Assembly: GCF_034274695.1 (NCBI RefSeq)
Contig: NZ_CP128362.1
Coordinates: forward strand, 4,404,501 to 4,468,500
DNA length: 64,000 nucleotides
Direction: 5' to 3'
Source: Chitinophaga sp. LS1
GTDB taxonomy: Bacteria; Bacteroidota; Bacteroidia; Chitinophagales; Chitinophagaceae
Part shown: piece after piece, positions 1 to 64,000 of the stretch
How positions within the stretch are numbered: the first letter of the stretch is position 1
Layout: every line of letters begins with the position of its first letter
Position numbers and translations under genes: made by a program
The notes under the pieces: generated by a model
What the model was told of the DNA's origin: nothing
What the model saw: only the letters and a program-made list of their open reading frames with translations
Database searches by the model: none

Positions 1-246
1 TTCAATGGAAAAGTAGTAGTACTGGTAGATGATGTGGCCAATTCAGGCAGAACAATGCTGTACGCACTGAAACCTTTGCTGGAATTCCTACCAAAGAAGA
101 TCCAGACGGCTGTACTGGTAGACCGTAAACATAAATCTTTCCCGCTGTCAGTGGATTTTGTGGGTTATTCTTTATCTACAGCACTCCAGGAGATGGTAAT
201 GGTCGATGTAGCAGGAGAGGTGATTCAGTCTGCTTACTTACAATAA
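1..246 (+). CDS. PyrR-like phosphoribosyltransferase, 3' part
   Basis: This is the C-terminal 81 codons of a type I phosphoribosyltransferase; the gene starts before the window. The visible part opens with the PRPP-binding signature VVVLVDDVANSGRTM (residues 5-19 of the fragment), where the paired Asp residues and the SGRT loop hold the ribose-5-phosphate. The following ALVDRKHKSFP and DFVGYSL segments resemble PyrR (uracil phosphoribosyltransferase / pyr regulator) more than Hpt or Apt. Whether it regulates pyrimidine genes or only salvages bases cannot be judged without the N-terminus. The gene ends with TAA and is followed 76 bases later by a strong terminator, so it is the last gene of its transcript. 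Confidence 0.75.
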   Translation, partial: FNGKVVVLVDDVANSGRTMLYALKPLLEFLPKKIQTAVLVDRKHKSFPLSVDFVGYSLSTALQEMVMVDVAGEVIQSAYLQ

Positions 247-322
247 CAATATTGACTATAAAAACATTCATGAAAGAGGGGATTCACCAACGGGGATAAA
301 CCTTATTTTCATAAAATAAAAG

Positions 323-358
323 GAGCGTGTATCAAAAGAAGATACACGCTCTTTTATT
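323..358 (+). terminator. Rho-independent terminator
   Basis: A perfect 11-bp stem (GAGCGTGTATC / GATACACGCTC) with a 7-base loop is followed by TTTTATT. It closes the phosphoribosyltransferase transcript and separates it from the convergent phosphohexomutase gene. Confidence 0.9.
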
Positions 359-419
359 CAGATGCCTCATGAAGCCAGGTTTCTATTTATTCGATTCTCA
401 GAGGTTTTATTTATGACAT

Positions 420-2144
420 TTATTTCAGTTTCATATCCTGAATGATCTCCTGGATCTTCGCATCCAGTGCCTGCGTAGCCGCCTCAAACCCTTCCGCACT
501 TTCCAGTTTCTGGTTCACGCTAAAATAGAACTTGATCTTCGGCTCTGTACCAGAAGGACGGGCAGAAATCTTACTACCGTCTTCAAGCACAAACTGCAGT
601 ACATTCGACTTAGGCAGGGTGATAGCTTTCATCTCACCGGTCTTCAGGTTTTTCACCTGTTGCAGCTGGTAATCGTAAGTAGTTACTACCGGCACACCAG
701 CAATCGTAGCAGGTGGATTTTCGCGGTACCCTTTCATCATATCAGCAATTTCGTCCGCACCTTTCATGCCTTTCTTGGTGATAGAGATCAGGTTTTCCTT
801 GTAATAACCATATTTTATATAGATGTCAATCAGCTGTTGGTAAAGGGTACGACCCTGGCCTGCAGCTACGGCAGCCATTTCACAAATCAGGGCTACGGAA
901 GCAATCGCGTCTTTGTCACGCACATTGTCACCGATCATGTAGCCATAAGACTCTTCACCACCACAAATGAACTGTTCTTTTCCTTCCTTGGTACGGATCA
1001 GTTCAGCGATCCATTTAAAACCAGTGAGTACATTGTAACAGTTTACATTGTTTTTGGCAGCAAATACGTCGATCAGGTCGGAGGTTACCACGGTTTTACA
1101 TACGTAATCCGTTGCACCTGCCAGTCCTTTTGCACGACGGCCTTCTATAATATAATTGAAGAGCAGTACGGCGGTCTGGTTACCATTCAGGAGGATCCAT
1201 TCCCCTTTCAGGTCCTTCACAGCGATACCTACGCGGTCAGAATCAGGATCGGTACCCAGCAGGATAGCGGCATCCAGTTCCTTTGCCTTCTTCAGACCAA
1301 TGCTCATGGCTTCAGATTCTTCCGGGTTGGGATAGACCACGGTTGGGAAGTTGCCATTTGGGGTCGCCTGTTCTTCTACCACATGTACATTGGTAAAACC
1401 AAAGCGTTTCAGCGTCTCAGGGACCAGGGTGATACCGGTACCATGGATAGGCGTATATACGATTTTAAGATCTTTCTGTGCCGCAATTGCTTCAGGCTGA
1501 ATACTCAGGCCTTTCAGCATCTGCATGTAAGCTTCGTCTATTTCAGTGCTGATCGGATGGATGTTTGCTTCACCACCAGACCATTTCACATCTTCCACAT
1601 TGGCGATTTTCTCTACTTCGCGGATCACGTTCTTGTCGTGAGGCGGAATGAGCTGGGCGCCATCGTCCCAATATGCTTTATAGCCGTTATATTCTTTAGG
1701 ATTATGCGATGCTGTCAGTACGATACCACCTTTGCATTTGAGATGACGGATGGTGAACGATAGCTCCGGAGTAGGGCGGAGACTTTCGAAAAGGTATACT
1801 TTGATACCATTTGCAGCCATAACGTTGGCAGCCACTTCGGCAAAGAAACGGCTGTTGTTGCGACTGTCGTGTGCAATCGCGATTTTGATTTCATCCGTGA
1901 AAGCCTGTTTCAGGTAGTTGGCAAAACCCTGAGTAGCCATACCCACTGTGTATTTGTTCATACGGTTGGTACCTACGCCCATGATACCGCGTAGACCGCC
2001 CGTGCCAAATTCAAGGTTACGGTAAAAGGAATCAGCCAGTTCATCGGGGTTTTCCTGCTGCAATTTTTTGATAGCGGATACCGTCTCCGCATCAAACTGG
2101 CCGTTCAGCCATTGTGATACCTTACTTTCGATTACATTATCCAT
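420..2144 (-). CDS. phosphoglucomutase/phosphomannomutase (phosphohexomutase)
   Basis: Alpha-D-phosphohexomutase of 574 residues, interconverting hexose 1- and 6-phosphates in the cytoplasm. All four family motifs are present: the phosphoserine loop TASHNP (Ser146), the metal loop GTDPDSDR (Asp299, 301, 303), the sugar-binding GGEESYGY (about 395-402) and the phosphate-binding RPSGTEPK (about 529-536). Length and motif spacing fit the bacterial PGM/PMM group whose substrate may be glucose-1-P, mannose-1-P or ribose-1-P; the sequence does not settle which. I chose ATG at 2144 because an upstream TTG (2183) adds only 13 residues before the conserved N-terminus. The gene stands alone, convergent with the phosphoribosyltransferase and divergent from pcm. 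Confidence 0.93.
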   Translation of the reverse strand: MDNVIESKVSQWLNGQFDAETVSAIKKLQQENPDELADSFYRNLEFGTGGLRGIMGVGTNRMNKYTVGMATQGFANYLKQAFTDEIKIAIAHDSRNNSRFFAEVAANVMAANGIKVYLFESLRPTPELSFTIRHLKCKGGIVLTASHNPKEYNGYKAYWDDGAQLIPPHDKNVIREVEKIANVEDVKWSGGEANIHPISTEIDEAYMQMLKGLSIQPEAIAAQKDLKIVYTPIHGTGITLVPETLKRFGFTNVHVVEEQATPNGNFPTVVYPNPEESEAMSIGLKKAKELDAAILLGTDPDSDRVGIAVKDLKGEWILLNGNQTAVLLFNYIIEGRRAKGLAGATDYVCKTVVTSDLIDVFAAKNNVNCYNVLTGFKWIAELIRTKEGKEQFICGGEESYGYMIGDNVRDKDAIASVALICEMAAVAAGQGRTLYQQLIDIYIKYGYYKENLISITKKGMKGADEIADMMKGYRENPPATIAGVPVVTTYDYQLQQVKNLKTGEMKAITLPKSNVLQFVLEDGSKISARPSGTEPKIKFYFSVNQKLESAEGFEAATQALDAKIQEIIQDMKLK

Positions 2145-2317
2145 AAAAAAATTGGGTTTGTCTGAAAATTGTGTCAGAAACAAGATTGTAAATTAAAGCT
2201 AAAATCCTGAAATATGGCGCTACAATTTGGCGCTACAATTTGGCACCAGGTGGAGGGATATGCAATTATTGCACCATATTCAACTGTAATGGGGATAAAT
2301 AGAAATTCCCATAGGTT

Positions 2318-2347
2318 ATTGAAAGTGGGGGGTATTGCCTATTTTTG
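2318..2347 (+). promoter_or_regulatory. candidate -33/-7 promoter of pcm
   Basis: ATTG (2318-2321) and TATTTTTG (2340-2347) fit the Bacteroidota promoter pattern TTTG-N18-21-TAnnTTTG with an 18-base spacer. The -7 element ends only 5 bases before the pcm ATG at 2353, so transcription would begin at or beside the start codon. Confidence 0.5.
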
Positions 2348-2352
2348 TGTGT

Positions 2353-3009
2353 ATGAGGCGGTACGAAGACTCCTATAAACAAAAAGGATTACGCAAGCAG
2401 CTGGTAGATACTATCCGGCAAAAGGGCATAACAGACCAAAGCGTTTTAGCAGCTATCAATAACATTCCCCGGCATTATTTCCTGGATACGGCATTCGAAA
2501 GCATTGCTTATGAGGATAGGGCATTCCCCATCGGGGAGGGGCAGACTATTTCCCAACCTTATACTGTGGCCTACCAGACACAGTTGCTGGAAGTAAAGCC
2601 ATTTGAAAAGGTGCTGGAAATAGGTACCGGTAGTGCTTACCAGGCCTGTGTGCTGGCTGAACTGAAGGCGATGATCTTCACGATCGAACGTCAGAAACGC
2701 CTCTTTGACCAGGTAAAGCTGTTTCCTTTTAAAGCAAAGTATCCTAATCTCCGGTTCTTTTATGGAGATGGGTATGAAGGTCTCCCTACCTATGCACCTT
2801 TTGACAAGGTCCTTGTCACCGCAGCGGCCCCCCAGATCCCGGAGCGCCTGTTGCAGCAGATGAAGGTCGGTGGCAAAATGGTGATTCCTGTCGGCGGACA
2901 GGAAGTGCAACGTATGTTGCGCATTACTAAGGTAAGTGAGTCAGATTATGAGCAGGAGATGTTTGACAATTTCTCGTTTGTTCCGATGCTGGCAGGGAAA
3001 AAAGCCTGA
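2353..3009 (+). CDS. pcm: protein-L-isoaspartate O-methyltransferase
   Basis: Repair enzyme of 218 residues that methylates L-isoaspartyl residues of damaged proteins with S-adenosylmethionine. It has the PCMT fold: an N-terminal helical part with the substrate-side segment RAFPIGEGQTISQPY (about 56-70), SAM motif I EIGTGSAYQ (89-97) and motif II DKVLVTAAAP (151-160). The C-terminus is that of the short bacterial form. ATG 2353 is preferred to TTG 2335, since the extra six residues are hydrophobic and not conserved in the family. The gene is divergent from the phosphohexomutase and convergent with the barrel gene downstream, 9 bases from its stop. Confidence 0.93.
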   Translation: MRRYEDSYKQKGLRKQLVDTIRQKGITDQSVLAAINNIPRHYFLDTAFESIAYEDRAFPIGEGQTISQPYTVAYQTQLLEVKPFEKVLEIGTGSAYQACVLAELKAMIFTIERQKRLFDQVKLFPFKAKYPNLRFFYGDGYEGLPTYAPFDKVLVTAAAPQIPERLLQQMKVGGKMVIPVGGQEVQRMLRITKVSESDYEQEMFDNFSFVPMLAGKKA

Positions 3010-3018
3010 TGACGGGGT

Positions 3019-5457
3019 TTATAACCTGTCGTTTTGTTGTTTTTTGTCCTCAGTTTCCGGCGTTTCTTCCTGATCTTCCGGTTTCTTCTTTCTTTTGAAT
3101 AAGTTTGGATCCATCTTTCCAAAACGGTAACGGATATTCAGCCTGATAAAACGGGTCATCCTCTTACGGCTGTAGTCCTGTATAAAGGCATCAGTTTCGT
3201 AGTGGGAGCTGTATTGCTGTGTATTTAATATATCGGAGATATTGAGAGAGATGGCCAGTGCATTGTTCTTCAGCATTTCTTTCCGCACCCCCATGTCAAT
3301 GCCGTTCATCGCTTTGAAGGTACCCTGTGGCTGTACGCGGGGTGACCGGTAGTGAGCGTTCATTTGTATATTAAAACGGCCGGGCAGGCGGCAATTTGAG
3401 TTCACATTGATGCCCCAGGAGAAATATTCATTGCTGATGGCGGTGCCGGTCAGTTTGCTGTATTCCAGGTTCAGGTTACTGGATACATTCCAGCCTTTGA
3501 GGATGTGGAGGTTGTAGGTAAAGTTAGCTCCCCAGTCTTTGTCTGTAGCCAGGTTCATGGGTTTGGTCGTGGTGATGCCGGTAGTGGTATCCAACACACT
3601 GATGCGGTCAATGTCGTCATTGGCCTGGGAATAGTATACCCCGGTGTTCAGGAAATCTTTTGAACCAGGGTAATATCTTGAGTAGTTCATTTCGAACTTA
3701 TGGGTCAGGGATGGGCGTAAAGCCGGGTTACCCACGCGGATGTTCTGTGGGTCGGAGTTGTTGACGTAGGGGAGGAGCTGGTCAAAATTCGGCCTGTCTA
3801 TGCGGGTAGAATAGTTGAAGATCAGGCTTTGGTCCTGGTTATGTGGCAGGTTGTATTTCAGGAATACGCTGGGAAATACGTTGAAGAATTTATTATTCAC
3901 CGAAGTATCCTTGGTGTAGGAGTAGCCATTGAGATAGGCCTGTTCTACCCGGGTGCCGACCATGTAGCCGAGGTTACCGATGGCGTTGGATACATTGACG
4001 TAGGCGCCGTAAATGTCTTCCTTATAATAATAGGTATTGGAGAGCAGGCTGCTGGTCTGGTATTCCATGGAGTCCCAGTTGTAGACCTGTGCGTTATAGT
4101 CGTTGTTGTTATTGCGTAGCGTGATTTTACCTCCTGTTTCGAATTTTCCTTTTTTCCCGAATGGGGTGGTATAGTCTGTCTGGATGTTCCAGAATTTATT
4201 TTGAGAGCGGCCGGTATTCGCCTGCAGAGTAGGGTTGGCGGCAGTGTTATACTTAGTGAAGTAGTTACTGTTGCTATTGCCTTTGTTGTTGCTATAGCTC
4301 ACGTAGGCTGTCCATTCTTCATTCTGCCTGCTGGTAGTATGGCGGAAATTGAAGGCGGTGTTATTGTTGGGGTTTTTATTACCGCTGGTATTATGTCTTT
4401 CACCTGATTTGACAGGGTCTTTGACCTGGTTGAGGTAATCGAGCAAAATGTTGTCTTCGCTGTTACCGCCGCTACTGCTAAAGCCTTCGGAGAGGGTGAA
4501 CGTATTATACTCACCGAGGTAATAGTCGAGTCCAATACGGCCGCCGTTTTGGTGACTGGTGTTCTTATTATGGCTATCCTGTGTAAAGAACCAGGAGCCG
4601 GAAGTATCGGCGATCAGGTTCTGGCGGTAGCTATAGCCGGAGCCGGTGGTAGATTCGTAGCGGCCATTGTAGTTACCAAAGAAGTTGAATTTCTTCAGTC
4701 TTAAGCTGGCGTTTGCCGTGCCGTTGACTTGTCCTCTTGTTGCTACGCCGGCGTTGAACATGACATTGTAGCCGATAGCTTTATCTTTTTTCAGCACGAT
4801 GTTGATGATACCGCCACCGCCGTTGGCTTCGAATTTAGCAGAGGGGTTGTTGATCACTTCAACTCTGTCGATCGTCTCTGCGGGAATCATTTGCAGGGCT
4901 GTTTTAGCATCTCCAAAGGGGGAGGGCTTGCCGTCTACATAGATGGTGACGCTTTTGCCACGGAGGGTAACGTTATCGTCTATATCCACGTCCACGCTGG
5001 GAATGTTTTTTAGAATATCAGTGCCTGTACCTCCTTCGGCGGTTACGAAAGCGCCGGCGTCGAATACCTGTCTGTCGATCTGCATAGAGAACGCGGGCTT
5101 TTCGGATTTGATTTCGACGGTCGCGAGGACTTTGCCGGTGGGGGTGAGCTTTAGGGTGCCCAACGGTTTATTGGTTGTAATGTTTTTATAGAGGTTGTCG
5201 TAACCCATGAAGGTGATACGGAGGATGTAGTGGCCGGTTTGCAGCGGGTTGAAGCTGAAAGTACCATCTGGTTGGGTGTACATCCCTGTGAGCACGGAAG
5301 AATCTTTTTCCTGTAGGATGACTACGGAAGCATATTCAACGGGCTTGCCGGTGCTGGCGTCTATGGCTTTGCCGGTCAGCTTGTTGGTGGTTTGGGCTAC
5401 TACAGATACATAACAGGTGGCCAGGACCGCTGTTATTATTAACAGGGAATACCGCAT
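3019..5457 (-). CDS. TonB-receptor-like outer-membrane barrel protein with carboxypeptidase-regulatory domain
   Basis: Outer-membrane protein of 812 residues. A signal peptide (1-21) is followed by a CarboxypepD_reg-like beta-sandwich (about 24-105; GKAIDASTGKPVEYASVV), a plug-like domain (about 125-225; the segment around EVINNPSAKFEANGGGGI is typical) and a long barrel rich in Asn, Tyr and Gly of the OMP_b-brl_3 type found only in Bacteroidota. The C-terminus is a charged Lys/Glu tail rather than the usual terminal Phe. Substrate is unknown. It is not next to a SusD or sigma gene, so it is not a SusC. It lies convergent with pcm. Confidence 0.85.
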   Translation of the reverse strand: MRYSLLIITAVLATCYVSVVAQTTNKLTGKAIDASTGKPVEYASVVILQEKDSSVLTGMYTQPDGTFSFNPLQTGHYILRITFMGYDNLYKNITTNKPLGTLKLTPTGKVLATVEIKSEKPAFSMQIDRQVFDAGAFVTAEGGTGTDILKNIPSVDVDIDDNVTLRGKSVTIYVDGKPSPFGDAKTALQMIPAETIDRVEVINNPSAKFEANGGGGIINIVLKKDKAIGYNVMFNAGVATRGQVNGTANASLRLKKFNFFGNYNGRYESTTGSGYSYRQNLIADTSGSWFFTQDSHNKNTSHQNGGRIGLDYYLGEYNTFTLSEGFSSSGGNSEDNILLDYLNQVKDPVKSGERHNTSGNKNPNNNTAFNFRHTTSRQNEEWTAYVSYSNNKGNSNSNYFTKYNTAANPTLQANTGRSQNKFWNIQTDYTTPFGKKGKFETGGKITLRNNNNDYNAQVYNWDSMEYQTSSLLSNTYYYKEDIYGAYVNVSNAIGNLGYMVGTRVEQAYLNGYSYTKDTSVNNKFFNVFPSVFLKYNLPHNQDQSLIFNYSTRIDRPNFDQLLPYVNNSDPQNIRVGNPALRPSLTHKFEMNYSRYYPGSKDFLNTGVYYSQANDDIDRISVLDTTTGITTTKPMNLATDKDWGANFTYNLHILKGWNVSSNLNLEYSKLTGTAISNEYFSWGINVNSNCRLPGRFNIQMNAHYRSPRVQPQGTFKAMNGIDMGVRKEMLKNNALAISLNISDILNTQQYSSHYETDAFIQDYSRKRMTRFIRLNIRYRFGKMDPNLFKRKKKPEDQEETPETEDKKQQNDRL

Positions 5458-5569
5458 TGAAAGAAAGTTGAGACCGTAACAAATATATTGGTAGTGGGGG
5501 GGAATAGGGAGGGGAAAATGATGAAAGGTGAGGATTAGGGGTGTGAGGGAGAAAAAAGTTCTAAAAATA

Positions 5570-5603
5570 TTTGGAAGTAGAGAATTGTTTTACTTATCTT
5601 TGC
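5570..5603 (+). promoter_or_regulatory. promoter of the first tRNA-His gene
   Basis: TTTG (5570-5573) and TATCTTTGC (5595-5603) are separated by 21 bases, an excellent match to the Bacteroidota -33/-7 consensus. The tRNA begins 16 bases downstream of the -7 box. Confidence 0.75.
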
Positions 5604-5618
5604 AATCCCAATTCAAAC

Positions 5619-5693
5619 GGTGGTTGTAGCTCAGTTGGTTAGAGCACTAGATTGTGGTTCTAGGGGTCGTGGGTTCGAACCCCATCATCCACC
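5619..5693 (+). tRNA. tRNA-His (GTG)
   Basis: Complete cloverleaf with anticodon GTG at 5654-5656 and T loop TTCGAAC. The extra G(-1) typical of tRNA-His is at 5619 opposite C73 at 5693. CCA is not encoded. The acceptor stem has a U5-U68 mismatch (5624 and 5688) that recurs in the second copy at 19763. The anticodon stem has a U28-A42 pair where the second copy has C-G. Confidence 0.95.
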
Positions 5694-5712
5694 CTAATGG
5701 GAACTTCCCTGA

Positions 5713-5748
5713 TAAGGGCTTCTGTATACAGAAGCCCTTATTCTTTTA
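5713..5748 (+). terminator. terminator after tRNA-His
   Basis: A 12-bp perfect stem (TAAGGGCTTCTG / CAGAAGCCCTTA) with loop TATA is followed by TTCTTTT. A diverged copy follows the second tRNA-His gene. Confidence 0.9.
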
Positions 5749-5815
5749 GTTTTAATCTGTTTTGAACGAAAAAAGGATCAGGTTGAAAACTTGGGAATTT
5801 TGTTGTTACGCATAA

Positions 5816-6225
5816 ATTTTAGATAGTCTAAATAGGAAGAATTCTACATCTCTTACACCGAAAAAAGCTTCCAATGCAGGAAGACCAGGTTATCCTTATA
5901 ATGTTGTAATGCACACCGGAGAGAAAAGCCCCATATACTAGTTATAAAATTGTCTCCGGAAGATGTTCAGTAGTTTATAAGTAAAAAGATTCAAAAATAT
6001 GGTCTGTATATTTTTGACATTGAATTGAAGGATAAAAAAGCCGCACAGTACAAAGAGATGGCTCATTGTGTCTTTGGGTACTTTTCAGGTAGAAAATTTA
6101 TATGGCTGTATAATAAAAGAAATGTAAATCTTAATAAGATGAGTTGGATACATGGTCATTATAGAAGAAGAGACGGTGTATATTTAAGTTGTCATTGGAG
6201 GACAAAAATTATTTCATTAAATTAA
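5816..6225 (+). pseudogene. decayed gene remnant, function unknown
   Basis: A continuous protein-like reading can be followed across three frames. Frame one runs from 5816 to a TAG at 5939-5941 (ending GRPGYPYNVVMHTGEKSPIY). A second frame continues from 5943 (YKIVSGRCSVVYK) to a TAA at 5982-5984. A third, open from 5974, gives about 80 residues ending HWRTKIISLN at 6225. Two frameshifts, one in an A-run, explain the pattern. I do not recognise the family; the small basic Cys/His/Trp-containing tail resembles a C-terminal domain rather than a whole protein. The stretch is AT-rich and sits just after tRNA-His, a usual site of insertion. That it was once one gene is inference. Confidence 0.45.
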
Positions 6226-6292
6226 ATCCTGAATGAGCAATATTTTGAATTTTTATACTTTTTATATACATTTCTGCTGAAATTGGCAATAA

Positions 6293-6889
6293 ATGGGTAA
6301 GAAGAATCTTCAATATGAGTCCGATGAATACTTGCTTGATTTAATCAGACTTAATGACGATCATGCTGCATTTTCCATGTTATATGAACGATATTGGAAT
6401 AAACTCCTGGCCATTTCATTCAATCTCACAAATGATAAAAGTGTCTCAAAGGAAATTGTCCAGGAAATTTTTATCAGCTTATGGAATCGCAGAAATTCAC
6501 TGGAAATTAAAAATTTAAACAATTATTTAGCCACAGCAGTAAAATTTGCTTTCTTTGACTTTATTGAAAAAGAAAGAAGAAGACGTGTATTGGCATCAGC
6601 AAAATTTGGAGAAAGAGAAGAAGCGGAATTAGATTTAGGAATCGAGGCACTTTTTATGAAGGAATATCTTACCAGCCTTTTGACTTCCCTACCTGAAAAA
6701 TGCAGGCTTATCGTAACTTATAGCCGTATTCATGACATGAGTAATTCGGCGATAGCAGAAAAATTGAACATTTCTGAAAAGACGGTGGAAGGCCATCTCA
6801 CTAAAGGACTAAAACTGCTAAGATCGAATTTTAAAAATCGCAGGTCACTGGCGGTTTTGCCTATTCTCCTTTACCTGCATTCTTTGTAG
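6293..6889 (+). CDS. ECF RNA polymerase sigma factor (locus A)
   Basis: Sigma-70 factor of 198 residues in the Bacteroidota FecI-like group that controls SusC/SusD loci. Region 2 spans about residues 25-93 (ERYWNKLLAISFNLT, then EIVQEIFISLWNRR) and region 4 about 125-175 (LPEKCRLIVTYSR and the helix-turn-helix ISEKTVEGHLTKGL). It has no region 3 or 1.1. It is followed by fecR after 245 bases. By family logic it is held by FecR and released when the TonB receptor of the locus binds its ligand. The gene is clearly more AT-rich than the housekeeping genes, which suggests acquisition from elsewhere. Confidence 0.92.
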   Translation: MGKKNLQYESDEYLLDLIRLNDDHAAFSMLYERYWNKLLAISFNLTNDKSVSKEIVQEIFISLWNRRNSLEIKNLNNYLATAVKFAFFDFIEKERRRRVLASAKFGEREEAELDLGIEALFMKEYLTSLLTSLPEKCRLIVTYSRIHDMSNSAIAEKLNISEKTVEGHLTKGLKLLRSNFKNRRSLAVLPILLYLHSL

Positions 6890-7134
6890 CAGGCGCTAGT
6901 ATATTCGCATATATACTATAATATAGTCACAATCTTTTATTCAACCCTCCTGTTCCACACCGCCCCCAACATTAGCAAAGCCCATCGTCTAATAAATATC
7001 GTTAGTAAAAGTATGTGATTTATACTATTTCATCCATGAAATACGAAAGCTAACATAAAATTAAAATTATTTTAACCTGAGCAAGGGTTTAGCCCCTGGT
7101 TATCCTACTTATAATTATAGCCAATGTTAAACAT

Positions 7135-8280
7135 ATGCAAATTGATGAGTTAGAAATATTAGTCCATAAATATTTGAATGGTACTGCTACTCAAAGTGAA
7201 ATTCAGTTGCTAAACCAGTGGTATCAACAAGAACAGCTAGTCAATAAGGTATGGGAAGCCGATTCTTTAGATGAAGAAAGGGTCATTAAAACTGAAATAT
7301 TCGAAGTAATCATGAACCGAACTGGCATACAACCAGACAGGCAACCTGTTCGGCGACTATGGTTTCCACTTACTGCCGCGGCTTCTGTCCTTTTACTCAT
7401 TTGTGCCGGCTTTTATTTTTATATGCCCAACAGGAAAGCTGGTACCCAGGAGGCCAGTCTTCTTCATAATGATGCACTTCCAGGTTCAAACGGAGCAATT
7501 TTGACACTGGCCAACGGGCAAAAAATTCAGTTGGGAAAGGGTGTCATAATTAAGCCAGATATTGAAAACACTGACAGAATAAAAAAATATGGCGACAGCA
7601 TTGTCGTTTACAGTTCATCAAACGAAGGTCAGATGAGCGCCACAGCATACAATACCATCACTACACCGAATGGGAAACAGTTCCATATTGTATTGCCGGA
7701 TGGTACCAAAGTATTTATGAATGCAGCGTCAAGCCTGCAATATCCATTGGCTTTCAGTGGATCTGAACGGGTAGTAAAACTTACCGGGGAAGCTTATTTT
7801 GAAGTGGTTCATAATAGCCGGATGCCTTTTAAAGTGCAGGTAGACAAACAGGTAGTAGAAGACATAGGTACTGAATTTAATATCAATAGCTATAACGATA
7901 ATGGGGCGATAGCAGTGACAGTACTGGAAGGAAGCGCCAAAGTCCAGGTAAATAAAAATGCTGTCACCTTAACGCCGGGACAACAGGCGCTGACCGAGAC
8001 AGGGAATGATCAAATCAAGGTTCAGTCTGCAGATACTGAATCTGTGCTGGCCTGGAAAAATGGATTATTCCATTTTAACGATGCAAGTATCGATCTCGTA
8101 CTTAAGCAACTGGCAAGATGGTATGACCTGGAAGTAATTTATGAGGGCAGCATACCTAAAAAGACTATCGATGGTGAAATATACAGGGACGTTAAATTTT
8201 CAGAAGTTTTCATGATTCTAAAAGCACTTCAGATTAATTACAGAATCGAGGGACGTAAAGTAATTATCAAAGCATCATAA
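7135..8280 (+). CDS. FecR-family anti-sigma factor (locus A)
   Basis: Inner-membrane signal transducer of 381 residues. The cytoplasmic N-terminus (1-70, sigma-binding) is followed by one transmembrane helix (about 75-97), a periplasmic FecR domain (about 170-265; TPNGKQFHIVLPDGTKVFMN and LTGEAYFEV are hallmark segments) and a C-terminal DUF4974 domain (about 315-380; LARWYDLEVIYEG). DUF4974 is thought to contact the STN domain of the partner receptor. The partners here are the sigma gene upstream and the SusC gene downstream. Confidence 0.92.
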   Translation: MQIDELEILVHKYLNGTATQSEIQLLNQWYQQEQLVNKVWEADSLDEERVIKTEIFEVIMNRTGIQPDRQPVRRLWFPLTAAASVLLLICAGFYFYMPNRKAGTQEASLLHNDALPGSNGAILTLANGQKIQLGKGVIIKPDIENTDRIKKYGDSIVVYSSSNEGQMSATAYNTITTPNGKQFHIVLPDGTKVFMNAASSLQYPLAFSGSERVVKLTGEAYFEVVHNSRMPFKVQVDKQVVEDIGTEFNINSYNDNGAIAVTVLEGSAKVQVNKNAVTLTPGQQALTETGNDQIKVQSADTESVLAWKNGLFHFNDASIDLVLKQLARWYDLEVIYEGSIPKKTIDGEIYRDVKFSEVFMILKALQINYRIEGRKVIIKAS

Positions 8281-8385
8281 TCAATACCAACCAATAAAAT
8301 CATCAATCAATTTTTTAATTCATCAAATGATCTGACAGCAGGCGCCACAAATTTTTTGTAAATCCGGCAGATGGCCGAAAAAAAA

Positions 8386-8414
8386 CCGTGATAGTGTCGG
8401 AAGCACTATCACGG
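8386..8414 (-). terminator. hairpin between fecR and susC, oriented as a minus-strand terminator
   Basis: A perfect 11-bp stem (CCGTGATAGTG / CACTATCACGG) has a 7-base loop and is preceded on the plus strand by a run of nine A. Read on the minus strand it is an intrinsic terminator with a U-tract. No minus-strand gene ends here, so it may block antisense transcription or act as a leader structure in the susC mRNA. A matching hairpin lies at 44302-44335 in locus B. Confidence 0.6.
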
Positions 8415-8502
8415 CAGGACGATTGGTTTTATGGACTCTGGGGGTTCCATAGCCACATTTAGCATTCATACTATTTTATTAACCAATTCAATCAGCAAAT
8501 TA

Positions 8503-11500
8503 ATGAAATTAATTGCCGACCTACTACTATTGGGTAGAAAAAATTTTCGAACTGTGCTTTATACGCGTCTAAGATCACGACTAACCTTTGTTTTGCTCTT
8601 GTTAGCCGTATTTAGCGCTGCATCCGGACAAAGAAAGAATGAAGTCAGCCTGGATTTTAAAAACGCACCACTTTCCAAAGTATTTAAAGCGATCAAGCAA
8701 CAGACAGGATTTGCATTTGTAAGTGGCGATGTCAGTTTGAGTGGCATCACCGTAAATGTAAAAGTTAATAATGCCGATATAGATCAGGCAATGAACGTAT
8801 GTCTGCGTGGAACGGGTCTCCAATATGAGATCGTCGGAAAGATAATTGTCATCAGGAAAGAGGCACCAACAAATCTGGTTGATAACAGCCCGGGTTTTCC
8901 TGCACGCATTTCGGGAGTCGTCGTTGGTGAAAAAGGGATGGCACTGGCGGGCGCTACGGCAACAGTAAAAGGCACTAAAAACTTCACGATATCCCACGCT
9001 AATGGCTCTTTTACGCTACCAGGTGTAAATGCAGATGCAATCATTGTAATTACTTATCTGGGATATGCAACACAGGAAGTAGCGGTGAAGAACAGGTTTG
9101 ATATTGGGACGGTTGCTTTAAGTCCCAATGTCAGTAAACTGGACGAGATCAATGTGCTTGCCTACGGTCAAAAAACCAGTCAGCGTTTTGACGTTGGATC
9201 CTCTGTTAAAGTAACCAGTGAAATCATCGAAAAACAGCCGGTAGGAAATATTTTACAAGCGCTGGAAGGGAGGGTTGCAGGTTTGGTAATTACCCAGTCA
9301 AGCGGTCTGGTAGGAGCTGACATAAAGGTGCAGATACGTGGACAGAATTCACTGGACCAGAATGCAGACAGAGATAACTATACAAACGTTATCAAAAATG
9401 TGCCGCTTTATATCGTAGACGGTGTACCATTTCCGGCAGCTGCCATTAACCAGCAGGCATCGAGTAATAACGGCAACGGTTATTATAACTACATGACAGG
9501 ACCTAATGGTAACGGTAGTCCCCTGTCTACGCTTAATCCAAATGATATAGAAAGTATTACCGTATTGAAAGATGCCAGTTCAACTGCTATCTATGGATCC
9601 CGTGGAGCCAATGGAGTTATCCTGATCACCACTAAAAAAGGTAAACCCGGGAAAATAGGCATGTCAGTTAGTGGCGGTTCGTCAATCACTTATGTGCCTA
9701 CCAAATTGAAAGTACTGGGATTGTCCGATTACCTGGCCCTCAGGAAAGAAGCATTTGAAAATGACGGAAGAACGATTACTTCCAGCAGTGCGCCAGACCT
9801 GACCTTATGGAGCCAGACAGCATCAACTGATTTTAAAAAGCTATTAATTGGTTCCCCTGCAAAAACTTTTAACGGGAGTGCATCTATTTCCGGCGGTGGG
9901 GGTGGCTTTACCTTCCTGATGTCTGGCAGTTATAGTCGCCAGAACTCGGTGTTTGATGACCATAGATCATCAAACAGTTACAGTACCCATTTTAATTTTG
10001 GTTACAGTACACCCAATCAAAAATTCAGTACCACGCTTTCTGCGGTGGTAGGTTCACTTACCAGTAACCTGGCCAATACAGATTTCTATACCAATGCTTT
10101 TTCCCTTCCTCCTAACTTTCCGTTGTATGATGAAGACGGAAAGCTGTATTCATGGACGAACAGTTATCCTTATGTAACAAACCCTTTATTGAACCTGAAT
10201 GCAAGTTACCAGAACAAGATGATGACTACGAATGCCGTACTGGGTTTAAATTACGCGATATTACCAGGTTTCGATTTCCAAACCAATATTGGTTATAATA
10301 AAACACAATCTACCCAGTCGATGTTAAATCCCAGCACGGCTGTTGCTGCGTCATTACTAACCTACTTCCAACCGAGTGCAAGTTATGCATCTTCCTATTC
10401 ACAAAACCTGAGTGTGGAGCCACAGCTTAATTACCATACTACTATCAGCAAAGGTAGCTTAACAGCATTGGTAGGCGGAACCTTACAAAAGACAGTGAAC
10501 GAACAACCTTATTATATACAGGCAACAGGATTTGCTTCAGACCTTTACCTTTCCAACCTCGCACTGGCAAGCAGCTATGTGATTCATAACGGGTACAATG
10601 CATATAATTACGCATCGTTTTTCAGCAGCATTAATTACCTGTGGGACGGTAAATATGTGTTGCTGGCAAACTACCGCCGGGATGGTTCTTCTAAATTTGG
10701 TCTGAATAATTTATATAGCAATTTCGGTTCCGTGGGATTAGCCTGGATTTTTACTGAAGAGGGTTTTCTGAAAAACAGGCCTGCGTGGATTGACTTTGGT
10801 AAGTTACGTGGCACCTATGGCGTAATAGGGAGTGACGGTATAGAAAACTATGCTTATTTATCTACTTATGGCATTACGTCGAGCAGCTATTATGCCGGCT
10901 CAAACGGTGTATCGCCTGTCAGACTGGCCAACCAGGATTATAAATGGGAAACTACCCGTAAACTTGAATTAGGCCTGGATCTTGGCCTTTTTAAAGATAG
11001 AGTGATCCTAACAACGGCCTTTTACCGGAACAGAACAAATAACCAGTTGCTCAGCTATTCACTGGCAACACAGACCGGTTTTAGCAGCTATGTTGCCAAC
11101 TCTCCAGCCCTTGTACAGAACACAGGGTTTGAATTTACCCTGACCACCAAAAATATCAAATCAGCTCATTTTACCTGGACAACATCCGCCAATCTTTCGA
11201 TTGCGCAAAATAAGCTAATCGCCTTTCCTAACTTAGCCACCTCCTCCTATGCGGGATCTTATGAAATAGGTAAGCCTATTAGCAGCCTCTACCTGTTCCA
11301 TTATACCGGTACCGATGCCAATGGTGCACCTACCTTTACGGATGTAAACAAGGACGGTACCTACACAGTAAATCCTGCCATCAATGGTTTGAAAGGGGAC
11401 ATGCTGTATATGGGAAGTTCTGCAGCAAAGATGTATGGTGGCCTTTCCAATACCTGGAAGTATAAAGCCTTTCAGTTAGACGCATTTTTTCAATTCACTA

Positions 11501-11901
11501 TCGGGGCGGTAGACCAGGGACTGCTGAAATACATGTCTGCACCTCCCGGAGGCTTGAATAACGTACCTACAGCTGTTGTAGATAAAATGCGCGAACTGGG
11601 TCTGTCCAAAATGTTCTCTACTTATTCCTATTCCAATAATTTTAACAGGCTCAAACAATCTGATATCCTGCTGAACAGATTATCGTATGGAAGACTCACC
11701 AATCTGGCATTGTCTTACAGTCTTCCTCAGAGATATGCAAGGGCATTAAGAATGGCAGGTTTGAGTGCAAACCTGCGGGCACAGAACCTGGCAGTGTTTA
11801 CATTATCTGGCAACAAGTACAAGGGTGTGGATCCTGAAACAGGTCCTGTCAATGTACCACCGTTAAAAGTATTTAATGCAGGTTTACAATTTTCATTCTA
11901 A
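8503..11901 (+). CDS. SusC/RagA-type TonB-dependent receptor with STN domain (locus A)
   Basis: Outer-membrane importer, 1132 residues from ATG 8503. An in-frame ATG at 8431 would add 24 residues ahead of the signal peptide and is less likely. Domains in order: signal peptide ending near FSAASGQ; STN secretin/TonB short domain (VSLDFKNAPLSKVFKAIKQQ); CarboxypepD_reg-like domain (ISGVVVGEKGMALAGAT); plug with the SusC signature ESITVLKDASSTAIYGSRGA; 22-strand barrel ending in Phe. The STN domain marks it as a transducer that signals to FecR. SusD follows after 5 bases. The protease cargo of the locus suggests peptide or protein substrates, as in RagA of Porphyromonas; that is inference. Confidence 0.93.
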   Translation: MKLIADLLLLGRKNFRTVLYTRLRSRLTFVLLLLAVFSAASGQRKNEVSLDFKNAPLSKVFKAIKQQTGFAFVSGDVSLSGITVNVKVNNADIDQAMNVCLRGTGLQYEIVGKIIVIRKEAPTNLVDNSPGFPARISGVVVGEKGMALAGATATVKGTKNFTISHANGSFTLPGVNADAIIVITYLGYATQEVAVKNRFDIGTVALSPNVSKLDEINVLAYGQKTSQRFDVGSSVKVTSEIIEKQPVGNILQALEGRVAGLVITQSSGLVGADIKVQIRGQNSLDQNADRDNYTNVIKNVPLYIVDGVPFPAAAINQQASSNNGNGYYNYMTGPNGNGSPLSTLNPNDIESITVLKDASSTAIYGSRGANGVILITTKKGKPGKIGMSVSGGSSITYVPTKLKVLGLSDYLALRKEAFENDGRTITSSSAPDLTLWSQTASTDFKKLLIGSPAKTFNGSASISGGGGGFTFLMSGSYSRQNSVFDDHRSSNSYSTHFNFGYSTPNQKFSTTLSAVVGSLTSNLANTDFYTNAFSLPPNFPLYDEDGKLYSWTNSYPYVTNPLLNLNASYQNKMMTTNAVLGLNYAILPGFDFQTNIGYNKTQSTQSMLNPSTAVAASLLTYFQPSASYASSYSQNLSVEPQLNYHTTISKGSLTALVGGTLQKTVNEQPYYIQATGFASDLYLSNLALASSYVIHNGYNAYNYASFFSSINYLWDGKYVLLANYRRDGSSKFGLNNLYSNFGSVGLAWIFTEEGFLKNRPAWIDFGKLRGTYGVIGSDGIENYAYLSTYGITSSSYYAGSNGVSPVRLANQDYKWETTRKLELGLDLGLFKDRVILTTAFYRNRTNNQLLSYSLATQTGFSSYVANSPALVQNTGFEFTLTTKNIKSAHFTWTTSANLSIAQNKLIAFPNLATSSYAGSYEIGKPISSLYLFHYTGTDANGAPTFTDVNKDGTYTVNPAINGLKGDMLYMGSSAAKMYGGLSNTWKYKAFQLDAFFQFTIGAVDQGLLKYMSAPPGGLNNVPTAVVDKMRELGLSKMFSTYSYSNNFNRLKQSDILLNRLSYGRLTNLALSYSLPQRYARALRMAGLSANLRAQNLAVFTLSGNKYKGVDPETGPVNVPPLKVFNAGLQFSF

Positions 11902-11906
11902 GCGCC

Positions 11907-13358
11907 ATGAAACAGAAAAAATCAACTTCAATATTTTTCTCTCGTAAGAAAATCAGCCAGAACAGTCATCCTATCAAAGGAGCAGTTGCATGCCTGTTAT
12001 TTTTATCAATTCTTTCAACGGGATGCAAAAAACTCGTAGAGGTGACTGCACCGAAAACAGAAGTGCTTAGCACGGATGTGTTTAGTACCGATGCCAGTGC
12101 GCAATCAGTATTGACCGGGACTTATGCCAACATGATCAATCTACAGGCATTCCCAAATATTGGTTATTACAGTAGTCTTTCTGCCGATGAGATGGACCCA
12201 ACCAATACCTCTTATTTATATCTGAATTTTGCAAATAATACTTTAACACCTTCGGATTATAATATTCCGGGGTTGTGGACTGGATTTTACCAAACCATTT
12301 TTCAGGCTAACAGTATTATTGAAGGGGTAAAAGCCTCCACTGGTATGAGTGACTCAATCAAAGCCCGTCTGACCGGCGAGGCAAAGTTCCTGCGGGCGCT
12401 GAGCCACTTTTATCTCGTTGGCTTTTTTGGGGATGTGCCGTTGATTACTTCTACTGATGTGAAAGTAAATGCAACAATGGCACGTACGGCTACAAGTGAT
12501 GTTTATGAACAGATCATAGCCGATGTGCAGGAAGCGGAAAATACCCTGCCTGAAGACTATTCATATTATAGCGATGAGCGTGACCGTCCCAACAAATACG
12601 CTGCAGCAGCTTTCCTGGCCAGGGTGTATTTATATACCGGTGATTATACAAATGCGGAAAAACAGGCTTCAATAGTCCTTGATAATAGTTTATACACTTT
12701 GTTGCAGGGAGATGATATCAGCAATATCTTTTTAAAGAATAGTGCTGAGAGCATATTTGCGCTCAATCCTGCTACATCCGCAGGGAAAGTGGTATTTCCT
12801 GATGCATACTATTACGGAAACGGACTTCAGTATGGTTCGCTATATGGTTCCAGCTATGTACTTACTGACAGTCTTTCAAAGGCATTTGAAACCGGAGACC
12901 TTCGGTATTCCAATTGGATAGGTTCTTTTGACTACAACAGTACAACTTATTATTACAGTAAGAAGTATAGAGATTACGATTATTCGCAGCAACCAACTGA
13001 ATATAGTATCCTGTTCCGTTTGAGTGAACAATACCTGATCAGGGCAGAAGCGCGTGCAAACCTGAACGATCTTAGCGGGGCAGCAACAGATCTCAACGTA
13101 ATAAGAAACAGGGCCGGCTTAGGCAATACTACAGCCAGTTCACAAACAGAACTTCTGAGTGCGATAATGAAGGAACGTCGTGTAGAATTATTTCTGGAGT
13201 ATGGCAATCGCTGGCTGGATCTCAAAAGAACAGGACTAGCCAACACTGTAATGTCTGTGGTAAAACCTGCTACCTGGACATCGGACGATGTGCTGTACCC
13301 GATTCCTGCCAGTGAAATTAAAAGCAATCCTGCTTTAACGCAGAATAGCGGGTATTGA
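11907..13358 (+). CDS. SusD/RagB-family lipoprotein (locus A)
   Basis: Surface lipoprotein of 483 residues that acts as the lid of the SusC importer. The signal peptide is long (39 residues) with lipobox LSTGC and acylated Cys40. The N-terminal TPR-like part contains KFLRALSHFYLVGFFGDVP, and the RagB/SusD C-terminal region contains LSEQYLIRAEARA and ERRVELFLEYGNRWLDLKR. It begins 5 bases after the susC stop, so the two are co-translated. A strong hairpin separates it from the protease genes downstream. Confidence 0.92.
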   Translation: MKQKKSTSIFFSRKKISQNSHPIKGAVACLLFLSILSTGCKKLVEVTAPKTEVLSTDVFSTDASAQSVLTGTYANMINLQAFPNIGYYSSLSADEMDPTNTSYLYLNFANNTLTPSDYNIPGLWTGFYQTIFQANSIIEGVKASTGMSDSIKARLTGEAKFLRALSHFYLVGFFGDVPLITSTDVKVNATMARTATSDVYEQIIADVQEAENTLPEDYSYYSDERDRPNKYAAAAFLARVYLYTGDYTNAEKQASIVLDNSLYTLLQGDDISNIFLKNSAESIFALNPATSAGKVVFPDAYYYGNGLQYGSLYGSSYVLTDSLSKAFETGDLRYSNWIGSFDYNSTTYYYSKKYRDYDYSQQPTEYSILFRLSEQYLIRAEARANLNDLSGAATDLNVIRNRAGLGNTTASSQTELLSAIMKERRVELFLEYGNRWLDLKRTGLANTVMSVVKPATWTSDDVLYPIPASEIKSNPALTQNSGY

Positions 13359-13375
13359 TATTACCCTCAGATCAT

Positions 13376-13420
13376 CATTCCTGTTATTCTACACGCATCT
13401 ACAGTAGAATAACAGGAATG
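13376..13420 (+). terminator. 17-bp intercistronic hairpin between susD and the protease genes
   Basis: A perfect 17-bp inverted repeat (13376-13392 and 13404-13420, arm CATTCCTGTTATTCTAC) has an 11-base loop and is followed only by TTTGA. The U-tract is short, so it is likely a partial terminator or an mRNA-stabilising stem that sets the ratio of SusCD to proteases. Confidence 0.65.
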
Positions 13421-13473
13421 TTTGACCTTATATTCAGCCGTATTTCAGCCAATTATAAGAAGGAAAGCCAGCT

Positions 13474-16131
13474 ATGAAAAATACACCTCGCGTGTATACC
13501 AATTCTAATAATTCAATTATCATGTTTATAAAAAGAAAATATCCATTTCTATCCATAATTACAGTAAGTGTGGTTATGGGATGCCTGGCAGCAGGCATCA
13601 TGCCAGCAAATGCACAGAGAAAGAAAACGGCTGATAAAAAGGCAGCGACTACAGCGAAAGATCAGACTTTACCTAAAGCAGATTCAGTAGCCAGAACGGG
13701 AAATGTGCAGCCATTTGACAAAGTGATTCCTGCAGATGCGCAGGTATTCAAAGGGTTATTTACTGTTTATAAGACAAAAGATAAATACTATTTCGAAATT
13801 CCTGATTCTCTTATTGGTAGGGATTTTCAAATTATTAGCAGACTTGAGAAAGCTCCTGCAATGCTGATAAGAGGTAAGGATTCATATGCCGGTGCTGATT
13901 TAGGAAGTGCTCAGATTAGTTTTGCAAAGGCGCCGGGAAACCGACTTTTCATAACCCAGCCAATATATAATGAGGCCGCCTATGATACCTCTAATGCCGG
14001 TCTGAAGAAGGCATTGTCAGAAAATGCCCTTCAGCCGGTTTTGTATGTTATGGACATAAAAGCCTACGGTAAGGATTCTGCTATGGTAATCGATATGACA
14101 GATTACTTGAATGGAGACTATGGCATCTTCACCGGCGAAATCAAAAAGTTACTCAATGCACAATCATTACAAAACGACCGATCCTATGTTGATGCAGTGC
14201 ATGCTTATCCTATGAATGTTTCGGTAAGTGCTGTGAAGACATATTCGACACAGAATAACAGGTCGCTGACTACGTTGGTAAATATGTCGTTCACTGTGTT
14301 ACCTAAAATACCGATGCTCCGCAGGTATAATGATGAACGGGTAGGATATAAAAGCTATAACCTGACCGATTTCGACCTTGATCTGCAAAGGGGGAAAACA
14401 GTAGGGATTATTAACCGCTGGAGGATGGAACCAAAGGTGGCAGATATGCAGGCCTATATGAGCGGGAAACTGGTAAAACCTGCACAACCTATAGTATTTT
14501 ACATTGATCCTGCTACACCCGGGAAATGGGTACCATATCTGATAAAGGCTGTTAACGACTGGCAAAAAGCATTTGAGCATGCCGGTTTTAAGGATGCTAT
14601 ATATGCATTGGAAGCACCAGGGAACGACAGTACCTGGGATAGCGATGATAACCGGTTCAACACCATTACTTACACACCATCTATAGGCAGTTCAATTTCC
14701 TCAAATATTGTAACAGATTCGAGGAGCGGAGAAATAATTCATGCAACTATTCACATCGAGCACAACGTACTGGTTAACCTGTATTACTCTTATATCGCTT
14801 ATGCAGGTGCAATTGATACTGGTGCAAGGAAACCAATCTTTGATGATCAGCTGATGGGCGAACTTCTGCAACGTGCAGTATCTATCCAGGTAGGTTCATC
14901 TCTTGGTCTGTTACCAAATGCAGCAGGGTCTTCTACTGTGCCGGTAGACAGTCTGCGAAATATGCATTGGCTGGAAAACCATGGAATCAGTACAACTATC
15001 ATGGAAGATGATGTATATAATTTCGTGGCACAGCCATCAGATCATATTTCAAGGAAGGGAATAATGCCACAACTGGGAGAATATGATAAATGGGCGATCT
15101 ATTATGGTTACCACTATTTCCCCGGTATAGCAGGTACAGAGGCAGAACGTAAACTGGTATTGAAAATGGTTGAGGACAGTTTAAAGGCTAACCCCAGATT
15201 GGTTTATGGTGCTTTAAATAACGAAAAGGTAGTGGATCCCAGGGCACAGTTGTATGACCTGGGCAATAATGCTGTAGCTGCAGGTGCATTAGGTATTCAG
15301 AATCTGAAGAGAATGATACCAGAAATTCCGCGTTGGACAGAACTTCCAGGGGAGGTGTACAGCTCTAATGGAAATAGTAGGTTAGGTGGGGTGGAATATT
15401 CTATTGTAGAACTGTTTACGAGGTACCTTAAAAATGTAGCCAATATTTTCGGCACATATTACTATTCACCACAGGGTGCCGGTTCCGATCAGAAAGTATA
15501 CCAGGGTGTACCTGTCTCCCAACAAAAAGGCGCCATGGCGTTTCTGCGTTCTAATGTGTTTGATAAGGAACCGGACTGGTTGATGACGAAGAAAATTGAG
15601 GATAAGATCACGGCACCTCCATATAAGAATATTATTTACCAACCTGGAATTTCCCTGCTTGACAACTCCATGCTAAGTATGGACCAGTTGAATAAAGTGA
15701 ATTTGATGAGTGAACGTTTCGGCCCCTCAGGTGCTTATAGCCTGGTCGCTTACCTAAGTGACCTCGATCAGGCTATCTGGTCTGAACTGGGTACTGCTAA
15801 AATTGTAAGCAGTTATCACCGCAGCCTTCAGCAAACCTATATCAATAGTATGGAGAAAGTAATCAATAGTCCACGTGAAAGGGAGACAATGAATACGATC
15901 GTCCTTGTCAGAGGTCATTTGATTGACCTGAAAAAGCAGGTTACTACTACAGCCAGCCTGAGTCAGGATCTTAAAACAAAAGAACATTATAAAGATATTA
16001 TTGCGAAACTGGATAACCTTACAGATCCTAAAAGACAAGCACCTGCGCTGCCTGGTCTGCCAGGGAAAAATCATGGTATCGGCATTAATAAGGAACTCAA
16101 TGGTGATGATAATAGCGAGCTAACTTATTAA
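13474..16131 (+). CDS. DUF5117/DUF5118-family metalloprotease homologue lacking the zinc site (locus A)
   Basis: Secreted protein of 885 residues, related along its length to the neighbouring zinc protease at 16153. A DUF5118-like segment (about 79-120; PFDKVIPADA) and a DUF5117 region (about 125-330) precede the gluzincin/metzincin-like domain (about 385-720). Where the active paralogue reads HEIGHTLGLKH, this protein reads IQVGSSLGLLP (471-481): all three His ligands and the catalytic Glu are gone, though the GxxLGL framework and the Met-turn region (TIMEDD...FVAQPSDH) remain. It is not truncated or frameshifted, so it is probably a maintained pseudoenzyme. A second ATG at 13522 places the signal peptide (MFIKRKYPFLS) at the very N-terminus and may be the true start. 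Confidence 0.85.
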   Translation: MKNTPRVYTNSNNSIIMFIKRKYPFLSIITVSVVMGCLAAGIMPANAQRKKTADKKAATTAKDQTLPKADSVARTGNVQPFDKVIPADAQVFKGLFTVYKTKDKYYFEIPDSLIGRDFQIISRLEKAPAMLIRGKDSYAGADLGSAQISFAKAPGNRLFITQPIYNEAAYDTSNAGLKKALSENALQPVLYVMDIKAYGKDSAMVIDMTDYLNGDYGIFTGEIKKLLNAQSLQNDRSYVDAVHAYPMNVSVSAVKTYSTQNNRSLTTLVNMSFTVLPKIPMLRRYNDERVGYKSYNLTDFDLDLQRGKTVGIINRWRMEPKVADMQAYMSGKLVKPAQPIVFYIDPATPGKWVPYLIKAVNDWQKAFEHAGFKDAIYALEAPGNDSTWDSDDNRFNTITYTPSIGSSISSNIVTDSRSGEIIHATIHIEHNVLVNLYYSYIAYAGAIDTGARKPIFDDQLMGELLQRAVSIQVGSSLGLLPNAAGSSTVPVDSLRNMHWLENHGISTTIMEDDVYNFVAQPSDHISRKGIMPQLGEYDKWAIYYGYHYFPGIAGTEAERKLVLKMVEDSLKANPRLVYGALNNEKVVDPRAQLYDLGNNAVAAGALGIQNLKRMIPEIPRWTELPGEVYSSNGNSRLGGVEYSIVELFTRYLKNVANIFGTYYYSPQGAGSDQKVYQGVPVSQQKGAMAFLRSNVFDKEPDWLMTKKIEDKITAPPYKNIIYQPGISLLDNSMLSMDQLNKVNLMSERFGPSGAYSLVAYLSDLDQAIWSELGTAKIVSSYHRSLQQTYINSMEKVINSPRERETMNTIVLVRGHLIDLKKQVTTTASLSQDLKTKEHYKDIIAKLDNLTDPKRQAPALPGLPGKNHGIGINKELNGDDNSELTY

Positions 16132-16152
16132 TCTATTTTAAATTATTCAAAG

Positions 16153-18600
16153 ATGCTTGATAAAAGAATATTTCCCCTGCTTTTGATGCTGATTGCGTTT
16201 CCTATAGCGGGTTGGGCACAGGGAGGAATAATAGGAGGAGCTGCTTCAATGCCAGCTAAAGAAATCGTTCCGTTCGATAAATTAATAACACCGGATGCTA
16301 AAATCAGTCATGGTGTGTTTAACATATACCACATAAAGGAAAAATATTACCTGGAAATCCATGACTCACTTTTAAACAGGCAATTTCATCTTGTCAACCG
16401 TATCCTGCAGGCCTCTGCAGCAGTGGACAAAATAAAGGAGGGCTATGCCGGTGATGAGATGGGTAGTACTCCCGTTGTCTTTTTAAAAGGTCGTGATAAT
16501 AAAATATACCTGAGCAGTTCATTTTCTTTTGACCGATCAATGGATACCACGGTAAACGGCATGGCCAATGTACTGAACAAGAATAGCATTTCGAGTTTTG
16601 ACTTTGCATTTGCTATTTGTGCCTATGGACGGGATAACAAATCGTCTATTATCGATGTAACCGATTTATTTTCCAGCAATAGTCCTTTGCTGGTAGGTCG
16701 TTTAGATTCAACTCCATTCCAGTCTGACAAGTCTTACATTGAAAGAATCCGGTCATTCCCAACGAACCTGGAAATTCAAACGATAAAGACTTATGGCACA
16801 GGAAAAGGGGATAGCACAGCTACATTACGACTTAATACTTCTATTTTATTACTGCCGGCCATTCCAATGAAAGAGCGGTATTTTGATCAGAGGGTGGGTT
16901 ACTTTACACCTTTCAACTATGATTACGACAAAGATCCACAGCAGGCTAAGATGGTATTGAAAATCGATCGCTGGCGGTTGGAGCCTAAACCTGAGGATGT
17001 AGAGAAATATATGCGCGGAGAGTTGGTGGAACCGGCAAAGCCTATTGTATTTTACATTGATCCGGCTACGCCAAAAGTCTGGGTACCCTACCTGATCCAG
17101 GGGGTTAACGACTGGCAGGTAGCTTTTGAAAGAGCGGGTTTTAAAAATGCCATCATAGCTAAAGAAGTACCGGCTGATGATACTGCCTGGAGTATGGATG
17201 ATGCACGATATAGTGTAATCGTATATAAACCATCATTACTGGCAAATGCACAGGGGCCTACCGTCAATGATTATCGTAGTGGTGAAATCATTGAATCGCA
17301 TGTAGGCTGGTATCATAACGTGATGACATTGTTACATAGCTGGTATATGATCCAGGCCGGTGCCAATGATCCGAGAGGACGCCATCAGCAATTTAGCAAT
17401 GAGCTCATGGGGCAATTGATCCGCTTTGTTTCTTCCCATGAAATCGGTCATACCCTTGGTCTTAAGCATAATTTTGGTTCGTCATCAATTGTGCCGGTAG
17501 ATAGTCTTCGTAACAAAAAATGGGTGGAGACACATGGTCATACTCCATCCATTATGGACTACGCACGCTTTAATTATGTAGCACAACCAGAAGATAGTAT
17601 TTCTGATAAAGGTATATTCCCCCGGGTAGGCGATTACGATAAATGGGCAATTGAATGGGGATATAGGGCGTTTCCGCAGGTGGCGGATGCACGGGCAGAA
17701 GCAAAGATATTGTTCCAGATGACAACGGACAGTCTGCGTAACAATAAACGGTTGTATTATGGAGAACAGGCAATATTTGGGTTGATTGATTCCAGGTGTC
17801 AGAATGAGGACCTGAGTGAGGACGTGATGAAGGCCAATGATTATGGAATAAGAAACCTGAAACGGGTGATCACACAACTGCGTGATTGGACAAGTATGCC
17901 AGACGATAAATTTGGCAAAATATCCGGCAACGGCCTGCGTAGGGAGTACTCGGCTTTATTATCACAATTTGCTCAATACCAGACTCATGTCATCAATACA
18001 ATTGGACTTGGATTTTATGAAAATGTGACGGCGACAGACACTACGCCTGTTTTTAGATTAATCCCTAAAGCAAAACAACAGGCCGCAGTTGCCTTTTTAA
18101 ACACACAGATCCTGGCCACCGAACCGGAATGGCTCACACCTGATTATATTATAGACATGGTCTGGCCACCGGATGTAGGGGTACTCACACAGGCTGTAGC
18201 TAATGATGTATTACACCAACTGCTGGTACCTCAGAAACTGATAAATCTGGATAATGCAGAGGCCATGTATGGAGAGAAAACTTATACCCTGCATGATTTC
18301 TTAGCAGATATGAATAAGGGTATATGGAACGACCTGTCTGGTGCGCAAGCCGTAAGTAGTTATCACCGTTTCCTGCAGCAGAATTATATCAGCGCTATGC
18401 TGACGATGATAAAGGATGTGAAAAATGGCGCTGTTTCAGCCACCATTAGAGGGCACATTCAGGGAATAGAAGGGAAGATCCGAAGAATATTACCTATGGT
18501 TAGAGATGAGGAAACCATTTACCATTATAACGACATTTTGTTGCAAATGGAAGCCTTTAAAAACCCCGCTTCCTTAGCATTGGGAATTAATAAGAGGTGA
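16153..18600 (+). CDS. DUF5117/DUF5118-family zinc-dependent metalloprotease, active site intact (locus A)
   Basis: Secreted zinc protease of 815 residues with a signal peptide ending near GWAQ. The order is DUF5118 (about 38-80; PFDKLITPDA), DUF5117 (about 85-270), then the catalytic domain. The catalytic site is HEIGHTLGLKH (429-439), with His429, His433 and His439 as zinc ligands, Glu430 as base, and a downstream Met-turn SIMDYARFNYVAQPED. The family is predicted to be peptidases; no substrate is known to me. It starts 21 bases after the inactive paralogue and is the last gene of locus A. It is followed by a bidirectional terminator near 18760. Confidence 0.9.
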   Translation: MLDKRIFPLLLMLIAFPIAGWAQGGIIGGAASMPAKEIVPFDKLITPDAKISHGVFNIYHIKEKYYLEIHDSLLNRQFHLVNRILQASAAVDKIKEGYAGDEMGSTPVVFLKGRDNKIYLSSSFSFDRSMDTTVNGMANVLNKNSISSFDFAFAICAYGRDNKSSIIDVTDLFSSNSPLLVGRLDSTPFQSDKSYIERIRSFPTNLEIQTIKTYGTGKGDSTATLRLNTSILLLPAIPMKERYFDQRVGYFTPFNYDYDKDPQQAKMVLKIDRWRLEPKPEDVEKYMRGELVEPAKPIVFYIDPATPKVWVPYLIQGVNDWQVAFERAGFKNAIIAKEVPADDTAWSMDDARYSVIVYKPSLLANAQGPTVNDYRSGEIIESHVGWYHNVMTLLHSWYMIQAGANDPRGRHQQFSNELMGQLIRFVSSHEIGHTLGLKHNFGSSSIVPVDSLRNKKWVETHGHTPSIMDYARFNYVAQPEDSISDKGIFPRVGDYDKWAIEWGYRAFPQVADARAEAKILFQMTTDSLRNNKRLYYGEQAIFGLIDSRCQNEDLSEDVMKANDYGIRNLKRVITQLRDWTSMPDDKFGKISGNGLRREYSALLSQFAQYQTHVINTIGLGFYENVTATDTTPVFRLIPKAKQQAAVAFLNTQILATEPEWLTPDYIIDMVWPPDVGVLTQAVANDVLHQLLVPQKLINLDNAEAMYGEKTYTLHDFLADMNKGIWNDLSGAQAVSSYHRFLQQNYISAMLTMIKDVKNGAVSATIRGHIQGIEGKIRRILPMVRDEETIYHYNDILLQMEAFKNPASLALGINKR

Positions 18601-18759
18601 ATATAGTAAAATGCGCAAAGCGCGCAGGATTCTTTTTATTAAAGCGGTAGGTAAAAGCAGGGAATTAATTACCCGTCCAGTCATGGTCTTTCTTCCGTCT
18701 GGTATTGGTCTTTCTGCAGGTTGGTGGAGAATATAGTTTTAAATAATTCTATAAAAGAA

Positions 18760-18796
18760 AAAAGCAGGCTCTAATTATGAAGAGCCTGCTTTTTAT
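18760..18796. terminator. bidirectional terminator after locus A
   Basis: The stem AGCAGGCTCT...AGAGCCTGCT with flanking A-run and T-run works on both strands. On the plus strand it ends the metalloprotease transcript. Confidence 0.8.
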
Positions 18797-18813
18797 TACT
18801 ACAGATAACGAAA

Positions 18814-18896
18814 TTAAAATCGAATATTCGCCTCTTTTAAAGGATTGGCCTGTTTGTCTGAATGGAAATTGGCGCCAATAATAGTTTGCCCAGCGT
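18814..18896 (-). pseudogene. 3' fragment of the lipoprotein gene found whole at 40241
   Basis: The last 27 codons and stop of the 159-residue lipoprotein at 40241-40720 (ending ANPLKEANIRF) are present here with almost no change. At 18897 the similarity stops abruptly and unrelated sequence leading into an ATPase fragment begins. Confidence 0.8.
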
Positions 18897-18931
18897 GCCT
18901 ATCTACCTTCTTAAGAGTCATAAAATCATAA

Positions 18932-19429
18932 GTAGGCCTTAATAACATTTCTAAAGATTTTAACTATGATCGAATTAAGCTAGCTAAACAGATTTTTGAC
19001 GAGGAAAGTAATGTTATTGGATTAGCTCAAATGGACTTACATACCGATGAGTCGCAAGGGACTAATAAATTTTATAATTACATAGGCGATCTATTTGCAC
19101 TTTTCTCGGGTGGAGGGGTTTTTGTGTCTGACGAGATTGATGGAAATTTTCATCCTGCTTTGTTAAAGCATTTAATTAGTTTATTTCAAGATCCTAAAAT
19201 TAATACAACAAACGCTCAAATAATTTTTACTAGTCATGATGTCAATATAATGGCACCTGAGTTTATGCGCAGGGATCAATTTTATTTTACAGAAAAAACT
19301 ATTCAAGATAGTACGCGGCTTTATTCTTTAGGTGATTTGAAAGGGATTAGGAATAATGTTGACTTTGCAAGGCAATATTTAGCTGGTTTTTACGGTGCAT
19401 TACCGCAGCTTAATAAATATATAGAATAA
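18932..19429 (+). pseudogene. C-terminal fragment of an AAA/ABC-type ATPase (RloA/OLD-like)
   Basis: The frame is open from 18932, after a TAA, for 165 codons. It carries the D-loop/Walker B part of an SMC-like or AAA_15/AAA_21 ATPase: QGTNKFYNYIGDLFALFSGG, then VFVSDEIDGNFHPALLKHL (Walker B with catalytic Asp-Glu) and the switch His in IIFTSHDVNIM. The Walker A half is missing. An ATG at 19031 would give 132 residues but no nucleotide site. Such ATPases pair with RloB- or TOPRIM-like partners in abortive-infection systems, and a RloB-like fragment follows after 16 bases. The upstream junction abuts the dispersed repeat, so the gene was probably cut by that rearrangement. Confidence 0.7.
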
Positions 19430-19445
19430 TCATACACGCAATACG

Positions 19446-19682
19446 ATGAGCGAAGTTTTACCTTGGGATTTACATGCTAATGATGAACGGACTTCTGACG
19501 GCCTAACTACATTTATTGTTTTTTGTGAAGATGGGGTCTGTGAACCCTTATATTTGAACTCATTGGCAGTCGGTGCAGCTGAGGTTAATTTTATTGATAA
19601 TGCGCGTTTTGAGGTGAATTATAAATGGAAGAATAATGCCTGGGTGACAGATGATAGTGTTCGTTTGGCGAAATACTTTTAA
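19446..19682 (+). pseudogene. truncated RloB-like protein
   Basis: This 78-residue frame begins like RloB-family proteins: after a short N-terminus, TFIVFCEDGVCEPLYLNSL matches the TOPRIM-like first strand with its acidic residue. RloB proteins are usually around 200 residues, but here the similarity fades after about residue 55 and a short unrelated tail (KWKNNAWVTDD) follows. It lies 16 bases downstream of the ATPase fragment, the usual ATPase-RloB order. I read the pair as a dead defence module. A small intact protein of its own cannot be excluded. Confidence 0.5.
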
Positions 19683-19762
19683 ATTTTATTGATAAAAATA
19701 CTTTTTTATTAAAATAATTCTTAGTTTCGCGCCCCGCACGGTTAGAAACGGTGTGTAAAAAC

Positions 19763-19837
19763 GGTGGTTGTAGCTCAGTTGGTTAGAGCACCAGATTGTG
19801 GTTCTGGGGGTCGTGGGTTCGAACCCCATCATCCACC
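19763..19837 (+). tRNA. tRNA-His (GTG), second copy
   Basis: It differs from the copy at 5619 only by a compensatory pair in the anticodon stem (C28-G42 instead of U28-A42). The anticodon is at 19798-19800, G(-1) at 19763 and C73 at 19837. It has the same U5-U68 acceptor mismatch. A TAGTTTCG box at 19722-19729 could be a weak -7 element; I see no good -33 partner. Confidence 0.95.
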
Positions 19838-19855
19838 CTAACGGGAATTTTCTTT

Positions 19856-19888
19856 AAAAGGGCTTCTGTACACAGGAGTCCTTTTTTC
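19856..19888 (+). terminator. terminator after second tRNA-His
   Basis: An imperfect stem AAAAGGGCTTCTGT / ACAGGAGTCCTTTT is followed by TT. It is homologous to the terminator at 5713, so tRNA and terminator were duplicated as a unit. Confidence 0.8.
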
Positions 19889-19926
19889 TTTGATTATTGA
19901 ACCTATTATAGGTATAATCGTTGATC

Positions 19927-20127
19927 TTATTTTTTATATTTCATCTCCAACGACTCGATTTCTTCGTTTACCTTTTTTAAAGCTTCTTTACTTCCAGCTA
20001 ACTCGATAACCCGGTTTTCTAATCCTGATGTCGTATGTTTTCGGGCGGTTGTAATTATATAATCTACTTGATTATCAGATAGCTTTAGTTCATGAAGCAT
20101 ATTGTCAAATTGCTGATTGAGGTGCAA
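19927..20127 (-). pseudogene. possible C-terminal tail of a serine recombinase
   Basis: A 66-codon open frame starts with TTG and has no convincing start of its own. The residues (LNQQFDNMLHELKLSDNQV, then a charged coiled coil ending EEIESLEMKYKK) resemble the C-terminal coiled-coil tail of Bacteroidota serine recombinases. The catalytic domain is absent. It lies directly downstream of tRNA-His. The assignment is tentative and rests on the look of the tail only. Confidence 0.35.
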
Positions 20128-20299
20128 TGGCAGGAATTAATAAAACTTTGGCGATACCTTTCATGGCCTGTTCCAAAGATTCCTCATCATCAAAGTTAAC
20201 TATGCGAACATTTACTCCTTTATCAATATAATGTTGTGCTTTATTCTGGCTTTGGCGGTCTTCCATCCTCCGGGGGACAATGACGTAAGATTTGCCTGA
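20105..20299 (-). pseudogene. internal fragment of an NmrA-like NAD(P)-binding protein
   Basis: Sixty-five codons without a start read in one frame. The segment NKAQHYIDKGVNVRIVNFDD followed by EESLEQAMKGIAKVLLIPA matches the beta-alpha-beta part of NmrA/SDR proteins (DxDD...SLxxAMKGxxKVxLI). The Rossmann GxxGxxG start and the C-terminal half are missing. It overlaps the recombinase-like tail by about 20 bases in another frame, marking a junction between two unrelated fragments. Confidence 0.4.
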
Positions 20300-20882
20300 C
20301 CATTGAGAAACTTACAGCAAATGGTCTGTCCAGGATTTATACCTGGGTTTCCTCTTAATACTTTTCTGAAAATCAGAAAAGGCAGGGCAAAAGTACGGAT
20401 TATACTTTTGTTTTAATGTAAAGGTGTGAATGTTAGGGTGACTGGAGCTGGTAGATATATATAGAGACACCTTAAAGCCGGGTACGTCCGCCAATAAAAT
20501 CACGGTTTATGAACGAAATCTGCAAATAATTATGAGAATCCGAGGCGCTGAAGAAAGGTCTGAATTGAATCTGATAAGAAGGGGATAAAATGAAAAAGCA
20601 GGCAGTCATCGGGGAAATTATGTACAATTTTTAGGGTGTCTGAATTGTTTTTATTAAAAGATTGTATTATTTCAGGAACAGTAATACTTTTACATACTCA
20701 TAGCAGGTACTTAAACCTGCTTGGCAATTATTCGTCAAACATTGCTGTTTTTACTATAATTAACAACATATACTGCGATCTTGATTAAAAGAATATATTG
20801 GTTTCTTTTCATGTACGACCTGAATGAATCGGGGGAGAGAGCTCCTTCCGTTGCTGGTAGTAGGTCATTGAAAGGAATACTG
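20300..20882. other. non-coding stretch upstream of the TonB/ABC operon
   Basis: No convincing gene is seen. It contains a 9-bp hairpin CTTTTCTGA-AAA-TCAGAAAAG (20361-20381) without a T-run. An AT-rich region before 20781 probably holds the promoter of the following operon. A GTG-started 63-codon minus-strand frame ending at 20312 could not be assigned. Confidence 0.5.
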
Positions 20883-21245
20883 ATGCAGGATCTGTCTTAT
20901 GTTGTTTTGTTTTCCTACACCTTTTTTATACTTGCTCCTGTTATGCCGCTGGTGGCAGATTTAGTTGCCCATACCTTTTGGGAGAAGGACCACCTTTCGA
21001 CTGCGCATCACTTGTATGGAAATAACCATGTGAGTAGAGAGGTGCAGAAAGCTGAGAATCAAACCGGTAAGGAGACTGGCAGCAATGGTCAAAAGGCATG
21101 TATGGATGACCTGGTGCATAGACCGGAAAGCAATTTGATTTATGATTTAAAGCCGTCTATAGCATTGACGCAAACTTTTATAATATTTAATGCATCCTGC
21201 GCTGTCGCCTACCCCGACATTGATTATCCTCCACCACGATTATAG
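20883..21245 (+). CDS. small membrane-anchored protein upstream of TonB receptor
   Basis: From ATG 20883 the protein has 120 residues: a hydrophobic N-terminal segment (SYVVLFSYTFFILAPVMPL) then a His-containing stretch (VAHTFW...HLSTAHHLYGNNHV) and a polar tail. Upstream in-frame starts (20781 TTG, 20811 ATG) add a hydrophilic leader and are less likely. I recall similar short proteins beside Bacteroidota TonB receptors for metals, but I cannot name the family. The clustered His residues would fit metal binding, which is inference. It precedes the TonB receptor by 115 bases, in the same direction. Confidence 0.55.
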   Translation: MQDLSYVVLFSYTFFILAPVMPLVADLVAHTFWEKDHLSTAHHLYGNNHVSREVQKAENQTGKETGSNGQKACMDDLVHRPESNLIYDLKPSIALTQTFIIFNASCAVAYPDIDYPPPRL

Positions 21246-21360
21246 CTATTCCCTTTTTCTTTTGTTTGATGAAGCGCTTCGCGTTGTCGGACTGGTATTT
21301 CTATTACTATGGTCACGTGAGTGACATGGGATGCTATTTCCCATTTATAACTATTCGAAA

Positions 21361-23463
21361 ATGCAACCTGCTATTAAGATCACAACAGCATTCCTGTTAT
21401 GCACAACTATTGCTGCAGCACAGGATACTACTATTGGGTTTTCTTCCCAGCTGAAGGAAATCAGTATTTCTTCCAAATACTATAAGCCATATAGTCTCAA
21501 TACGGTGTCCAGCGCCCTACGCCTGCAGACGCCACTGGTCAGCCTCTCACAGAATATCCAGGAGATCAGTCAGGACGTGATCCGGGACCAGGCCAGTTTT
21601 AATATGACAGAGGGAGTCTCCAGGAATGTAAGTGGGGTGGTGAGGCAAGAGGTGTCTAATAACCTCGGCCCCTATATGTTTATGAGAGGGGGACAGATCT
21701 CTACTCTCCGGAATGGGATCGACCTGACGCCTATTTATAGGGGACCTGTACCAGAAGATGTCTCGATCATAGACAGGGTGGAGTTTATCAAAGGACCATC
21801 CCTCTTTATGAGCAATATAGGAGACCCTGCAGGGACCTTCAATGTGATGACGAAGCAGCCTACCGGAAATGAAAGGAAGACGGTGGATGTAATGCTGGGG
21901 AGCTGGGATTTTTATCGGATTGCGGCTGACCTTGATGGGAATTTAAGTAAGAAGCTTCAATACCGGTTGAATGCAATGGCGATGACAGCCAACTCCTTTG
22001 TGAAGTATGATTTTAATAAAAGATTCCTCATTGCACCAGTGCTGAAATACAACCTGAGTGAGCGAACTGAGATTACGGCGGAATATACCTTTCAGCAATT
22101 CAGATATGGCTTAATGAGTCCGATCGTCATGTCACCAAAAGGGTTTGGTACGCTGCCGAATGACTTTACGATTTCAGAAAAGAGTCTGCCTCCCTATCAT
22201 GTATCTGACCATACAGCCTTCCTCACCTACTTTCATCGCTTTAGTGACAATTGGCGCTTTACACTCAGAGGGGCATGGATGAGAGATGATAAGGAAGGGA
22301 TATATATGTGGGTAACCGGCGTAAATACAGCGGATTCCGGTACACTGCTGCGCAATCCCAAATACGATCTGGACAGAACACAGGTATTCTCCGAACAGGC
22401 CTTTGTTAACGGGAAATTTATTACCGGGTTGGTGACGCACCAGCTGCTAGCCGGTGTGGATGTGAACCAGAAGAAATTTATTGCGGATAGTTATGTTTCC
22501 TATGATACCAACTATTATCCTTTGGATATTGACAACCCGGTGTATGGGACGGACATCCCGGGTTATCATACGCCAGGTGGCGTGAAAAATGGTAATACCC
22601 GGCAAAAGATCAATTATTACTCGTTATATGCACTGGACGAACTGTCGTTTTTCGCAGATAAGGTAAGATTGACACTGGGTGTGAGGTATACGTCTATCAA
22701 AACAAATAACGTGGTGTCTGGTGTGACGACAGCTGCTGACGATAAGGTGTTTACACCGCGGGTTGGATTGAGTTATACCATTCTGAAAGGGTTTACTGCT
22801 TATGGTTTGTATGACAGAACGATCGTACCACAGGCAGGTATGACCAGCTCCGGGGAAAGTATTGAGCCAATGAAAGGGCGCAGTGCAGAGATAGGGATGA
22901 AAAAGAACTGGATGAATGGAAGGTGGAATACAACGTTTGCACTTTACGATATTCAGCGGAGCAATATCATGCAGACTGACCCCGATAACAGCCTGTACAA
23001 AGTGCAGGTAGGTGAAACGGCTGCCCGTGGGGTGGATGTTGATGTAATGGGACAATTGTTTAAAGGGATGAATGTGATCATTAACTATGCCTTCAGTGAT
23101 GCGAAAGTAGAAAAGGATGTGAGCAAAGCACTCATCAATACGCGTACGCCGATGTATGTAAAACATGTACAGAACACATGGCTGAACTATGAGCTACCCT
23201 GCGCCTTGTCTTTTTCATTGGGTTACCAGTACCAGGGGCAGCGTGGCGAACGATATGCCACTGCTACACAGCATAAAACCCCGGATTATTTCCGGTTAGA
23301 TGCAGGGGTGGGGTATAAGTATAAAAAGTTAAAGGTAAACCTGCTGGTAAATAACCTGCTGAACAAACACCTGATTGCAACACCATGGTATAGAAACGGG
23401 CTTTATTATTGGGTACCACAGCCCGGCATTAACGGACGCCTATCTATCAGTTATAATATTTAA
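21361..23463 (+). CDS. TonB-dependent siderophore-type receptor
   Basis: Outer-membrane receptor of 700 residues from ATG 21361, with a signal peptide ending TIAAAQ. The plug domain (about 45-165; VSSALRLQTPLVSLSQNIQE, then YMFMRGGQISTLRNGIDLTP and IDRVEFIKGPSLFM) and a 22-strand barrel match the FhuA/FoxA/FcuA group for metal chelates. There is no STN or carboxypeptidase-regulatory domain, so it does not signal to FecR. An ABC exporter follows 5 bases downstream. The receptor's neighbourhood (MbnP/MbnH genes, Cys/His-rich protein) makes a copper or iron chelate plausible. Confidence 0.9.
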   Translation: MQPAIKITTAFLLCTTIAAAQDTTIGFSSQLKEISISSKYYKPYSLNTVSSALRLQTPLVSLSQNIQEISQDVIRDQASFNMTEGVSRNVSGVVRQEVSNNLGPYMFMRGGQISTLRNGIDLTPIYRGPVPEDVSIIDRVEFIKGPSLFMSNIGDPAGTFNVMTKQPTGNERKTVDVMLGSWDFYRIAADLDGNLSKKLQYRLNAMAMTANSFVKYDFNKRFLIAPVLKYNLSERTEITAEYTFQQFRYGLMSPIVMSPKGFGTLPNDFTISEKSLPPYHVSDHTAFLTYFHRFSDNWRFTLRGAWMRDDKEGIYMWVTGVNTADSGTLLRNPKYDLDRTQVFSEQAFVNGKFITGLVTHQLLAGVDVNQKKFIADSYVSYDTNYYPLDIDNPVYGTDIPGYHTPGGVKNGNTRQKINYYSLYALDELSFFADKVRLTLGVRYTSIKTNNVVSGVTTAADDKVFTPRVGLSYTILKGFTAYGLYDRTIVPQAGMTSSGESIEPMKGRSAEIGMKKNWMNGRWNTTFALYDIQRSNIMQTDPDNSLYKVQVGETAARGVDVDVMGQLFKGMNVIINYAFSDAKVEKDVSKALINTRTPMYVKHVQNTWLNYELPCALSFSLGYQYQGQRGERYATATQHKTPDYFRLDAGVGYKYKKLKVNLLVNNLLNKHLIATPWYRNGLYYWVPQPGINGRLSISYNI

Positions 23464-23468
23464 ACTTT

Positions 23469-24176
23469 ATGCTAATAGCAGAGAACTTAACAAAACAATA
23501 CGGCGATTATACCGCTTTGGATAAATTGAATCTTGAGATTAAGACAGGTGAAGTATACTGCATGCTGGGATCTAATGGAGCCGGGAAATCCACTACGATC
23601 AATATCTTTCTTGGATTTATTCCTGCTACGGGAGGCCGGGCTTTGATTGACGGACAGGAAGTGGATGTCAATAATGCTGCCACACGAAATATGGTCGCTT
23701 ATATTCCTGAGATTGTGAATCTTTATCCTACGTTGACAGGTATGGAGAACCTGGAATATTTTAGTGCGCTCTCCGGGTTTAAATACACCCGTGATGAACT
23801 GACTGCTTATATGCACACTGCGGGGCTGCAAAGCATTGCATTTGATAAAAGGGTCAACTCTTATTCTAAAGGGATGCGTCAGAAGGTTGGGATCGCGATT
23901 GCGTTAGTGAAAAAAGCGAAAGCACTCTTTCTGGATGAACCTACTTCAGGGTTGGACCCACACGCCAGCAATGAGTTTTCACAGATCATTATGCGGCTGA
24001 GTGAACAGGGCGTATCTACCCTGATGGCGACCCATGATCTGCTGATGGCGAAGAATCTCGGGAACCGGATTGGTATTATGCATAGGGGCAAACTACGGCA
24101 TGAGATGCATGCAGCAGATGTTTCTGATGCGGATCTGACCAGGCTTTATATTGATGTTGTTAAAGAAAATTTGTAA
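23469..24176 (+). CDS. ABC transporter ATP-binding protein
   Basis: Cytoplasmic ATPase of 235 residues. Walker A is GSNGAGKST (about 34-42), the signature is YSKGMRQKV (about 136-144), Walker B is ALFLDEPTSGLD and the switch His is in ATHD. It belongs to the ABC-2/CcmA-like group that drives export permeases, similar to NosF. It begins 5 bases after the TonB receptor and overlaps the next permease by one base (TAATG). Confidence 0.93.
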   Translation: MLIAENLTKQYGDYTALDKLNLEIKTGEVYCMLGSNGAGKSTTINIFLGFIPATGGRALIDGQEVDVNNAATRNMVAYIPEIVNLYPTLTGMENLEYFSALSGFKYTRDELTAYMHTAGLQSIAFDKRVNSYSKGMRQKVGIAIALVKKAKALFLDEPTSGLDPHASNEFSQIIMRLSEQGVSTLMATHDLLMAKNLGNRIGIMHRGKLRHEMHAADVSDADLTRLYIDVVKENL

Positions 24177-25567
24177 TGATCAGGATTATTTTTAAAAAGG
24201 AGCTGAAAGAGATCTTCCGCACTTCCAAAATATCCTGGATGATTGGCGGACTGCTGATCCTTACGATCCTTTCAGTTTATAATGGATATACCTATTATAA
24301 AAACCATAGCCGGTTGCTGAAGGAATCGCAGGAAGTGACTTATCAGCAGTTTATTTCACAGGGAAATAAAAACCCGCATTTAGGTGCTCACTTTGGTTTT
24401 TATGCATATAAGCCTACTGCTGATCTGGCGATGATTGACAATGGGATTGAGGATTATACCGGCAATTCGTTTTACCTCGAACCGCATAAGCGGGGCATTA
24501 TAAAATTTAGGGAGGTGACAGATGCGACGAGTCTGAAGAGCTTTGGGTTCTTCAATATTGCTTACCTGGTACAATTTATCTTTCCGCTGTTTGTGTTCTT
24601 AATATGTCATAACATTTTCTCCAAAGAGTGGGAAAATGGAACGATTAAGATGTTGCTGAGCTCTAAGGCCGGGAAATTACAGTTGTATATGGGAAAGTTG
24701 CTGGCGTGTCTGAGTGTTGTTTTTATGATCATAGGTATTATCGTGCTGGCGGCTTTTGGGTTGTTGCTGACAGGTACCGGGCATTTCGGGGCAGTATTAC
24801 CTAGCTTCCTGATCTTTGTCGTGGGGCTTTGTCTTTTTGCGATAATTATGACCAGTATTGCGGTATCTGTATCGCTCCTCACAAGGAGTGCGACGTTATC
24901 ACTGGTGATCTTATCCGGTTTCTGGCTGACAGGAGTATTTTTGACCCCACGGTTATCTGCGGAGGTATCAAAGCAGACCTTCCCTTCTATTACTTCTATT
25001 GAGTTTGAGCATAGGACTTTCAATGAAATGCAATATGGCGTGAAAGGTGAAGGAACGAAAGATCAACGCCGGGAGCAATTGCTGAAGAGAACCCTGGCGG
25101 CGTATCATGTCGATAGTATTCAGCGCCTTCCGGTATTTTTTATCCCGATCACTATTGAATTCTTTGAAGAATCTGATGGAAAAGTGATGGATAGAGCGTA
25201 TTCGGCGGTGGAGCAGAACCAGGCAAGACAGGATGGATTAGTACGTTCGCTGGCGATATTCTCCCCGTTTCTGGCATTCAGGGATTTTTCTATGCATATG
25301 ACTGCTACAGACATGAACACGCACAATGATTTTGCAGAGAAGGCTGAGATACACCGCAGGAAGGTGGGAGTTATTGTTGATGATTTTTATCAGGATCATG
25401 TGGAAGCTTCTAATGATTTCTGGAAAACGGTGCCACAGTTTAAATATGAGCCGCCTGGTACCGGTATGCGTTTTTTAGCAGCATGGAGTGCGATGGCAGT
25501 ACTGGTTTGCTGGGGGGTGTTGACTATAGGGCTAATGATCTTCTCTTACCGTAAAATGTCTGTGTGA
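24176..25567 (+). CDS. ABC-2 type permease, DUF3526-like (first)
   Basis: Inner-membrane permease of 463 residues. An N-terminal helix (about 17-36) is followed by a large periplasmic loop. A core of five helices (about 120-280; LVQFIFPLFVFLICHNIFSKEW and IGIIVLAAFGLLLTG) leads to a second periplasmic region and a last helix near the C-terminus. The FSKEWENGTIKML segment is the usual ABC-2 coupling motif. The architecture matches NosY/DUF3526 permeases. It is translationally coupled to the ATPase before it and the permease after it by one-base overlaps. Confidence 0.87.
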   Translation: MIRIIFKKELKEIFRTSKISWMIGGLLILTILSVYNGYTYYKNHSRLLKESQEVTYQQFISQGNKNPHLGAHFGFYAYKPTADLAMIDNGIEDYTGNSFYLEPHKRGIIKFREVTDATSLKSFGFFNIAYLVQFIFPLFVFLICHNIFSKEWENGTIKMLLSSKAGKLQLYMGKLLACLSVVFMIIGIIVLAAFGLLLTGTGHFGAVLPSFLIFVVGLCLFAIIMTSIAVSVSLLTRSATLSLVILSGFWLTGVFLTPRLSAEVSKQTFPSITSIEFEHRTFNEMQYGVKGEGTKDQRREQLLKRTLAAYHVDSIQRLPVFFIPITIEFFEESDGKVMDRAYSAVEQNQARQDGLVRSLAIFSPFLAFRDFSMHMTATDMNTHNDFAEKAEIHRRKVGVIVDDFYQDHVEASNDFWKTVPQFKYEPPGTGMRFLAAWSAMAVLVCWGVLTIGLMIFSYRKMSV

Positions 25568-27018
25568 TGCTACGAATTATTATTAAACATGAAATAAAGT
25601 TACTACTCAGAAATAAGGTGCTGGTATATTTATTTACGATCATCTTTTTTATTTTGCTGGCTTCCTTGTGGATTGGAAGCAGCATGTATAAAAAGCAGCT
25701 GGGGACGATTCAGAAAATTAAGCAGTATGATACTGAGATTACGGATAGTCTGCGGCAAAGGATACATCGTATTGAATCGAATCATATGGTGTACCCGGGA
25801 TTTATCTGGGACGATCCTACTTTTGCTTATAATACCGCGAGGAATGAGGGCCCGCAGTTTGCGATCAAGCAACCATTCCCTTTGCAGGCATTGAGTATCG
25901 GACAAAGTGATATTCAGCCTTTTTACTACAAGGTGTATATCAATAAGAAGCAATACCTGACGTATGACGGGGAGATTGAGAATAGTTTTTTGCAGTTCAT
26001 TGGAAACTTTGATTTTTCTTTTGTGGTGGTGTACCTGTTTCCTTTGCTCATTATTATTTTCTCCTATAATGTGCTTTCTTCAGAGAAGGAACAGGGTACA
26101 TGGGTATTATTGAAAACAAGCAATCAATCACTGGCGAGGTTGATCTTCTCAAGAGTGGGGATAAGATTTTTGTTGTTTACTGTTTTCTTCTGGCTGGTGG
26201 TGACTCCCGTATTAATGGTTTTGATAGGGAGTGCATTTGTTTTTTCGGATAACTGGTGGTGGATGGTGGCGTGTGTGTCGCTGTATTTTGCTTTCTGGTT
26301 TTCATTGTCGATGCTGGTAAATAGCTTTTCGATGAGTTCTGCCGTGAATGCGATGACGTTGATCTTTATCTGGTTGTTTACGGGAATCATTGTACCAAAT
26401 GTTTTGCAGATCGGGTTAAATAAGATGTATCCTATTCCAAGCAGAATTTCGATGGTGATTGAGGAAAGGAAGGCGTTGAACAGTTATTTTGAGAAGGATG
26501 GGCAGGAACTGACGAAGGATGTATTCAATAATCCACGTACAATGATACGCCAGGCATCTATAGTTACGCCAGGGATGGTGTATGGATATGGAGTGATTGT
26601 GTATAAGAGCCAGGAGATTAAAGATGCGGCGGCTGAAGTGGCGGAGCGGAAATTGTATGGGCAGATTGAGCGGCAGCAGGAGGCGATCAGTAGTTTTCAG
26701 CTGGCAAGTCCGGCTTTGATGCTACAGGAGCAGCTGACGACACTGGCGGGCACGCATTGGCACCAGTTTAACAGCTTTAGTACAGATGTGGATACTTTCA
26801 GGAAGGTGACGCAAAGGTTTTATTATCCTAAAATGGCGTATGATTCTACGTATCGCACATTTAATAATGACGATGTGGATGCTATTCCGAGGTTCGTGCC
26901 AAAGCAGTACGCAGGATTTGGATGGAGTCCTTTATCCAGGTCGGCGCTGATTTATTTATTGATTACGGTCGGGGTGTTGATTGCGGGATATAGGAACTTG
27001 CTGGCAGTGGTAAAGTAA
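25567..27018 (+). CDS. ABC-2 type permease, DUF3526-like (second)
   Basis: Second permease of 483 residues, paralogous in layout to the one before it: N-terminal helix (about 18-37), periplasmic domain, helices around 150-290 with the coupling segment SSEKEQGTWVLL, and a C-terminal helix (LIYLLITVGVLIAGY). ATG 25567 overlaps the TGA of the previous gene; a GTG one codon earlier is unnecessary. Two permeases with one ATPase suggest a heterodimeric exporter. A hairpin follows at 27030. Confidence 0.87.
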   Translation: MLRIIIKHEIKLLLRNKVLVYLFTIIFFILLASLWIGSSMYKKQLGTIQKIKQYDTEITDSLRQRIHRIESNHMVYPGFIWDDPTFAYNTARNEGPQFAIKQPFPLQALSIGQSDIQPFYYKVYINKKQYLTYDGEIENSFLQFIGNFDFSFVVVYLFPLLIIIFSYNVLSSEKEQGTWVLLKTSNQSLARLIFSRVGIRFLLFTVFFWLVVTPVLMVLIGSAFVFSDNWWWMVACVSLYFAFWFSLSMLVNSFSMSSAVNAMTLIFIWLFTGIIVPNVLQIGLNKMYPIPSRISMVIEERKALNSYFEKDGQELTKDVFNNPRTMIRQASIVTPGMVYGYGVIVYKSQEIKDAAAEVAERKLYGQIERQQEAISSFQLASPALMLQEQLTTLAGTHWHQFNSFSTDVDTFRKVTQRFYYPKMAYDSTYRTFNNDDVDAIPRFVPKQYAGFGWSPLSRSALIYLLITVGVLIAGYRNLLAVVK

Positions 27019-27029
27019 GCTGTTTTTTT

Positions 27030-27065
27030 GAAAAGTATGTTGCCGGCTTGAGCAGCATACTTTTC
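27030..27065 (+). terminator. candidate terminator after the ABC operon
   Basis: A 10-bp stem GAAAAGTATG / CATACTTTTC encloses a 16-base loop that itself can pair (GC/GC). The 3' T-run is inside the stem, so efficiency is uncertain. Confidence 0.5.
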
Positions 27066-27248
27066 ATATCCTGAGTTATGCAGTTAACAAAATATAATAA
27101 ATTTAAGGTAATGCTTCATTCAAAATCAATAATGGATACATTGCTGTAAATATTATTTTTAAGTGAGTGTGCAATCGTATGACTTTTGCCACCTTCTTTT
27201 CGAAATTTATATATAACTTGCATACAATTCTACAAATTCAGGAACTTA

Positions 27249-27623
27249 ATGCGCAAACAACTAATAACGGCTTTCCTGCTGCTGCTCTGGCTTTGCCAGC
27301 TGTCGGGCCGTTATCTGGTAATGTTTGAATTTTACCTTAACCAGGAATATATAGCCAAAAACCTTTGTATCAACAGGAATAACCCTCAGATGCACTGTAA
27401 TGGTCATTGCCAGATGAGGAAACAACTGAATGAGGAAGAAAAGAGAAACCAGGAAAACCCTGAACGTCGCGCAGAAAATAAAAGCGAACATTTTATACCT
27501 GGCCTGGCCACTATTACATTAGCTTCACCTGTTATTACTATTTCAAAAGCATATTATACACCTCTTATCATAGGATACCCTATAAGTGGCTCTACATCTA
27601 TATTTCATCCCCCGGGAGCCTAG
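27249..27623 (+). CDS. small Cys/His-rich secreted or membrane-anchored protein
   Basis: From ATG 27249 the protein has 124 residues. A hydrophobic N-terminus (MRKQLITAFLLLLWLCQLSG) is followed by a compact motif with possible soft-metal ligands, CINRNNPQMHCNGHCQMRKQ (two Cys and two His within nine residues, and two Met), then a charged segment and a hydrophobic end. An in-frame start at 27186 lacks a signal peptide. The family is not one I can name. Its position before the MbnP/MbnH operon and the Met/His/Cys cluster favour copper binding, which is inference. Confidence 0.6.
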   Translation: MRKQLITAFLLLLWLCQLSGRYLVMFEFYLNQEYIAKNLCINRNNPQMHCNGHCQMRKQLNEEEKRNQENPERRAENKSEHFIPGLATITLASPVITISKAYYTPLIIGYPISGSTSIFHPPGA

Positions 27624-27824
27624 TGTCTGTTCCATAAAATTTACTTTTCAGTTTTAAATGCAGTACCTGCCGGTACCTGTTCCGGTATGTTCATGTCTTT
27701 TCAGTATGCGGAATTGAATCATTTCTTTCCGGCGGCTGAAAAAGCATGATCCTGATTTTCTTATGCGCAGTCAACGCTGCGGATAAGCAGGAAATCTTTA
27801 TATCATAAAAATTCAACCTGATTT

Positions 27825-27840
27825 GCATTCACCCGAATGC
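27825..27840. promoter_or_regulatory. short dyad upstream of the MbnP/MbnH operon
   Basis: GCATTC-ACCC-GAATGC is a perfect 6-bp dyad 41 bases before the first MbnP start codon. It could be an operator half-site pair; no regulator gene is adjacent. Confidence 0.3.
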
Positions 27841-27880
27841 ATAATAATATTCTATTGCCCAATTTCAAACACAATCATTC

Positions 27881-28657
27881 ATGAAAAAAATTTCTATTCT
27901 GCTGTCGTTCGCAACTATATTATTCTCGGCCTGTAGCAAAGATGATGACAAAGACACCTCTGATACGCTGAATGGTCAGACTGTACTGACCTTCGACTCA
28001 AAGGTGGGTAGCGACGATTTTACTTTAAATAAGGATGTCACGATCAATGGCGCTACTTACAATTTCACGCAGCTGCGCTATTGGGTGAGTAATGTAACGC
28101 TTACCAATACTGATGGGAACACCTATAAAGTGCCTTCTTCTTATTACCTGCTGGAAGAGAATAATGCGATCGCTGTGCAGGACGGTAGTTTTGAATATCC
28201 TGCCACAAAAAGAGAAGATGTGACCATTAGCGATATTCCTGCCGGAACGTATAAGAGCATTACTTTTTCCATCGGTATAGACGCTGTATATAATGATAAT
28301 TTAAGTCTGCAGGCAGGCGAACTCTCCCAGTTAAACGGTATGACGAATGTATCCTGGATGTGGCACACCAGCTATATCTTCAGTTCCCTGAAAGGTACCC
28401 GTAACAGCACTGCTATAGCAGTAGAAACTGGTTTGAATACCAACTACCGTACGATCACCATTACGTTGCCCGGCAGTGTTACCATCAATGCCGCTTCCAC
28501 AACGAATATCAAATTTTCCGTGGATGTTACGAAGATCATTGACGGCCTGGATCTGGCAACCACTCCGACAATAGGCGCTTCAGTACCTGCCGTGATGACA
28601 CAGGTTGCAGACAACTACAGCACTAAGGCTATCACCGCCACCACTATTGCCAAATGA
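27881..28657 (+). CDS. MbnP-like lipoprotein 1
   Basis: Exported lipoprotein of 258 residues with lipobox FSAC (Cys18). The body matches the MbnP family: an LTFDSKVG first strand, YNFTQLRYWVSNVTL (the FxxLxYYVSN-type signature) and SWMWHTSYIF, where family members have WxWxSGYIF. MbnP proteins are periplasmic partners of the di-haem enzyme MbnH, which in methanotrophs oxidises an MbnP Trp to kynurenine and creates a copper site. The stop overlaps the ATG of the MbnH-like gene by four bases (ATGA). This copy has Thr-Ser where copies 2 and 3 have Ser-Gly, so it is the most divergent of the three. Confidence 0.85.
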   Translation: MKKISILLSFATILFSACSKDDDKDTSDTLNGQTVLTFDSKVGSDDFTLNKDVTINGATYNFTQLRYWVSNVTLTNTDGNTYKVPSSYYLLEENNAIAVQDGSFEYPATKREDVTISDIPAGTYKSITFSIGIDAVYNDNLSLQAGELSQLNGMTNVSWMWHTSYIFSSLKGTRNSTAIAVETGLNTNYRTITITLPGSVTINAASTTNIKFSVDVTKIIDGLDLATTPTIGASVPAVMTQVADNYSTKAITATTIAK

Positions 28658-29655
28658 GAATATTGATCTGCATATTTACACTGGCCATAATCGCCTGTTC
28701 AAAAACACAAAATACCCCGGCAGCTGTCATCAGCATTCCGGGGTATTTCCCTGCTTTGCCAGCTACACCAGACAATCCGCTGACTAAAGAGGGGATTGAA
28801 CTGGGACGCCTGTTGTTTTATGATACCCGGCTTTCCGGTAATAACAAACTATCCTGCGCCAGCTGTCATCAGCAAAACCTGGCATTTACTGACGGGGTTG
28901 CGCTGAGCGATATCGGCGTATCAGGCAAACAGCTTCACCGGTCAGCACCTGCACTCATTAACCTTGCCTGGGCCACGAACGGCCTGTTTTGGGAAGGAGG
29001 CTCTACCAACCTGGAATCGCAGGCCCTTGGCCCCCTTACCAGCGAAGATGAAATGCACCAGAACCTGTACGAACTCATTTCCGAATTGAATGAAGTACCG
29101 GAGTATGTGCGCCGGTTCAAATCAGCTTTCAATAGTGAAATTACAACCGCTAATATTCTGAAAGCACTGTCACAGTTTGAAAGAACACTAATCTCGGCTA
29201 ACTCTGCCTATGATCAACAGCAACTGAATATACAGGAGCAGAAAGGATTGACCTTGTTTAATAATCACTGCCGTTCCTGTCACAGCGGAGTACTCTTTAC
29301 TGACAATAGTTTTCATAATAATGGTATTGACAGCGATTTCTCCAGCGATGCACTGGAAGGAATTTACCAGGGCAGGTTCCGGATCACGTACGATTCTGCC
29401 GACCTTGGAAAATTCAAGACACCAACACTCAGAAACATCGCCCTTACGGCTCCTTATATGCACGATGGCCGCTTTGCAGACCTGTTTGCCGTATTACAAC
29501 ATTATAGCAATGGTATAAAGCATTCGCCAACTACCGATACTATTTTATTGAACAAAGAACCACTCAGCTCAGATGACCAGACTGCTATTATCGCATTCCT
29601 GCATACACTGACAGATACCGCCTTTATTCACAATACAGCTTTAAAACAACCATAA
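28654..29655 (+). CDS. MbnH-like di-haem cytochrome c peroxidase/MauG family lipoprotein 1
   Basis: Periplasmic di-haem enzyme of 333 residues with lipobox IIAC (Cys15). Haem-binding motifs are CASCH (68-72) and CRSCH (206-210). The KFKTPTLRNIALTAPYMHDG segment supplies the Met/Tyr region typical of CCP/MauG proteins. By family knowledge it uses peroxide to reach a high-valent di-haem state and oxidises a Trp of its MbnP partner; the partner should be the gene it overlaps. The MbnP2 gene begins one base after its stop. Confidence 0.9.
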   Translation: MRILICIFTLAIIACSKTQNTPAAVISIPGYFPALPATPDNPLTKEGIELGRLLFYDTRLSGNNKLSCASCHQQNLAFTDGVALSDIGVSGKQLHRSAPALINLAWATNGLFWEGGSTNLESQALGPLTSEDEMHQNLYELISELNEVPEYVRRFKSAFNSEITTANILKALSQFERTLISANSAYDQQQLNIQEQKGLTLFNNHCRSCHSGVLFTDNSFHNNGIDSDFSSDALEGIYQGRFRITYDSADLGKFKTPTLRNIALTAPYMHDGRFADLFAVLQHYSNGIKHSPTTDTILLNKEPLSSDDQTAIIAFLHTLTDTAFIHNTALKQP

Positions 29656-29656
29656 A

Positions 29657-30454
29657 ATGAAGCAGAAATTATTCTTACTGGCCCTTATCGCATTCACTGC
29701 CTGTAGCAAAGAAACCGTTACGCCGGATAGCAGTGTAAAAGGCACCCTCTCTATACAGTTTGACAACATTGCAGGAGATAGAAATCTTCAGCTGGGCACA
29801 GGTGTTTATACGAACGCCGCCGGAGAAAAATTCTCTGTGGATATTCTCAAATATTTTGTAAGCAATATCAGTGTAAAGAACAGTAGCGGTGAAACCTATA
29901 CCGTGCCACAGGATAGCAGTTATTTCCTCATCTCAGAAGAAGATGGCACAAGTCAGTTCGTAAAAGTCCATGTTCCCGAAGGAGAATATACCTCCCTCAC
30001 CTTTGTACTTGGGGTAGACAGCCTGCGCAGCACGATGGATATTTCTAAACGCACAGGTGTACTCGATCCTTCCGGCGGTATGGATGAGGGCATGTATTGG
30101 GGATGGAACAGCGGTTACATCTTCCTGAAAATGGAGGGAACTTCTGATGCAGCTCCGATCGATGCCAGTGGTCAGCATAAATTCCGTTACCATATCGGTG
30201 GTTTTGGTGGTTATAATGCTGTTACTTTCAATAACATTAAAACGATCACAGTAGACCTCACAGCTGCCGGTACTGCCAAAGTAGTAGATGGCCGTGTCCC
30301 TAACATTCACCTCATGGCAGATATACTCAAGGTCTTTAACGGCACCACCAATATCAGCCTTGCAGAATGGTCTACTATTATGGTCAGCGATTATAGTGTG
30401 AATGTGGCTAACAATTACCAGAAAATGTTTACACATGACCATACCGAAAATTAG
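29657..30454 (+). CDS. MbnP-like lipoprotein 2
   Basis: Second MbnP-family protein, 265 residues, lipobox FTAC (Cys16). Signatures: LSIQFDNIAGDRNLQLG, FSVDILKYFVSNISV and YWGWNSGYIFLKMEG with the WGW pair. The C-terminus ends in His-rich MFTHDHTEN. Its 3' end overlaps the next MbnH-like gene by 20 bases, so the pair is translationally coupled like pair 1. Confidence 0.88.
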   Translation: MKQKLFLLALIAFTACSKETVTPDSSVKGTLSIQFDNIAGDRNLQLGTGVYTNAAGEKFSVDILKYFVSNISVKNSSGETYTVPQDSSYFLISEEDGTSQFVKVHVPEGEYTSLTFVLGVDSLRSTMDISKRTGVLDPSGGMDEGMYWGWNSGYIFLKMEGTSDAAPIDASGQHKFRYHIGGFGGYNAVTFNNIKTITVDLTAAGTAKVVDGRVPNIHLMADILKVFNGTTNISLAEWSTIMVSDYSVNVANNYQKMFTHDHTEN

Positions 30455-31484
30455 CCTTAAATACCGGCTCTTACTGGCGTTTGTGGTCTTCCTGTACGCC
30501 TGTGACAAAAAAGACGAAATTTCGGCCTTTATAGGCTTTGAACAGCCAGCCAATTTCCCGGAGCCTGTATACAACCTTGCCAATAATACAATCACCGAAG
30601 ATGGGTTCATTCTCGGCCGTAAACTATTTTATGATGCGCGCCTGTCCCGGAATAATACTATCTCCTGTGGTTTCTGTCATTTACAAACATCTGCCTTCAC
30701 CCACCACGGTCATGATGTAAGTCATGGTATTGACGATCGCCTGGGCAAGAGAAATGCGCCTCCCATCATGAACCTTGCATGGAATACTTCATTCATGTGG
30801 GACGGTGGGGTATTTGACCTGGATCTTCAACCCATCGCACCTATCACCAACGAGGTAGAAATGGATGAAACTGTGGAAAATGTCATGAATAAACTCAGAG
30901 CTACTTCAGAATACCCGGCGCTGTTTAAAAATGCTTATGGCAGTGAAGAGATCACTACCTCCCGGTTGATGAAAGCCTTTTCGCAGTTCATGGTGATGCT
31001 GGTGAGCAACCATTCCAGATACGACTCTGTACAAAATGGATGGGGAGCTACTTACACTGCGGACGAACAGAAAGGCTATGTGCTATTTGAACAGAAATGC
31101 AGCAGCTGTCATCCTGCACCACTGTTCACTGATTATAGCTTCAGGAACAATGGTATCGGGGTAGGTCCGAACAATGACCAGGGCAGGTACGATGTGACTG
31201 TAAATGCTGCTGATATGTACAAATTTAAGGTGCCCAGCCTCCGTAATCTTGGCTATACGGCGCCTTATATGCATGACGGCAGGTTTTACACACTGGCTGG
31301 TGTATTAGAGCATTACAACAGCGAAGTGCAGGATATGACGACCCTCGACCCTTTGCTAAAACAAAATGGTGTTTTGGGGATACCGCTCACCGCAGATGAG
31401 AAAACTTACCTGCTGGCATTCCTGAATACCCTCAACGATAAAACATTTATCACAGATAAACGATTCTCAGAAGAATCACAGTAA
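30435..31484 (+). CDS. MbnH-like di-haem cytochrome c peroxidase/MauG family lipoprotein 2
   Basis: From ATG 30435 the protein has 349 residues with lipobox LYAC near residue 20; an earlier in-frame ATG (30402) would place 11 residues before the signal peptide. Haem motifs are CGFCH (78-82) and CSSCH (222-226). The KFKVPSLRNLGYTAPYMHDG segment matches copy 1. It is a paralogue of the enzyme at 28654, presumably matched to MbnP2, which it overlaps. The barrel gene starts 2 bases after its stop. Confidence 0.9.
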   Translation: MTIPKISLKYRLLLAFVVFLYACDKKDEISAFIGFEQPANFPEPVYNLANNTITEDGFILGRKLFYDARLSRNNTISCGFCHLQTSAFTHHGHDVSHGIDDRLGKRNAPPIMNLAWNTSFMWDGGVFDLDLQPIAPITNEVEMDETVENVMNKLRATSEYPALFKNAYGSEEITTSRLMKAFSQFMVMLVSNHSRYDSVQNGWGATYTADEQKGYVLFEQKCSSCHPAPLFTDYSFRNNGIGVGPNNDQGRYDVTVNAADMYKFKVPSLRNLGYTAPYMHDGRFYTLAGVLEHYNSEVQDMTTLDPLLKQNGVLGIPLTADEKTYLLAFLNTLNDKTFITDKRFSEESQ

Positions 31485-31486
31485 TT

Positions 31487-32413
31487 ATGAAAAAGAAACT
31501 GACGCTGCTGGTAATATTGTTAATGGCATCATACATAGTACGTGCCTGTGACATCTGCGGATGCGGTGTGGGCAGTTATTATATAGGCATTCTACCCGAC
31601 TTTAAAAAACGTTTTCTGGGCTTACGTTACCAATATAAAACCCTACGGTCTCATCTTGGCGTGGGGGGAACCACTTCTTACCTCACCACAGATGAAACCT
31701 ACCAGACAGCAGAGCTGTGGGGTGGCTGGAACATTGGTAAACGGTTCCGGGTATTGGGATTTGTGCCGGTTAATTTTAATAGCAGGGAAAATCAGGGTGT
31801 AACTATGCACCGTTCAGGTATTGGTGACATTGCCGTAGTCGGCTATTATCAACTGTTAGATACCCGGACCACCACCGGTAATGACCAGCTACTGGTACAA
31901 TCCCTTTGGGTGGGCGCAGGTATCAAAGTGCCTACCGGAAAATATGAATCGACAGAACATGAAGAGAATGAAAATACACCGAATAACTTCCAGTTAGGCA
32001 CAGCCAGCACCGACTTCTCAGTACATCTGATGTATGATGTACGACTTATGGACTTTGGGGTAAATATGAACCTGAGTTATAAAATGAACACCAGTAACAA
32101 GTATGATTACCGGTATGGTAATAAGTTCAGCAGCAATATTCTGGCTTATTATAAATTCAGGATCAATAATAAAGTATCTATCGCTCCAAACGCCGGTATA
32201 CTCTATGAGACCGCCGTCAAAGACACAGAAAATAAAAAATATACCATCGATCAGTCCGGAGGTTATTCATTGATGGGGACCATTGGTGGAGAGGCAACAT
32301 TTGGCCGTATATCGGCAGGCGCTAACTTTCAGCCGGTGATTTCTCAGCACCTGGCTAACCTGCAGGTAAAAGCGGGTAACCGTGCGATGGTACATGTGAC
32401 ATATTTGTTTTAA
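31487..32413 (+). CDS. outer-membrane barrel protein with N-terminal CDICGCG motif
   Basis: Protein of 308 residues: signal peptide (1-20), then a mature N-terminus beginning CDICGCGVGSYYIG, followed by a beta-barrel of about 12 strands ending in Phe. The first mature residue would be Cys21, but the residues before it (VRA) are a poor lipobox. Three Cys within seven residues could bind metal. I recall related proteins annotated only as 'transporter' beside MbnP/MbnH genes in Bacteroidota. Position in the operon suggests metal movement across the outer membrane. Confidence 0.75.
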   Translation: MKKKLTLLVILLMASYIVRACDICGCGVGSYYIGILPDFKKRFLGLRYQYKTLRSHLGVGGTTSYLTTDETYQTAELWGGWNIGKRFRVLGFVPVNFNSRENQGVTMHRSGIGDIAVVGYYQLLDTRTTTGNDQLLVQSLWVGAGIKVPTGKYESTEHEENENTPNNFQLGTASTDFSVHLMYDVRLMDFGVNMNLSYKMNTSNKYDYRYGNKFSSNILAYYKFRINNKVSIAPNAGILYETAVKDTENKKYTIDQSGGYSLMGTIGGEATFGRISAGANFQPVISQHLANLQVKAGNRAMVHVTYLF

Positions 32414-32429
32414 ATAAAAATTGGGAATC

Positions 32430-34769
32430 ATGTTGAAATTGTTCAGAGAAGCATTGCTAACTGTGATGTTGTTGCTGTTTTGTGCAAATGCACAGGGCAT
32501 TGTAGTTACAGGCACTATCAAAGGGAAGGTGTTATCATCAGATGGTCAGCCAGCAGAAGGTGTCAGTATCATTGCAAAAGACACAAAATTTATGACCATT
32601 ACCTCTGAGGAGGGCTACTTTGAGTTAAAATTACCTGCGGGTAATTACGAAATTATTTTTTCTTACATCGGTATCAAGCCTGTACACCGGCAGGTACAGG
32701 TGACAGCCGGAAAAACGACGGCACTATCTGTCGTAACACTCGACCAGTCTGCCGCACAACTACAGGAAATCACAGTCAACAGCGCGAGGCAAAACAAATT
32801 TTACAAAAAGGAGTCTCCTTATGTGGCCAAAATGCCGCTGGAAAATTTAAAAAATCCACAGGTGTATGCTACGATCTCCAAAGAGCTGATGGTGGAACAG
32901 GTCACCACTGATTTTGCAGGAGCCATGCGCAATGCACCCGGAGCTGCGCCCGGTGCCAGGGTCGATAACGGTAGAAACGTATATATGCTCAGGGGATTTG
33001 CCGAATCAGGATATATCCGCAATGGTATTACAAGTCCTTTGTACATGGATATAGACCCTGCTAACCTGGAACGGGTAGAGGTCATTAAAGGTCCTTCAGG
33101 AACTTTATACGGCAGTAGCCTGATCTCTTATGGAGGATTGGTGAACAGGGTTACAAAACGCCCTTTTAAAGCCTTTGGCGGCGAAGTAAGTTATACCAAC
33201 GGCGGATTTGGACTGAATCGTTTCACTGCCGATCTGAATACGCCAGTCAACAAAGATTCCAGCCTGCTGCTCAGGATAAATGCAGCAGCACACAGGGAAG
33301 AATCTTTCCAGGATTATGGGTATGCCCATAATTACCTGGTCAATCCTGTTATCTCGTACAAGGTGAATGATCGCACGACGATTATACTGGAAGCTGAATA
33401 TTACCACCGCAATGCCACACAGGTTCCCCTGTATAATATTATTTCAGGTTCCGGCGTCACGGACGTACGGCAGCTGAACAGCATTTATAAAAGATCTTTC
33501 TTTACCAACGAAGCTTATATGGAAGGAGGGGCGGTAAGCTACTATGGACAGATCAATTATCGTATCAATGATAACTGGACATCGCAAACCAACGTATCCT
33601 GGGCCAATAATAAGTACGACCGGCTGGCCTTTACTCCATATGTCATGAACGATAGCATGATCCAGCGCAGAACGGGTAAGATCAATTACGACACCAAAGC
33701 AATGGATATTCAGCAGAACTTCACAGGTAATTTTTATACAGGAAGTATCCGGCACCGCGTATTATTGGGATTGGATGTGCTGCAGCGCCAGTATTTCCTT
33801 TATAACAACGCCAGCAAAGGTATTTATGATACTGTCAATTTCCGAAAAGCAGCGACGCCGTATGTGAACAGGGAACAGTTACTCGCAGTGGCAAAAGGGC
33901 TGGCCGTATCCCCCTCTGCTAATAAAACCAATGTTTACGCAGCATATGCATCTGATGTCATAGAATTAACTTCCCGTTTAGATGTGATGTTAAGTTTGCG
34001 ATATGATTATTACGACAACCGTGGTTCCTATAAGTCTACTACAGGGGCTACTACAGGCGCCTATCATCAGGGTGCATGGTCTCCTAAACTGGGTATTGTG
34101 TACCAGGTGGTAAAAGATCAGTTGTCATTATTCGCCAATTATATGAATGGCTTTACCAACCAGACGGGAGAAGATGCCAATGGTAAAGCGTTCAAGCCGG
34201 AACAGGCCAATCAGTGGGAGGGAGGTATAAAGGCAGAACTGTTCGAAAAAAAGCTGACTGCCAGCATTAGTTATTATGATATTGAGGTTAAAAATGTGTT
34301 GCGTACCAACCTGGAACAACCAGACTTCTCTATCCAGGATGGCACCCAGCGTAGCAAAGGGGCTGAAATAGAGATGATCGCGACTCCTGCCAGAGGATTG
34401 AATTTCGTAGCTGGTTATGGTTACAATGACAGCCGTTATACAGCAGCTGATGCGGATATAGAAGGTCATCGTCCGGCCAATGTACCTTTCAATGTAGCAA
34501 ACTGCTGGGTCAGTTATACATTACAGCAGGGCGCTGCAGCCGGCCTTGGCGCCGGATTGGGTGCCAACTACTATGGTCAGACCTTTTATGACGACGCCAA
34601 TAGCCTGAACGTACCGGCAGCTACAATCCTGAATGCATCTGTTTTTTACAACAGATCCAGGTACCGTATCGCGCTGAAAGCTGATAATCTGACAGACAAA
34701 CGTTACTGGCTGAGTTTATCACCGCAAATGCCTTTGCGCATATCAGGTTCACTGGCATTAAAATTTTAA
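32430..34769 (+). CDS. TonB-dependent receptor with carboxypeptidase-regulatory domain
   Basis: Outer-membrane receptor of 779 residues from ATG 32430 (an in-frame TTG three codons earlier is unlikely). Signal peptide, CarboxypepD_reg-like domain (about 28-105; IKGKVLSSDGQPAEGVSI), plug (about 130-235; YMLRGFAESGYIRNGITSP, LERVEVIKGPSGTLYGSS) and a 22-strand barrel ending LALKF. The plug resembles ferric-siderophore receptors. It lies between the CDICGCG barrel (16 bases) and a PepSY protein (3 bases), so it belongs to the MbnP/MbnH transcript. Confidence 0.92.
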   Translation: MLKLFREALLTVMLLLFCANAQGIVVTGTIKGKVLSSDGQPAEGVSIIAKDTKFMTITSEEGYFELKLPAGNYEIIFSYIGIKPVHRQVQVTAGKTTALSVVTLDQSAAQLQEITVNSARQNKFYKKESPYVAKMPLENLKNPQVYATISKELMVEQVTTDFAGAMRNAPGAAPGARVDNGRNVYMLRGFAESGYIRNGITSPLYMDIDPANLERVEVIKGPSGTLYGSSLISYGGLVNRVTKRPFKAFGGEVSYTNGGFGLNRFTADLNTPVNKDSSLLLRINAAAHREESFQDYGYAHNYLVNPVISYKVNDRTTIILEAEYYHRNATQVPLYNIISGSGVTDVRQLNSIYKRSFFTNEAYMEGGAVSYYGQINYRINDNWTSQTNVSWANNKYDRLAFTPYVMNDSMIQRRTGKINYDTKAMDIQQNFTGNFYTGSIRHRVLLGLDVLQRQYFLYNNASKGIYDTVNFRKAATPYVNREQLLAVAKGLAVSPSANKTNVYAAYASDVIELTSRLDVMLSLRYDYYDNRGSYKSTTGATTGAYHQGAWSPKLGIVYQVVKDQLSLFANYMNGFTNQTGEDANGKAFKPEQANQWEGGIKAELFEKKLTASISYYDIEVKNVLRTNLEQPDFSIQDGTQRSKGAEIEMIATPARGLNFVAGYGYNDSRYTAADADIEGHRPANVPFNVANCWVSYTLQQGAAAGLGAGLGANYYGQTFYDDANSLNVPAATILNASVFYNRSRYRIALKADNLTDKRYWLSLSPQMPLRISGSLALKF

Positions 34770-34772
34770 ACC

Positions 34773-35882
34773 ATGATCAGAAAGCTGCATTTATGGCTGG
34801 GCCTGGTTTCGGGAATAGTTGTTTTCATTGTCAGTGTTACAGGTTGCATACTTGTATTTGAAGATGAGATAAGGTATGCTACCAATCCTTATCTCCAAAA
34901 TATTACTTCTGCCGGCTCCTTATTACCCCCTTCCGTACTGGCTGAAAAGGCGCGTGCAGCCCATGGGCAAAAGGCGGCCTACATTACCTGGGAGGGTGTT
35001 CAACATCCGGTAGCAGTCAATATGCAGGGTGCGAAAAAGCGCTCGGAATCAGAAGTGGTATACCTCGATCCCCATACCGGTAAGGTATTGGGTATTATGG
35101 ATATGAAAAAGGACTTTTTTCGCTTTATCCTGAAAGGACACTATTACCTATGGTTGCCTGAAAATATTGGTAAAGTGATTGTCCCTGCTGCCGTTTTAAT
35201 GTTCCTGTTCCTGCTTATCACTGGCACTATATTATGGTGGCCTAAAAAAAGGAACCAGCTGCTTGCGGGTTTAACCATCCGATGGACAGCCAGGTGGAGA
35301 AGGGTCAATTATGACCTGCACAATGTGCTGGGTTTTTACAGCGTCCTGTTTTTATTGATCATTTGTCTGACCGGTCTTGTATTCGGTTATCAATGGTTTG
35401 CCAGATCAGTATATTTCATAAGTTCTGGTGGTCGTAAAATGGTCATGACGCATAAAGGGAAATCCGGGAAGCCAATGCCGGTTGAAAATATGGTCGATAG
35501 TATCTGGATGCGTCAGATGGCACAGGTGCCTTTAAATGAATCCAACAGTGTAGTGATCTACTTTCCTGTGAAACGGGAGGATGTAATCACGTTGTATTTT
35601 AACCCTGATCATACCACCCGTTACAGGCGCGATACCAGGTACTTTGATCAGTATTCAGGTAAAGAAGTAAACGGGAAGGGAAGTGGTTTTGGCAATGGTT
35701 TATATGCCTATGCAACTCCGGCAGATAAGATCAAACGGATGAATTTTGACATGCATGTGGGTGCTATAGGTGGGCTTCCCGGAAAGGTGATCGCTTTTCT
35801 TGCGTCTCTCTTTGCCGCCAGTCTGCCAGTTACTGGCACACTCATATGGTTAGGCCGGAAATTTAAATCTAAAAAAAGATAG
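34773..35882 (+). CDS. PepSY-associated TM helix protein
   Basis: Inner-membrane protein of 369 residues with four helices (about 9-31, 133-152, 188-208, 337-358) and PepSY domains in the periplasmic loops. It begins with the family hallmark RKLHLWLGLVSGIVVF and has conserved His residues in FILKGHYYLWLP and LHNVLGFY. Such proteins (FoxB/PiuB-like) accompany TonB siderophore receptors and are thought to reduce or release the imported metal. It sits 3 bases after the TonB receptor and 1 base before MbnP3. Confidence 0.9.
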   Translation: MIRKLHLWLGLVSGIVVFIVSVTGCILVFEDEIRYATNPYLQNITSAGSLLPPSVLAEKARAAHGQKAAYITWEGVQHPVAVNMQGAKKRSESEVVYLDPHTGKVLGIMDMKKDFFRFILKGHYYLWLPENIGKVIVPAAVLMFLFLLITGTILWWPKKRNQLLAGLTIRWTARWRRVNYDLHNVLGFYSVLFLLIICLTGLVFGYQWFARSVYFISSGGRKMVMTHKGKSGKPMPVENMVDSIWMRQMAQVPLNESNSVVIYFPVKREDVITLYFNPDHTTRYRRDTRYFDQYSGKEVNGKGSGFGNGLYAYATPADKIKRMNFDMHVGAIGGLPGKVIAFLASLFAASLPVTGTLIWLGRKFKSKKR

Positions 35883-35883
35883 T

Positions 35884-36597
35884 ATGAAACGTTTATTCAT
35901 TTTAATTGTTTTATTGGCTGTGCAGTTTAGTGGATATTCAACGCATGCAAAAAGGACAATGACTATTTCCTTTAAGCATATGATTAATGGTGTGCCACTG
36001 GTATTGAACAATAAAAAATATCGCAACGAACATGGCGACACCTTTACTGTGTCAAAATTGAAATATTATGTAAGCAATTTTAGTATGGTCACAGCTAATG
36101 GTCATGAGATCACATTGCCGGCAGCCTATTACCTGGTCAATGCTGAAGATAACAGCAGTACCAGCATCACAATTGCAGATTTTCCCAAAGAAAAAATCGC
36201 CAGCATTAAATTTATTCTTGGAGTAGATAGTGCCCGCAATGTATCGGGTGCACAAACCGGGGCGCTTGATCCTGCTAATAAAATGTTCTGGACCTGGAAT
36301 AGTGGTTATATTTTCCTGAAACTGGAAGGTACTTCACCGCAGTCGCCTACAGGGAAAATATCATTTGATATAGGTGGAATTAAAGCTGCAGCAAATTCTA
36401 TCCGTGTGCAGGAGGTAAAGATACCGGCCGGAAAATCGGATAATGGGAAGATCACTTTAAAGGCTGATCTTGCGGACCTTTTCAGGGGTAAAGAGACGAT
36501 TGATTTTTCTGCAATATATAAGGTGATGGGTGGTGCTAAATCGGTGAAAATTGCGGATAACTATGGTGTGAGTTTATTTTCTTTTTACGGGATCTAA
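35884..36597 (+). CDS. MbnP-like protein 3 (non-lipidated)
   Basis: Third MbnP-family protein, 237 residues. The signal peptide (MKRLFILIVLLAVQFSGYSTHA) has no lipobox, so unlike copies 1 and 2 it should be soluble in the periplasm. It keeps FTVSKLKYYVSNFSM and FWTWNSGYIFLKLEG with the WTW pair. No MbnH gene is directly beside it; it would have to use the two encoded upstream. It is the last gene of the operon; no clear terminator follows. Confidence 0.87.
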   Translation: MKRLFILIVLLAVQFSGYSTHAKRTMTISFKHMINGVPLVLNNKKYRNEHGDTFTVSKLKYYVSNFSMVTANGHEITLPAAYYLVNAEDNSSTSITIADFPKEKIASIKFILGVDSARNVSGAQTGALDPANKMFWTWNSGYIFLKLEGTSPQSPTGKISFDIGGIKAAANSIRVQEVKIPAGKSDNGKITLKADLADLFRGKETIDFSAIYKVMGGAKSVKIADNYGVSLFSFYGI

Positions 36598-36641
36598 AGT
36601 AGATATTGAGAATAGCGTTGTTTGATGAATAATTAATCCTT

Positions 36642-36819
36642 TCAGCGCCTTGGTTTGCTGGTCCATCTCAACACCTTTGCCATATTGTGTACTTCCTGTA
36701 TCGTATAAGTAGGATTCGCCGGATCGGTCCGGATCGTATTTTTACCTTAATATCCAAATAACTGATGGGTACCGCTCAGCATATCTTTGGCCAGATCTGC
36801 ATGATAGATGAGTTTGGGG
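36642..36819 (-). pseudogene. possible decayed coding fragment
   Basis: On the minus strand two adjacent frames give protein-like stretches: KLIYHADLAKDMLSGTHQLF up to a TAA, then NTIRTDPANPTYTIQEVHNM...RWTSKPRR to a TGA at 36644-36642. One frameshift would join them. I do not recognise the product. The rest of 36598-36960 shows nothing else. Confidence 0.3.
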
Positions 36820-36975
36820 AAGATTAAGAATGCTTAGGTATACGAATTGAGTGGTCAACTTAGATGATGTTCTCCTAATGAAGATAGCTTTTTAGTATAA
36901 ATTGTTGTTGTTTTTTTAAAGAGTTGAAAATCAAGGTGTATTGCGTGTTTGACTTGTTCAATCCAAGTAAATAAA

Positions 36976-37015
36976 GGGTCGGAGTGTTCGATTATCGTCC
37001 CGCCAACGACCCACC
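36976..37015 (+). other. possible tRNA 3'-end remnant
   Basis: GGGTCG (36976-36981) and CGACCC followed by ACC (37007-37015) form an acceptor-like pairing around TGTTCGATTAT, a T-loop-like core. An intact cloverleaf cannot be folded. The terminator directly downstream resembles those after both tRNA-His genes, which is why I suspect a tRNA scar. Weak evidence. Confidence 0.25.
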
Positions 37016-37021
37016 TTGTAG

Positions 37022-37055
37022 AAAAGGACTTCTGAATAAGGAGTCCTTTTCTATT
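37022..37055. terminator. terminator, possibly bidirectional
   Basis: AAAAGGACT / AGTCCTTTT (9 bp) with an 11-base loop. It resembles the tRNA-His terminator at 19856. It lies 35 bases beyond the 3' end of the AraC-type gene and could serve it on the minus strand. Confidence 0.7.
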
Positions 37056-37084
37056 TATTATTATTTACTACAGGGTTAAAATAA

Positions 37085-37951
37085 TTAACTAACCAATGTA
37101 TTCTGCAACGTTTCTACATGACGTTTCACATGCTTCTGAAACGCCTCCGGCGTCTGCCCGGTATGTACCTTAAAGAACCGGCTAAAATACGGCCTGTCTT
37201 TAAACCCTAATACCCACGCGATCTCCTTTATACTATTCTCACTATGTATAATCTGTCGCTTCGCTTCTAAAATGAGCCTGTCATGCAGCAGTTGAATACT
37301 CGTTGCATTCAGCACCTCTTTCAGCACCTGGTTCAACCGCTTTGCACTCAACCCAAGTTTGTCTGCATAGAACTGCATATTCCGTTCTTCTATGTAATGA
37401 TCTTCTAACAATAATAAGAACTCATATGCACGCTTTTGATTTATATTCAGCGAGGTGAACTCCTCATTCTTCATCTTTATAAGATGTAAGAGGAACACTT
37501 TCAATAATGACTTGATCATCGCCAGATTGCCGGAGTTGTCTTTGTATTCTGCTTCCAGTAGTTCATATACTTTATTCAACCGTTCCACCTTGTCAGGTGT
37601 CAACTGCATGATCGTAAACTCTCCACTGATATTAAAGATCCTGAATACATCCAGCGCAAACTCTTTATCTTCTTCTTCTAATAGCTCTCTTTTAAAAGAG
37701 AACAAGATCCCTTTCTTCCCCGCTTTATTCAACTGATGTACCCTATACGGCGGCATCAGGTATACCCATTGCCCACGTACCGCCGCCAGCTCTGGCGTGG
37801 TCTGATGCAAAGGATATTCATCCTGTAACCACAGCACTTCAAAGAAATCTTTCCTCGCAGGATCATATAAATAACTCGGCGGACAACTATCCAGATTACG
37901 GATATATAACAACGCCCGGTCCAGTTGCACATTATTCTCTTCGACTCTCAT
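37085..37951 (-). CDS. AraC-family transcriptional regulator
   Basis: DNA-binding regulator of 288 residues from ATG 37951 (an in-frame ATG eight codons upstream is less likely). The N-terminal half is a cupin-like sensor region (FFEVLWLQDEYPLHQ...GQWVYLMPPYRVHQL). The C-terminal 100 residues hold the two AraC helix-turn-helix motifs (YADKLGLSAKRLNQVLKEVL and IAWVLGFKDRPYFSRFFK). It is divergently transcribed from hxlB-hxlA with 145 bases between, so it is a reasonable candidate regulator of that pair. Confidence 0.9.
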   Translation of the reverse strand: MRVEENNVQLDRALLYIRNLDSCPPSYLYDPARKDFFEVLWLQDEYPLHQTTPELAAVRGQWVYLMPPYRVHQLNKAGKKGILFSFKRELLEEEDKEFALDVFRIFNISGEFTIMQLTPDKVERLNKVYELLEAEYKDNSGNLAMIKSLLKVFLLHLIKMKNEEFTSLNINQKRAYEFLLLLEDHYIEERNMQFYADKLGLSAKRLNQVLKEVLNATSIQLLHDRLILEAKRQIIHSENSIKEIAWVLGFKDRPYFSRFFKVHTGQTPEAFQKHVKRHVETLQNTLVS

Positions 37952-38083
37952 TTTGTAAAGGTACGAACCCCGCATTGGATAATTTTCCCATTAGGTGGGA
38001 TTTTAGGGAAAAATGATCGCCCGCATTTCCTTATTATCCAAGTGTTTGCGGTGATTGTATAAAGCAGACGGTACTATAATACC

Positions 38084-38091
38084 TAATTTTG
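38084..38091 (+). promoter_or_regulatory. candidate -7 element of hxlB
   Basis: TAATTTTG matches TAnnTTTG exactly and ends 5 bases before the hxlB ATG at 38097, the same geometry as at pcm. No well-spaced TTTG is seen at -33; the nearest TTG (38055) is 26 bases upstream. Confidence 0.35.
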
Positions 38092-38096
38092 TACAC

Positions 38097-38681
38097 ATGT
38101 TCACATCTGATAAAAGCGCACTGGCAGAGCGATTACGCGCCGACCTGCCCATGATCCTGGAAGAAAATACAAAACTGGCCACTCAAATATCAATTGATGA
38201 ATTGGCCATTCTCGCACTCATGCTCCAACAGGCAAAAAGGGTCTTTGTAATAGGCGCAGGCAGAACCGGACTGATGATGCGCGCCATCGCGATGCGCTTC
38301 ATGCATCTTGGATTGAATGTACATGTAGTAGGAGAGACCACTACACCAGCTATCCAGGAAGGTGACCTGTTACTGGCAGCTTCCGGCTCTGGTACTACCA
38401 GCGCTATTGTAAAAGCAGCAGAGAAAGCACATAGCGTAAGTGCCAGCGTAGCTGTGTTGTCTACTACAAATAAATCGCCGCTGGCAAATGTTGCACAACT
38501 GGTGGTGATCATCCCTGCTGCACAGAAACAGGATTTTCACGGCGCGATCTCTGAACAATATGCAGGTAGCTTATTTGAACAAAATGTGTTGTTTGTAGGG
38601 GATGCTGTCTTCCAGACACTATGGAAGTTCAGTAATATCCCAGCTGAAATAATGTGGAAACAACATGCTAACATGGAATAA
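38097..38681 (+). CDS. hxlB: 6-phospho-3-hexuloisomerase
   Basis: SIS-domain isomerase of 194 residues from ATG 38097; an in-frame start at 38055 lacks support. It converts hexulose-6-phosphate to fructose-6-phosphate in the ribulose-monophosphate pathway. Diagnostic segments are RVFVIGAGRTGLMMRAIAMR (about 41-60), GETTTPAIQEGDLLLAASGS and the C-terminal SLFEQNVLFVGDAVFQ. Synthase gene hxlA follows 123 bases downstream in the same direction. The pair detoxifies formaldehyde or supplies ribulose-5-phosphate by running in reverse. The last codons are echoed just after the stop (see repeat at 38653). Confidence 0.93.
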   Translation: MFTSDKSALAERLRADLPMILEENTKLATQISIDELAILALMLQQAKRVFVIGAGRTGLMMRAIAMRFMHLGLNVHVVGETTTPAIQEGDLLLAASGSGTTSAIVKAAEKAHSVSASVAVLSTTNKSPLANVAQLVVIIPAAQKQDFHGAISEQYAGSLFEQNVLFVGDAVFQTLWKFSNIPAEIMWKQHANME

Positions 38682-38744
38682 TGTCTGTTGGACAGGGTTA
38701 CATCTCCGTGAAAATATTGTGGAAACAACATGCTAACATGGAAT
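38653..38744 (+). repeat. duplicated hxlB 3' end
   Basis: The 27 bases 38653-38679, the last coding bases of hxlB, recur exactly at 38718-38744 with a 65-base period. The intervening bases (TTGGACAGG...CTCC) also show a weaker match to 38750-38775, so a 65-base unit was probably duplicated in tandem. Confidence 0.85.
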
Positions 38745-38804
38745 CACCTCCTTCGGACAGAACAACCTCCTCATTGAAATAAAACAAAAATTTAAACTAT
38801 CAAT

Positions 38805-39440
38805 ATGGCAAAATTACAAGTAGCAATAGATCTGCTCACTACTGAAGAAGCATTGGCACTGGCGGGTAAAGTAGCCCCTTATGTAGATATCATTGAACTG
38901 GGTACTCCCCTGATCAAAAATATGGGTGTCAGTGTAATCACTGCAATGAAAAAAGCGCATCCTGATAAAATCGTATTTGCTGACCTGAAGACTGCTGATG
39001 CTGGTGAACTGGAAGCAGATATCGCTTTCAAAGCAGGTGCTGACCTGGTAACTGTATTAGGCGTAGCAGGTAATGCGACTATCGCAGGTGCGGTGAAAGC
39101 TGCAAAGGCACATGGTAAAGGTGTGGTAGTAGATACTATCGGCGCTCCTGACCGTGTGACAAGAGCTAGAGAAGCAGCTGAACTGGGTGCTACTTTCGTA
39201 GAACTGCACGCAGGTCTGGATGAACAATGGACACCAGGATATTCAATTCAGGTTTTGATAGATGAGGCATCAAAAGCTAACACACCGGTATCTATCGCAG
39301 GTGGTGTAAACCTCCAGAATGTACAGGCGGTGATTAAAGCAGGTGCACAGGTTGCGGTGGCCGGTGCGGCGATTTATGCTGCTCAGGATCCTGCTGCTGC
39401 AGCGAAGGCACTACGTGAGGCGATTGATGCTGTTAATTAA
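38805..39440 (+). CDS. hxlA: 3-hexulose-6-phosphate synthase
   Basis: TIM-barrel aldolase of 211 residues in the orotidine-5-phosphate decarboxylase superfamily. It joins formaldehyde and ribulose-5-phosphate to hexulose-6-phosphate. Signatures are LQVAIDLLTTEEAL at the N-terminus, the catalytic metal-binding FADLKTADAGELEAD (about 64-78; Asp, Lys, Asp) and the phosphate loop VSIAGGVNLQN and VAVAGAAIY near the C-terminus. It follows hxlB and ends before a strong terminator. Its last 36 codons plus terminator recur at 41714. Confidence 0.94.
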   Translation: MAKLQVAIDLLTTEEALALAGKVAPYVDIIELGTPLIKNMGVSVITAMKKAHPDKIVFADLKTADAGELEADIAFKAGADLVTVLGVAGNATIAGAVKAAKAHGKGVVVDTIGAPDRVTRAREAAELGATFVELHAGLDEQWTPGYSIQVLIDEASKANTPVSIAGGVNLQNVQAVIKAGAQVAVAGAAIYAAQDPAAAAKALREAIDAVN

Positions 39441-39511
39441 GTTACGAGTGAATCCTTCTCAAATAAGGCTGTACCTGTCAAGGTGCGGCCTTATTTGATT
39501 GGGAGAATGGA
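39330..39511 (+). repeat. direct repeat, left copy (hxlA 3' end plus terminator)
   Basis: 182 bases match 41714-41895 with about ten differences. The four differences I count inside the coding part (39330-39440) are all at third codon positions and silent; the other six lie in the non-coding part. Confidence 0.9.
39461..39498 (+). terminator. terminator of hxlB-hxlA
   Basis: AAATAAGGC / GCCTTATTT with an inner ACCT-GTCA-AGGT stem. A copy with T-rich 3' arm is at 41845-41882. Confidence 0.85.
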
Positions 39512-39697
39512 TTGGCTGGCGGCGTCCAGGAAGGAATTATTTAAGCTGGGCGCGGGTAAATGAATTTTTGTTTTTAAGGTGGAAGCAGCAGGGGAGAACT
39601 CTAGTATTTTAAAGTTTCCGAAGGTAACAATACTTCGGCAATAAATCAGGTAGCTAAAGGGTCTGTATCCAGGCATTTGTGATATAGCTGTTTTATT

Positions 39698-39733
39698 TTT
39701 TTACAACTTAGTGCCAGACCTAAGTTGTAAAAA
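39698..39733. terminator. 14-bp palindrome at the end of the transposase remnant
   Basis: TTTTTACAACTTAG and CTAAGTTGTAAAAA enclose eight bases. The transposase stop codon lies in the right arm. It can act as a terminator on either strand or be what is left of an IS end. Confidence 0.7.
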
Positions 39734-40010
39734 TTCGATCCGCTAAAAACTTATTGTAATAGGCCAACTTGATATTTCTCATTGAGAAGGCGCCTCGTTT
39801 ATTTATTGGGAGCCTTAGCCAGAAAGTAGCCTTTACGATACTTACGGTTGTAAATGCCATATTGAAATGGAATGATAGTTTATTTCCACTTCTTGCCTGA
39901 AATTGGTCCAGTCCCGCATGTTGTTTAGCATCCCTTATCAGGAACTCTATCTGAAAGCGTAGTCGGTAGTAGCGTAGAATGGAAGCTGCATTGAGTTCGG
40001 TATCGGCAGA
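39720..40010 (-). pseudogene. IS4-family transposase, C-terminal remnant
   Basis: Ninety-six codons remain of a DDE transposase. The YREK signature of IS4 elements is complete: Tyr, Arg, Glu and Lys in YYRLRFQIEFLIRDAKQHAG with the required spacing (Y-2-R-3-E-6-K), followed by LDQFQARSGNKLSFHFNMAF, the usual C-terminal segment of Bacteroidota members. The N-terminal two thirds with the first two Asp are absent. The frame stays loosely open further upstream but loses recognisable similarity near the dispersed repeat at 40140. No inverted terminal repeat pair was found. Confidence 0.8.
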
Positions 40011-40139
40011 AAGAAAGCATGATAGAAAATTAGAAAATGGATCAAAATCTGCAGGAATTTTTAGTAATAAGTTGATGGTGTGGGTGTCAATTGGTGCCGG
40101 AATTATAGCCTTGGGTACACTGATAGTAGAAATTGGGCG

Positions 40140-40323
40140 TTCTGCAGGTTGGAGGAGATCATAGTTTTAATATTTCTATAAAAGAAAAAAGCAGGCTCTT
40201 CATAATTAGAGCCTGCTTTTTATTACTCCAGATAACGAAATTAAAATCGAATATTCGCCTCTTTTAAAGGATTGGCCTGTTTGTCTGAATGGAAATTGGC
40301 GCCGATAATAGTTTGCCCAGCGT
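40140..40323. repeat. dispersed repeat, copy 2
   Basis: Nearly identical to 18712-18896 except for the inverted 28-base hairpin (40190-40217) and scattered substitutions. This copy is contiguous with the whole lipoprotein gene and is therefore probably the source. Confidence 0.9.
40186..40222. terminator. bidirectional terminator
   Basis: AGCAGGCTCT...AGAGCCTGCT with loop TCATAATT, flanked by A-run and T-run. It ends the minus-strand lipoprotein operon. Confidence 0.8.
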
Positions 40324-40720
40324 ATTTAACAATTACTAAGCTATTAGGACGTTTTGTATCATAATACATTGCATAGGCAATATCTACAGGTTGTGATTCA
40401 AGGTAATAAATTCCCTTAAACCTGAATCCGCATATATCATTTTGGATCTTTGGTATCACGTCAGTGTAGTTTTTGGTCGCATTTATAAATTCAGATTGTG
40501 GATCAAACCTATTAAAGTGGATAATCAAATTTCCATTACCTTGTTCTTGGCATAAAAAATCACCAGCAGGTGTTTTTTGAATGTCCTTCCAATAGCCGTT
40601 ACCAGTTGAATCTTTCAGAAATAGTGAAATATATTGAGCCTTAATATTTATCTTAGATTTATCTTGACAAGAGGCTATAAAAGGCAAGTAAATTATGATT
40701 ATCCAAGCGAAATATTTCAT
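40241..40720 (-). CDS. hypothetical lipoprotein, 159 residues
   Basis: Signal peptide MKYFAWIIIIYLPFIASC with lipobox IASC (Cys18). The mature part is mixed alpha/beta without a motif I recognise; it contains a single further Cys pair (FLCQ, DICGF). It follows the 280-residue lipoprotein gene by 17 bases, so the two form an operon. The base composition is AT-rich compared with hxlA, and the gene lies inside the segment flanked by hxlA 3' repeats. Its last 27 codons and terminator are duplicated at 18712. Confidence 0.7.
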   Translation of the reverse strand: MKYFAWIIIIYLPFIASCQDKSKINIKAQYISLFLKDSTGNGYWKDIQKTPAGDFLCQEQGNGNLIIHFNRFDPQSEFINATKNYTDVIPKIQNDICGFRFKGIYYLESQPVDIAYAMYYDTKRPNSLVIVKYAGQTIIGANFHSDKQANPLKEANIRF

Positions 40721-40737
40721 ATGTATTACAAGTTTTA

Positions 40738-41580
40738 TTAAGGAATTTTACCGTAAATTGTTGAATGTAAATTATAGGTTACATTCGGGTTATATTGTTG
40801 ATTGAGATATAAAAAGCTTACTCTGTAAGTTACATCCCACTGAAAATCACTTATAGAGTTAGTAGTGCTTTCAACCTTAACCCCATTAGATATTTCTGCA
40901 CCAACTTCTACACCGGCAGCATTTATACCTCCTTTTACAATAGTCGTACCATCCGAAGTGAATATTAATGTTCTTTTTTCAATTAAATCACCGGCAGCAT
41001 TACCGAACCAGGCATAAACATCTTCCCTAATATTTAAATAAGGTTGGGTTGGAGTTTCGACGATACCAATGTTACTTCCCAAAATTTGTTGAGTAACTGG
41101 GCCTGCCTGAGTCGCATTGGGATGGGATGTTTGTTGCTCATTGTAGTAAAAAGGTAGTACTACATACAGCTGGACAGGTCGGGCGCGATAATTTAGTACA
41201 ATTTTGATATCATACCTTGTACGGGTAGTGGGTCCTCCAAGACTTCCCATTGGATCACCTTCATAAGTCGCATAGGCGTCATCCGTATAAGCGGGATTAA
41301 ACTGATCTGGATAAGCTGCATCATAGTTACTTGCAGTTTTTGCACTAGATAGATTTTGAACACTGTCCTTAAGTTGGGCAATAAAACTACTTGTAAGTTT
41401 CTCATCAGCGAATATTGAGTTTAAGTAGTCGTGTTGACCTTTGTTAATGCTTATTCCATTTGTAGGAAGGCCTTCCTGAGATTTGATAGATTCCGTTAGG
41501 GCACTTTCTTTCTTGGCACAGGAAAATAACAGTAATGAACATAGGCTAACAGTTGCTAGCTTACAGAATGTTGGTTTCAT
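40738..41580 (-). CDS. hypothetical lipoprotein, 280 residues
   Basis: Lipobox LFSC at Cys21 after a short signal peptide. The remainder has a polar N-terminal third with DAYPDQFNPAYTDDAY-type low-complexity sequence, then a beta-rich domain. No enzymatic motif is visible and I do not recognise the family. It is first in the two-gene operon carried on the insert between the hxlA repeats. Confidence 0.65.
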   Translation of the reverse strand: MKPTFCKLATVSLCSLLLFSCAKKESALTESIKSQEGLPTNGISINKGQHDYLNSIFADEKLTSSFIAQLKDSVQNLSSAKTASNYDAAYPDQFNPAYTDDAYATYEGDPMGSLGGPTTRTRYDIKIVLNYRARPVQLYVVLPFYYNEQQTSHPNATQAGPVTQQILGSNIGIVETPTQPYLNIREDVYAWFGNAAGDLIEKRTLIFTSDGTTIVKGGINAAGVEVGAEISNGVKVESTTNSISDFQWDVTYRVSFLYLNQQYNPNVTYNLHSTIYGKIP

Positions 41581-41713
41581 GAGTTAAACAATTGGTTTTT
41601 GTTCGGGTTATAAATGTTCGCAAACTTAAATGATTTTACACGATAACTTAAAATTCATTTTTAATGATAGAGGTCACTACCTAAGCGAGTGTTGTGTTAA
41701 AGAATTTGGAAAT

Positions 41714-41895
41714 GTGATTAAAGCAGGTGCACAGGTTGCGGTGGCTGGTGCGGCAATTTATGCTGCTCAGGATCCTGCTGCTGCAGCAAAGGCACTACGC
41801 GAGGCGATTGATGCTGTTAATTAAGTTACGGGTAAATCCTTCTCAAATAAGGCTGTACCTGTCAAGGTGCGGCCTTTTTTGAGAAGGAGAATGGA
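41714..41895 (+). pseudogene. direct repeat, right copy: hxlA 3' fragment with terminator
   Basis: The last 36 codons of hxlA (VIKAGAQVAVAGAAIY...EAIDAVN) and its terminator are repeated here after an unrelated AT-rich start. An ATG at 41630 gives a 64-codon chimeric frame, but without the active site it cannot be functional as a synthase. The silent differences from the left copy suggest it descends from a separate functional hxlA. Confidence 0.85.
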
Positions 41896-42181
41896 TGGCG
41901 GCAGGGGCAGGAATTTGTTTTCGGTTGAAGGTAGGGAAAAGGATTCTTATGTTTAGACTGGCTCCAGGAAGATTAAAATGAAGCCTTTGATATGGAGTCC
42001 TATATTTTTATCCTTTCCCTGCTACCCCAGTTCCTCCCACCTGCACTACCTTCCTTTAAATAATCCTTTTAAAAACACACAGGGCGTCTAAGTTTACCTC
42101 CTCAACAACAAATCTTCCATCCACCAACATACTTCCAAAACCACCTTCCCCTCAGGTGATCTTTCAAAGGGTATCACCACC

Positions 42182-42210
42182 AGGCGGCTCAGCAATGAGC
42201 CGCCTTTTAT
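42182..42210 (+). terminator. terminator before locus B
   Basis: AGGCGGCTCA-GCAA-TGAGCCGCCT followed by TTTATTT. The rest of 41896-42246 shows no gene. Confidence 0.9.
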
Positions 42211-42246
42211 TTCATTCAAAAATTAGGTATACTTGTACCACAAAGG

Positions 42247-42837
42247 ATGACCAATCAGTTTCTATACAATGAAATGGACGAGAATGACCTTTTTCTAAAA
42301 GTAGCAGAAGGCGACGAAACAGCATTTACGATTATCTACCAGCATTTCATGACCTTACTGGCCGGCGCTATGATGCGCCTCCTCCAATCTGAAAAAGACG
42401 TGGAAGAAGCCCTCCAGGAAGCATTCCTGCGAATCTGGCTCAACAGGGACAGCATCCCTGACATCACCAACCCAGGAGGTTGGGTAAGGAAAATAGTGAT
42501 CAATGAATGTTACCGTCTGCTCAGAAAAAGAAAACTGCGTGATCGCCTGCAGGAAGATTTATTCTCCCTCGCAGACGATGACAGCTATGATCATGCCATC
42601 CAACAAGTCGCCTTCAACGAAACTAAACGCATCATTCAGGACGCCGTGGCCGAAATGTCGCCCCGCCAGGCTACTATTTATAACCTGAGCCGCATACAAG
42701 GTAAAACCACCAGAGAAATCGCAGCAACACTGCATCTGAGCAACGACTACGTGAAGAAAACCCTCGCCACCGCACTTGAAAAAGTAAGAAAAAAACTTAT
42801 CGCCGCCGGAAAACTCCTCCCTTCTATATTATTATAG
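42247..42837 (+). CDS. ECF RNA polymerase sigma factor (locus B)
   Basis: FecI-like sigma factor of 196 residues (ATG 42274 is an alternative start nine codons later). Region 2 is about 22-92 (EKDVEEALQEAFLRIWLNRD) and region 4 about 130-180 (MSPRQATIYNLSRIQGKTTR and LHLSNDYVKKTLATALEKV). It heads locus B and by family logic is released by FecR when the STN-bearing SusC is occupied. It shares only family-level similarity with the locus A sigma, so the loci are not a recent duplication. Confidence 0.92.
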   Translation: MTNQFLYNEMDENDLFLKVAEGDETAFTIIYQHFMTLLAGAMMRLLQSEKDVEEALQEAFLRIWLNRDSIPDITNPGGWVRKIVINECYRLLRKRKLRDRLQEDLFSLADDDSYDHAIQQVAFNETKRIIQDAVAEMSPRQATIYNLSRIQGKTTREIAATLHLSNDYVKKTLATALEKVRKKLIAAGKLLPSILL

Positions 42838-42840
42838 AAA

Positions 42841-43001
42841 CCTCCGCCCCCCTATATTATCATAAAAACCTCCGCCCCCTATATCATTATAAAACCTCCT
42901 TCCCCCCATATTATCATAAAAACCTCCTCCCCCTATATCATTATAAAACCTCCTTCCCCCATATTATCATAAAAACCTCCTCCCCCTATATCACCATAAA
43001 A
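42841..43001 (+). repeat. six tandem 26-28-bp repeats between sigma and fecR
   Basis: Units start CCTCC, continue with a C-run, then TATATTATCAT or TATATCATTAT and A4-5. Lengths alternate 28, 26, 28, 26, 27, 26 bases, so the real period is a 54-bp pair repeated three times. A partial unit precedes and a degenerate one follows. There is no spacer diversity, so it is not a CRISPR array. Confidence 0.9.
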
Positions 43002-43052
43002 AATATTTTTCCCCCTATACCCCCCTTTTCCATTTCCAAGGGTCAATTAAAT

Positions 43053-44192
43053 ATGGACCACCAAAGATTAGCTGATTTACTAAAAGCCTATGCCGACAAT
43101 TCCATCACCCTGGAAGAAACCGACGAATTGCTTACCTGGCTCGAAACTCATCCCAATCATCCCATGGCGGAAGAAGTGGGAGAGGAATTCCTGCTCGCCA
43201 ATCAGCATGTCACCACTAACCTGGAACCATACCAACACATTGCCAGTAAAATTCTGGCCACCGACCGACCTGTCATCCGCAAGGTCTTCCCCATTAAACG
43301 CATACTATCATATGCAGCTGCCATCGCATTGTTAATGGGTGTATTATTATACAATCTGTTAAAAGAGAACCACCAGCCTGTTATTATTGCTAAAACTATA
43401 ACACCTGCCATCAACGGCGCCATCCTTACCCGTGGTGATGGCCGGCAAATTAACCTCGATACCTTACAGTCCACCAACCTGGGTAAAGAAGAGGGCACAG
43501 CTATTAAATTACACAAAGGACTACTGGCCTATGAAGGTTCGAACAACAGTGGAAACATGGTCTACAATACCATTCACACTCCCAATGGCAGAACCTTTCA
43601 TGTCCTCCTGCAGGATGGCACCGGCGTATGGCTGAATGCCGGTAGCTCCATCACATACCCCGTTGCATTCAACGGTAAAACAAGAGAAGTCAGCATTACA
43701 GGAGAAGTCTATTTTGAGGTTGCCAATGCTGTCAATCAACCATTCAAAGTGAACATCGACGACAGGGCATGGGTACAGGTGCTGGGAACTGCATTTAATA
43801 TCAACGCCTACAAAGATGAACCTTACATCGCCACTACTTTAATTCAAGGTGCTGTAAAGGCTGGCTACCGCCAACAGGAAGCCATTCTGCATCCCGGTCA
43901 GCAGGCGCTCGTCAACGCAGATGGTGCTATGCAGTTAAAAGAAATAGCACCCACCGCCATCACCGCATGGCGCAATGGTCTCTTCCATTTCGATAACGCT
44001 TCCATCCCCGCCGTCATGCGCCAACTGGCCCGCTGGTACGATGTAACCGTCCGCTTCGAAGGTGCTCCATCTACCCGTTCCTTCTCAGGTGAGATCGGCC
44101 GTGATCTCAGTCTGCAGCAGGTACTGGCCATCCTTGAAACAATGAAAATTCATTATAAAATCAACAACAGGGAAATTATTATCACAGAATAA
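43053..44192 (+). CDS. FecR-family anti-sigma factor (locus B)
   Basis: 379 residues: N-terminal cytoplasmic part, one transmembrane helix (about 86-103), FecR domain (about 175-265; TPNGRTFHVLLQDGTGVWLN and ITGEVYFEVANAVNQPF) and C-terminal DUF4974 (about 312-378; LARWYDVTVRFEG). The order sigma-FecR-SusC is the same as in locus A. It is separated from its sigma gene by the tandem repeat tract, so the two may be expressed unequally. Confidence 0.92.
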   Translation: MDHQRLADLLKAYADNSITLEETDELLTWLETHPNHPMAEEVGEEFLLANQHVTTNLEPYQHIASKILATDRPVIRKVFPIKRILSYAAAIALLMGVLLYNLLKENHQPVIIAKTITPAINGAILTRGDGRQINLDTLQSTNLGKEEGTAIKLHKGLLAYEGSNNSGNMVYNTIHTPNGRTFHVLLQDGTGVWLNAGSSITYPVAFNGKTREVSITGEVYFEVANAVNQPFKVNIDDRAWVQVLGTAFNINAYKDEPYIATTLIQGAVKAGYRQQEAILHPGQQALVNADGAMQLKEIAPTAITAWRNGLFHFDNASIPAVMRQLARWYDVTVRFEGAPSTRSFSGEIGRDLSLQQVLAILETMKIHYKINNREIIITE

Positions 44193-44301
44193 AAAACCAA
44201 CCATCAATTTTTTTTCATGCAACATTAAGAAGGGATAATACCGACCGTCAACTAAAATCAGTCCTGCAGAAAACAGGAACAAAGAATTGAATGAATAAAA
44301 A

Positions 44302-44335
44302 AACCGGGGATTCAGATTGGACCCTGCCCCCGGTT
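44302..44335 (-). terminator. hairpin between fecR and susC (locus B)
   Basis: AACCGGGG / CCCCGGTT preceded by a seven-A run on the plus strand: an intrinsic terminator if read on the minus strand. It occupies the same place as the hairpin at 8386 in locus A although the sequences are unrelated. Confidence 0.55.
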
Positions 44336-44400
44336 GATATTCAGGCGATCTCTTAAGGAATTTCTACAGCTTAAAACTACCACCTAAACATTGCAAAAGT

Positions 44401-47400
44401 ATGCAAATTAAGGCGTATTGCGGCTCCGTTTTTAAGGAGAGACCGCTGTTCTCAACCAAAATCATGTTAGTCATGAAACTAACAACTGTTATTTTAATCG
44501 GCGCCTTCCTGCAACTGAGTGCCCATACAAACGCTCAGTTGATCAATTACACCGGGAAGTCCGTAAAGCTTGAAAAAGTATTTGAAGCCATCAAAGAACA
44601 AACAGGCTATGTGTTCTTTTATGATGATGCTGACATTAAAAACGCCGCTCCTGTAAACATACAGTTGTCTGGCGCAACAGTGAACAACGCCCTGCCGCAG
44701 GTTTTGCGAAACCAACCATTTGACTACAACATCCAGGGCAAAACTGTGGTCATCTCCCGCAAGGTAGACTTCTTCCCCATAGAGATGAAAAAAGACGGCC
44801 CTGTCAATGGTGTGGTCATGTCGCCAAACGGCCAGCCACTCGCCGGTGCCACGGTGACTGTAAAAGGGAAACCCGTGAGCGTACTCACCGATGCCCAGGG
44901 ACATTTCTCAATCAATGTTCTGAGCAATGAAACCCTCATTGTCTCTTACATTGGTTATAGCCGTATTGAAATCCCTGTATCCAGGTTAGATGCATTGACA
45001 ATGGGTAAGATGGAGAAAACACCCGGTGGCAACTATACCCGCATGGTATCCGGCGAAATGCTGATCGGCCTCGAACCCGTAGTCACTTCATTAGATGAAA
45101 CCGTTGTAACAGGTTACCAGGTATTACGTAAATCGAGCGTAGCAGGTTCTGTGAGTTCGGTAAAATCTGCGGATCTCTACCTGAATGGTGTGAACAGCAT
45201 CGAACAGGCTTTACAGGGTAAACTCCCCGGTGTAGTTGTTACCAACACTTCCGGTCTTACTGGTGTAAGACAACAAATCCGCGTACGTGGTACCTCTACC
45301 TTATTAGGTTCGCAGGAGCCGGTATGGGTGGTGGATGGTATCATCCAGCAGGATCCCTTGCCATTCAAAGCCACTACCCTGAATTCACTGGGTGATATTA
45401 CGAGAGATAACTTTGATTATATCCGGGACTTCGTAGGCAATTCCATCGGCTGGCTTAACCCTAATGACATCGATGAAATCACAGTACTGAAAGATGCCTC
45501 TGCCACCGCTATCTATGGCGTAAAAGCGGCAAATGGCGTAATCGTGATCAATACCAAGAGAGGGCAATCCGGACCCGCTACCGTTAGTTACTCTCTCAAT
45601 ACCAGCATGACTGACAAAGTAAATTATGACCGCCTGGAGATGATGAACTCCAAACAAAGAGTGGCCGTATCCAAAGAAATTTATGCACGCGGACTTGTAT
45701 CCAACAGTATCAGTAACAATGTCGGCTATGCCGGTGCGCTCTCTCAATACCTGAATAAACAGATTACTGCCGAAGAATTTGATGCCAAAGTAGCAAGAAT
45801 GGAAACGGTCAATACCGACTGGTTCAAACTGCTCTTTCGCAATGCAGTCAGCATGAACCATAACCTGAGCATTTCAGGAGGTAACCAGAACACCCGCTAC
45901 TATGCCAGCTTTGGGTACAATACTACCAATGGTACTGCCATCGGTAATGATAGCAAAGCCTATACTGGTAATATAAATATTAATTCCCGCCTCTCTCCCA
46001 GGCTGAATGTAGGACTGCGTCTCTCTGCCAGCAACAAGGTGATCAACGGCTTCTATAAGGTCAACCCTTATGCATATGCCTCTGGTACCAACAGGGCTAT
46101 TGAAGCATATACTACCGATGGTGATTTGTCTTTTTATACTGCATCCAGTGGGTTTCAGTATAATATCATCAATGAAAGGAACAATACAGGTCTCCGTACC
46201 AGCACGCTCTCTGCCAATACCAGCATGGATGTAAACTATGAAATCATTCCGGGGCTGGTATTTCAGACTTTATTTGGCTACAGTACCAGCAGTACCAATG
46301 GAGAATCTTATGCAACAGAACGTACTGAATATATTGCCGGCATCAGGAATTATGACTATGGTACTGCAAAGTCTACTGATGTTGCGTATATCAACAGTAA
46401 AATGCCTGTAGGCGGAGAACTGAATGATGACGATAGCCGTAACATTACCTGGAACTGGCGTAACAGTCTTTCCTATAGCCATCTCTTTGCACAGAAACAT
46501 GCGCTTACGGCCATGATCGGACAGGAGGCCAACAGCAGCAAGACTACAGGATTGTCTGCACGTACACTGGGTTTCCTCTATGGCAGAGGTAAATCTTTTG
46601 TTAGCCTGCCATTAACCTATACTGCAAATGGGACCGCTAATCCACTCTTACTTGAAAATACGCATGTATACACAGATAACCTGGTAAATAATGTAGGTCT
46701 CTACGCAACTGTCAATTATGTATACGACAACCGTTATGTTGTCAATGCCAGTGTACGTTCTGATGCATCTAACCGTTTTGGTCAGTTTACAGGGGAAAAA
46801 TTCAACCCTGTATGGGCAGGTGGTGTGCGCTGGAATGCTGGCAGAGAAAAATGGTTTGACCACAGTGGCTGGATGTCTGATATGAGTGTGCGGTCCAGCT
46901 ACGGTTTTCAGCGTAACATTGTAGCTGGTATCAGCCCTGACCTGATTATCAAAACACCTACAGGTGCCGCCAGTGCTTCAGTAGACCAGTTTACCGGTGA
47001 GTCGATGCTGACTTTAAGCAAATTACCGTATGCGGATCTGCGCTGGGAGAAGAACACTTCTGTTAACCTGGGATTTGACCTCAGCATTTTCCGTGGCAGG
47101 ATACAAACTTCATTTGAATATTACTGGAAGAAAGGCAAAGACCTCATTACCCAATTGGCAGTGCCCGTAGAATACGGGGTTGAAACCATGCCGATCAATG
47201 GTGGTTCTATGATCAACCACGGCCTGGAAGTAAGCGCCAGCTTCGTACCCATCCGTACCCGTGACTTTACCTGGACGGTAAGTGCAAATACAGCTAAGAA
47301 CTTCAACCAGGTTAAAAAGACAGGGACGCAGTTGAATTCTTACACTACGGCTGCCAGCGGCACTTTGTACAAAGAAGGTTATCCCGTATCCGGTTTCTGG

Positions 47401-48039
47401 GCCTTTGATTTTAAAGGTATAAACCCTGAGAATGGTTTACCAATCATCAATCTTGCCGTACCTAAAGGTGCCGATTCTTTGAATGATCCTACCAGTTATA
47501 TGCGCTATATGGGTAAGTTAGATCCATTGATTACAGGTGGCCTGGGTATGAGCTTCCGGTATAAGCGTTTTACTCTTTTTACAGACCTTTACCTGCAGGT
47601 AGGTGGCAAGCGATTCCTGAAAGCGGCGTATCGATTAAATCCGTTGTTGCCAAGAGAAGACGAAAACCTCTCTGCAGAACTGCTGCAAAGATGGACGCCC
47701 GATAATACAACTTCCAATTTTCCCGGACTGCCTGATAATAGAATTCCTTATACAAAGTTGCCTAATGGCAAGACTGCCCTGGTATATGATATGTACAACT
47801 ACAGTTCTGCACGTGTAGTAAACGCCAGCACACTGAGATGTAACAATCTGTCTATGGCCTATAGTTTCCCTGAACAGGTAATAAAAAAACTGAAGTGCAA
47901 AACGCTGAACATGTCGGGTGGTGTATCGCAGCTATTCTCTATTGTGAGCAGAGACTATAAGGGAAGGGATGCCGAAGTGGCTACCGGTGCGCAGCCCCGT
48001 ACCCGCACCTATACCTTATCCGCCTCCGTTAGTTTTTAA
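44401..48039 (+). CDS. SusC/RagA-type TonB-dependent receptor with STN domain (locus B)
   Basis: Importer of 1212 residues. The long N-terminus (MQIKAYCGSVFKERPLFSTK) before the signal peptide is usual in Chitinophagia SusC proteins. Domains: STN (about 48-118; KLEKVFEAIKEQTGYVFFYD), CarboxypepD_reg-like (about 135-200; VVMSPNGQPLAGATVTVKG), plug with DIDEITVLKDASATAIYGVK, and barrel ending ASVSF. The STN domain predicts signalling to the FecR upstream. It is followed by SusD after 18 bases. Four or five proteases downstream point to peptide import. Confidence 0.93.
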   Translation: MQIKAYCGSVFKERPLFSTKIMLVMKLTTVILIGAFLQLSAHTNAQLINYTGKSVKLEKVFEAIKEQTGYVFFYDDADIKNAAPVNIQLSGATVNNALPQVLRNQPFDYNIQGKTVVISRKVDFFPIEMKKDGPVNGVVMSPNGQPLAGATVTVKGKPVSVLTDAQGHFSINVLSNETLIVSYIGYSRIEIPVSRLDALTMGKMEKTPGGNYTRMVSGEMLIGLEPVVTSLDETVVTGYQVLRKSSVAGSVSSVKSADLYLNGVNSIEQALQGKLPGVVVTNTSGLTGVRQQIRVRGTSTLLGSQEPVWVVDGIIQQDPLPFKATTLNSLGDITRDNFDYIRDFVGNSIGWLNPNDIDEITVLKDASATAIYGVKAANGVIVINTKRGQSGPATVSYSLNTSMTDKVNYDRLEMMNSKQRVAVSKEIYARGLVSNSISNNVGYAGALSQYLNKQITAEEFDAKVARMETVNTDWFKLLFRNAVSMNHNLSISGGNQNTRYYASFGYNTTNGTAIGNDSKAYTGNININSRLSPRLNVGLRLSASNKVINGFYKVNPYAYASGTNRAIEAYTTDGDLSFYTASSGFQYNIINERNNTGLRTSTLSANTSMDVNYEIIPGLVFQTLFGYSTSSTNGESYATERTEYIAGIRNYDYGTAKSTDVAYINSKMPVGGELNDDDSRNITWNWRNSLSYSHLFAQKHALTAMIGQEANSSKTTGLSARTLGFLYGRGKSFVSLPLTYTANGTANPLLLENTHVYTDNLVNNVGLYATVNYVYDNRYVVNASVRSDASNRFGQFTGEKFNPVWAGGVRWNAGREKWFDHSGWMSDMSVRSSYGFQRNIVAGISPDLIIKTPTGAASASVDQFTGESMLTLSKLPYADLRWEKNTSVNLGFDLSIFRGRIQTSFEYYWKKGKDLITQLAVPVEYGVETMPINGGSMINHGLEVSASFVPIRTRDFTWTVSANTAKNFNQVKKTGTQLNSYTTAASGTLYKEGYPVSGFWAFDFKGINPENGLPIINLAVPKGADSLNDPTSYMRYMGKLDPLITGGLGMSFRYKRFTLFTDLYLQVGGKRFLKAAYRLNPLLPREDENLSAELLQRWTPDNTTSNFPGLPDNRIPYTKLPNGKTALVYDMYNYSSARVVNASTLRCNNLSMAYSFPEQVIKKLKCKTLNMSGGVSQLFSIVSRDYKGRDAEVATGAQPRTRTYTLSASVSF

Positions 48040-48057
48040 TTGTCAAACAGTACGAAC

Positions 48058-49527
48058 ATGAAGCAACTTATTATATATCTTTTGCCCATCTGCCTGCTAT
48101 TCAGCTCCTGCAAGAAGTTCCTGAAGGAGACGAGTCCGGACGAGATCAAGCCTACTACTACTGATGATCTGTATGCACTGATGATCAGTGATGCCTATCC
48201 TTATACAGCTAACCTGGAAGATTTTTCTGACATACTCACGGATGATGTGCGTAGTTACGGCATGCCCCGTAAATCGACAGGAGAACAGAACACCACTTAT
48301 TCCAGCTATTACCAGAATGGACAAGGTGTATTCAAATATGATGCTGAAGAGCTGGATGGTTCCGAGGGTACAGCAGCGACGGCACTGAATGCCTGGGCAA
48401 GATATTACAGCAAAATTAAAGGCTGTAATATCATTATTGACTATATAGACAATGTGTCGGGAACACAGAAGGACAAGGATGCACTGGTAGGACAATCCTT
48501 GCTGCTGAGAGCGTTTTATTACTTTAAGCTGCTGCAGTTGTATTGTGCGCCATATGTTGCCAGTGCAGCATCTACGCCTGGTGTGCCATTGATCTTGTCG
48601 ATGCAGGTGAGTGACGAACACATTGGCCGCAGTACCCTGCAGGAGACTTTTGACCAGGTAGAAAAAGACCTTACTCAGGCAGCGACATTGCTGGAAGCAA
48701 ACTATAAAACGCCCAACGCTTATCGCGTAGGTTACATAGCCGCCTATGCATTACTCTCCAGGGTATACCTGTATAAAGGGGAGTGGGACAAAGCGATCGA
48801 CTATGCTGAAAAAGTGCTGGCGGAACGTTCCCAGTTGACTGATATGAGCCTCTCTTCTTCCTCCGGTTCATTATATATATATGATCAGTCACAGAGCGCA
48901 GAAGTGATTTTTCAATATGGGTCTAATCCCAGTGGTGTTACCACGTTTTTCCCTTCTCCGATTAGCTATTCGGGCATGCATGCACCTTACGAAGTAGCTG
49001 ATGAACTGGGCCAGCTGTATGAAAATAATGACCTGCGGTATAAGTTTTACTTTTATAAAGTTACCGTTTCAGGAGCTAGTTATAACACCCGTAGTTCCAA
49101 GATTGGTGTAAACAGTAAAGGCGGTGATAAAGGGATCCGTGTAGCAGAAATGTACCTCAATGCAGCGGAAGGACTGGCCCGCCGCTTCAAGTCCGGCGGC
49201 CAGGAAGCCGATCGTACCAGCGCATTGCAATACCTGAATACCCTGCGACAAAACAGGTTTTCTTCTCCATATACCACGATCGATATACAGAATGCTGACT
49301 CGCTTATCAGTTTTGCACTGGCAGAAAGAAGAAGAGAGCTATGCCTTGAAGAAAACTTCAGATGGGCAGATATCAAGCGGTTGGGATTGTCTGTGACTCA
49401 CAATTTCATTGATGCAGACGGGAATAGCACCATCTATACACTGGCGGCAAACAGTCCGTTGTATGCATTACCTATTCCTGTTACTGCTTTAGAGAGAAAT
49501 AATAAACTGACTCAAAACGCCCGTTAA
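48058..49527 (+). CDS. SusD/RagB-family lipoprotein (locus B)
   Basis: 489 residues from ATG 48058 (an in-frame TTG at 48040 would put six polar residues before the signal peptide). Lipobox FSSC (Cys18). TPR-like helices and the RagB/SusD C-terminal region (IRVAEMYLNAAEGLARRF; AERRRELCLEENFRWADIKR) are present. It pairs with the SusC upstream as the surface lid. The next lipoprotein gene starts 2 bases after its stop. Confidence 0.92.
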   Translation: MKQLIIYLLPICLLFSSCKKFLKETSPDEIKPTTTDDLYALMISDAYPYTANLEDFSDILTDDVRSYGMPRKSTGEQNTTYSSYYQNGQGVFKYDAEELDGSEGTAATALNAWARYYSKIKGCNIIIDYIDNVSGTQKDKDALVGQSLLLRAFYYFKLLQLYCAPYVASAASTPGVPLILSMQVSDEHIGRSTLQETFDQVEKDLTQAATLLEANYKTPNAYRVGYIAAYALLSRVYLYKGEWDKAIDYAEKVLAERSQLTDMSLSSSSGSLYIYDQSQSAEVIFQYGSNPSGVTTFFPSPISYSGMHAPYEVADELGQLYENNDLRYKFYFYKVTVSGASYNTRSSKIGVNSKGGDKGIRVAEMYLNAAEGLARRFKSGGQEADRTSALQYLNTLRQNRFSSPYTTIDIQNADSLISFALAERRRELCLEENFRWADIKRLGLSVTHNFIDADGNSTIYTLAANSPLYALPIPVTALERNNKLTQNAR

Positions 49528-49529
49528 AA

Positions 49530-50462
49530 ATGAAATTAGCAATCTATATATTCCTTTTGCTGGCATTGGTTGCCTGTAAGAAGCAGGAAGAAACGCTCAC
49601 CCCTTCTGCGAGCCTGGTTTATACATTACCACAAGGTAGTCATGATTATGATACGACTATCCTGGATTATTATAAAAAGTATGGCACCTACCTATTGTAT
49701 CAATTCACAGACAGGGACGCCTACTGGACGCCAACCGGCTGGAAAAATGCAAGGTATGATTCTGCTGGTGCCTACTGGAATGTGGGGTTCCTGGCAATAG
49801 AAGCAGAGGAAACGTATGTAGGCAAACAACTGGAAGTAATACAGCGCCTTTGGTTCAGGTATTATTCCGATAAGTTCCTGAAGCAGTTTTTACCTGTGAA
49901 GATCCTGCTCTGTTCTAAAATAGACTCTTCTTATCTGGGGTATGATTTTTCTACGACCCCAACTACTTTCTACCTGAAGTATAAGGAGGTTGCCGCATGG
50001 TACAACTATGACAATATCTCTGTTAATTTTGGTAATGCCAATGTAGAAAATATGACAGCGAAAGATTCCGGTTATTTCATCTGGAAAGTATCGCAGGCTT
50101 TTATGGCAGAAATCTTCGCAACAAAACCTGTTGCTGCTACAGACGATTTTACAAAGCTTACCAGCTATACAACGAAGTTTACCACCCAGGCAGCGGCTTA
50201 TGCGGCAGGATCCATTTCTACCTATTACAGCGCATCTGCACAGAATGACTGGGAAAAATTTATGCTGGCGATGGTGAGTTGTTCCGAAACCATGCTAAAC
50301 CAGGCAGAAGCAGCATCATCCTACAGCAATAAAGGTATTCTCAACCCCCTCAAGGATACCAGTGGGAAAATAAAAAAGCGGTATAACATCGTACGGAATT
50401 ATTTCATCACAAACTATAATGTAGACCTGCAGGCCATCGGCAATGCCGCTATCCCGCAATGA
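49530..50462 (+). CDS. Mx1-type putative metallopeptidase lipoprotein with lost HExxH motif (locus B)
   Basis: Lipoprotein of 310 residues, lipobox LVAC (Cys16). The overall pattern matches the putative zinc-binding metallopeptidases (Peptidase_Mx1-like) that often follow SusD: an N-terminal helical region, the segment before the active site, and the C-terminal IKKRYNIVRNYFITNYNVDL. Where family members have HEFAHxxH, this protein reads QAFMAEIF (189-196), so zinc ligands and catalytic Glu are absent. The family assignment is from recall of the pattern and is less certain than for the neighbouring proteases. If right, it is a third inactive protease in this window, retained as an intact gene. 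Confidence 0.65.
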   Translation: MKLAIYIFLLLALVACKKQEETLTPSASLVYTLPQGSHDYDTTILDYYKKYGTYLLYQFTDRDAYWTPTGWKNARYDSAGAYWNVGFLAIEAEETYVGKQLEVIQRLWFRYYSDKFLKQFLPVKILLCSKIDSSYLGYDFSTTPTTFYLKYKEVAAWYNYDNISVNFGNANVENMTAKDSGYFIWKVSQAFMAEIFATKPVAATDDFTKLTSYTTKFTTQAAAYAAGSISTYYSASAQNDWEKFMLAMVSCSETMLNQAEAASSYSNKGILNPLKDTSGKIKKRYNIVRNYFITNYNVDLQAIGNAAIPQ

Positions 50463-50472
50463 TTGAAGAAAG

Positions 50473-52857
50473 ATGACGACTTTAAAGCGATTAATCCTTA
50501 CCTGCATGTTCTATGCAGCCCCCCTGTCATTGTCAGCACAGTCTGCTGATAGTATTCCATCTATGGAAAGCTTTATTAAACCGACGGCTGTGCGTCACCA
50601 GGGAATGTGTAATATTTATATACAGGAAGGGCGCTACCTCATGGAAGTGCCGGATAGTATTAATGGACGTGATATCCTCTCTGCTATTACGATTGTAAAA
50701 GGTGCTGCACAGGTAGAGCGTAAGCCCGAAAAGCGATTCGGTTATGCAGGAGATGCCGTGTTTGAAAGAGTGATCCGCTTTGTGAAAGCAGGGGACAAAC
50801 TCAATATCGTACAACCTATATTTCAGAATGCACAGGATTCAACCACCATCTATTACAAGGTAGCTAACAATACTTTGATGCCTGTATTATTGTCTTTTCC
50901 TGTAAAGGCAAAGAGTGATCATGCTGTACTGATTGATTTTACAGAGACACTTACCGGGGATGGAGATCTCTTTGCATTGAAAGGAGCAAAGAAAGAGTTG
51001 AGCTTAGGTAATCTTGAAGCAGACAAGTCTTCCATCTTAAGTATTCGTTGCTTTCCTGCTAACATGAATTTCCGGTCTTTGCGTACTTATGGTCCTGGAG
51101 GGGAAAGTAAAAATTCTTCTGCATGGGAGGTCGGTGCTTCCTGGGTATTATTGCCGCTGCACCCTATGCCGCAGCGCTTTGAGGATAGCAGGGTAGGTTA
51201 TTTTACAAAGACAATCAGAGACTACGATAACTATGCAATTAATCCCAGGATGGTACAGTTGACTATCCGCTGGGACTTGCACCCTAAGGCGGCAGACGTG
51301 CCCCGTTACCTGGCAGGAGAGTTGGTAGAACCAGAACATCCGATTGTGTTTTATATCGATAAGCATACGCCTGCTTACCTGGTTCCTTATTTTATAAAAG
51401 GGGTGAATGCCTGGCAACAGGCATTTGAAAAAGCTGGTTTCAGACATGCCATTTATGCATTGCCGGAACCATCTGAAGAAGATAGTACCTATGCCATGGA
51501 AGATGTCAGGTTCTCTTATATCTCTTACAAAGGTTCTCCTATTGAGAATGCCTATGGTCCCAATGTAAGCGATCCCCGGTCCGGTCAGATTATCAGTAGC
51601 AGAGTCGCGGTATTTCACAGTGTGTTAGACCTGATACAGCGCTGGTATTTTTCTATGTGTGCAGCGACCGATACAGCAGCTCGTCGTTATCCGCTGAGCC
51701 ATGATGTGATGGGCCGGCTGATACAGAATGTCATCACTCATGAGGTAGGGCATACGTTGGGGTTAAAACACAACTTTGGTGGCAGCGCATTTTATGAAGT
51801 AGATAGTATTCGTAAGCCAGCTTATGTGGCAAAGAATGGTTTTGGGGCATCCATAATGGATTATATGCGATTCAATTATACTGCACAGCCGGAAGATCAT
51901 ATGCCAGACACCCTGTTGGTACCAGGTATTGGTGTGTATGATTTGTTTGCAATTGAATGGGGGTATCGTTACCTGCCCCAATTTACAACACCAAAAGCGA
52001 CTTCCGACTCATTGGAACGCTGGGTGACGGAAAAGCGAAAAGATATTCGCCTTCGCTTTGGTAGAGAGAATGACCAGATGGATCCACGTTATCAATCGGA
52101 AGATGTAGGGAGTGACCCTGTAAAAGCCGGCAAACTGGGTATTAAAAACCTCCAGCTTACCATGCAGCATTTTAATGAATGGATGAAGACGTCTGAGAAT
52201 GATCCTGCTCATTACAGACAGCAATACAGGAGCCTGTTAGGCCGATATCATAATTACCTGTTGCATGCGCTGGTTGAGGTAGAGGGACGGTATAATAACA
52301 GGGAAGCAAAGCCTGAGGAAAACCTCCCCTCTTACGAGCCGGTACCCAGGGCAAGACAGGAAGCTGCTGTTGCTTTCCTGGAAGAATACTTGTTGGAGTA
52401 TCCCAAATGGTTGTTTGATACAGCTATTATGAAGAAAGCGGCATTCGAATTTGACAGGGATGGTATGGAGCCTTTCAATATTACTTTGTCCCGTTTGATC
52501 ATGTCATACAGCCATATAAGTGATAACCTGGCGGTCAATCCAAAGGGCTATACTACAAAGGAACTGTACGAAAGATTATATACAGTGATATTCAGTAAAC
52601 CGGCTACCAGTGAATTCAATAGGGAGCTGCAGCGTACATTACTCATAAAATCATTGTCAATAGTAGCATCATCTTCAGGTTTTTCAGATGATGTAAGTGT
52701 ACAGCTGCTGGCTATAATTGATAAGATAGGTACAAAAAGCAGAAAAGAATTACAGGTAAGTACTGATGTGCTCCTGAAAGCACATTGGGAGTCACTGGCA
52801 GATATGATTACCATTTGGGAAAACGGAAATGCTTCCTCACTGGCAGCAGGTAAATAA
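50473..52857 (+). CDS. DUF5117/DUF5118-family zinc-dependent metalloprotease, active site intact (locus B)
   Basis: Secreted protease of 794 residues with a signal peptide ending near SLSAQ. After DUF5118/DUF5117 regions (about 35-270) comes the catalytic domain with HEVGHTLGLKH (423-433): His423, 427 and 433 bind zinc and Glu424 is the base. The Met-turn region reads ASIMDYMRFNYTAQPEDH. It is the orthologue-like counterpart of the gene at 16153. It starts 10 bases after the Mx1-like gene and is followed after 13 bases by its inactive paralogue. Confidence 0.9.
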   Translation: MTTLKRLILTCMFYAAPLSLSAQSADSIPSMESFIKPTAVRHQGMCNIYIQEGRYLMEVPDSINGRDILSAITIVKGAAQVERKPEKRFGYAGDAVFERVIRFVKAGDKLNIVQPIFQNAQDSTTIYYKVANNTLMPVLLSFPVKAKSDHAVLIDFTETLTGDGDLFALKGAKKELSLGNLEADKSSILSIRCFPANMNFRSLRTYGPGGESKNSSAWEVGASWVLLPLHPMPQRFEDSRVGYFTKTIRDYDNYAINPRMVQLTIRWDLHPKAADVPRYLAGELVEPEHPIVFYIDKHTPAYLVPYFIKGVNAWQQAFEKAGFRHAIYALPEPSEEDSTYAMEDVRFSYISYKGSPIENAYGPNVSDPRSGQIISSRVAVFHSVLDLIQRWYFSMCAATDTAARRYPLSHDVMGRLIQNVITHEVGHTLGLKHNFGGSAFYEVDSIRKPAYVAKNGFGASIMDYMRFNYTAQPEDHMPDTLLVPGIGVYDLFAIEWGYRYLPQFTTPKATSDSLERWVTEKRKDIRLRFGRENDQMDPRYQSEDVGSDPVKAGKLGIKNLQLTMQHFNEWMKTSENDPAHYRQQYRSLLGRYHNYLLHALVEVEGRYNNREAKPEENLPSYEPVPRARQEAAVAFLEEYLLEYPKWLFDTAIMKKAAFEFDRDGMEPFNITLSRLIMSYSHISDNLAVNPKGYTTKELYERLYTVIFSKPATSEFNRELQRTLLIKSLSIVASSSGFSDDVSVQLLAIIDKIGTKSRKELQVSTDVLLKAHWESLADMITIWENGNASSLAAGK

Positions 52858-52870
52858 ATAATATTGGCAT

Positions 52871-55048
52871 ATGAGAAGACCACTGATAACAGTTTGTCTG
52901 CTATTGAATGTAGCACTGACTACTGCACAAAATAAATCACCGCAATCCTATAAAGAGTTTTATAAGGATGGCATGAAGAAAATAGAAGGAGATTATTCTA
53001 TTTACAGGAAAGATAAACACTATTACCTGGAAATACCAGACAATGCACTGGGAAAAGATGTATTGGTAATGGGATATGTAAGGAAAGGAAATTCATCTGC
53101 AATAGCAAAATCAGCAGGTATTATCCGGTTCAGTAAAGGTATCAGCAACTCGTTGAATGTAACCCGTATTAGTTTTAATGAAGGTGCCAGCGGTGATATC
53201 AATGGGGATATGGAACCAGTAATAAAACGGTCGGGTTTATTGCCTGTCAGTTACGGTTATTCAATAGTAGCGACAGGAAAGAAAGGTGGTTATATTATCG
53301 AGATTTCCCGTCAGATTCTTGAAGGAGGAGATTGGTTTGCATTTCCTGATTTGACTTTCCTGAGTCATCCTGATCCGGAGCGCTCGGTGGTGGAAGATAT
53401 TAAAACTACAGAAAAGGCAGTACGGTTTGCAGTAGAACGGTCTCAGACAGATTTTAACAAAGACTTTGTATCAGGCAGGGATATGGACAATGCCAATACT
53501 TACGAAATAGAACTTGTATTCCAGCAATTGCCTGACGAAAAGATGCCACGAAAACTGGCAGAGAAAGCATCTCCATTTGAAACATTTAGTTTCATGGACT
53601 ATGGCAGAACAGCTTATACCGCCCGCAAAACATCTTTTATTCATAAATGGAATATCAATAATAAAATTAGTGTAGCACTAGATCCGAATATTCCTGCTTT
53701 TTTCAGAAAGTATATTGAGCAGGGTGTACTGGCATGGAATGTAGCTTTTCATGGAGATGTATTAAAGATTGTACAGGATCAGCAGTTAAGCCCTGGGTAT
53801 ATACTGGTGAACTGGGGTAATACTTATAATTCACCCATCGTTGCGACCGTTGAGCATCCTGAAACAGGTGAAATACTCGCAGCCCGTATTAATGTGACCG
53901 AAGCGGTAACGGATCAACTGATGTTACGATACTTGCTGCAATGTGGCGCCAATGATAACAGAATTATAAAAGATATCAGGAACCCGGAGATCCAGGGTGA
54001 GATTTTAAGGTGGCTCATAACCCAAACCGTAGGTGAAGCATTGGGCTTACGTGCGAACCTGAGCGGCAGTGCTGCTTATACCACTGCACAACTACGGAAT
54101 CCCGCATGGATGAAGACGCATGCTTTCTCGGCTTCTATCATGGATGACATAGAATTTAACTATGTAGCTCAACCCGAAGATCACGTACCTGTGAGTACAC
54201 TGATGCCGGGCATTGGTGAAGCAGACATTGCTGCGATCGAATGGGGATACGGACAAGGGCCGGCACCTACGTACTTGCCGGAAGATTCTTTGAACCCGCT
54301 TACACAGCATTATGACCTTGCTTCTGATAAGATCATGGCGTCAACACTTGCCATTAAAAATTTGCAGCGCGTGTTCCTGCAACTGGATACTATCAGCAAA
54401 CAACTGGATGGTACGGAAGACCTTTTTAAAAGCAATGGATCCCTGTATGGTGCGGCATTGATCAGCTATGAGAAATACTGTATGGATGTGTCAGCGCTGA
54501 TTGGTGGGGTATGCCGCAAGCCACTTTCGCTGGGAGAAGAAAAGATAAAGGCAGATGCTGCGGTACAAAAACAGGCATTGGCTTTCTTACAACAATATGT
54601 GTTCAGCGGCCCTGCTGCGTGGATGAAAATAAATGGTACACCTGGTGGTCGTGTGATCAGCGTAGAGGAGTCATTTACCCACATGCAGATTGCTATTCTG
54701 AAATCATTTATTGACATAAGAAAACTTGACCAGGTGGCAGATGCAAATGAGATTTTCAATTTCATTGATAAAGAAGTGTTCTTTTCCTTCAGTAAAGAAA
54801 AAGTGCTGACTACAGAAGAACGTACGATGCAGGCAAAATTTGTATACGAGCTTGCCCAGGCTACTTACAAAGCTAATATCAGTACTGGTTTAAATGATGC
54901 CAATGTACTGCTGCATTATTATATGATCACGACGATGAAGAAACTGGAAGATATGGCAAATACGCATCCGGATATGCTCACCAGGGAAAACTTCCGCCTG
55001 ATGAAAATGAAAGCAGAACATGAATTTTTTCATAAAATAAAAGCCTGA
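52871..55048 (+). CDS. DUF5117-family metalloprotease homologue lacking the zinc site (locus B)
   Basis: 725 residues, signal peptide ending ALTTAQ. It is shorter at the N-terminus than the active paralogue. The active-site segment reads QTVGEALGLRA (385-395) in place of HEVGHTLGLKH, so every zinc ligand and the Glu are replaced, whereas SASIMDDIEFNYVAQPEDH is kept. The substitutions differ from those in the inactive gene of locus A (IQVGSSLGLLP), which points to separate losses or long divergence. The frame is intact. It ends 2 bases before the thioredoxin-fold gene. Confidence 0.87.
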   Translation: MRRPLITVCLLLNVALTTAQNKSPQSYKEFYKDGMKKIEGDYSIYRKDKHYYLEIPDNALGKDVLVMGYVRKGNSSAIAKSAGIIRFSKGISNSLNVTRISFNEGASGDINGDMEPVIKRSGLLPVSYGYSIVATGKKGGYIIEISRQILEGGDWFAFPDLTFLSHPDPERSVVEDIKTTEKAVRFAVERSQTDFNKDFVSGRDMDNANTYEIELVFQQLPDEKMPRKLAEKASPFETFSFMDYGRTAYTARKTSFIHKWNINNKISVALDPNIPAFFRKYIEQGVLAWNVAFHGDVLKIVQDQQLSPGYILVNWGNTYNSPIVATVEHPETGEILAARINVTEAVTDQLMLRYLLQCGANDNRIIKDIRNPEIQGEILRWLITQTVGEALGLRANLSGSAAYTTAQLRNPAWMKTHAFSASIMDDIEFNYVAQPEDHVPVSTLMPGIGEADIAAIEWGYGQGPAPTYLPEDSLNPLTQHYDLASDKIMASTLAIKNLQRVFLQLDTISKQLDGTEDLFKSNGSLYGAALISYEKYCMDVSALIGGVCRKPLSLGEEKIKADAAVQKQALAFLQQYVFSGPAAWMKINGTPGGRVISVEESFTHMQIAILKSFIDIRKLDQVADANEIFNFIDKEVFFSFSKEKVLTTEERTMQAKFVYELAQATYKANISTGLNDANVLLHYYMITTMKKLEDMANTHPDMLTRENFRLMKMKAEHEFFHKIKA

Positions 55049-55050
55049 CT

Positions 55051-56142
55051 ATGAAGAATATCATATATTCCTTACTGCTGGCATGCGCGTTTAGTCCGCT
55101 GATGGCCCAGCACAGGGAGATCGCTTTTGAACATGCACCGTTACCTGATCTGCTGGCCAGATCAGCAAAAGAACATAAACTTGTATTTGTAGATTGTTAT
55201 ACTACCTGGTGTGGTCCTTGCAAAGAGATGTCGACCTATGTATTCACAAAAGATACTGTAGCCGACTTTTTTAACACGCAGCTGATCTCTTTAAAGCTGG
55301 ATATGGAAAAGGGAGAAGGACCGGAAGTGGGCAAAAAATACCGGGTAGGAGCATATCCGTCATATCTCTTATTAAATGAGAAAGGAGAGCTGGTGTATAA
55401 ATTCGTTGGAGGCATGCCAGCAGAAGAATTTCTCAGAAAGGTATCCGAAGGGATGGACCCTGATAACAGGGTGGCACAGATCTTCCGCAGGTATGAGTCG
55501 GGAGATCGCAGCCCGGCGTTAATGCGGGAATACATCGTATTAACTTTAAGGAACAAGGAAATAAAGCGGGGAAAGGAACTCAATATAGAATACACCCAAT
55601 CTCTTACCGCGCAGCAGAAGCTCCTGCCTGAAAACTGGTTTCTTTATGGAGAGAACCAGTTTTCCCGCGAGCTCTCTGATATGCATAGCCCGGACTTTAC
55701 ATACCTGGTAGAACACTGGCAGGACTTTGCCAAAGTAAAAGGCATTGATTCTATCAATCACAAGATCTCCGGCGTATTCCGTAAACTTACCAGCTATTGC
55801 CTGCAAGGTTATTACCAGAAAGATATCGGGTATCAAAAAGAAGACTTTGTTGTCTATCGTAAGCAAATCAAACACACACAGGTGCCAGATAAAAAAGACC
55901 TGATGATCATGATGGACATTGCCGAAGCAGCCTGTCAGGGAGATGCACAGCTTGTTACCAACCTGATTGCAGATCATATAGCCCAATTCAGTAGTCCGAA
56001 TATGGATATTATATTTGCTTACCTGTCTTTCATTCCATCCTATAAAAAGAAGGAATATCCGCGTTGGGAAGAAATCATTCATACCGTAGCCGCTCATTCT
56101 CAAAACCATTTCCTCGTCGATCATGTTAAATCGTATTTTTAA
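55051..56142 (+). CDS. thioredoxin-fold protein with WCGPC motif (locus B)
   Basis: 363 residues: signal peptide (1-19), thioredoxin-like domain (about 22-140) with active site WCGPCK (Cys54 and Cys57) and the cis-Pro region AYPSYLLLNEKGELV, then a helical C-terminal domain of about 200 residues of unknown role. It is expected to act in the periplasm as a disulfide reductase or isomerase. Placement between two protease genes suggests it helps secreted cargo fold or keeps substrate disulfides reduced; that is inference. Its 3' end overlaps the S9 peptidase by 20 bases. Confidence 0.88.
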   Translation: MKNIIYSLLLACAFSPLMAQHREIAFEHAPLPDLLARSAKEHKLVFVDCYTTWCGPCKEMSTYVFTKDTVADFFNTQLISLKLDMEKGEGPEVGKKYRVGAYPSYLLLNEKGELVYKFVGGMPAEEFLRKVSEGMDPDNRVAQIFRRYESGDRSPALMREYIVLTLRNKEIKRGKELNIEYTQSLTAQQKLLPENWFLYGENQFSRELSDMHSPDFTYLVEHWQDFAKVKGIDSINHKISGVFRKLTSYCLQGYYQKDIGYQKEDFVVYRKQIKHTQVPDKKDLMIMMDIAEAACQGDAQLVTNLIADHIAQFSSPNMDIIFAYLSFIPSYKKKEYPRWEEIIHTVAAHSQNHFLVDHVKSYF

Positions 56143-58276
56143 AACGGGCCTGCTGGTCTTACTTGCTGGTAGTCTGTATGCTCAGGATACTTATTATGAT
56201 GCCCCAAATCTGGCCAAACAGATGGGATCTCTGACCGTTATTCCTTTTTTTGTAAAGGGTACTGATAAATGCTGGTTTAGTGCGGACAAGGACTATTACC
56301 TGGTGGATGCGAAGCGCGGCACCCGTCAGTGTATTTCTGATAAAAAATACCTGGGGGGCTTGCTACAGGAGTTATTGCACCAACCTGTGGATACGGCAGC
56401 TATCAAAGTTGAGATGCCTGGTAGCAATGATATGGGAATCTATTATAAAGAAGCCCGTTATTCTTATAGCCTGGTGAATGGGAAACTGGTCCCCGCCATC
56501 CCCCATAATTATCCTCATTCTGGCTGGCGTAATGGTTTATCACCAGATAAGAAATGGCAGCTGGTGGCGAAGAACCATAACCTGTTTCTCCGGAAAAATT
56601 CGGATAGTTCTATGTTAAAGTTGTCTTTTGATGGGGAGTTATATCACTCTTTTAACATGAATGATGCTGACACTGGTACTTTGCGCGAATCAAATACAGA
56701 GGCGGTATGGATAAAAGGAACTTCAAAATTTTACGTAGTCAGAAAGGATCGGCGTAAGGTTGGTACAATGACCGTCGTGCATAGTTTGTCTACTCCCCGC
56801 CCAAGGGTAGAGACGTATAAATATGAACTGCCGGGCGATAAGGATGTGACGCAGTATGAGTTATACCTGGGCGATGCTTCGGAAGGGACCTTTCTGCCTG
56901 TAAATACGGGCGATTGGAAAGACCAGGAGCTGGAAGTGCTGTATGGCGGTGCTAAGGTGTATTTCCTGCGGAAGAAGCGTACAAGGGATGAGATGGACTT
57001 ATGTGCAGTAGATTGGAAAGGTACAGTGCAGGTACTGATCCATGAGGTGAGTCGTCCTTTTATTAATGATGATGTATTCTCCGCTGCAATTCTCAATGAT
57101 GGTAAAGATATTCTCTGGTGGTCAGACCGGAGTGGCTGGGGCCATTATTATTTATATGATGGTGCCGGTCATTTGCAGGGTGCAGTTACAGCGGGAGACT
57201 GGACAGCGGGTAAGTTACTGAGAGTAGATACGACTTCAAAAAGACTATACTTTTATGGCTATGGCAGGGAGCAGGGTATCAATCCTAACTACTCCTTTGT
57301 GTACGCCGTAAATTTCGATGGCAAAGGGTTGCGGCTGCTCACGCCTGAAAATGCCAACCATGAGGTGTTCATAGCGCCTGGCAATCAGTTCTTTGTTGAC
57401 AACTATTCGCGGATAGACATGGATCCCCGCACTACTATCAGAAGTACCAGTAGCAACTGGCAGATGGAAATCTGGAAACCAGACCTGAGCCGGTTGTACA
57501 AATATGGCTGGAAAAGACCGGAGATGTTCACCATCAAAGCTGCCGATGGGGTAACGGATATTTATGGACTGATGTGGAAGCCGTTTGACTTTGACAGTAC
57601 TAAAAAGTACCCCATCATTTCACAGGTATATCCGGGACCGCAGACAGAAACAGTATGGTCCTCGTTTACAGTGCTGGACAGGTATAATAATACCGCCCTG
57701 GCACAGACGGGGAGTATCGTGGTCTGTATGGGGCACAGGGGTGGATCGCCTTACCGCAATAAAGCATATCATACATATGGTTATGGCAACCTCCGTGACT
57801 ATGCGTTGGACGATGACAGGCATGGGATCATCCAACTGGCTGCCAGATATCATTTTATTGATACCACCCGTGTCGGTATCTTTGGTCATTCCGGCGGGGG
57901 AATGATGGCGGTAGCGGCAATATGTACCTACCCTGATTTTTATAAGGTAGCAGTGGCCTCCTCCGGTAATCATGATAATAATATATATAACCGTACCTGG
58001 GGTGAAACCTTTCAGGGAATCGATTCCGGTTTTGCGTATCATGTAGCGCTGAACCAGGCACTCGCTTCGAAATTGAAAGGGCATTTATTATTAGTGACCG
58101 GAGAGGTAGATACGAATGTGCATCCGGCGGCTACCTATAGAATGGTGAATGCGTTGATACAGGCGGGAAAAGACTTTGACATGCTCGTATTGCCGGGGCA
58201 AAGTCATACTTACGAAGACACTTACAAAGCATATTTTCAACAACGGCTAAGACAATACTTTAAGTTCCACTTATGA
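56123..58276 (+). CDS. S9-family dipeptidyl peptidase (DPP-IV-like) (locus B)
   Basis: Serine peptidase of 717 residues. Signal peptide (ending SLYAQ), an N-terminal beta-propeller (about 40-480) and an alpha/beta-hydrolase domain (about 490-717). The catalytic triad is visible: Ser590 in GHSGGG, Asp663 in GEVDTNVHP and His695 in GQSHTY. DPP-IV-like enzymes clip dipeptides from N-termini, a fitting last step after endoproteolysis by the metalloprotease upstream. The family's oxyanion Tyr region (QVYPGPQTE) is present. It closes locus B before a strong terminator. Confidence 0.92.
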   Translation: MLNRIFKTGLLVLLAGSLYAQDTYYDAPNLAKQMGSLTVIPFFVKGTDKCWFSADKDYYLVDAKRGTRQCISDKKYLGGLLQELLHQPVDTAAIKVEMPGSNDMGIYYKEARYSYSLVNGKLVPAIPHNYPHSGWRNGLSPDKKWQLVAKNHNLFLRKNSDSSMLKLSFDGELYHSFNMNDADTGTLRESNTEAVWIKGTSKFYVVRKDRRKVGTMTVVHSLSTPRPRVETYKYELPGDKDVTQYELYLGDASEGTFLPVNTGDWKDQELEVLYGGAKVYFLRKKRTRDEMDLCAVDWKGTVQVLIHEVSRPFINDDVFSAAILNDGKDILWWSDRSGWGHYYLYDGAGHLQGAVTAGDWTAGKLLRVDTTSKRLYFYGYGREQGINPNYSFVYAVNFDGKGLRLLTPENANHEVFIAPGNQFFVDNYSRIDMDPRTTIRSTSSNWQMEIWKPDLSRLYKYGWKRPEMFTIKAADGVTDIYGLMWKPFDFDSTKKYPIISQVYPGPQTETVWSSFTVLDRYNNTALAQTGSIVVCMGHRGGSPYRNKAYHTYGYGNLRDYALDDDRHGIIQLAARYHFIDTTRVGIFGHSGGGMMAVAAICTYPDFYKVAVASSGNHDNNIYNRTWGETFQGIDSGFAYHVALNQALASKLKGHLLLVTGEVDTNVHPAATYRMVNALIQAGKDFDMLVLPGQSHTYEDTYKAYFQQRLRQYFKFHL

Positions 58277-58280
58277 TAAA

Positions 58281-58310
58281 AAAAGGCGAGTCTGATCAGA
58301 CTCGCCTTTT
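58281..58310. terminator. terminator of locus B
   Basis: A perfect 30-base palindrome (AAAAGGCGAGTCTGA and its complement), 4 bases after the stop of the S9 peptidase, T-rich downstream. Confidence 0.92.
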
Positions 58311-58366
58311 ATATTATATAATAACCATCCTTCCTATTCTGATCATTACTATCCACGATCCCCTCG

Positions 58367-58374
58367 TACCTTTG
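58367..58374 (+). promoter_or_regulatory. candidate -7 element of mrdA
   Basis: TACCTTTG matches TAnnTTTG; a clear -33 TTTG is not seen at 19-21 bases. It would give a leader of about 53 bases before ATG 58433. Confidence 0.45.
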
Positions 58375-58432
58375 AAAACCTTTGCCAACAAAGAATAACC
58401 ATCTATCAGAAAAAAACGCACATTGTTTTAAA

Positions 58433-60388
58433 ATGTCCATTTATAACCAGCCGAGAAGGCGTGTCATCCAGTTTATTTTTATCGGTCTCGTACTGCTGAT
58501 TGTTTCCCGTTTATTTGTGCTGCAAATAATTGATAAGAAATATTCCAAGCTGGCAGATGCCAACTCCGTAGTGAGAAAAGTCGTCTATCCCAGCCGTGGA
58601 ATCATCTTTGACAGAAAGGGGAGAAGTGTGTTGCGCAACGATGTGATGTACGACCTGATGGTCACTCCATCGAATGTAAAGAAAATTGACACGGCTTACC
58701 TGTGTAAGATCTTAGGGATTGATATGCCAGAGTTTAAGAAACGCATCGTGGCGGCAATTGTCAGGAATGGCCGGGTCAGACAGTCGGTTTTTGCACCGTT
58801 GTTATTGCCGGATGTATATGGGCAGTTGCAGGAAAGTATGTACCAGTTTCAACCGGGTTTTGAGCTGATGCCCAGGCAGATCCGTTCTTATCCTTATAGT
58901 GGTGCCGCCAATATATTGGGCTACATCGGTGAGATCTCGCCACAAATGCAGTTGAACCCTGCTTATAAAGATTATAACATGGGTGACTATCTGGGGATGA
59001 CAGGATTGGAGAAAACCTATGAGCCCATTCTGATGGGGCAAAGAGGGATTCAATACCTTGTAAAGGATAACCTGAATCGCACACAGGGGGCGTATGAGAA
59101 AGGTGAATTTGACACAGCGGCAATAGCGGGCAAGAACCTCCGTCTATCATTGGATATTGATTTGCAGGTATTGGGTGAGCGGTTGATGCATAATAAGATA
59201 GGTAGTATTGTCGCCATCGATCCGCAAACAGGTGGTATATTGGCGATGGTAAGTGGTCCTTCATTTGATCCTAATTTATTGACGGGTTCTTACAGGGCGC
59301 GCAATTTTAATAAACTATTTAGCGATACGACCAAGCCATTGTTCAACAGGGCTATTCAGGGTACGTACGCACCGGGTAGCTCCATGAAACCATTGACAGC
59401 GTTGGTCGCGCTGGATGAGGGGATCATTACCCCTGATTTTGGTTATCCCTGTCATGGTGCATATTTGTCCTGCGGACGTAGAATTGCCTGTGAGCATAGT
59501 GAAGCCGGGCATGCAGCAAATTTACGACTGGCTATTTCTCACTCCTGCAATTCTTACTTTGTGAACCTGTACCGGATGGAAGTGGATGCAAAGAAATGGG
59601 GTGGAGTAGAAAAAGGACATCAGAAGTGGTATGAATACATGACGTCATTTGGGTTGGGACATCGGTTAGGTATTGATATACCGGGAGAATATGCGGGTTA
59701 TGCGATTGATTCGGCGGGTATGAATAAGCGGTATCATGGGCAGTGGAATTCCTGTACAGAGTTGTATGTAGGGATGGGACAGGGCGCAGTGGCGGTCACG
59801 CCTTTGCAGATGGCGAATGCGATGTGTATCATTGCAAATAAAGGATTTTACTACCTGCCGCATTTTGTGAATAGTATTGATAATGATGTGGCTGATGTGC
59901 TGAAGAAGTTTAGGGATAAACATACGGTAGCGCATGTAAAAGATACGGCTTACCAGTCGGTGATATTGGGAATGGAAGATGTGGTGGAGAGTGGTACGGG
60001 TAGAAATGCACAGATAGAAGGGGTGATCGTGTGTGGAAAGACAGGTACGGCAGAGAACAATGCCATCGTAAACGGTCAATTGAAGAAGATGAAGAGCCAT
60101 GCTTTCTTTGTAGCTTTTGCTCCGAGAGATCATCCGAAGATAGCGGTGGCGGTGATTGTGGAGAATTCTGGTTATGGGGGCACCTTTGCGGCGCCGATTG
60201 CAGGATTGATGATGGAGAAGTATCTGAATGATACGATTTCAGTAAAGAAGAAGCCGGTAGTGCAAAAGATGCTGGAGACGGTGACGATGGATCCGGTGGT
60301 GCTGGCAAAGTCCAAGCTGGATTCATTGAATGGCGCGACGGCTCATCTCACGACAGAGCAGATTATGAAGGAGTATTTCAGGAATTAA
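58433..60388 (+). CDS. mrdA: penicillin-binding protein 2 (peptidoglycan transpeptidase)
   Basis: Class B PBP of 651 residues from ATG 58433; a TTG 17 codons upstream lacks support. One N-terminal membrane helix (about 12-31) is followed by the pedestal/dimerisation domain (VVYPSRGIIFDRKG) and the transpeptidase domain with SSMK (catalytic Ser316, Lys319), SCN (371-373) and KTG (536-538). PBP2 crosslinks wall material with RodA during elongation. The usual mreC-mreD-mrdA-rodA cluster is not present here: neighbours are locus B and a convergent secreted hydrolase. The 3' end is duplicated downstream. Confidence 0.92.
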   Translation: MSIYNQPRRRVIQFIFIGLVLLIVSRLFVLQIIDKKYSKLADANSVVRKVVYPSRGIIFDRKGRSVLRNDVMYDLMVTPSNVKKIDTAYLCKILGIDMPEFKKRIVAAIVRNGRVRQSVFAPLLLPDVYGQLQESMYQFQPGFELMPRQIRSYPYSGAANILGYIGEISPQMQLNPAYKDYNMGDYLGMTGLEKTYEPILMGQRGIQYLVKDNLNRTQGAYEKGEFDTAAIAGKNLRLSLDIDLQVLGERLMHNKIGSIVAIDPQTGGILAMVSGPSFDPNLLTGSYRARNFNKLFSDTTKPLFNRAIQGTYAPGSSMKPLTALVALDEGIITPDFGYPCHGAYLSCGRRIACEHSEAGHAANLRLAISHSCNSYFVNLYRMEVDAKKWGGVEKGHQKWYEYMTSFGLGHRLGIDIPGEYAGYAIDSAGMNKRYHGQWNSCTELYVGMGQGAVAVTPLQMANAMCIIANKGFYYLPHFVNSIDNDVADVLKKFRDKHTVAHVKDTAYQSVILGMEDVVESGTGRNAQIEGVIVCGKTGTAENNAIVNGQLKKMKSHAFFVAFAPRDHPKIAVAVIVENSGYGGTFAAPIAGLMMEKYLNDTISVKKKPVVQKMLETVTMDPVVLAKSKLDSLNGATAHLTTEQIMKEYFRN

Positions 60389-60487
60389 TCTGGTTTAGAA
60401 ACTTCATTGGATTGGGTCATATCAATGGCGCGACGGCTCATCTCACGACAGAGCAGATTATGAAAGCGTATTTCAATAATTAATCTG
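60329..60487. repeat. duplicated mrdA 3' end at a convergent gene junction
   Basis: Bases 60329-60392 (last 20 codons of mrdA, stop and TCTG) recur at 60424-60487 with few changes; the second copy would encode the variant end EQIMKAYFNN. The bases between them (60393-60423) resemble the 3' end of the minus-strand gene (60488-60525, both containing AAACTTCAT). The whole 95-base convergent junction has therefore been duplicated in tandem. Confidence 0.85.
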
Positions 60488-63407
60488 ATTTTATAAACTT
60501 CATCACATTAGTAATACCATTGGCTTTTGTAAGCACCACTATGTACATGCCATTTGGTAAATCAGAGACTGACAGTGCCAGGCTTGTTTTGGTGAGCATG
60601 TCTTCTCTACGCAGGTAGGTCTTACCATCCATACCATATATTTCCAATAGCTTCCAGTTAGAGAGCTGGTCGATAGTAAGAGAGGTATATGCCGGATTGG
60701 GATATAGACGTGGCCCTGTAGTAACAGTTGGATCCGGATCTACGGCAGTGATCACATCTACATTGAAAGTAAGTTGATTGCTGGATACCTGTGACGCAGT
60801 AAGACAATCCGTTAAGCTGCTGGTGAGCAGACAAAGAATTTTATCTCCTGTTTTCTTTGGCGTGTAACTGATCGTATCGGCAGTGGCTTCGCTGATGTTG
60901 GCCCAGGTATGTGTATTGGTGCTGTCCATCCATTGGTAGAATGGGTAGGTACCACCGTTGGAGATGGTGGATGTTAAAATAGTAGATACATATTGTCTTA
61001 CAGAAGTGGTGCCAGTGATAGTGATGACAGGTGTAGCAGCAGCATTCACTTTTAAATAATGTACAGCGGTGCTGTCATCATCTGCCATACAACGATACCG
61101 GTAGCCGGACCATGATAGTAAGGAATTATTTAAGCTTAAAGTGCTTGTATTTGCCCCGCTTATATTTACATAACCACTCCCCGTATTTTGCTGCCATTGA
61201 AAGGAGGAAGCGGTGTTGCTATAACTCAATGTCAATGTTGTTCCTTCACACACAGTCACGGTATCAGTGGTAATAACATCTACTTTAAATGTAAGTTGGT
61301 TGCTGGTTACCTGCGAGGTCGAAAGACAACCAGTTAAATTGCTGGTGAGTATGCAACGGATCTCATCGCCTGTTTTGGCAGGTGTATAAGTGAGCGTATT
61401 ATTGACTGCATTGCTGATACCTGCCCATGTATGCGTGCTGGTGCTATCCATCCATTGGTAGGTAGGAGAGGTGCCACCATTGGTGATCGTAGCGCTTAAA
61501 GTGGTAGCTGTGTTTTGTACCATCGCAGTTGTACCGCTAATGGTGATAGTAGGCGTGACAGTGGAATTCACTAATAGATAATGTACCTCCGAACTATCAT
61601 TATTCGCCACACAACGATAGCGGTAACCGGACCATGTGAGCAGGGCATTATTCAATGTGTAGGTGGCCGAAGTTGCCCCGCTTATATTTACATACCCACT
61701 GCCCGTATTTTGCTGCCACTGATAAGCAGATGCAGTGTTACTGGTGGTCAATGTAACACTGCCTCCTTCGCATACTGCTACCGTATCAATCTTACCAAAA
61801 GTGATATCCACCAGACTCAGAGAAGCAAAGGTGCTCCCGGTGCCCACTCTTAAATAAATATCCAGCGAATCTACTCCGGAAACGCCTGTGTAATTGATGG
61901 CTCTGTCATATTCCGGACTGGCACTGGTACTATATCTGGTCTCAATGCTCTTAGCAGCGCTCCAATCTTCAGCTGCTAAACGGGTTTCTAAGATCCTTGG
62001 TGTACTACTTGCATCTACTCTCGCGCCCCACAACTTGAAATTGTAGATCCTGTTTTGCGACAATCCTTTAATACGGAGTATCACTCCATCGGGATTGATA
62101 GAATTATACAGGAACATATTATCCGACAAGGCAGTAGCAGGATAATCGTCCACACCTACAGAAAATCCATTATTATTAATCCCCCTGGTTGTAGCAGTTG
62201 AATTATAAGTTCCATCCGGGGTACCTATAATTTTCATAGAAATCGTTGTCGTACTATCACCTGTAGTAAGGAGCTGGCTAATGGTTGCGCCATCCCTGAA
62301 GCCCGCCGATCCACCACTCCCATACCAGTTGTTCCAGTAATTACCATATGCATCCGGAGAAGCTGTAGGCTGGCCCATAGCCGTACCACTTGGTAAAACA
62401 GTATTCACACCATCACCCCCTAAGTCGACCAGGATCCTGTTGGTATTCCGCACTCTTACACTGGCCGAAGAGCTGGCCGCTGCCAATGTCACAATATTGG
62501 AATAGGCAGAATAAGTCCCATTTGTATATTTAGTCCTGACCCTGAAGTATTGTGTAGTCGTATAAGAATTAGAATAAGTCTTTTTGACGGTGTCGGTAAC
62601 CGTATCAAAGGTGCTCCATGTACTCCCATCCGAAGAGGTCTCAATAATATATACCCCCGTCACTGCCTGAAAGTATTGTAGCCAGCGTGCAAATAGACTA
62701 TCTGCAATAAACTGGTTTCCCGCAGAATTCAGATGCACCCCATCACCTGCACCATATACGGGATTGATCTCCGCATCTGTACTGGCAGCTGTATTCACAA
62801 CATTATTAAACCCCTCTATATACCTGGTAGGCCATGCTGCGCGTATACTATCCGCCAGCACTTTCAATTGTGTCTGCAAAGTGGCATTGAAGGTCGTACG
62901 GGGTTGGGTGGTTTCCCAGAATATGGGAACACCATTATTCAGGGCCAATGCATCCAGGTATCTTAAGTTCGCCATGATTTCTGCATTCGTCAACCCATTT
63001 GCCACATCATTTGTAGGCAAAGAGATGAACATAAAATCAGGGTTACTGTTCAGCGCACTATCGATATTCGTACCTGTGGTACCGCCTTTGGAAGCCGGCA
63101 TCAGGTTCGCACTTGCATACCCCGCCACAGCGAGGTTGATCCAGGTAGGACTGGATGTATTGCTTGTGAGCCATGCACTGATCTTATCACCGAGACGATC
63201 GGGATAAGATAGTAAATATCCTGCAAGGGTAGAAGATCCCAACCCGACTACAAGCGGGCTGTTGGTAAGGGTTTTGTCATTTGTATTCCAACGTAAGGTA
63301 AAGGTGTTGTCACTGTTCCTATATACTCCTGCATGTAAAGTGGTATCGTTGGCATTCACTGTCAAACTGGCTATACAAAATACCAGTATAAAAAAATAAT
63401 ACCGCAT
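60480..63407 (-). CDS. secreted SGNH/GDSL hydrolase with Ig-like repeats and T9SS sorting domain
   Basis: 975 residues. Signal peptide (1-19), SGNH hydrolase domain (about 48-245) with block I GSSTLAG, block III LPTNDVANG and block V DGVHLNSAG carrying the catalytic Asp-x-x-His, a fibronectin-like piece (about 250-310), a beta-rich module (about 315-540), two consecutive repeats of about 174 residues, and a type A T9SS C-terminal domain starting LYPNPAYTSLTID. The repeats are encoded at 61787-61266 and 61265-60744; each contains SGYVNISGA, YQWMDST and QVxSNQLTF. It is probably an esterase attached to the cell surface or secreted. The substrate is unknown; a broken GH9 gene lies divergently upstream. 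Confidence 0.88.
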   Translation of the reverse strand: MRYYFFILVFCIASLTVNANDTTLHAGVYRNSDNTFTLRWNTNDKTLTNSPLVVGLGSSTLAGYLLSYPDRLGDKISAWLTSNTSSPTWINLAVAGYASANLMPASKGGTTGTNIDSALNSNPDFMFISLPTNDVANGLTNAEIMANLRYLDALALNNGVPIFWETTQPRTTFNATLQTQLKVLADSIRAAWPTRYIEGFNNVVNTAASTDAEINPVYGAGDGVHLNSAGNQFIADSLFARWLQYFQAVTGVYIIETSSDGSTWSTFDTVTDTVKKTYSNSYTTTQYFRVRTKYTNGTYSAYSNIVTLAAASSSASVRVRNTNRILVDLGGDGVNTVLPSGTAMGQPTASPDAYGNYWNNWYGSGGSAGFRDGATISQLLTTGDSTTTISMKIIGTPDGTYNSTATTRGINNNGFSVGVDDYPATALSDNMFLYNSINPDGVILRIKGLSQNRIYNFKLWGARVDASSTPRILETRLAAEDWSAAKSIETRYSTSASPEYDRAINYTGVSGVDSLDIYLRVGTGSTFASLSLVDITFGKIDTVAVCEGGSVTLTTSNTASAYQWQQNTGSGYVNISGATSATYTLNNALLTWSGYRYRCVANNDSSEVHYLLVNSTVTPTITISGTTAMVQNTATTLSATITNGGTSPTYQWMDSTSTHTWAGISNAVNNTLTYTPAKTGDEIRCILTSNLTGCLSTSQVTSNQLTFKVDVITTDTVTVCEGTTLTLSYSNTASSFQWQQNTGSGYVNISGANTSTLSLNNSLLSWSGYRYRCMADDDSTAVHYLKVNAAATPVITITGTTSVRQYVSTILTSTISNGGTYPFYQWMDSTNTHTWANISEATADTISYTPKKTGDKILCLLTSSLTDCLTASQVSSNQLTFNVDVITAVDPDPTVTTGPRLYPNPAYTSLTIDQLSNWKLLEIYGMDGKTYLRREDMLTKTSLALSVSDLPNGMYIVVLTKANGITNVMKFIKSD

Positions 63408-63459
63408 AGAAAGGACTAAAGTTAATCTTTATGTGGGAACTTGTTGTAGTAAATATTGG

Positions 63460-64000
63460 ATGTTAGATAGTTATAATATATCTACCCCTCCCCCAAAAAC
63501 AGTAAACTCAATATTGGCCAAAATCTTTGTCGTGCAAATAGCCAGGACCCTATTCCGGCTATTTACTTATTGTCTCCCGTTAAGTGTAACTGCACCATCT
63601 GTACAGGTAATCACGAATCATGTGGGGTATGAGTATAATCTTCCCAAACATGCTATAATTAAAGCAGATTCCAAACAGTCCATCGATAAATTTGAACTGA
63701 TTGTCGCTAATACCGGGCAAACAGTCTATGAAGGTTCGGCAGTATACAGCGGACTTGTCTTTTTAAACTTATTTCAATCCTCAACAGATCTCACTGACGG
63801 CTTATCGTCTGTTCAAGGCGTACGCATTACTACAGCAGAAACCCGGCACTGATTATCGTCAATACCTGAGAAGAATACTGGACGAAGCTACTTATGGGGC
63901 GGATTACTTAGCGCGCATGCAGGTAAATAATGGTTCCTTCTATCGTTCTGTCGCAGCGCCGGGTCCCGGCAAACTGGCGACGGATGGGTTGATCCGTGCA
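63460..64000 (+). pseudogene. glycoside hydrolase family 9 gene with internal deletion and frameshift (runs off the window)
   Basis: The 5' part encodes a cellulase N-terminal Ig-like domain (VITNHVGYEYNLPKHAIIKA, then IDKFELIVANTGQTVYEG) and meets a stop at 63850-63852. From about 63759 the +1 frame gives TYFNPQQISLTAYRLFKAYA and then RRILDEATYGADYLARMQVN, a GH9 catalytic-domain segment open to the window end. The second half of the Ig domain and the first part of the catalytic domain, with its HGGWYDA-type metal/catalytic loop, are missing at the joint. The start is uncertain: ATG 63460 gives an unusual leader. Confidence 0.7.

Follow-up and report, generated by a model that had tools for sequence, protein, structure and literature searches.

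Why should a bacterium keep, directly behind an intact metalloprotease gene, a full-length paralogue without any catalytic residue? This question is raised by a locus, here called locus B, in Chitinophaga sp. LS1, whose genome is a single contig of 8.67 Mb. The window analysed, meaning the whole stretch of DNA that was examined, has a length of 64,000 nucleotides (contig NZ_CP128362.1, positions 4,404,501 to 4,468,500) and contains a second pair of the same kind in locus A.

Locus B occupies positions 42247-58276 of the forward strand, on which all its genes lie. It begins with an ECF sigma factor (42247..42837; PF04542 43.4 bits, PF08281 39.7 bits) and a FecR-type anti-sigma factor (43053..44192; PF04773 51.3, PF16344 67.0 bits), followed by a SusC-type TonB-dependent transporter with an STN domain (44401..48039; PF07715 59.1, PF07660 34.7 bits) and a SusD-type lipoprotein (48040..49527; PF14322 104.4, PF07980 59.0 bits). 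With these four genes side by side, locus B qualifies as a SusCD import locus under ECF/FecR control. Behind them are encoded an Mx1-like lipoprotein without HExxH (49530..50462), the active protease ACT-B (50473..52857) and its inactive neighbour INA-B (52871..55048), which share the DUF5118-DUF5117-DUF4953 architecture, a thioredoxin-like protein with CGPC (55051..56142; PF00085 43.6 bits), and an S9/DPPIV-type peptidase with GHSGGG (56123..58276; PF00326 105.8, PF00930 110.7 bits). The spacing of ACT-B and INA-B is 14 bp. By eye, signal-like N-termini can be noted on ACT-B, INA-B, the thioredoxin-like protein and the S9 peptidase, and a lipobox-like LVAC in the Mx1-like lipoprotein; these proteins are probably exported.

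The frames starting at 49530, 50473 and 52871 lie exactly where an earlier note on this DNA had placed them, and its description of an active protease followed by an inactive one holds. In ACT-B, HEVGHTLGLKH (51739-51771) and SIMDY (51850-51864) are intact, and the corresponding segments of INA-B are QTVGEALGLRA (54023-54055) and SIMDD (54134-54148). Both exceed the Pfam cut-offs for PF16313, which carries the Pfam name 'Met-zincin' (306.6 bits for ACT-B, 163.6 bits for INA-B), PF17148 or DUF5117 (138.4 and 59.8 bits), and PF17162 or DUF5118 (36.7 and 39.5 bits). Locus A (6293-18600, forward strand) consists of an ECF sigma factor (6293..6889; PF08281 47.3 bits), FecR (7135..8280; PF04773 61.6 bits), SusC (8431..11901; PF07715 58.6, PF07660 53.6 bits), SusD (11907..13358; PF14322 119.2, PF07980 110.6 bits), and a pair in which the inactive copy comes first. 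These are INA-A (13474..16131), with IQVGSSLGLLP at 14884-14916 and TIMED at 14995-15009, and ACT-A (16153..18600), with HEIGHTLGLKH at 17437-17469 and SIMDY at 17548-17562; both also pass the three cut-offs. The genome G046 contains both loci as well.

Accordingly, HExxHxxGxxH together with the Tyr of the Met-turn, which we take to be the metzincin site, is present in ACT-B and ACT-A and missing from INA-B and INA-A. As judged from these residues, INA-B and INA-A are members of the DUF5117/DUF4953 family by descent, not as enzymes. The two pseudoproteases differ at all four replaced ligands, as had been claimed (I, Q, S, P in locus A; Q, T, E, A in locus B). A further change, absent from the earlier note, is common to both: the Met-turn Tyr has become Asp. 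The unlike letters would by themselves be weak evidence of separate origin, because orthologues of INA-B vary among themselves at the same positions, and one of them (L129) retains the first His. Among the matches listed, the motif is absent in all 120 homologues of INA-B (120 of 2706) and in 18 of the 120 homologues of INA-A (120 of 3551), the remaining 102 being active. A search of solved structures with ACT-B returned only two matches, with E of about 0.9, and one with the family profile returned a single match, ECXA, with E of 0.12. No paper naming DUF5117, DUF4953, PF16313 or PF15890 was found in the open-access literature, most subscription journals being outside the reach of this search.

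The pair recurs elsewhere. The order SusC, SusD, Mx1-like lipoprotein, ACT, INA, thioredoxin-like protein and S9 peptidase was found in the window and in nine other loci (L042, L043, L044, L045, L046, L047, L124, L128 and L129) and is kept across several genera; this recurrence with conserved gene order goes beyond the earlier note. No ECF match was obtained in L045, and the ECF gene of L047 lies on the opposite strand. The ACT-B gene of L045 (9171-11622) is broken into two frames that overlap; the genome concerned, G047, is listed as 80% complete. Another copy is present in the same-species genome G053, seen as matches only. Within the genus, clear orthologues of INA-B occur in 8 of 79 genomes, and PF16313 proteins occur in all 79. 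The two genes are inherited together: among 28 examined loci with a lipoprotein of the 49530 type, ten contain both the type-B ACT and INA, 18 contain neither, and none contains one alone. The inactive gene is thus found at homologous loci, and where it is missing, in 18 of these 28, its active partner is missing too. Seven of the 18 (L125, L126, L127, L130, L136, L139 and L230) each have one DUF5117 gene, active and of a different type. In L125, L126, L127 and L230, the order is SusC, SusD, Mx1-like lipoprotein, thioredoxin-like protein and S9 peptidase, and then one active DUF5117 gene of another clade replaces the pair.

Among the loci examined, inactive copies are seen only in tandem. All 51 lone genes with longer flanks, 36 of them with more than 3 kb on both sides, are active, as are those of a further 40 loci with flanks of about 1.5 kb (at least one of which is a repeat). 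The 31 tandem loci (32 rows minus L062, a repeat of L048) include 20 with exactly one inactive copy, 11 active/active and none inactive/inactive; they were partly sought with inactive queries, and many were fetched via an inactive homologue. Among 16 tandems chosen by the nearness of two matches before their motifs were inspected, five proved to be mixed (Fisher p 0.0005); because each orthologous locus counts separately, the tandem p-values are not per event. Gene spacing also differs. Gaps range from -97 to 36 bp in mixed pairs and from 30 to 886 bp in active/active tandems (p 6.5e-6 over loci, 0.001 with one value per origin), the overlaps being based on the first start codon. In the first copy of one active/active tandem (L227, 6987-9476), SIMDF replaces SIMDY.

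The phylogeny indicates that dead copies arose more than once. IQ-TREE trees were quick searches with SH-aLRT support only and with the motif columns excluded; the 37-row and 57-row trees carry no outgroup. On the 57-row tree, at least six changes between active and inactive are required, and in each of six groups the inactive protein stands beside the active one of its own operon: INA-B (group B, SH-aLRT 99), INA-A with L224 and L225 (A, 96), L048 with L241 (C, 92), L226 (D, 98), L242 and L243 (E, 98), and L066 (F, a polytomy of three rows with support 100). The 52-row tree, built without groups D and E and L241, requires at least four. A single clade of all inactive proteins is rejected by the AU test (p 2.1e-10, 52-row set), and several origins of inactive copies in the family are therefore well supported by these trees; six would be the minimum from one quick tree. 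The partner proteins of L242 (10968-13424, REIGHSLGLRD) and L243 (7533-10037, KTVGLTLGLRE) look half-degenerate with SIMDY intact, and perhaps they are young pseudoenzymes.

For the two pseudoproteases of the window, the phylogenetic check suggested in the earlier note favours two separate inactive branches. Each joins the active protein of its own locus, and the sisterhood of INA-B and ACT-B has an outgroup-rooted support of only 85 on the 52-row tree; rejection of a common clade is only moderate, and FastTree dissents. The AU test of one clade for INA-A and INA-B gives p 0.0216 on 37 rows and 0.0248 on 57 rows, and p 0.273 on 52 rows, where the long branches P0047 and P0016 are included. In the FastTree tree of 126 rows, the inactives of locus B branch outside the rest of the family, the outgroup excepted. 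Quartet site patterns favour pairing by locus in 2129 of 2200 quartets, although the quartet of the L048 pair and locus B is nearly tied (16 sites by activity, 15 by locus). Among other groupings, INA-A with L048 (AU p 0.0143) and INA-B with L066 (p 1.3e-8) were rejected; INA-B with L048 gives p 0.0758, or 0.0231 after L241 is added. These trees thus support, without proving, that the two window pseudoproteases arose separately. P0047 itself is an inactive DUF5117 protein of 758 aa (RAVGSVLGLKE, SIMDN), the cluster of which represents 870 contigs; it joins INA-B on a long branch and has 27% identity to it. No close copy of P0047 was found in genome contigs (best 28%), and viral contigs gave no match.

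The lipoprotein 49530, in which QAFMAEIF (50094-50117) takes the place of the motif, had been described as a third degenerate protease. Its placement in the peptidase family is borne out, PF15890 being passed narrowly (26.9 bits, cut-off 25.6), although it falls below the curated cut-off of the NCBIfam model TIGR04549, LP_HExxH_w_tonB (28.2 vs 75 bits). Profile-profile comparison by hhalign of a 120-member 49530 alignment with 21 canonical members gave probabilities of 97.5-98.9%; QAFMAEIF falls opposite HEFxHILH, where the alignment opens a gap of one residue within the motif, and ligands are retained in neither register. HExxH occurs in none of 120 homologues among the matches listed (120 of 183, the window's own included), 100 of which match TIGR04549 and 88 PF15890 at E 0.001; as far as these homologues tell, the loss in this branch is old. 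Neither 49530 nor its family profile matched a solved structure. Canonical-type Mx1 genes adjoin SusD in all 22 fetched loci, 21 of which have HExxHxxH. The 49530 type stands in the same position directly beside SusD, so the catalytic and non-catalytic branches share one operon slot; unlike the SusD-linked metallohydrolase lipoproteins of TIGR04549/PF15890, to which its profile is similar, this type lacks HExxH. Since it stands behind SusD with or without the pair, it need not belong to the pairing and is more aptly regarded as an old branch of the Mx1 family that is not catalytic. Such a lipoprotein may bind substrate at the cell surface as a partner of SusCD. In a Prevotellaceae MAG (L065, 2016-3077), a weak Mx1-like match of 30.7 bits lies directly 5' of an active DUF5117 gene.

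On balance, we favour the view that the tandem pair of locus B, encoded in a SusCD-type import operon, forms a periplasmic hetero-oligomer in which one protease subunit is dead. The locus would most likely import protein or peptide. Its Met-zincin would have been doubled in tandem, one copy, INA-B, turning into a non-catalytic subunit, and ACT-B and INA-B would most likely assemble in the periplasm. The dead protomer would add substrate binding, stability or geometry, mainly through the DUF5118/DUF5117 half, which is conserved, and its active partner would cut the substrate; the thioredoxin-like protein may reduce the imported polypeptide and the S9 peptidase may trim it further. In its favour stand the recurrence of the operon order, the joint inheritance of both genes, the tree groupings by operon, the restriction of inactive copies to tandems, their close spacing, low dN/dS, the conserved N-terminal half of INA-B and the core residues lost alike in INA-A and INA-B. 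It counts against this view that the family does not need a dead partner, since 11 of the 31 tandems are active/active and 51 genes stand alone, and that ACT-B and INA-B show no complementary loss.

A less likely, though still reasonable, reading is that the dead protein works alone as a periplasmic polypeptide-binding or chaperone-like holder, which would hold substrate after its import for ACT and further enzymes and form no stable complex. The distribution of conservation is consistent with such a role. In 40-residue blocks over residues 31-280 of ACT-B, the mean is 0.62-0.72 for INA-B and 0.64-0.74 for ACT-B; over 271-550, it is 0.55-0.68 vs 0.72-0.83. In our reading, constraint on INA-B has shifted to the DUF5118/DUF5117 half and away from catalysis. 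The lone active relatives and the core residues kept in ACT also agree with a holder. Complementary loss between the partners was sought and not found: INA-B has lost 36 residues that are conserved in lone proteases and kept by ACT-B, the reverse holds for one, and the active protein therefore shows no sign of dependence on the inactive one. However, a holder acting alone sits poorly with the close gene spacing and with inactive copies never occurring away from an active neighbour (none among the 51 lone genes).

It is improbable, in our estimate, that the dead protein acts as an inhibitor, decoy or folding partner, a negative regulator restraining the active protease until substrate arrives. 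The known roles of pseudopeptidases include the regulation of active cousins (PMC11266112), and the co-inheritance and close spacing of ACT and INA would suit this role; however, no special feature pointing to inhibition was found, and active/active tandems and lone genes manage without a dead partner.

Ongoing decay, with a redundant tandem copy drifting to loss, is very unlikely. Inactive proteins do evolve faster than their active partners, since in each of 20 comparisons the INA-INA distance between two genomes exceeds the ACT-ACT distance between them, and the half-degenerate look of the L242 and L243 proteins can be cited in its favour. Yet the ratio is only 1.21-1.67, no broken INA frame occurs among the examined loci, and gene order is held across genera. 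By their substitution patterns, the mixed pairs are under purifying selection. At unsaturated dS, dN/dS between the window and L042 is 0.165 for INA-B and 0.117 for ACT-B, and between the window and L041 it is 0.137 for INA-A and 0.074 for ACT-A; in the remaining comparisons, which give most values, dS is above 1 or saturated. The earlier preference for a functional unit over decay is thus upheld by full-length frames, the pair order in nine other loci, low dN/dS and the matching topology of the two locus-B trees, active and inactive; decay of INA-A was likewise judged unlikely.

The sampled active proteins share 97 invariant residues. All nine INA-B rows retain 26 of these and all ten INA-A rows retain 49, and 12 are missing from every row of both groups (4.5 expected, p 3.8e-5), including E424, H427, H433, Y464, R466, E543 and H598. 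That the dead copy catalyses by other residues, or binds metal or another ligand at the changed site, is hardly credible, since Y464, R466, E543 and H598 are gone along with the ligands and the replacement residues vary freely between orthologues, the partly conserved pocket region of INA-A being the one point in its favour.

The preferred reading, an active/dead heteromer, has a precedent in the M16B peptidases. As described in two reports (PMC11266112; PMC12731061), heteromeric M16B enzymes (mitochondrial processing peptidase and the bacterial SPH2681/SPH2682, TTHA1264/TTHA1265 and AlbE/AlbF) consist of two homologous subunits, only one of which has the zinc motif, and the bacterial subunits are encoded by neighbouring genes. 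The window pairs are likewise homologous neighbours with and without a zinc motif; however, they belong to an unrelated sequence family, with no M16 model among the Pfam matches (E up to 1), and their dead subunit apparently arose several times within one family. By this analogy, the DUF5117 pair would work as M16B heteromers do. The proteins annotated as 'zinc-dependent metalloprotease' with PF16313, PF17148 and PF17162 share the domains, the SusCD neighbourhood and, in active copies, HExxHxxGxxH and the Met-turn; the lone members examined are active (51 of 51), whereas the window loci keep a dead paralogue in tandem.

More tentatively, at least six separate tandem duplications may each have ended as one catalytic and one dead subunit side by side, by a repeatable evolutionary route from homo-oligomer to active/dead hetero-oligomer, giving a heteromeric class of Met-zincins in polypeptide-import loci. 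Active/dead metallopeptidase pairs are already known in M16B; DUF5117 would, if this is true, be a second, unrelated family with repeated origins. Its pairs would then be natural replicates for asking what selects dead subunits, in comparison with lone and active/active relatives, and a protein family bearing DUF names only would gain a testable hypothesis.
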